Assembly (NCBI GenBank): GCA_002862965.1
Contig: PKCW01000251.1
Location: forward strand, 1 to 20,418
Reading direction: 5' to 3'
Source: Pseudomonadota bacterium
Lineage (GTDB): Bacteria > Pseudomonadota > Gammaproteobacteria > UBA5335
DNA length: 20,418 nt
Of the stretch, positions 1 to 20,418 are shown one piece after another (positions within the stretch are counted from its first letter, which is position 1; every line of letters starts with the position of its first letter). The translations under genes and the position numbers were made by a program. Under the pieces are notes generated by a model that worked only from the letters and a program-made list of their open reading frames with translations, did no database searches and was not told the origin of the DNA.

Positions 1-110
1 GAGTGAGTGAGTGTGAGAGTGAGTGAGTGAGTGAGTGGAGTGAGCGGAGTGGGTTGAGTGTTTGGAGTAAGTGGAGTGAGAGGGTGAGCGGAGGAGTGGA
101 GGAAATCCGC
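1..110. repeat. GAGT-rich low-complexity tract
   Basis: The first ~110 bases are almost pure G/A/T built from GAGT/GTGA and GGAGTGA units, with almost no C. This composition differs sharply from the GC-rich coding DNA that follows. It could be a simple-sequence expansion or the eroded end of an older element. I see no clear gene in it. The reading frame through it is cut by TGA codons until base 26. Confidence 0.5.
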
Positions 111-196
111 ACGGATATTGTGGGGGTCAAAACGGGCATGGCCGACATGGACAAACGAATAAGGAGCCTAGAACAGTCACCCAAACGACCGTCTTC

Positions 197-440
197 TCAG
201 GCAGCGACGACCAGAAGGACCTGCCACCAGGGGATCCGATCGGCGAGAAACAGCGCGAGCGAACCGGGAACGAGTGCAGCGACCCGGTAGCCGTTGACGA
301 AGAGACTGTTTCCGAGCCCCAGTTCCTCGTCCGGGAGGAGTTCGCGTCGCCAGGCATCGAGGACGATGTCCTGGCTGGCGGACAGGAATGCGACGACGGC
401 GGTCAGGGTGGCGATCACGCCCAGTCCCGTACCGGGATCG
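197..440 (-). pseudogene. Internal fragment of AmpG-like MFS transporter
   Basis: Read on the minus strand, about 80 codons match the AmpG muropeptide permease (MFS) family. The hallmark is the FLSASQDIVLDAWRREL motif, followed by a GYR helix and SLALFLADRIPWW. Known AmpG proteins are over 400 residues with 12 or more membrane segments, so this is only a small middle piece. It has no transporter N-terminus and runs into a stop at 197-199 right after the WWQ segment. Upstream it is joined in frame to a different gene fragment (441-577), so any product would be a chimera of about 126 residues. Transport function is not expected. Confidence 0.75.
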
Positions 441-577
441 AACGCCGAGAACGCGCCCAGGCTGCGCCAGTCGCGCGAAGTCTTCGGCGGCGCGAAGCTG
501 AACGCGAAGAAGATGAACAGCGCCGAGTTGACGGCGACCAGCAGCCACAGGCCGTAGGCGGAGGCTTGTTCGTGCAT
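441..577 (-). pseudogene. N-terminal fragment of isoprenylcysteine methyltransferase-like membrane protein
   Basis: The ATG at 575-577 follows a good AGGAGAA ribosome site and sits one base after the DUF2933 stop codon, so the two genes were translated together. The first 46 residues (MHEQASAYGLWLL, a hydrophobic helix, then PKTSRDWRSLGAFSAF) are the typical start of the ICMT-family membrane proteins that accompany DUF2933 genes in metal-stress loci. After residue 46 the sequence switches in frame to an AmpG-like transporter. The methyltransferase catalytic region, which lies in the C-terminal half of the family, is absent. The remnant keeps its start and ribosome site and may still be translated as a chimera. 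Confidence 0.72.
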
Positions 578-578
578 G

Positions 579-878
579 TCAGTTCTCCTGCTTGGGCGTG
601 CCGGCGTGCCCGGAGTGGTTCGGCGGCGTGCGCTCGTCAGGGTGGCGGTGGTCGTCATGACCGCCGTGGCTGCCGTGCATGAAGAAGTGCATCAGCGGGC
701 AGGCCAGCAGCAGGCCCCAGATCAGGATGCTGCCCAGATGCGCGCGGTGTTCTGTCCAGAGGAAGTACGCGCCGATGCCGAGCAGCCCAGCGAGCCCGAT
801 GTTGAAAGCGGCGCCGCCGCGCCTGGGCAGCCCGCGAGGGCGATCGCCACCGGTCTGATGGTGACTGTCGTGATTCAT
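579..878 (-). CDS. DUF2933 small membrane protein
   Basis: This encodes a 99-residue protein starting at the ATG at 876-878, preceded by a strong AGGAGGG ribosome site; an in-frame upstream start at 941 lacks this. It opens with a His-containing polar segment (MNHDSHHQ), then has two hydrophobic helices (FNIGLAGLLGIGAYFLW and ILIWGLLLACPLMHFFMH). The tail is rich in His, Gly and Asp (HGSHGGHDDHRH). This architecture is typical of DUF2933 proteins, found in proteobacterial heavy-metal and copper loci beside an ICMT-like gene, exactly as here. The His-rich ends suggest metal contact at the membrane, but the biochemical role is unknown. A MerR-type promoter lies about 130 bases upstream. Confidence 0.85.
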   Translation of the reverse strand: MNHDSHHQTGGDRPRGLPRRGGAAFNIGLAGLLGIGAYFLWTEHRAHLGSILIWGLLLACPLMHFFMHGSHGGHDDHRHPDERTPPNHSGHAGTPKQEN

Positions 879-1010
879 GTGACCCTCCTGCGGCGTGGCT
901 CGTACGCCGGGTTTCGTAAGGGGAGCTGCGGACTCGGGCACGCTGCAGGGGAAGCACAGAGAGCAGCGACGGAAACGTCTCCTGCGGCAACCTTCCTTGT
1001 GTTGCGGTGC

Positions 1011-1041
1011 AGCCTAAACCTGCGCGCAGCGCACAGGTCAA
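1011..1041 (-). promoter_or_regulatory. MerR-type promoter/operator before DUF2933
   Basis: On the minus strand a -35 TTGACC (1036-1041) and a -10 TAGGCT (1011-1016) are separated by exactly 19 bp. That over-long spacer is characteristic of promoters activated by MerR-family proteins. The spacer holds a near-perfect dyad with 10-base arms (1018-1027 and 1029-1038) and one mismatch. Transcription would start near 1004 and read DUF2933 and the ICMT-like fragment. A close copy stands before the MerR gene at 9372-9402, within a longer similar stretch (about 1001-1090 versus 9362-9443). Confidence 0.75.
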
Positions 1042-1170
1042 ACGTTCGGGTCCCGGCGCTCGAACCCATGTTCCGCCCATGTTCCGGACCTACCGCAAGA
1101 CGACAGGTTGGCCGATCGCCTCGGCGCTCTCCGTTGCACCTCCACACGTCCGCGCGTCCGAATCCCCTTG

Positions 1171-2211
1171 CTATGCCTCGACGATCACCTTGAGCGCATG
1201 GGTGCTCGCTGCCCGCCCAAAGGTGTCGTAGGCGTCGAGGATCTGATCGAGCTTGAAGCGATGGGTGATGAGCTGCTTGGGATCGATCTTCCGAGACTGC
1301 ACGGTCTTGAGCAGCATAGGCGTGGTGACGGTATCGACCAGCCGCGTGGTGATGGTGATGTTCCGCGACCACAGGCGTTCCAGGTGCAGATCCACCTTGG
1401 CGCCATGCACGCCGACATTGGCGATGGTGCCGCCTGGCGCCACGATGTCCTCGCAGGTGGCGAAGCTCGCCGGCACCCCCACCGCTTCGATGGCCGTATC
1501 GACACCGCGTCCGCCGGTCATCTTCATCACCGTTTCGGCCGCCTTGCCGCCGGCGGCGTTGACCGTTGCCGTCGCGCCGAAGCGCTTGGCCACCTGCAGA
1601 CGATTGTCGTCCAGGTCGATCACGATGATCTCGGCTGGCGAATAGAACTGCGCCGTGAGGAGCGCCGCAAGACCGATCGGGCCGCCGCCGACGATGGCAA
1701 CCGTGCTGCCCGGCTCGACCCTGCCGTTGAGCACGCCGCACTCGAAGCCGGTCGGCAGGATATCGCTCAGCATCACGAGCGCCTCTTCGTCGGCGCCCGC
1801 GGGGATCGGATAGAGGCTGGTGTCCGCATGCGGGATCCGCACATATTCGGCCTGGGTCCCGTCGATCTCGTTGCCGAGGATCCAGCCGCCGGTGGTGCAG
1901 TGCGAGTACATCCCGCGCCGGCAATATTCGCATTTGCCGCACGCCGAGATGCAGGAGATGAGAACGCGGTCTCCAGGGCGAAATGTGGCAACGCCCGGGC
2001 CGGTCTTCTCGACCACGCCGACCCCCTCGTGCCCGAGAATGCGGCCAGGGCTGCAGGTCGGGACGTCGCCCTTGAGAATATGCAGGTCGGTGCCGCAAAT
2101 CGTCGTCTTGACGATCTTCACGACGGCGTCGGTCGGCGCCTTGACTTCAGGGATCGGCCGATCCTCCAGCGCCTTCTTGCCCGGCCCTTGATAAACGAGT
2201 GCTTTCATCAT
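1171..2211 (-). CDS. Zinc-dependent alcohol dehydrogenase
   Basis: A complete medium-chain dehydrogenase of 345-346 residues that would interconvert alcohols and aldehydes or ketones with NAD(P)(H). Catalytic-zinc ligands are visible at C39 (TICGTDLH) and H61-E62 (GHEGVG). The structural zinc site is C91, C94, C97 and C105. The Rossmann loop GGGPIG lies near residue 175. Two ATG codons are adjacent at the start; the second is better spaced from the AGGAGG site. It begins 9 bases after the DHOD-like gene and is the last gene of the operon. Its likely role is disposal of reducing power, for example acetaldehyde to ethanol or a secondary alcohol, but the substrate cannot be read from sequence. 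No clear terminator was seen after it. Confidence 0.92.
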   Translation of the reverse strand: MMKALVYQGPGKKALEDRPIPEVKAPTDAVVKIVKTTICGTDLHILKGDVPTCSPGRILGHEGVGVVEKTGPGVATFRPGDRVLISCISACGKCEYCRRGMYSHCTTGGWILGNEIDGTQAEYVRIPHADTSLYPIPAGADEEALVMLSDILPTGFECGVLNGRVEPGSTVAIVGGGPIGLAALLTAQFYSPAEIIVIDLDDNRLQVAKRFGATATVNAAGGKAAETVMKMTGGRGVDTAIEAVGVPASFATCEDIVAPGGTIANVGVHGAKVDLHLERLWSRNITITTRLVDTVTTPMLLKTVQSRKIDPKQLITHRFKLDQILDAYDTFGRAASTHALKVIVEA

Positions 2212-2220
2212 CGTCCTCCT

Positions 2221-3261
2221 CTACCTGTATGGAGCCCGCACGTCTGGCGAAGCCTTCCTACTGACCTGGCAGGGGCACTCCAGAAGCAATGTCCGGGTCG
2301 GCTGCGCGCGCAGCAGCAGCTCGCGATGCGCGAGCCGATGGGCGCTCATGCGCCCGCGGATTTCCGCCACCGACGCGGCGCCGTGCCCTTCCAACCACTC
2401 GGTGAGTCCACCGACCAGATGCGTCAGATGTCCAGGCCCATGCCGCAGCAGCGCCGAGACGGTCAGCACCGCGTCGGCGCCGGCGAGCAGGTATTTCGCC
2501 ACCTCGGCGGCTTCCTCAACTCCCCCCGAAGCGCCAAGACTGAGCGGCACCTTTCCGGCCAGCAAGGCCATCCACCTCAGTGGGAGCCGAATGTCTTCCC
2601 GGGTCGACGACTCCAGCGTGGGGCGAAACGTCGCCGTCTCCAGATCGATGTCGGGCTCGTAGAACCGGTTGAACAGGACGAGGCCTTGAGCCCCCGCTTC
2701 GGCGAGTGCATGGGCCAGGTGGATCGGCGCTGTGAAATACGGCCCGAGCTTCACGGCGACCGGGACCGTCACGCTAGCGCATACTGCGCGCACGGTCTCG
2801 AGCAGTTGCTGCTCGATGTGCGTGGACGTCTCGGCCGGGTCGGTCGGAACGCGGTGGAGATTGAGCTCGATTGCCGCGACGCCCGCGGCTTCGAGCTCCG
2901 CCGCCATGCGGGTCCAGCCCTCGCGCGTGGTCGCGTTGAGGCTCGCGATCAGCGGCACCGAGACGCTCTCGGCAGCGCGTCGGACCGTCTCGACATGCGC
3001 CGCGCGCGGGTTGCGATACCCGCGGAGCGGCGGCAGATAGCTCGCCACCTCCGGATGGCTTTCCGCCCCGACCACAGCGACCGCCTCCAGCGCCTCTTCC
3101 TGGGCGACGAGTTCCTCTTCGTAAAGCGTGGCGGTCACGATGGCCGCCGCACCGGCATCCTCGAGCCGCCGGATGCCGTCGAGCGTGGCCGACAGGGGCG
3201 AGGCGCCCGCAATGATGGGGTGGGCGAGAGTGAGACCGAGATAGGTGGTTTCGAGTGTCAT
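2221..3261 (-). CDS. Dihydroorotate dehydrogenase-like flavoprotein
   Basis: A 346-residue TIM-barrel protein related to class 1 dihydroorotate dehydrogenases. Family features include the N-terminal LGLTLAHPIIAGASPLS, a KLGPYF strand near the middle, and a phosphate-binding GASGGVEEAAEVAKYLLAGADAV near the C-terminus, so FMN binding is likely. At about residues 131-140, where true class 1A enzymes carry an N-x-S-C-P-N active-site segment, this protein has NLHRVPTDP and lacks the catalytic Cys. It is therefore probably not a pyrimidine enzyme. Its ATG overlaps the PFOR stop codon by 4 bases (ATGA), suggesting translational coupling and perhaps a partner role in PFOR electron transfer. The substrate is unknown. 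Confidence 0.85.
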   Translation of the reverse strand: MTLETTYLGLTLAHPIIAGASPLSATLDGIRRLEDAGAAAIVTATLYEEELVAQEEALEAVAVVGAESHPEVASYLPPLRGYRNPRAAHVETVRRAAESVSVPLIASLNATTREGWTRMAAELEAAGVAAIELNLHRVPTDPAETSTHIEQQLLETVRAVCASVTVPVAVKLGPYFTAPIHLAHALAEAGAQGLVLFNRFYEPDIDLETATFRPTLESSTREDIRLPLRWMALLAGKVPLSLGASGGVEEAAEVAKYLLAGADAVLTVSALLRHGPGHLTHLVGGLTEWLEGHGAASVAEIRGRMSAHRLAHRELLLRAQPTRTLLLECPCQVSRKASPDVRAPYR

Positions 3262-6200
3262 TGGGTGGCTTCCCTGGCTTCGGTCGCCGGACCCTCGACA
3301 ACCCCTTCTTCCTGCCAGAAGGGATGGAAACGCGTTCCGTCTCGCGCCGCCAGGTCCTCGTAGATCCGGTAGCGCTCATCGACTGCCGCCTGGGCCTGGC
3401 GCAGCAGCATCTGCGCCTCTTCGGGCCGGGTTTGCGTGAGCATGCGGTAACGCAGCTCCTGGTAGGTGAAGTCCTCCAGCGGCAGCCGCGGCCGGGTGCT
3501 GTCGAGCCGGAACGGGTTCATACCGGCGCGCCGCATCCGTGGATCGTAGCGGAAGAGCGGCCAGTAGCCACTCGCCACCGCCCGGCGCTGCTGCTTCATG
3601 CCGTCCCGCAGGTTGAGCTTCAGCCCATGCGCGATGCACTGGCTGTAGGCGAGGACGAGCGACGGTCCCTCGTACGCCTCCGCGTCGCGCAGCGCCTGGA
3701 TCGTCTGCTCCGGGCTGCCGGCGAGCGCGATCTGCGCGACGTAGACGTATCCCGAGGCGATCGCCTGCAGCGCCAGGTCCTTGCGCGGCGTGCGCTTGCC
3801 GGCAGCCGCGAACTTCGCCGCGGCCCCGAGCGGTGTCGCCTTCGACGCCTGGCCGCCGGTGTTGGAATAGACCTCCGTGTCCAGCACCAGGACATTGACA
3901 TCGCGGTCTTGGGCCAGGACATGGTCCAGGCCACCGGCGCCGATGTCGTACGCCCACCCGTCGCCGCCCACGATCCAGAGGCTCCGGCGCACCAGATACT
4001 CCGCGAGCGCGCCGAGGTCCTGGGCCGGGCCGTCGGTCGCCCCGGCCAGCGCGCGCCGCAGCGCCTCGACCCGCGCCCGCTGGGCCACGATCTCGCTGTC
4101 GGTGCGCTGCGGCGCGTCGAGGATCTCCTCGGCAAGCCGCGGCCCGAGGCGATCGGCCATGGCGCGGACCAGCGCCCGCGCCATCGCGACCTGCTGGTCG
4201 ACCGCAAGACGCATGCCGAAGCCGAACTCGGCGTTGTCCTCGAACAGGCTGTTGTTCCAGGCGGGGCCTCGTCCGTCGGGACCGGGCCGCCACGGCAGCG
4301 CCGGCAGGTTGCCGCCAAAGATCGACGTGCAGCCAGTGGCGTTGGCGATCTGCAGGCGATCGCCGAACAGTTGCGACAGGAGCTTGAGATACGGGGTCTC
4401 GCCACAGCCGGCGCAGGCGCCGGAGAACTCGAACAGCGGCCGCACGAACTGCAGCCCGCGCGCGAGATGCAGATCCACATGTTCGCGGGCGTGTTCCGGT
4501 AAGGTCTCGAAGAAGGCGAGGTCGCGCCGTCCCGGCTCGATCTGCGGTCGCCGGTCGCTGAGGTTGATGGCCTTGACGCCCGGATCGAGCGGGTCGTGGG
4601 CCGGGCAGTGATCGATGCAGAGGCCGCAACCGGTGCAGTCCTCGACCGCGATCTGCAGCGTGAAGCGCTTGTCGGGATAGCCGCGCGCATTGACCGGTGC
4701 CGCGAGAAAGCCCTCTGGCGCTCCGTCCAGCAGAGCGGCGTCGAAGGACTTGGCGCGGATGACGCTGTGCGGGCAGACGATGCCGCATTGGCCGCACTGG
4801 ATGCAGAGCTCCGGCTTCCAGACGGGCACCTCGAAGGCGATATTGCGCTTCTCGTACTGCGTCGTGCCGCCGGCGTAGCTGCCGTCCGCCGGAATGGCGC
4901 TGACCGGAATCTCGTCGCCCCGGCCGGCGAATTGCAGGGCCGCGATGCGCCTCATCGGGTCCGGCGCGTCCGGCGGCACGAACACGCGCAGCTCTTCCGC
5001 CGAGGTGACGGAATCGGGCAAGACGACATCGTGCAAGTGATCGAGCGCAGCGTCCACGGCGGCAAAGTTCTTCTCCAGGATCGCGCGGCCCTTGTCGGCG
5101 TAGCTCTGCTCGATCGCCTTGCGGATGCGGCGGATGCCTTCCTCGCGCGGCAGTACGCCGCTGATCGTGAAGAAGCAGGTCTGCAGGATCGTGTTCACCC
5201 GCGGCCCCAGCCCCAGGCGCTGCGCCACCCCGCTTGCGTCGATGACGAACAGGCGCAGCCGCTTGTCCAGGATGTGCCGCTGCACCGGCCGGCGCAGATG
5301 GTTCCAGACGTCGGCCGGATCGTAAGGCGCGTTGAGGAGGACGGTTGCGCCGTCGCGGGCGTGGCGCAAGACATCCAGCTTGTCGAGGAACTCGAATCGG
5401 TGCACGCCGATGAATTCGGCTGAGGCAACAAGATAAGGCGCCGCGATCGGCGTATTGCCGAAGCGCAGATGGCTGATCGTCTCGGCGCCGGATTTGTGGC
5501 TGTCATAGACGAAATACCCCTGCGCATAGCGCTCCGGGTCCTCCGCCAGGATCTTCACGCTGTTCTTGTTCGCCCCGACCGTCCCGTCCGAGCCGAGGCC
5601 GAAGAAGAGGGCTCGCGTTGTGCCCGGCGGCTCGATCTCGAAGCCAGGCTCTACGGCCAAGCTGGTGCCGCAGACGTCGTCGGTGATGCCGACGGTGAAG
5701 CCGGCGCGAGGCTGGTCGTTCCTGAGGTGGTCGAACACGGCCTTGGCCATCGCCGGCGTGAAGTCCTTGGATCCCAGACCGTAGCGGCCGCCGACCACCA
5801 GCGGCAGATTCGGGCGCGCGCCGCGCGCGGCGGCATCCGCCAGCGTCTGCGCCACGTCGAGGCAGAGCGGTTCGGCCGGCGCCCCCGGCTCCTTGGTACG
5901 GTCGAGCACCGCGACCCGGCGCACGCTTGCCGGCAGCGCGTCGAGAAAGTCCTTTGCCGACCAGGGGCGGTAGAGCAGCACCTGCAGCACACCCACGCGC
6001 TCGCCCCGGCCTGCCAGGTGGGCGGCCGTCGCCCGCAGGGTCTCGGCCGCCGAGCCCATTGCCACGACCACGCGCTCGGGCTCTGCGTGGCCGTCATAGC
6101 GGAACAGGCGGTAGCGCCGGCCGCTCAGTTCCGCCAGCCGGTCCATGGCGCGCTGCACGATGGCCGGCGTTGCAAGGTAGAACGGGTTCACCGTCTCGCG

Positions 6201-6878
6201 GGCCTGGAAAAACGTGTCCGGGTTGTGCGCCGTGCCACGCGTCACGGGGCGCTCGGGGCTCAGCGCCCGCTGACGGTGGGCGCGCACCCGCTCGTCGTCG
6301 ATCATGGCGCGGATCTGCGCGTCCGACAGCATCGCGACCGTGTTGACCTCGTGCGAGGTGCGGAAGCCGTCCATGAAATGGACGAACGGCACGCGCGCTT
6401 CGAGCGTCGCCGCCTGCGCCACCAGCGCAAGATCGTGCGCCTCCTGCACCGATCCGGCGCCGAGCAGGGCAAAGCCGGTGCTGCGCACCGCCATGACGTC
6501 GGAATGGTCGCCGAAGATCGAAAGAGCCTGGGTCGCGAGCGAACGGGCCGCCACGTGGAAGACACAGGGCGTGAGCTCGCCCGCGATCTTGAACATGTTC
6601 GGCATCATCAACAGCAGGCCTTGGGAGGCGGTGAAGGTGGTGGTCAGCGCGCCCGCCTGCAGCGAACCGTGCACCGCGCCCGCGGCGCCGCCTTCCGCCT
6701 GCATCTGCTGGACGATCGGCACCGCGCCCCAGAGGTTGGTCCGGCCCTCCGCCGACCATTCGTCGGCGAGCTCGGCCATCGGCGAGGACGGCGTAATGGG
6801 ATAGATCGCGCAGACGTCGTTGACGCGATAGGCGACGTGCGCGACGGCCGCATTGCCGTCCAGGGTCGTGCGCTCCAT
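3258..6878 (-). CDS. nifJ: Pyruvate:ferredoxin (flavodoxin) oxidoreductase
   Basis: A single-chain PFOR of 1206 residues, the usual family size. It would oxidise pyruvate with CoA to acetyl-CoA and CO2, reducing ferredoxin or flavodoxin. The start at 6876-6878 follows AAGGAG and gives the family N-terminus (LDGNAAVAHVAYR); a GTG at 6906-6908 overlapping the upstream stop is less likely. Motifs in order: YPITPSSPM (about residue 26); two 4Fe-4S sites, CIQCGQCGIVCP (about 693) and CTGCGLCIDHCP (about 750); proximal-cluster cysteines in CAGCGETPY (about 820), NATGCTS (about 845) and YSQCIAHG (about 1080); and TPP-binding GDGWAYDIG (about 970) with NTGGQASKA (about 1005). All cluster ligands are present, so it should be active. 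It is oxygen-sensitive in most relatives, which fits the upstream FNR-like box. Confidence 0.96.
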   Translation of the reverse strand: MERTTLDGNAAVAHVAYRVNDVCAIYPITPSSPMAELADEWSAEGRTNLWGAVPIVQQMQAEGGAAGAVHGSLQAGALTTTFTASQGLLLMMPNMFKIAGELTPCVFHVAARSLATQALSIFGDHSDVMAVRSTGFALLGAGSVQEAHDLALVAQAATLEARVPFVHFMDGFRTSHEVNTVAMLSDAQIRAMIDDERVRAHRQRALSPERPVTRGTAHNPDTFFQARETVNPFYLATPAIVQRAMDRLAELSGRRYRLFRYDGHAEPERVVVAMGSAAETLRATAAHLAGRGERVGVLQVLLYRPWSAKDFLDALPASVRRVAVLDRTKEPGAPAEPLCLDVAQTLADAAARGARPNLPLVVGGRYGLGSKDFTPAMAKAVFDHLRNDQPRAGFTVGITDDVCGTSLAVEPGFEIEPPGTTRALFFGLGSDGTVGANKNSVKILAEDPERYAQGYFVYDSHKSGAETISHLRFGNTPIAAPYLVASAEFIGVHRFEFLDKLDVLRHARDGATVLLNAPYDPADVWNHLRRPVQRHILDKRLRLFVIDASGVAQRLGLGPRVNTILQTCFFTISGVLPREEGIRRIRKAIEQSYADKGRAILEKNFAAVDAALDHLHDVVLPDSVTSAEELRVFVPPDAPDPMRRIAALQFAGRGDEIPVSAIPADGSYAGGTTQYEKRNIAFEVPVWKPELCIQCGQCGIVCPHSVIRAKSFDAALLDGAPEGFLAAPVNARGYPDKRFTLQIAVEDCTGCGLCIDHCPAHDPLDPGVKAINLSDRRPQIEPGRRDLAFFETLPEHAREHVDLHLARGLQFVRPLFEFSGACAGCGETPYLKLLSQLFGDRLQIANATGCTSIFGGNLPALPWRPGPDGRGPAWNNSLFEDNAEFGFGMRLAVDQQVAMARALVRAMADRLGPRLAEEILDAPQRTDSEIVAQRARVEALRRALAGATDGPAQDLGALAEYLVRRSLWIVGGDGWAYDIGAGGLDHVLAQDRDVNVLVLDTEVYSNTGGQASKATPLGAAAKFAAAGKRTPRKDLALQAIASGYVYVAQIALAGSPEQTIQALRDAEAYEGPSLVLAYSQCIAHGLKLNLRDGMKQQRRAVASGYWPLFRYDPRMRRAGMNPFRLDSTRPRLPLEDFTYQELRYRMLTQTRPEEAQMLLRQAQAAVDERYRIYEDLAARDGTRFHPFWQEEGVVEGPATEAREATQ

Positions 6879-6904
6879 GACTCGCGTTCTCCTTGCCGCG
6901 TCCG

Positions 6905-8590
6905 TCACTCCCGGAGCCGGAAACGCTGCGGCGCAATGGGTTCACCCAGCGATCCGAGCGGTGCCGCAGCGGGTATGGCATCGGGCTTCATCTCGATGGC
7001 GTGGCAGGGGCACTGCTCGAAGCAGATGCCACAGCCGGTGCACAGCTCGGGCTCGACCCGGTAGCCGCGCCCGCGCCCGAGACGGGCGATCGCCTGCTCG
7101 GGACAGGCGGCGAAGCAGTTGTCGCATTCGAAGCAGTTGCCGCACGACAGGCACCGGCCCGCTTCGAACCGCGCCTCCGCCTCGCTGAGGCCCTGCACGA
7201 CCTCGGCGAAGGATGTCCGTGCCGCCGACGGCAGTTCCGGCTCGCTGCGCCGGGCCGCTTCCAGGAATACCGGCAGGTCGAGCATGTCGAAGGTCACCGG
7301 CGGATGCTTGGGCGGCCGCCGATAGGTCGCGCCATGGAGCCACGCATCGATATGTCGGGCCGCGCGCTTGCCGTGGCCGACCGCGACGGTGACCGTGCGC
7401 TCGCTCGGCACCATGTCGCCGCCAGCGAAGATGCCGGGATGGCCGGTCATCATGTCCGGGCCGACGACCACCATGCCGTCCGACTTGAACTCGACGCCCG
7501 GCACGCGCTTGAGGAAACCGCTGTCGGTCTGCTGGCCGAGCGCCAGCACGACCGCGTCGGCCTCAAGCGTTTCGATCCGCCCGGTCGGATGTGGCCTGCC
7601 ATCGGCATCGAGTTCCATGACTTCCACCGTCAGCGACGGGCCCGCCACTTCCTTGATGCTCGTCAGCCACTGGATCTTGACGCCCTCCGCGAGCGCCTCG
7701 TCGGCCTCGAAGGCGTGGGCCGGCATCTGGGTGCGGTCCCGGTGATAGACGATCAGCGCCTCCTCGGCGCCGAGACGCTTCGCCGTTCGTGCGGCGTCCA
7801 TCGCCGTATTGCCGCCGCCGTAGATCACGACACGCCGTCCGAGGCGCGGACGCTCGCCGGTGCTGACCCCGCGCAGAAAGTCCACCGCGTCCAGCATGCG
7901 CGCGGCGTCCCGCGCCGGGATGTCGACATGTTTCGCGACATGGGCCCCGATCGCGACGAATGCGGCGTCGAAGCCGCCGGCTGCTTTCTCCACCAGCAGA
8001 TCCTCGACCCTGTGGTTGAGGATGATGCGGACGCCCATTTGCTCGATCCGGCGGATCTCCTTCAAGAGGTCTGCGCGCGGCAAACGGTACGCCGGGATGC
8101 CGAAATGCATCATGCCGCCGGGGAGCGGTCCCGCCTCGTGGATTTCCACGGCATGGCCGAGGCGCGTGAGGTGATAGGCGGCCGACAGCCCGCTCGGGCC
8201 CGCGCCGACGACAAGCACCCGCTTGCCGCTCGGTTTCGCATCAACCGGGAGCGTCCAGCCCTCCGTTGCCGCCAAGTCGCCGAGGAAGCGCTCGACCGCA
8301 TGGATGCTCACCGCCGCGTCGAGTTCGGTACGGTTACAGCTCGTCTCGCACGGGTGGTAACAGACCCGTCCATGCACGGCCGGCAACGGGTTGTCGCGCA
8401 CCAGCGCTTCCCAGGCCGCCCGGTACTTGCCCGCCTGTGCGAGATCGAGCCAGGCCTGGATGTTCTCGCCCGCGGGGCACGCCGCGTTGCAGGGCGGCAG
8501 ATGATCGATCCAATGCGGGAGTTGTCGCCGCATGGCGCCCGTTCCGGCGGCGACGGCGTGGTTGCGGGTGGCATCCGCTGGCTTCAGCAT
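6905..8590 (-). CDS. GltD-like NAD(P)H/ferredoxin iron-sulfur flavoprotein
   Basis: A 561-residue protein starting at the ATG at 8588-8590, preceded by GGAGG. The longer open frame to 8776 would run across the FNR-like box and is not favoured. The N-terminal cysteine domain is as in glutamate synthase small subunits (C34, C38, then C77, C81, C85). An FAD-binding GAGPSG follows at about 129-134, and an NAD(P)-binding GGGNTAMDAARTAKRLG at about 258. The C-terminus adds a ferredoxin-like part with cysteine groups CLSCGNCFECDNCFAACP (about 479) and CTGCGICFEQCPCHAI (about 513). No glutamate synthase large subunit is present. As first gene of the PFOR operon it most likely shuttles electrons between NAD(P)H and ferredoxin. 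Direction and partner are inferred. Confidence 0.88.
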   Translation of the reverse strand: MLKPADATRNHAVAAGTGAMRRQLPHWIDHLPPCNAACPAGENIQAWLDLAQAGKYRAAWEALVRDNPLPAVHGRVCYHPCETSCNRTELDAAVSIHAVERFLGDLAATEGWTLPVDAKPSGKRVLVVGAGPSGLSAAYHLTRLGHAVEIHEAGPLPGGMMHFGIPAYRLPRADLLKEIRRIEQMGVRIILNHRVEDLLVEKAAGGFDAAFVAIGAHVAKHVDIPARDAARMLDAVDFLRGVSTGERPRLGRRVVIYGGGNTAMDAARTAKRLGAEEALIVYHRDRTQMPAHAFEADEALAEGVKIQWLTSIKEVAGPSLTVEVMELDADGRPHPTGRIETLEADAVVLALGQQTDSGFLKRVPGVEFKSDGMVVVGPDMMTGHPGIFAGGDMVPSERTVTVAVGHGKRAARHIDAWLHGATYRRPPKHPPVTFDMLDLPVFLEAARRSEPELPSAARTSFAEVVQGLSEAEARFEAGRCLSCGNCFECDNCFAACPEQAIARLGRGRGYRVEPELCTGCGICFEQCPCHAIEMKPDAIPAAAPLGSLGEPIAPQRFRLRE

Positions 8591-8775
8591 CGGCGGATCC
8601 TCCGGTCTTTGCCTCGGGTCATCGGCTGCTCTCCACCGGTTGGCTTGCGGCGGCCGTAGCCACGCGGCTCGCGCGCCGGGTTTCCAAGCTGCATTGAATG
8701 ACGACTCCACATCCCTGCAGCGCACGGAGCCGGTGAGCATGCCGGCAGGATGAAGCGGGAGCAGGCCCGCGTGCA

Positions 8776-8789
8776 TTGACCCGCGTCAA
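8776..8789. promoter_or_regulatory. FNR/ANR-type box upstream of the PFOR operon
   Basis: TTGAC-CCGC-GTCAA is a perfect inverted repeat with 5-base arms and a 4-base gap, matching the FNR/ANR/DNR consensus TTGAY-N4-RTCAA. It lies in the gap between the MerR stop (8832) and the GltD-like start (8590). If it sits at -41.5, transcription toward the operon would start near 8741, with a weak -10 (TTCATC-like) at about 8749-8754. That gives a leader of about 150 bases. It implies activation at low oxygen or by a related CRP/FNR regulator. Confidence 0.65.
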
Positions 8790-8831
8790 TTGTTCCCGTT
8801 TTACCGGCACCTCGCCTCCAGCATGAGAGCC

Positions 8832-9347
8832 TCATCGCGGCTGGGAGCGCGCCTTGGGGTGCCGTCGCGCACGGCCAGGCTGCATGTTCGCGGAGTGGTC
8901 GCTCGGCCAACTGCCGGCGACCGCAGTGATCAGGTGGCAGATATCGTTGCCGGTTGGCACTGCGTCGGGCAGGTCGTTCCACAGCGCGACGGCGTGTTGC
9001 ATGCGCTCCAGCATGACCTGCAGATCGTCGAGCTCCCGGCGGGTCTCGTCGAGGCGCGACTGGATCGTCGAGCGCACGATGGGGCACGGGCTTTCTCTTT
9101 TGTGCCCGAGACGGACGATTTCGCCGATCTCGGCGAGCGTGAAGCCGAGGCGCTGGGCGATGCGGATGAAGCGCAGGCGCTCGGCATCGTCCTCGTCGAA
9201 CAACTGGTAGCCGGCGCTGGTGCGGCGCGAAGCACGCAGCAGGCCCCGTCGCAGGTACAGCCGGACGACGTGTACCGACAGACCGGCGCGTTCGGCGAGC
9301 GAGGAGACGGTCAACAGGGTCTTCGGTGTGCGGCGCTCGCTGGACAC
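8832..9347 (-). CDS. MerR-family transcriptional regulator
   Basis: A 171-residue regulator starting at GTG (9345-9347) after AAGGA. The N-terminal winged helix-turn-helix is clear (LTVSSLAERAGLSVHVVRLYLRRGL, then SAGYQLFDEDDAERLRFI). A long dimerisation helix follows (about residues 92-125). The only cysteines are C88, at the start of that helix where metal-sensing relatives place a ligand, and C137 in NDICHLI. This is not the usual CueR- or ZntR-type C-terminal Cys pair, so the inducer cannot be assigned; metal or redox are options. The C-terminal tail is basic (RARRHPKARSQPR). Its own promoter (9372-9402) has the MerR-type operator, and a copy precedes DUF2933 at 1011, so both are probable targets. 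Confidence 0.9.
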   Translation of the reverse strand: MSSERRTPKTLLTVSSLAERAGLSVHVVRLYLRRGLLRASRRTSAGYQLFDEDDAERLRFIRIAQRLGFTLAEIGEIVRLGHKRESPCPIVRSTIQSRLDETRRELDDLQVMLERMQHAVALWNDLPDAVPTGNDICHLITAVAGSWPSDHSANMQPGRARRHPKARSQPR

Positions 9348-9371
9348 GTCTCGTTCCTTCTGTTGCGGTGC

Positions 9372-9402
9372 AGCCTAAACCTGTGCGCAGGGCAAAGGTC
9401 AA
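9372..9402 (-). promoter_or_regulatory. MerR-type promoter/operator of the MerR gene
   Basis: The minus strand shows -35 TTGACC (9397-9402) and -10 TAGGCT (9372-9377) with a 19-bp spacer containing the dyad ACCTGTGCGC / GGGCAAAGGT (two mismatches). Transcription would start near 9365, about 18 bases before the GTG. The layout equals the promoter at 1011-1041, and the similarity extends over about 80 bases. This points to autoregulation and a shared regulon. Confidence 0.75.
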
Positions 9403-9454
9403 GCGTTCGGGTCCGGGCGCTTGAACCTATGTTTTGGACCTGCCTTGGACTGAC

Positions 9455-9486
9455 CTTAGGTTCGGATGGGCTTAGGCTCGGATGGG
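9455..9486. repeat. Two tandem 16-bp units
   Basis: CTTAGGYTCGGATGGG occurs twice head to tail (9455-9470 and 9471-9486) with one difference. It sits between the MerR promoter and a degenerate FNR-like box. It could be a pair of protein sites or a small duplication. No function can be assigned. Confidence 0.6.
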
Positions 9487-9495
9487 CGCCGCGCA

Positions 9496-9509
9496 TTGAT
9501 CCGTGTCAG
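9496..9509. promoter_or_regulatory. Near-consensus FNR/ANR-type box
   Basis: TTGAT-CCGT-GTCAG matches TTGAY-N4-RTCAA at all but the last base. It shares the context CATTGAnCCGnGTCA with the box at 8776. Two small hairpins follow on the plus side (9519-9531 and 9536-9557), after which the IS256 element begins. It may once have served the rightward ftsH unit, or may act on the MerR side. No good -10 was found at the expected distance. Confidence 0.4.
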
Positions 9510-9567
9510 TTATCCTATGGCGCGATGCGCCGGCACCCACGTCGCATGAAACGTGGGCGTAGTCTAG

Positions 9568-11001
9568 GAGTTATTGTCAAATCTGGTGTATGTCATCCGT
9601 TCGTCTGAGCCTCAGGCGGCGAGTTCCTGTTGAAGCGGTGGATTGTCCAGCACCGCTTCACCGTCTTTGAAGGGAATGCCCTTCAGCAACAATTCAATTC
9701 GTTCTGCGCCTTTGATCCGGCGCCAGGATTTTTCCGCTTCCTCCATCAGCTTGAAGGCGAGCCCCAGGAAGGTTGCGCGTGTCACGCAGTTGCGCGTCCG
9801 GGTGGTGCGGTGACGCACGGTGGCGAACGTCGACTCGATCGGGTTGGTCGTCCGCAGATGCACCCAGTGCTCTGCCGGGAAATCGTAAAAGGCCAGCAGG
9901 GCATCGCGGTCTCTGACGAGTTTTTCCACAGCCTTCGGATACTTGGCTCCGTAGTGCTGCACCAGGCGGTCAAAGGCCCTGTTCGCCTCCGCGCGCGTCG
10001 CGGCCATCCAGATCTCCTGCATCGCCGCCTTGGCCTTGCCTTGCAGCGATTTCGGCAGTGCGTTCAGCACATTGCCCATCTTGTGGAACCAGCAGCGCTG
10101 GCCCCGGCTGTCCGGAAACACCTCCTCCAGCGCCGCCCACAACCCCATCGCCCCGTCGGCCACGGCCAACAGCGGGCCGTGCTGCAGACCTCGGGCCTTC
10201 AGATCCAGCAGCAGCTCGCGCCAGGATGCTTTCGATTCCCGCAGGCCATCACCGATGGCCACGCGCTCCTTGCGGCCTTCCGGGGTCACGCCGATGATGA
10301 CCAGCAGGCATTGGCCGTCGCTCGATTCCTCGGCGCGCAGACCGGTGTGAATGCCATCCACCCACCAGTACACGTAGCGCTTGCCGCTCAAGGAGCGCCG
10401 GTTCCACGCGGCATGTTCCTCGGCCCATTGCGCGTGTCGCCGGCTCACCACGTTCGCCGACAAGCCTTTGGCCTCCTCGCCCACCAGGACCGAGAGTGCC
10501 TCGCTCATGATCCCCGCTGGAGATCCCTTTGAGATACAGCCACGGCAGCGCCGCGGAGAGTTTCGCCGAGCGCCGCACATAGGGCGGGACGATCGCCGAA
10601 TTGAACTTCACGCCCTGGCCGGAGCGGTCGCGAACCTTGGGCAGCTTGACCGGCACCGGCCCAATCGCGGTCAGCACCTCGCGTTCCGGCAGGTAGCCAT
10701 TGCGCACGACGGCACGTTGTCCGTGCAAGGTCGTCACGTTCGCGTAGTGGTTGAGCAGCTCGGACAGCTCCGCCTCGATGGCCTGCTGGATCACCTGTCG
10801 TGCGCCCTGCCGGATGAGCTCCTCCAGGCCAAGCCCGATGGCGGGCGCCGATGGACGATTCGTGTTCTGGTCATTATGATGCTTCATGGTGGTTGTCTCC
10901 GGTTGTTGGTTCGATCTCGACAATCAGATTTTCAACAGGAACAGCCACCGCCTTCAACTCTTTCGACCTTCAGAGCCATACACCAGATTCGACTTTAGCT
11001 C
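9568..11001 (-). mobile_element. IS256-family insertion sequence
   Basis: The element is bounded by 25-bp imperfect inverted repeats, 9568-9592 and 10977-11001. They share the exact inner 13 bases AATCTGGTGTATG and about 8 of the outer 12. Immediately outside is the direct repeat GTCTAG (9562-9567 and 11002-11007). IS256 elements usually duplicate 8-9 bp, so either the target repeat has decayed or the true ends differ by a few bases. The length of 1434 bp fits the family. The element sits between the MerR locus and the ftsH promoter. Confidence 0.8.
9612..10887 (-). pseudogene. IS256-family transposase, frameshifted
   Basis: Two overlapping frames together make a full IS256 (mutator-type) transposase. 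The N-terminal part begins at the ATG at 10885-10887 (MKHHNDQNTN) and includes the EAELSELLNHYAN and LPKVRDRSGQGVKF segments. The C-terminal part carries the DDE core (VYWWVDGIHTGLR, ADGAMGLWAALEEVFPDSRGQRCWFHKMGN, TTNPIESTFATVRHRT). The frames join at LKGISSGD / MSEALSVL. One extra base, G on the plus strand at about 10509, separates codons that would otherwise be contiguous. This is more likely a mutation or sequencing error than programmed frameshifting, since no slippery run is present. As read, the transposase is inactive. Confidence 0.85.
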
Positions 11002-11118
11002 GTCTAGAGGTGGTGTCCGGCATAGACGGCTACGAGGTCCAGCTCCAGCAGACGGCTTGACGGGCTTGGTTTCATCTTAGCCATGTGCTCTTTGCGCGCG
11101 GGCGACGGGCGTAGCCGG

Positions 11119-11132
11119 TTGACCGAAGTCAA
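11119..11132 (+). promoter_or_regulatory. FNR/ANR-type box and promoter of ftsH
   Basis: TTGAC-CGAA-GTCAA is a perfect inverted repeat matching the FNR/ANR consensus. Placed at -41.5 it puts the transcription start at about 11167, with a -10 CATCGT at 11155-11160. The chosen ftsH ATG at 11193 then has a leader of about 26 bases. This spacing supports the ATG over the in-frame TTG at 11160, which would lie upstream of the transcript start. From the IS end to this box (11008-11118) I see no convincing gene. Confidence 0.65.
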
Positions 11133-11192
11133 TGACCGGACCGTCGCCGGGGTGCATCGTTGGTCGAACTTGTCCGGCAAAGGCCGCAATCG

Positions 11193-13043
11193 ATGCACCC
11201 GAAAAACCGCATCAATCTGCTGTATCTGGTGGCAGCGGTATTCGGCATTCTGCTGATGCAGAGCATGCTCGCCGGCGTCGGCCACGTGCGTAGCGTGCCG
11301 TACAGCGAATTCGAGCAGATGCTTAAGGAAGGCGAGATCGAGGAAGTGGCGATCACGAGCGGCAGCCTGCGCGGCACGCTGGCAGGCTCAGCTGCGGACA
11401 AGCCGCAGCACGTCGTCGCCGCAAACGTCGACCCAGCCGTGGCCGCGCGCCTCGAACGCTACGGCGTGCGCTTCTTTGCGGTGCAGGAGAACACCTGGCT
11501 GCGCGACATTTTGTCCTGGGTTGTGCCGATGCTGCTGTTCTTCGGCCTGTGGATGTTCGTGTTGCGGCGCGTCGCCGAGAAGCAGGGCATGGGCGGCGGC
11601 ATGATGGCGATCGGCAAGAGCAAGGCCAGGGTCTACGTCGAGAACGACACCAAGGTGAGCTTCGCCGACGTCGCCGGTGTCGACGAAGCCAAGGCCGAGC
11701 TGCAGGAGATCGTGACCTTCCTGAAGAATCCGGCGCCGTATGGACGCCTGGGTGCGCGCCTGCCCAAGGGCATCCTGCTCGTCGGTCCGCCCGGCACCGG
11801 CAAGACGCTGCCGGCGCGCGCGGTGGCCCGCGAGGCCGGCGTACCGTTCATCTCGATCAGCGGCGCCGAGTTCGTCGAGATGTTCGTCGGCGTCGGCGCC
11901 GCGCGCGTGCGCGACCTGTTCGAGCAGGCCCGCGCCAAGGCACCGGCGATCATCTTCATCGACGAGATCGATGCGCTGGGCCGGGCGCGCGGCGCGTTTC
12001 CGCTGTCGGGCGGCCACGACGAGAAGGAGCAGACGCTCAACCAGCTGCTGTCGGAGATGGACGGCTTCGATCCGCGCCAGGGCCTGGTGCTGCTGGCCGC
12101 CACCAACCGCCCCGAGATCCTCGATCCGGCCTTGCTGCGCGCCGGCCGCTTCGACCGCCAGGTGCTGGTCGACCGGCCGGATCGTGTCGGTCGTGAGCAG
12201 ATCCTGAACGTGCACCTCGGAAAAGTGCGCCTGGCGCCCGGCGTCGACGCGCAGCAGATCGCGGCGCTGACACCGGGCTTCTCCGGCGCCGATCTCGCCA
12301 ACCTGGTCAACGAGGCGGCCCTGCTGGCCACCCGCCGCGGCGCCGAGACGGTGGACCAGGACGACTTCACCCAGGCGATCGAGCGCATCGTCGCCGGCCT
12401 GGAGAAGCGCAGCCGCCTGCTCAACCCGCTGGAGCGCCGCATCGTGGCGTATCACGAGCTGGGTCATGCCTTCGTCGCGCTCTCGCTGAAAGGCTCCGAC
12501 GCCGTGCAGAAGGTGTCCATCATCCCGCGCGGCGTCGGTGCGCTCGGCTACACGCTGCAGCGGCCGACCGAAGACCGCTTCGTGATGACGCGCAAAGAGC
12601 TGCACAACCGCATGGCCGTGCTGCTCGGCGCGCGCGCGGCCGAGCGCGAGGTGTTCGCCGAGGTGTCGACCGGCGCCGCCGACGACCTCGCCAAGGCCAC
12701 CGACATCGCGCGCAACATGGTGACCCGCTTCGGCATGGTGCCGGCCTTCGGCGAGGTGGTGTTCGAGACGCAGAACCCGCGCTTTATCGACACGCCGCTG
12801 CCGATGCCGGGCGAGCGCTGCTATAGTGAGGACACCGCGCGCGAAATCGACCGCGCCGTGCGCGAGCTGGTCGATGCCACCTACCAGACGGCCGCAGGCA
12901 TCGTGCGTTCGCGCCGCAGCACGCTCGATGAGGCGGCCAAGCTGCTGCTGGAGCGCGAGACGTTGCTCGAAGCCGATCTGCTGGGTTTCATGGGCGCTGC
13001 ACCTGTCGCAGAACCCGCACCGAAGGTTCAGGCCGCAGCCTGA
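11193..13043 (+). CDS. ftsH: ATP-dependent zinc metalloprotease FtsH (accessory copy)
   Basis: A 616-residue inner-membrane AAA+ protease that would extract and degrade damaged or surplus membrane proteins. The N-terminus has one membrane helix (about residues 8-28), a periplasmic segment, and a second helix ([18 protein letters not shown], about 104-125). The AAA module shows Walker A GPPGTGKT (about 197), pore motif [13 protein letters not shown], Walker [12 protein letters not shown] (about 253) and arginine-finger region [20 protein letters not shown] (about 303). The protease has HELGH (about 420) and the distal zinc ligand in [12 protein letters not shown]. Oddities: Pro replaces the usual Leu after GTGKTL, and HELGH replaces the commoner HEAGH; catalytic residues are kept. 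An FNR-like box precedes it. The setting suggests a mobile second copy, not the housekeeping gene. Confidence 0.95.
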
Positions 13044-13078
13044 TGCTGTTCACGACCCCTCGTTTCAGGAGAAAGACG

Positions 13079-13444
13079 ATGCGCAACGCAAGACAGGCAT
13101 GGATCACTGCCGCTGCACTGATGCTCGCTGCCGCTCAGGCGGCGGTCGCGGCCGACCAGCACAAGCCAGCCGCAGCGAAGCCGCCGATGCAGCAGCACGG
13201 CGCGGCTGGCGGCATGGGCATGATGGACATGCCGATGATGAAAGAGCACATGGCGCAGATGCGCGAGCACATGCAGAAGATGAAGTCCGCCCAGTCCGAC
13301 GATGAGCGTCAGCGCCTGATGCAGGAGCATATGGAGATGATGGACGAGCACATGGGCATGATGATGCGCATGATGGAGGGCATGGGCGGTATGGGAGGCG
13401 ACGAAACCGCCGCGCCGGACGCAGCCCACGGTCACGGACAGTAA
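13079..13444 (+). CDS. Exported Met/His-rich protein
   Basis: A 121-residue protein from the ATG at 13079, preceded by AGGAGA. Another ATG at 13043 overlaps the ftsH stop (ATGA), but it lacks a ribosome site and would place extra residues before the signal peptide. Residues 1-25 form a signal peptide (MRNARQAW, a hydrophobic Ala/Leu core, AVA-AD cleavage site). The mature part has about 23 Met and 8 His in under 100 residues, with an EHM..M pattern repeated four times (KEHMAQM, REHMQKM, QEHMEMM, DEHMGMM). It is probably one or two amphipathic helices. Such composition suits binding of soft metals such as Cu(I) or Ag(I) in the periplasm. I recognise no named family. It is co-transcribed with ftsH, so a role as partner or metal buffer is possible. 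Confidence 0.8.
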   Translation: MRNARQAWITAAALMLAAAQAAVAADQHKPAAAKPPMQQHGAAGGMGMMDMPMMKEHMAQMREHMQKMKSAQSDDERQRLMQEHMEMMDEHMGMMMRMMEGMGGMGGDETAAPDAAHGHGQ

Positions 13445-13445
13445 T

Positions 13446-13471
13446 CGGCGGGCTAACTAATGCTTCCGCCG
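13446..13471 (+). terminator. Possible weak terminator hairpin
   Basis: Just after the Met/His-rich gene, CGGCGG (13446-13451) can pair with CCGCCG (13466-13471) across a 14-base loop. No run of T follows, so classic intrinsic termination is doubtful. It would separate the ftsH unit from ackA-pta. Confidence 0.25.
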
Positions 13472-13474
13472 GCC

Positions 13475-13488
13475 TTGACTCGGATCAA
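13475..13488 (+). promoter_or_regulatory. FNR/ANR-type box upstream of ackA-pta
   Basis: TTGAC-TCGG-ATCAA matches the FNR/ANR consensus in both arms. If it acts at -41.5, transcription starts near 13523, about 120 bases before the ackA ATG. The -10 region (around 13511-13516, GCTGAT-like) is weak. Direct ANR/FNR control of acetate kinase and phosphotransacetylase is known in other proteobacteria, so the placement makes sense. Confidence 0.6.
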
Positions 13489-13646
13489 TGCGGCTCCACG
13501 CGCCGATCACGCGCTGATCGAGCGCAAGCGTGCGGCCATCGGAGATGTCACCCAAGCGCTGGCGAACGTGCCCAAGGCCCGCGATGCCGCCTATGAGCAG
13601 GCCTTCAGCCTCCTCTATGGCGATCCAGGCCGAGCGAGCGCCCGAA

Positions 13647-14882
13647 ATGGCTGAGACAACGCGATCCGGGCACGCGCCAGCAGCCGCGAGCGGCGCGATC
13701 CTGGTGATCAATTGCGGCTCGTCGAGCGTGAAGTTTGCGCTCTTCGCCGCGGGAGAGCCGCAGCCACGCCTCTGGTCAGGCGCGATCGAGCGCATCGGTC
13801 TGGCCAACGGCCGCTTTCGCGCCGTCGACGCCCAAGGCGCGACGGTGCTCGACGAGACCGGGGAGATTGCCGACCACGATGCGGCGCTGGGGCTGCTCCT
13901 GGACGCGATCGAGCGTCACCCCTCGGGCGCGCGTTTGACGGCGGTCGATCACCGGGTCGTCCACGGCGGCCCCGAATGCGACTGCCCGGCGCTCGTGACG
14001 GCGGCGCTGGAGGCGCGGCTTCGCCAGCTCGTCCCGCTCGCGCCGCTGCACCAGCCCCACAATCTCGCCGGGATCGCCGCGGTCCGCGCCGCTCGCCCCG
14101 GCCTGCCGCAGGTCGCTTGCTTCGACACGGCGTTTCATCACGGTCTGCCGCGGCTTGCGACGCTGACGGCCCTGCCGCGGGCGCTCTTCGGCGAGGGCGT
14201 CCGGCGCTACGGCTTCCACGGCCTGTCCTACGAATACGTCATCGACGCGCTCCGCCGCGACGGAGTGCATGTGGATCGCGAGCGCATCGTCGTCGCGCAT
14301 CTCGGCAACGGCGCCTCCATGTGCGCGCTCGCGGGCGGGCGCAGCGTCGAGACCACGATGGGCTTCTCGACGCTCGCCGGCCTACCGATGGGCACACGCT
14401 GCGGCGACCTCGACCCCGGGATCATTCTCTACCTGCTCACCGAGAAGGGCATGACGGTCGAGCAAGTCCAGCATCTCCTCTACGAGGAGTGCGGCTTGCT
14501 CGGCCTCTCCGGTGTGAGCCGCAACATGGAGGACCTGCTGGCCCGGCCCGGCGAGCCGGCGGCCGTCGCGGCCGTCGAGTTCTTCTGCTACCAGGCCCGC
14601 CGGCACCTGGCGGCGCTGACGGCGGCACTCGGCGGCCTCGACCGGGCGGTGTTCACCGGCGGGATCGGCGCCAACGCGCCTGCGGTCCGGGCAAAGATCT
14701 GCGCTGGCCTGGCGTATCTCGGCATCGTGCTCGACGCGGAACGCAATGCGGGCGGCGCCCGGACCATCTCGGCCAAGGTCGGCCGCGTCCGCGTCGAGGC
14801 GTTCCCGACCGACGAGGAGCTGATGATCGCCCGGCACGTCCGGGACCTGCTGGCCGCAAATCCTGCGGCGCAGGGGGCTTGA
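13647..14882 (+). CDS. ackA: Acetate kinase
   Basis: A 411-residue enzyme of the acetokinase family (ASKHA fold) that converts acetyl-phosphate and ADP to acetate and ATP. All signature blocks are present in order: INCGSSSVKFALF at the N-terminus, DHRVVHGG, CFDTAFHHGLP, RYGFHGLSYEYV, AHLGNGASMCAL, MGTRCGDLDPG, FTGGIGAN and PTDEELMIARHV near the end. The ATG at 13647 is nearest to the conserved start; ATG codons at 13617 or earlier would add an unconserved Arg/Pro-rich tail. No strong ribosome site is visible. A doubtful small frame (13460-13654) overlaps the start by 8 bases. Three bases separate this gene from pta, so they form an operon. Propionate or butyrate are possible alternative substrates. 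Confidence 0.94.
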   Translation: MAETTRSGHAPAAASGAILVINCGSSSVKFALFAAGEPQPRLWSGAIERIGLANGRFRAVDAQGATVLDETGEIADHDAALGLLLDAIERHPSGARLTAVDHRVVHGGPECDCPALVTAALEARLRQLVPLAPLHQPHNLAGIAAVRAARPGLPQVACFDTAFHHGLPRLATLTALPRALFGEGVRRYGFHGLSYEYVIDALRRDGVHVDRERIVVAHLGNGASMCALAGGRSVETTMGFSTLAGLPMGTRCGDLDPGIILYLLTEKGMTVEQVQHLLYEECGLLGLSGVSRNMEDLLARPGEPAAVAAVEFFCYQARRHLAALTAALGGLDRAVFTGGIGANAPAVRAKICAGLAYLGIVLDAERNAGGARTISAKVGRVRVEAFPTDEELMIARHVRDLLAANPAAQGA

Positions 14883-14885
14883 CCC

Positions 14886-15890
14886 ATGGCCGCGCCCATC
14901 AAGAACCTGCAGCAGATCCTCGATCAGGCCCTAGCACTGGAGCCGGTCCGCGTCGCGGTGGCGGACGCCGCGCAAAAGGTCGTGATCGAGACGCTCCGCG
15001 ACGCGCATGCGCTCGGCTTCATCGAGCCGCGTCTCATCGGCGAGCCGGACGCGATCGCCGCCCTCTGCGAAGACATCGGCTGGCAGCCTGCCGAGGACTG
15101 GATCGTCCCGGCGAGCAGTGATGCCTCGGCGGCGGCGACGGCCGTGGCGCTTGCGCGTGCGGGCGAAGCCGACGCGGTCATGAAAGGTCACATCCACACC
15201 GACGTGCTCATGCACGCGCTACTCGACAAGGAGCGAGGCCTGCGCGTCCCGGGCCAGCGGGTCAGCCACGTCTTCCTCGTCGAGGTTGCCACCCATCCGA
15301 AGCTTCTCGGCATCACGGACGCAGCGATCAACATTGCGCCCGACCTCAGCGCCAAGGCGCAGATCCTGCAGAATGCCGTCGATCTCTTTCGTCTCCTCGG
15401 CGTCGAGACGCCGAAGGTCGCCGTGCTGTCGGCGGTCGAGACCGTCACTCCGGAGATCGTCTCGACGCTCGACGCGGCTTGCTTGACGCTCATGGCGCGG
15501 CGCGGGCAGATCACCGGCGCGCTGGTCGACGGGCCGCTCGCGTTCGACAACGCGATCTCGCGGCGTGCGGCCGAGGAGAAGGGCATCACGTCCTCCGTCG
15601 CCGGCGATGCCGACATCCTGCTCGTGCCGGACCTCGTCTCCGGCAACGTACTGGCGAAGAACCTCGAATACCTGGCGGGCGCCGTCGCCGCCGGCATCGC
15701 GGTGGGGCTCGCGGTACCGGTGGTGTTGACCTCGCGCGCCGACCCGGCACCGGCCCGGCTCGCATCGCTCGCCCTGGCTGCGCTGATCCATCACCGGATC
15801 CCGCGGGCGCCGATCAAGGCAGCCGCTCCGGAGTCGAGCCTCCACGCCGCGCCGCAACCCGACCACGCCTGCTGTCCGCTCCCGGAGTAG
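14886..15890 (+). CDS. pta: Phosphate acetyl/butyryltransferase
   Basis: A 334-residue stand-alone PTA/PTB-family enzyme that would convert acyl-CoA and phosphate to acyl-phosphate. Family features are ADAVMKGHIHTDVLMHALL (about residues 97-115), the VATHPKLLGITDAAINIAPDL core, the central SAVETVTPE segment, TGALVDGPLAFDNAIS, and ADILLVPDLVSGNVLAKNLEYL toward the C-terminus. The length matches single-domain Pta and Ptb. It lacks the enoyl-CoA hydratase-like part of bifunctional relatives. It starts 3 bases after ackA, behind a G-rich ribosome site. With PFOR upstream, acetyl-CoA is the likely substrate, though phosphotransbutyrylase activity cannot be excluded by sequence. The C-terminal ~25 residues (Pro/His/Cys-rich) look unconserved. 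Confidence 0.9.
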   Translation: MAAPIKNLQQILDQALALEPVRVAVADAAQKVVIETLRDAHALGFIEPRLIGEPDAIAALCEDIGWQPAEDWIVPASSDASAAATAVALARAGEADAVMKGHIHTDVLMHALLDKERGLRVPGQRVSHVFLVEVATHPKLLGITDAAINIAPDLSAKAQILQNAVDLFRLLGVETPKVAVLSAVETVTPEIVSTLDAACLTLMARRGQITGALVDGPLAFDNAISRRAAEEKGITSSVAGDADILLVPDLVSGNVLAKNLEYLAGAVAAGIAVGLAVPVVLTSRADPAPARLASLALAALIHHRIPRAPIKAAAPESSLHAAPQPDHACCPLPE

Positions 15891-15892
15891 TC

Positions 15893-16064
15893 ATGTCGAA
15901 CAGACCGCCATCGCTGATCACGGCCGCAGCGTCCCCAAAGGCGCGGCGCCCGTTCTCCTTCGACCGCCCGCCAGGTGTGGCAGAGACAACCTTTCGCGGC
16001 CATCTATCAGGGTTTCCTCTTGACGCCGCAGTGGCGGCACAACGCCACGACCGGCGTCGAGGGC
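15893..16064 (+). pseudogene. Remnant of PHA synthase-like (phaC) gene
   Basis: An ATG at 15893, just after pta, opens a frame (MSNRPPSLITAAASPKA). A shift into the next frame then reads VWQRQPFAAIYQGFLLTPQWRHNATTGVEGVSKHAG (about 15975-16064). The last block closely resembles the N-terminal region of poly(3-hydroxyalkanoate) polymerase-like proteins, where an LTQQWWHNATTGVRGVS-type segment is typical. The rest, including the catalytic alpha/beta-hydrolase domain, is missing. I read this as the broken start of a phaC-like gene that once followed ackA-pta. The assignment is from memory of the motif. Confidence 0.55.
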
Positions 16065-16135
16065 GTCTCGAAACACGCCGGACGCACCCCACGACCACGA
16101 TCACGGCCAGTGATGCCGGAGTGAACCAGATCGAT

Positions 16136-16156
16136 GTTGTGCGCACGGCGCGCAAC
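16136..16156. promoter_or_regulatory. Inverted repeat, possible repressor operator before HlyD gene
   Basis: GTTGTGCGC-ACG-GCGCGCAAC has 9-base arms with one mismatch and lies 20 bases before the HlyD start codon. Such a dyad directly upstream of an efflux adaptor is typical for TetR-type repressors, but no regulator gene is present in the window. This is inference from position and symmetry. Confidence 0.35.
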
Positions 16157-16176
16157 GGCTGCACGGAGAGGCGACG

Positions 16177-17106
16177 ATGAAAAGAACCTGGCTCTGGACG
16201 CCGGTCGTACTGATTCTGAGCGCCCTGTTGTCCTATCTGCTGTTTCGAGCGCTTCAGCCACCGACACTTCCCGACGGCTTTCTGTACGGCAACGGCCACA
16301 TCGAGGGGACGGAGATCCGGGTCAGTGCCGAGGTCAGCGGGCGCGTCGTGGAAAGCCTATTGCGCGAGGGCCAGCGGGTCGACGAGGGCAAACTGCTCGT
16401 ACGGCTCGACGATGCGGACCTCCAGGCACAACTCGCCAAGGGGCTTGCCGAGGCAGCGGCGGCCGAGGCTGAGCAGGTCAGCGTGGAGGAACAGTTGCGC
16501 ACCTTGCGGCATCACCTGCAGACCGCCGAGGCCGACGTACAGCGCTACCGGAAACTGGAGGAATCCGCGGCCGTCAGCCGGCAACAACGCAACACCGCCG
16601 AGGATCGGTGGCGCGAAGCCAGTGGACAGGTCAAGACCTTGGCGGCCGGGCTCAGCCAGGTACGCGCGCAACTGGATGCCACCCAACGGCAAGTGGAATG
16701 GTTACGCCTGCAACTGGAGAAGACCCGGATCCTCGCGCCAGCCTCGGCGACGGTTCTGGTCAAGGGCATCGAGCCCGGTGAACTGGCGACACCGGGCCAG
16801 GTGTCGCGGTACTCGTCGACCTGTCACGACTGGAGTTGAAGGTCTATATCCCGGAGCGGGATATCGGCCAGATCCGGCTGGGATCGCCGGCGCGCGTGCG
16901 GGTGGACGCCTTCCCGGACCGGTATTTCGACGCGACCGTCACCAAGCTCGATCAGCAGGCGCAGTTCACGCCACGCGATATCCATATGCCGGAAGAGCGT
17001 GTGCGCATGGTGTTCGGTGTCACCCTTGCCGTCGAAAACGAGGACGGCGTTCTCAAGCCGGGCATGCCGGCCGATGCCTGGCTGCGTGTGCGCGAGGAGG
17101 TCGCTT
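16177..17106 (+). pseudogene. HlyD-family membrane fusion protein, frameshifted
   Basis: The ATG at 16177 follows GGAGAGG. The first frame gives a membrane anchor (WLWTPVVLILSALLSYLLF), a lipoyl-like half (GNGHIEGTEIRVSAEVSGRVVES), a long coiled-coil hairpin (about residues 80-175) and the second lipoyl half (TRILAPASATVLVKGIEPGELATPGQV). It then stops at 16839. The continuation is in another frame: LVDLSRLELKVYIPERDIGQI and the beta-barrel part ending KPGMPADAWLRVREE. One base appears lost near 16801-16804. Restored, the protein would be about 310 residues, normal for periplasmic adaptors of ABC-type exporters. No transporter partner follows: after about 17100 the DNA becomes a methyltransferase tail. 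Confidence 0.8.
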
Positions 17107-17320
17107 GGCCGCCATTCTTGATCCGAGCATGGGTACCTGCCGCGTGCTCGGCTTCGACACCGTGCGCCAGTCATCGGCGGCGGCCGACAACGTCGCCGGC
17201 CGCCTGCCGACGTTCATGGCCGACTGCGGCTTTGTCGACGTCACGCAAACGCGTCGCTTCGCCACCCCACTGGGCACGATCGCACTGTACCGCGCACGCA
17301 AGCCGGGGCAGGGGCCATGA
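17107..17320 (+). pseudogene. C-terminal fragment of class I SAM methyltransferase-like protein
   Basis: The frame ending at the TGA at 17318-17320 reads GRLAAILDPSMGTCRVLGFDTV, then SSAAADNVAGRLPTFMADCGF and TPLGTIALYRARKP. This resembles the last third of class I SAM-dependent methyltransferases (the post-motif GGRLAILDP strand and a final beta-hairpin). The SAM-binding N-terminal domain is missing, and the piece abuts the end of the HlyD gene. Its stop overlaps the next ATG (ATGA), so it was once coupled to the rhodanese gene. Confidence 0.6.
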
Positions 17321-17523
17321 GTCTGCGCCGCGTCAGCGCCGTCGAGCTCAAAGGGCGCCTCGACGCAGCCGCGCCCACGGTCGTGCTCGATGTGCGGCGT
17401 CCGGAAGCGTTCCGGCGCCATCCGGCGGGCATCGCCGGGGCGATCCCGCTGCTGCTCGACGCCCCGGAACCGCAGATTCCGGATGTGCCAAGGGAAACGC
17501 CGGTCGTCGCCTATGCCTATTGC
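17317..17523 (+). pseudogene. Rhodanese-like domain, truncated
   Basis: From the ATG at 17317, about 69 residues read MSLRRVSAVELKGRLDAA, then PTVVLDVRRPEAFRRHPAGIAGAIPL and ETPVVAYAYC. This is the first half of a rhodanese domain (DVR-x-E-x-F motif, then the strand leading to the active-site Cys). The catalytic loop and second half are absent. Beyond the Cys the sequence belongs, in another frame, to a nucleotide cyclase. The original gene was probably a sulfurtransferase or a rhodanese-containing regulator. Confidence 0.6.
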
Positions 17524-18130
17524 CGAAAGCGCGTTCCTCGCAGGAGAGAAGCTGCCGGCCCGGCGCGACATGGCGGTGCTGTTCGTCGAGATGGTCGATT
17601 CCACGGCCCTGCTGCTCACGCGCCAGCCCGAGGGAGTGCTGGGCCTCATCCAGGCTTTCATGGAGATCGTCGTCGACGTCGCCGTGCAGCAGTGCGGCGA
17701 TGTGCACGACTTCGAGGGCAACGGCGCGATGCTGTACTTCGCGGGTGTCCGTGAGGCGCTGCCGGCAGCGTTCAATCTGCGCACGGCGCTGAACGCGAGG
17801 CGGCGCGATCTGCCGGAATTGCGGCGGCGCGGTTCGCGCTCGATGCCGGCCCGCTGGTGATCGGCCACGTCGGCGGCCGAGCGCCGTGGACTGTCGTTCA
17901 TCGATCCGAGCGTCAACACAGCGGCGCGTATCCTCAAGCTGGCGCCGCCGGACGGTATCGTCGCGACCTATCGCATCGCCGGCGAGGCTTGGTACACCGA
18001 TCCGGATCTCGCCGCCCGGTTCGTCGCGCTGCCGGAGCAACAGCTGCTGAAGGGTTGGCAAGAGCCCGTCTCCGTCTACGTGGCGACGGACGGCAGCTCT
18101 ACTGCCGACGAGTGTCAGGACTGCAGGAGT
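17513..18130 (+). pseudogene. Class III adenylate/guanylate cyclase-like gene, multiply frameshifted
   Basis: Starting near the ATG at 17513, the frame gives DMAVLFVEMVDSTALLLTRQP and GDVHDFEGNGAMLYF. These are the metal-binding first strand and the DxxxxEGDGA-type strand of class III cyclases, with Asp-to-Glu and Asp-to-Asn changes. Around 17780-17815 the family sequence moves to a second frame (ARFALDAGPLVIGHVGG). Near 17877 it moves to a third (GLSFIDPSVNTAARILKLAPPDG, then VALPEQQLLKGWQEPVSVYVA). Three frames in under 600 bases mean it is not functional as read. Before the IS1595 insertion the frame would have ended in TGA just past 18130; now the stop (TAG) lies inside the element. Confidence 0.75.
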
Positions 18131-19171
18131 CGTGATTAGGTCCGACTCTCAGCCAGCCTGAGCCGTGGTTCCGGCCACGGCGCGGTGACAGCGGCGGCGC
18201 GCAGCAGGCGAGCGGGCATGGCGGCGAGATCGAAGCGTCGGTTGAAGCGGTACGCGGCCTCGGCGAGATAGCGATGGCCGTACTTGGAGAAGTGGAAGGC
18301 ATGGTAGGTGCCGTTGATCGCGGTCTTGATGTTGCCGAGCACGGTGTTCACCGCCTTGAACGCCGGGTGCTCGACGGCCTTGCGTCCGGAGCCGACGGCG
18401 ATGCGCTGGTGGTCGGCGACCTCGCGGCCTGCGGCGCGCAAGCCGTGCAATCCGTCCGATACCAGATGCGCGTCAGCGCTCAGGTTGCGCTGCGCCCAGG
18501 TGCTCAGCTTGTCGGCGGTGAAGCGCAACGGCGTGAGCCGGATGTACTGCGGCCGGCCCTCGCTACACGTCTGAACCGCAATGACAAACGGCATCTTGTT
18601 CGGCGAGCCGCGCCCCGGTGTGCCGGGGCGCTCGCCACCCAGATAGGCGTCATCGATCTCGACCCGGCCCATGAGTTCGCGGTGCTCTTCGCGGATCGCC
18701 ATGACCGCCATGAGCTTGTGCTTGATGCGCCAGGCCGCCTTGTAGCCGATGCCCAGATGGCGCATCAGCTCCAGACCAGCGACGTTGTTCTTGGCCTGGG
18801 TCACCAGGTACATCGCCAGGAACCACAGCCGCAGCGGCAACTTGGTGTTGGCGAAGATCGTGCCGGCCGTCAGCGTCGTCTGCCGGCGGCAGCGGCAGCA
18901 CTGGAAATGCGGCCGGCCGTGACGCTCGAAGACGCTATGCCGGGTGTCCCGGCACGACGGACAGACAAAGCCGCGCGGCCAGCGCGCGGCGGTCAACGCG
19001 GCGATGCACTGCTCTTCAGTGCCATAGCGGGTCATGAACGCACCCAGCGACATCCCCTTCTGAAACTGCACCCGATTGATCGGCATGGCCTTTCTCCGAC
19101 TGAACCATGTCGACATCTTCCACGGCCACGGGCTCATAAACTGAGCCTGGCTGAGAGTCGGCCTAATCACG
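18131..19171 (-). mobile_element. IS1595-family (ISXO2-like) insertion sequence
   Basis: The 1041-bp element has terminal inverted repeats starting CGTGATTAGG and continuing CCGACTCTCAGCCAG, with one extra T in the left copy. It is flanked by perfect 8-bp direct repeats GCAGGAGT (18123-18130 and 19172-19179). Eight-base duplications are usual for this family. The intact ends, intact duplications and intact transposase suggest a recent insertion. Confidence 0.92.
18136..19086 (-). CDS. IS1595-family transposase
   Basis: A 316-residue transposase starting at the ATG at 19084-19086 after GGAGAAAGG; a longer frame to 19170 would begin at the element's end without support. The N-terminal zinc ribbon is CPSCRDTRH plus QCCRCR. 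The helix region KLPLRLWFLAMYLVTQAKNNVAGLELMRHLGIGYKAAW follows. The ISXO2-like catalytic core shows VEIDDAYLGGERPG, then VSDGLHGL and NTVLGNIKTAINGTYHAF. The frame is uninterrupted, so the element may still move. It is the only gene of the IS. Confidence 0.93.
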   Translation of the reverse strand: MPINRVQFQKGMSLGAFMTRYGTEEQCIAALTAARWPRGFVCPSCRDTRHSVFERHGRPHFQCCRCRRQTTLTAGTIFANTKLPLRLWFLAMYLVTQAKNNVAGLELMRHLGIGYKAAWRIKHKLMAVMAIREEHRELMGRVEIDDAYLGGERPGTPGRGSPNKMPFVIAVQTCSEGRPQYIRLTPLRFTADKLSTWAQRNLSADAHLVSDGLHGLRAAGREVADHQRIAVGSGRKAVEHPAFKAVNTVLGNIKTAINGTYHAFHFSKYGHRYLAEAAYRFNRRFDLAAMPARLLRAAAVTAPWPEPRLRLAESRT

Positions 19172-19185
19172 GCAGGAGTTGATTC

Positions 19186-19233
19186 ATGCGGACCATCGTT
19201 TCCATCGCATTCGGCCTGATCGTTCGGTTGTAG
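19186..19233 (+). pseudogene. Orphan gene start, truncated
   Basis: Right of the IS, GGCAGGAGTTGATTCATG gives a good ribosome site and an ATG at 19186 encoding MRTIVSIAFGLIVRL before a TAG. It looks like the first membrane helix of a lost protein. The IS target duplication overlaps this ribosome site, and joining the IS flanks shows the gene once followed the cyclase stop by a few bases. The rest is missing. Confidence 0.35.
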
Positions 19234-19252
19234 CTGGCCAGCCCGTCGCTGA

Positions 19253-19660
19253 TCACTCGGCCTGGGTGTCCATCAGCTCATCGGCACAGCAACCGATGGA
19301 CGGTTCGTCATTGTTCGCCACGCGCCGCAGGCGGATGCTCGGCTCGGGCCTGTTCCAGCGCCTCGCGACGCCATCACCGGAGCAGGCATCAATCTGCTGA
19401 CCGAGATACTGCACGCGCTGAACAACAAACGATTCGCCGTGATGAACCAGAAGGCAGTGTCCGGACTGGCGCTCGCCGGCATCCGGGACTACCCATTGCA
19501 TCCAACCAAGCAGAACGTCAGCGCGGAAAGCTACGCAAGGTACTGCGGGCATGCCGATACGGTCAGACGGTCGTTGGGCCTGGACGACTTCACGGAGCTG
19601 GATGCGCTGTTCAACTACGCCTATTGGCGGGAAATGGAAGAAGACGAAGCGGCGACCTGA
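19253..19660 (+). pseudogene. 3' remnant of an unrecognised gene
   Basis: A frame open from 19253 to the TGA at 19658-19660 codes for up to 135 residues. It has no ATG before 19442 and no ribosome site there, so the 5' end was probably lost. The latter half is convincingly protein-like: LLTEILHALNNKRFAVMNQKAV, then SLGLDDFTELDALFNYAYWREMEEDEAAT with an acidic C-terminus. I do not recognise the family. It converges on the partial ICE gene at 19801. It may be an ICE backbone gene cut by acquisition of the cargo. Confidence 0.4.
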
Positions 19661-19693
19661 CCGGATCGCCCCACGGAAGGCGGCCTGTTCCGT

Positions 19694-19710
19694 CTATCCC
19701 CTGGGGATAG
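19694..19710. repeat. Palindrome, copy 1
   Basis: CTATCCCC-T-GGGGATAG is a perfect 8-base-arm palindrome between two convergent genes. A second related copy lies 88-90 bases to the right, and both are preceded by GGAAGGC and CCTGT-type sequence, so the whole block seems duplicated. It could be a bidirectional terminator hairpin (no T-run) or a protein site. Confidence 0.6.
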
Positions 19711-19781
19711 GTCTGCAACAGGTCACCGCGATGGGAAAGTACTACCGCCAGGCGCCCCAATGCCGGAAGGCTCCCTGTCCC

Positions 19782-19801
19782 AGCTATCCCCTGGGATAGC
19801 T
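19782..19801. repeat. Palindrome, copy 2, abutting a stop codon
   Basis: AGCTATCCC-CT-GGGATAGCT has perfect 9-base arms. Its last base is the first plus-strand base of the stop codon of the minus-strand ICE gene (19801-19803). A hairpin directly at the 3' end of that gene would suit transcript protection or termination. Confidence 0.6.
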
Positions 19802-20418
19802 CAGGGATCGCGCACGGCTGAACGCAGCCGTGCGAGGTAGGCGCGCGCCACCTCGGGGTCGGCCGGGCGGGAAGCCGAAGGCGACGATGATGGCGCCGGC
19901 CCCGTAGCTCGCGGCGCTGGCGGCGTCGATGCACCTTCTCCGGCCCAGGCCTTGAACTCCCCGCGGATCGCCTTCTGGATGATGCCAAACAGATAGCCTG
20001 CGGGATTGCGCACCGTGCTGCCGCCACAGCGCGCCGCCCACTCGTCGAGCACCGCCTGGCGCTGGGCCTCGTCCACCTGTTGCAGCGCCACCAGCGCACC
20101 GGCCTGCTGCTCGTCCTTCAGGCGCAGGAAACGCTCGGGCAGCCGCAGGTTCTGCAAGGCCCGCGCGCGCGGTACTGTACGTACTTCTTTTATACGATTA
20201 CTCAGTACTTCAGTACGGTCCTCCTTCGGATTCCGAAGTGAGCCGTCCGGCGCGGGATTCGGCCCTGCTTCGGATTCCGAAGACGGGCGCGCGCCATTCC
20301 GAAGCAGGGCTTCCTGGCCTTCTTCGGATTCGTGGTCCGCACCCTCCTGTGGATAACCTGGCGTCGTCCAGCCATGTCGCGCCATGCGCTGCGCCAGCAC
20401 TTGCAGACGGGTCGGCAG
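19801..20418 (-). CDS. ICE replication-type protein (STY4528-like), C-terminal part
   Basis: The frame runs from the right edge of the window to the TGA at 19801-19803, giving 205 residues of a longer protein. A low-complexity acidic and Ser/Pro linker (about 20220-20350) is followed by a compact domain: RALQNLRLPERFLRLKDEQQAGALVALQQVDEAQRQAVLDEWAARC, then NPAGYLFGIIQKAIRGEFKAW. The tail is Pro/Ala-rich, ending ADPEVARAYLARLRSAV. From memory, this end matches the STY4528 family of pathogenicity-island/ICE replication proteins of SPI-7 and ICEclc-type elements; I cannot check that here. If right, the window lies at the edge of such an element. Confidence 0.5.
   Translation of the reverse strand: MPTRLQVLAQRMARHGWTTPGYPQEGADHESEEGQEALLRNGARPSSESEAGPNPAPDGSLRNPKEDRTEVLSNRIKEVRTVPRARALQNLRLPERFLRLKDEQQAGALVALQQVDEAQRQAVLDEWAARCGGSTVRNPAGYLFGIIQKAIRGEFKAWAGEGASTPPAPRATGPAPSSSPSASRPADPEVARAYLARLRSAVRDP
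20224..20282. repeat. Two identical 15-bp palindromes inside coding sequence
   Basis: CTTCGGATTCCGAAG occurs at 20224-20238 and 20268-20282, each a perfect palindrome with a central T. Partial copies follow (ATTCCGAAG at 20296-20304, CTTCGGATTC at 20322-20331). They lie in the linker of the partial ICE gene but are read in different frames (LRNPK versus SSESEA), so the repeat is kept at the DNA level. Confidence 0.75.

Follow-up and report, generated by a model that had tools for sequence, protein, structure and literature searches.

Gene content of the window

The window, as we call the whole 20,418-nucleotide stretch of DNA analysed here, contains two divergent gene sets together with predicted regulatory sites, insertion sequences and part of one ICE gene:

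579..878, minus strand: His-rich DUF2933 protein (Pfam PF11666, 77.5 bits; 13 His)
1011..1041, minus strand: predicted MerR-type promoter/operator before the DUF2933 gene (31-bp core, within repeat 993-1072)
1171..2211, minus strand: zinc-type alcohol dehydrogenase (ADH; Pfam zinc-type ADH, under all NCBIfam cut-offs listed)
2221..3261, minus strand: DHOD-like protein (PRK07565, 359 bits; NCBIfam cut-off 303)
3258..6908 (start 6878 or 6908), minus strand: pyruvate:ferredoxin oxidoreductase (PFOR; TIGR02176, 1642 bits; cut-off 911)
6905..8590, minus strand: GltD-like NAD(P)/Fe-S flavoprotein (PRK12771, 751 bits; cut-off 516; start by codon model)
8776..8789: FNR/ANR-type box before gltD-like (exact TTGAYN4RTCAA)
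8832..9347, minus strand: MerR-family regulator, merR (Pfam MerR_1 and MerR-DNA-bind)
9372..9402, minus strand: predicted MerR-type promoter/operator before merR (31-bp core, within repeat 9354-9433)
9496..9509: weaker FNR-type box in the merR-ftsH intergenic region (one mismatch)
9568..11001 (about), minus strand: IS256-family insertion (transposase in two frames, 247 bits IS256; 25-nt ends 84% complementary)
11119..11132: FNR/ANR-type box before ftsH (exact TTGAYN4RTCAA)
11193..13043, plus strand: accessory FtsH (TIGR01241, 751 bits; cut-off 600)
13079..13444, plus strand: Met/His-rich secreted-type protein (25 Met and 8 His in 121 residues)
13475..13488: FNR/ANR-type box before ackA (exact TTGAYN4RTCAA)
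13617..14882 (start uncertain), plus strand: acetate kinase AckA (TIGR00016, 352 bits; cut-off 293)
14886..15890, plus strand: phosphate acetyl/butyryltransferase-type enzyme, Pta/Ptb-type (PRK08190 subfamily, 378 bits; cut-off 282)
18136..19170, minus strand: IS1595-family transposase (family match)
19801..20418, minus strand: partial STY4528-family ICE replication protein (112.8 bits, cut-off 130; cut by the contig end)

All the genes named in a preliminary description of this DNA (PFOR, GltD-like, DHOD-like, ADH, FtsH, the Met-rich protein, AckA and Pta) lie within positions 1171-15890 as described, and PFOR, the GltD-like protein, FtsH and AckA carry signature motifs, at residues that we take to be characteristic. 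The gltD-like gene more likely starts at about 8590 than at 8776, as the PRK12771 family match begins at residue 74 and the codon model favours the later start. The Pta-type enzyme falls below the cut-offs of both the classical pta model (66 bits, 311 needed) and the butyryltransferase models (298 bits, 399 needed), and hence its sequence does not settle whether the substrate is acetyl or butyryl. With this caveat, the full pyruvate-to-acetate route that had been proposed is present at the level of gene content. None of the 12 relatives of the Met/His-rich protein has a firmly assigned function.

A near-identical segment in an ICE of another family

The STY4528-type gene is the sole ICE mark within the window, and its DNA is 91% identical to that of an ICE in a genome of another family (G286), presumably Immundisolibacter cernigliae TR3.2 (PMC5054325). 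This ICE also carries window positions 435-9509 at 95-99% identity (435-2242 at 95.4%, 2238-9509 at 98.6%), a segment comprising the DUF2933 gene, ADH (98% identical to its counterpart), the DHOD-like gene, PFOR, gltD-like, merR and the start of ftsH. It occupies the same cargo site in TR3.2, within about 63 kb of cargo for glycogen use, phosphoketolase, PFOR and copper handling (CopB, a multicopper oxidase and Cu-type ATPases), with a beta-CASP MBL protein near ADH. Seven of the ten ICE-side proteins tested exceeded curated cut-offs (TraD, PFL_4695, TIGR03759, TopB, PFL_4669, STY4528 and ParB). TR3.2 genes were called with a home-made codon model; 30 proteins were scanned against families, and the others were identified by eye or through annotated homologs. 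No att repeat was found in the single stretch tried, at the right end, and a tRNA search across the window found none.

ICE carriage, first suggested in the preliminary description, is thus borne out by an ICE gene beside the segment and by the near-identical PFOR segment in the same ICE type (PFGI-1/PFL) of another family. Mobility is now evidence-based, and the segment appears, from these alignments, to move between distantly related bacteria. However, the idea of a portable kit is supported for its mobility but not as a fixed gene set: in TR3.2, ftsH is truncated and ackA-pta was not found in the 160 kb examined. TR3.2 also lacks the IS256-family copy that lies between the divergent gene sets of the window, and its cargo is much richer in glycogen, phosphoketolase and copper genes. 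The window's accessory FtsH shares 46% identity with the other FtsH of the host and 49% with the chromosomal FtsH of TR3.2.

It is very unlikely that the contig comes from another organism of the sample and was binned in error. The genome is a draft (82% complete, 330 contigs), and the relatives searched (G001-G007) lack PFOR of this type, which would fit such an error. However, the tetranucleotide correlation is 0.984 with 11 sampled contigs of the bin (own range 0.959-0.994) vs 0.96 with the TR3.2 chromosome, and two other contigs of the MAG (C113 and C303) match the same ICE. The argument for transfer is also independent of the bin.

FNR/ANR-type boxes

The three units (gltD-like-PFOR, ftsH and ackA-pta) had each been described as preceded by an FNR/ANR-type box, and an exact TTGAYN4RTCAA indeed lies upstream of all three. 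The window contains 3 exact copies, where base composition predicts 0.011 and 40 shuffles gave none; with one mismatch there are 6 vs 1.05 expected. This Y/R form was picked after the sites were known; the TR3.2 cargo is a more independent test. Under the strict consensus (TTGATN4ATCAA, at most two mismatches) the excess is modest: 6 sites, 4 intergenic and 2 within genes, vs 2.01 expected, matched by 2 of 100 shuffles. The TR3.2 cargo has 4 exact boxes in 63 kb vs 0.025 expected, sitting before glgX, a LemA-type gene, gltD-like and an EF-hand-like gene. As controls, 39 kb of ICE backbone contained none and 47.5 kb of chromosome contained one, within a gene.

Elsewhere, an exact box precedes gltD-like in 4 of 36 other loci vs 8 of 1570 background windows, and is absent from the other 32; these are the 38 candidate loci minus the window's own copy and one short of upstream DNA. 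Of 10 further island stretches that were scanned, 5 had no exact box (L095, L092, L099, L133 and L170, the last from the MAG itself). Inspection by eye found no convincing -10 element at the boxes. Host and TR3.2 each encode at least two FNR/ANR-type proteins (Crp-type HTH over the cut-off, Cys cluster judged by eye), which would be candidates for binding them.

A MerR-type regulator with paired promoters

Adjoining the first unit is merR, which the preliminary description had overlooked. Its product has Cys88 and Cys137 invariant in all 17 aligned sequences, and scores under every NCBIfam equivalog cut-off. Also overlooked was an 80-bp repeat, with one copy before merR and another, 90% identical, before the DUF2933 gene. 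The predicted core promoter within it occurs exactly twice in the window and twice in TR3.2, and never in reversed controls. MerR-type promoters follow a 19-bp spacer rule, and the sites combine this spacer with a dyad, alongside a MerR protein. Metal-handling genes, too, had gone unnoticed earlier.

These features could suit a copper or metal resistance island with MerR as its main switch and the metabolic genes as passengers. The repeated promoter, the DUF2933 and Met/His-rich proteins and the copper genes of the TR3.2 cargo are what such an island might contain, and a third lineage (G390) has similar paired MerR sites (7 and 8 mismatches) beside metal and efflux genes, with no PFOR match in 20 kb. 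However, the FNR/ANR-type boxes precede the metabolic units, while the MerR sites found precede merR and the DUF2933 gene, and we consider this explanation improbable.

How widespread is the combination?

We surveyed the best 80 of at least 588 stretches matching PFOR, which come from many phyla. The GltD-like gene is adjacent in 34 and the DHOD-like gene in 57 of these 80 loci, ADH in none, and there was no match to MerR or DUF2933. Neither ackA nor pta was found at any of these 80 loci in the DNA at hand; absent neighbours are weak evidence here, because just 32 of the 80 have about 10 kb on both sides.

Among 369 genomes of the class, only the window's genome combines gltD-like, Pta-type, ADH and MerR genes at the E limits used (gltD-like 1e-120, 25 genomes; Pta 1e-90, 3; ADH 1e-120, 3; MerR 1e-40, 3). 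Two of the other carriers were read in context: in 42 kb of G227, an ADH carrier, the only further match is a homolog of GlgC, while the 20 kb of G390, a MerR carrier, holds many kit homologs. ADH was ruled out as a kit marker, since it is widespread on plasmids, with matches in 98 plasmid records at E 1e-80. The mobile unit itself seems to be mosaic and larger than the combination in the window.

A mosaic could also arise if separately useful stress genes, each under its own promoter, merely pile up between the STY4528 and PFL_4669 genes, a hotspot for ICE cargo, without the three units working together. The truncated ftsH and missing ackA-pta in the TR3.2 stretch examined, the lack of ackA or pta at the 80 PFOR loci, the four-gene combination seen in just one of the 369 genomes and the insertion sequences on both sides all fit this explanation. 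We nevertheless regard it as unlikely, although less so than a metal island, as exact boxes recur across two cargoes with none in the backbone, and a conjugative plasmid of Phenylobacterium zucineum brings together homologs from many of these families.

Proposed function

We consider it probable (roughly two chances in three) that the window is one end of an ICE cargo, a mosaic island for oxygen limitation and metal stress that plugs into the host's FNR/ANR. When oxygen falls, host FNR/ANR would bind the TTGAYN4RTCAA boxes and switch on gltD-like-PFOR-DHOD-ADH, ftsH with the Met-rich protein, and ackA-pta. PFOR would convert pyruvate to acetyl-CoA, from which the Pta-type enzyme and AckA would make acetate and ATP. 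Electrons from PFOR may reach NAD(P) through the GltD-like protein, and ADH could re-oxidise NAD(P)H. FtsH would remove damaged membrane proteins. The MerR-type sensor, through its two near-identical promoters, would control both merR and the DUF2933 gene, adding an input from metal (perhaps copper) stress.

More tentatively, and with odds somewhat below even, the conjugative element may be plug-in metabolism for oxygen limitation, with fermentation and glycogen genes boxed for the recipient's FNR/ANR and its own MerR-type metal sensor as a second input, such that a single transfer could enable an aerobic environmental recipient to survive anoxia. If this is true, an ICE is spreading an FNR-boxed pyruvate-to-acetate route between families, making anoxic survival acquirable by conjugation. 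As the presumed carrier TR3.2, a PAH degrader isolated from contaminated soil, is in culture, the idea is directly testable in an environmental isolate.

Comparison with known systems

Islands that move heat resistance (tLST) or metal resistance are already known, as is lxa as a low-oxygen island; an ICE of the present kind was not found among open-access literature listings. In the lxa (low-oxygen-activated) locus of Burkholderia cenocepacia, which we take from partial published descriptions, Pta/Ptb, a zinc ADH and an MBL-superfamily protein are the consecutive BCAM0298-0300, raised with colonisation time (PMC6127331, PMC3759415, PMC9104464). By these descriptions lxa has six universal stress proteins, whereas none is among the window proteins scanned, and PFOR is not among the lxa proteins described. 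The window has the Pta-type and ADH genes and TR3.2 has ADH and MBL, but in neither are all three adjacent. A matched stretch in B. cenocepacia was ruled out as lxa, with just Pta and AckA matching there.

The tLST, or locus of heat resistance, is also mobile (PMC8290217). An FtsH encoded next to clpK and hsp20 on a plasmid of Klebsiella is 63% identical to the accessory FtsH; tLST membership was ruled out, with neither sHsp20 nor ClpG/ClpK among the window proteins scanned.

Chromosomal GltD-PFOR-DHOD operons share these three neighbours with the window, but among the best 80 of at least 588 matched stretches they have no adjacent ADH and no match to ackA, pta, MerR or DUF2933. The P. zucineum HLK1 conjugative plasmid (NC_011143) has GAPDH, DHOD-like, PFOR, GltD-like and ADH genes in one run, with ackA-pta, ftsH, a Cu-type ATPase, DUF2933 and an efflux set elsewhere. 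However, this plasmid is alphaproteobacterial and its units are scattered across some 100 kb; its gltD-like gene has no box within 350 bp, and a scan of four stretches gave no match to the MerR operator. Overall, the island is a variation on known mobile stress islands.

Gene content and a second, ICE-borne carrier

The window comes from a draft genome (82% complete, 330 contigs) and contains:

Minus strand: merR, gltD-like, PFOR, DHOD-like and ADH genes, then a DUF2933 gene
Between the two divergent gene sets: an IS256-family copy
Plus strand: ftsH, a gene for a Met/His-rich secreted-type protein, ackA and a Pta/Ptb-type gene
Contig end: a STY4528-type ICE gene, which scores below its family cut-off because the contig end cuts it

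A single sample of 369 genomes from the class contained a 100% identical copy of the gltD-like protein in TR3.2 (G286); this complete genome belongs to another family, and we take it to be Immundisolibacter cernigliae. DNA identity to TR3.2 is 95.4% over window positions 435-2242, 98.6% over 2238-9509 and 93.1% over 11071-11900. Among the eight genomes of its order searched, only TR3.2 has this near-identical stretch, with short, weak matches in four of the other seven. In TR3.2 the STY4528 and PFL_4669 genes bound the cargo, and seven of ten ICE-side proteins pass curated cut-offs. Another contig of our draft genome (C113) carries the PFL_4669 side and glgX DNA at 97% identity to TR3.2. The preliminary description placed these genes on an ICE; the near-identical segment in the ICE of another family, together with the STY4528 end of the window (90.7% identity), bears this out. 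The IS256 copy is not present in TR3.2.

By family scan, with some hits below equivalog cut-offs, the TR3.2 cargo also encodes GlgX, archaeal-type MAT, a UbiB-like kinase, P-type ATPases, GlgC, transaldolase, phosphoketolase, PEP synthase, CFA synthase, CopB, a multicopper oxidase and a beta-CASP MBL protein. GlgP, GAPDH, LemA/TPM, RbbA-like and ICMT-like labels rest on visual inspection or on homology to annotated records.

Similarity to TR3.2 begins at about 435, and window 1-434 is either a rearrangement or an assembly junction. The contig starts with a GAGT-rich run, and the ORF at 197-577 opens like the TR3.2 ICMT-like protein before turning into an AmpG/MFS-like fragment. At 16177-18000, short coding fragments, among them a HlyD-type adaptor split over two frames (16177-16839, then from 16836), are what is left of an efflux set found intact in TR3.2. 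The TR3.2 cargo flanks hold a second ftsH 5' remnant (L145 2246-2491) and partial extra STY4528 and PFL_4669 copies (L144 near 16818-17521), a possible sign of repeated insertion or of duplication at this ICE site.

A fixed kit is not supported

The proposal of a single portable pyruvate-to-acetate kit with FtsH is not supported by comparison. No match to AckA or Pta lies in TR3.2 1370-1530 kb, where FtsH matches only up to residue 234-249 of 616. In the best 80 of at least 588 matched PFOR stretches, no AckA, Pta, MerR, Met/His or DUF2933 match turned up in the DNA covered (about 10 kb on both sides in 32 of the 80), nor did an adjacent ADH of the window's type. Synteny across genomes upholds the gltD-like-PFOR segment, near-identical in the TR3.2 ICE, but not the full set. 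Within the 369 genomes, Pta, ADH, MerR and gltD-like limits are all reached only in the window's own genome, and three of the four in TR3.2. Rhodospirillales bacterium 69-11 (L003 and L133) has Pta (69%), ADH (82%), Cu-type ATPase and CFA synthase homologs on one contig, and a gltD-PFOR pair with two exact boxes on a different contig.

FNR/ANR-type boxes

Exact TTGAYN4RTCAA boxes occur three times in the window, upstream of gltD-like, ftsH and ackA, as the preliminary description had claimed for its three units; base composition predicts 0.011, and 40 dinucleotide shuffles gave none. The stricter classical consensus, at two mismatches, shows a modest excess (six sites vs 2.01 expected, two of them inside genes). 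The looser form was chosen after the window sites were known; TR3.2 is the more independent check. Its 63 kb cargo has four exact boxes (0.025 expected), preceding glgX, a LemA-type gene, gltD-like and an EF-hand-like gene, three of them without a counterpart in the window. No exact box occurs in 39 kb of ICE backbone, and the only one in 47.5 kb of chromosome falls within a gene. Each of the two genomes encodes two or more FNR/ANR-type proteins in which a Cys cluster was recognised by eye. At other loci, an exact box lies upstream of gltD-like in 4 of 36 (vs 8 of 1570 background windows) and is absent in 32.

A putative MerR-type control layer

A pair of MerR-type promoters may provide a second control layer. 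Window repeats 993-1072 and 9354-9433 (90% identity to each other) each contain, on the minus strand, TTGACC-19 bp-TAGGCT with a dyad, one upstream of DUF2933 and one upstream of merR. The window and TR3.2 each contain two exact copies of the 31-bp core, and TR3.2 has a third, degenerate site at 1456617; no match came up in reversed controls. In TR3.2, the merR and ftsH starts are about 260 bp apart, separated by the MerR promoter and two one-mismatch boxes. Two MerR cysteines are invariant in 17/17 aligned relatives.

Of ten other stretches scanned, only that of a third lineage (G390; MerR 56-58% identical) has MerR-type sites. These similar sites (7 and 8 mismatches) lie upstream of merR and of an ICMT-like gene, adjoining Cu-type ATPase, MBL and efflux homologs, and its 20 kb contain one exact FNR-type box. 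At TR3.2 1456589-1456650 (L131 ~6589-6650), an exact box adjoins the degenerate dyad, upstream of the EF-hand-like, Met-rich gene. On a Methylophaga pinxianii plasmid (L099), a MerR 45% identical to the window's lies between glgP and glgX, near a DUF2933 gene.

Comparison with known systems

Many of the TR3.2 cargo's families are also gathered on a conjugative plasmid of Phenylobacterium zucineum, for which the genome paper describes many plasmid chaperones and a FixLJ pair (PMC2529317). The lxa locus has Pta/Ptb, a zinc ADH and an MBL-superfamily protein in common (PMC6127331), but none of its universal stress proteins appeared among the window proteins scanned. tLST has the FtsH type in common, but its core (PMC8290217) was not found among the window proteins scanned. 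GltD-PFOR-DHOD operons are widespread (best 80 of at least 588 matched PFOR stretches). Listings of the open-access literature yielded no paper on an ICE-borne, box-marked, MerR-linked combination. The individual parts are thus known, and the novelty lies in this combination.
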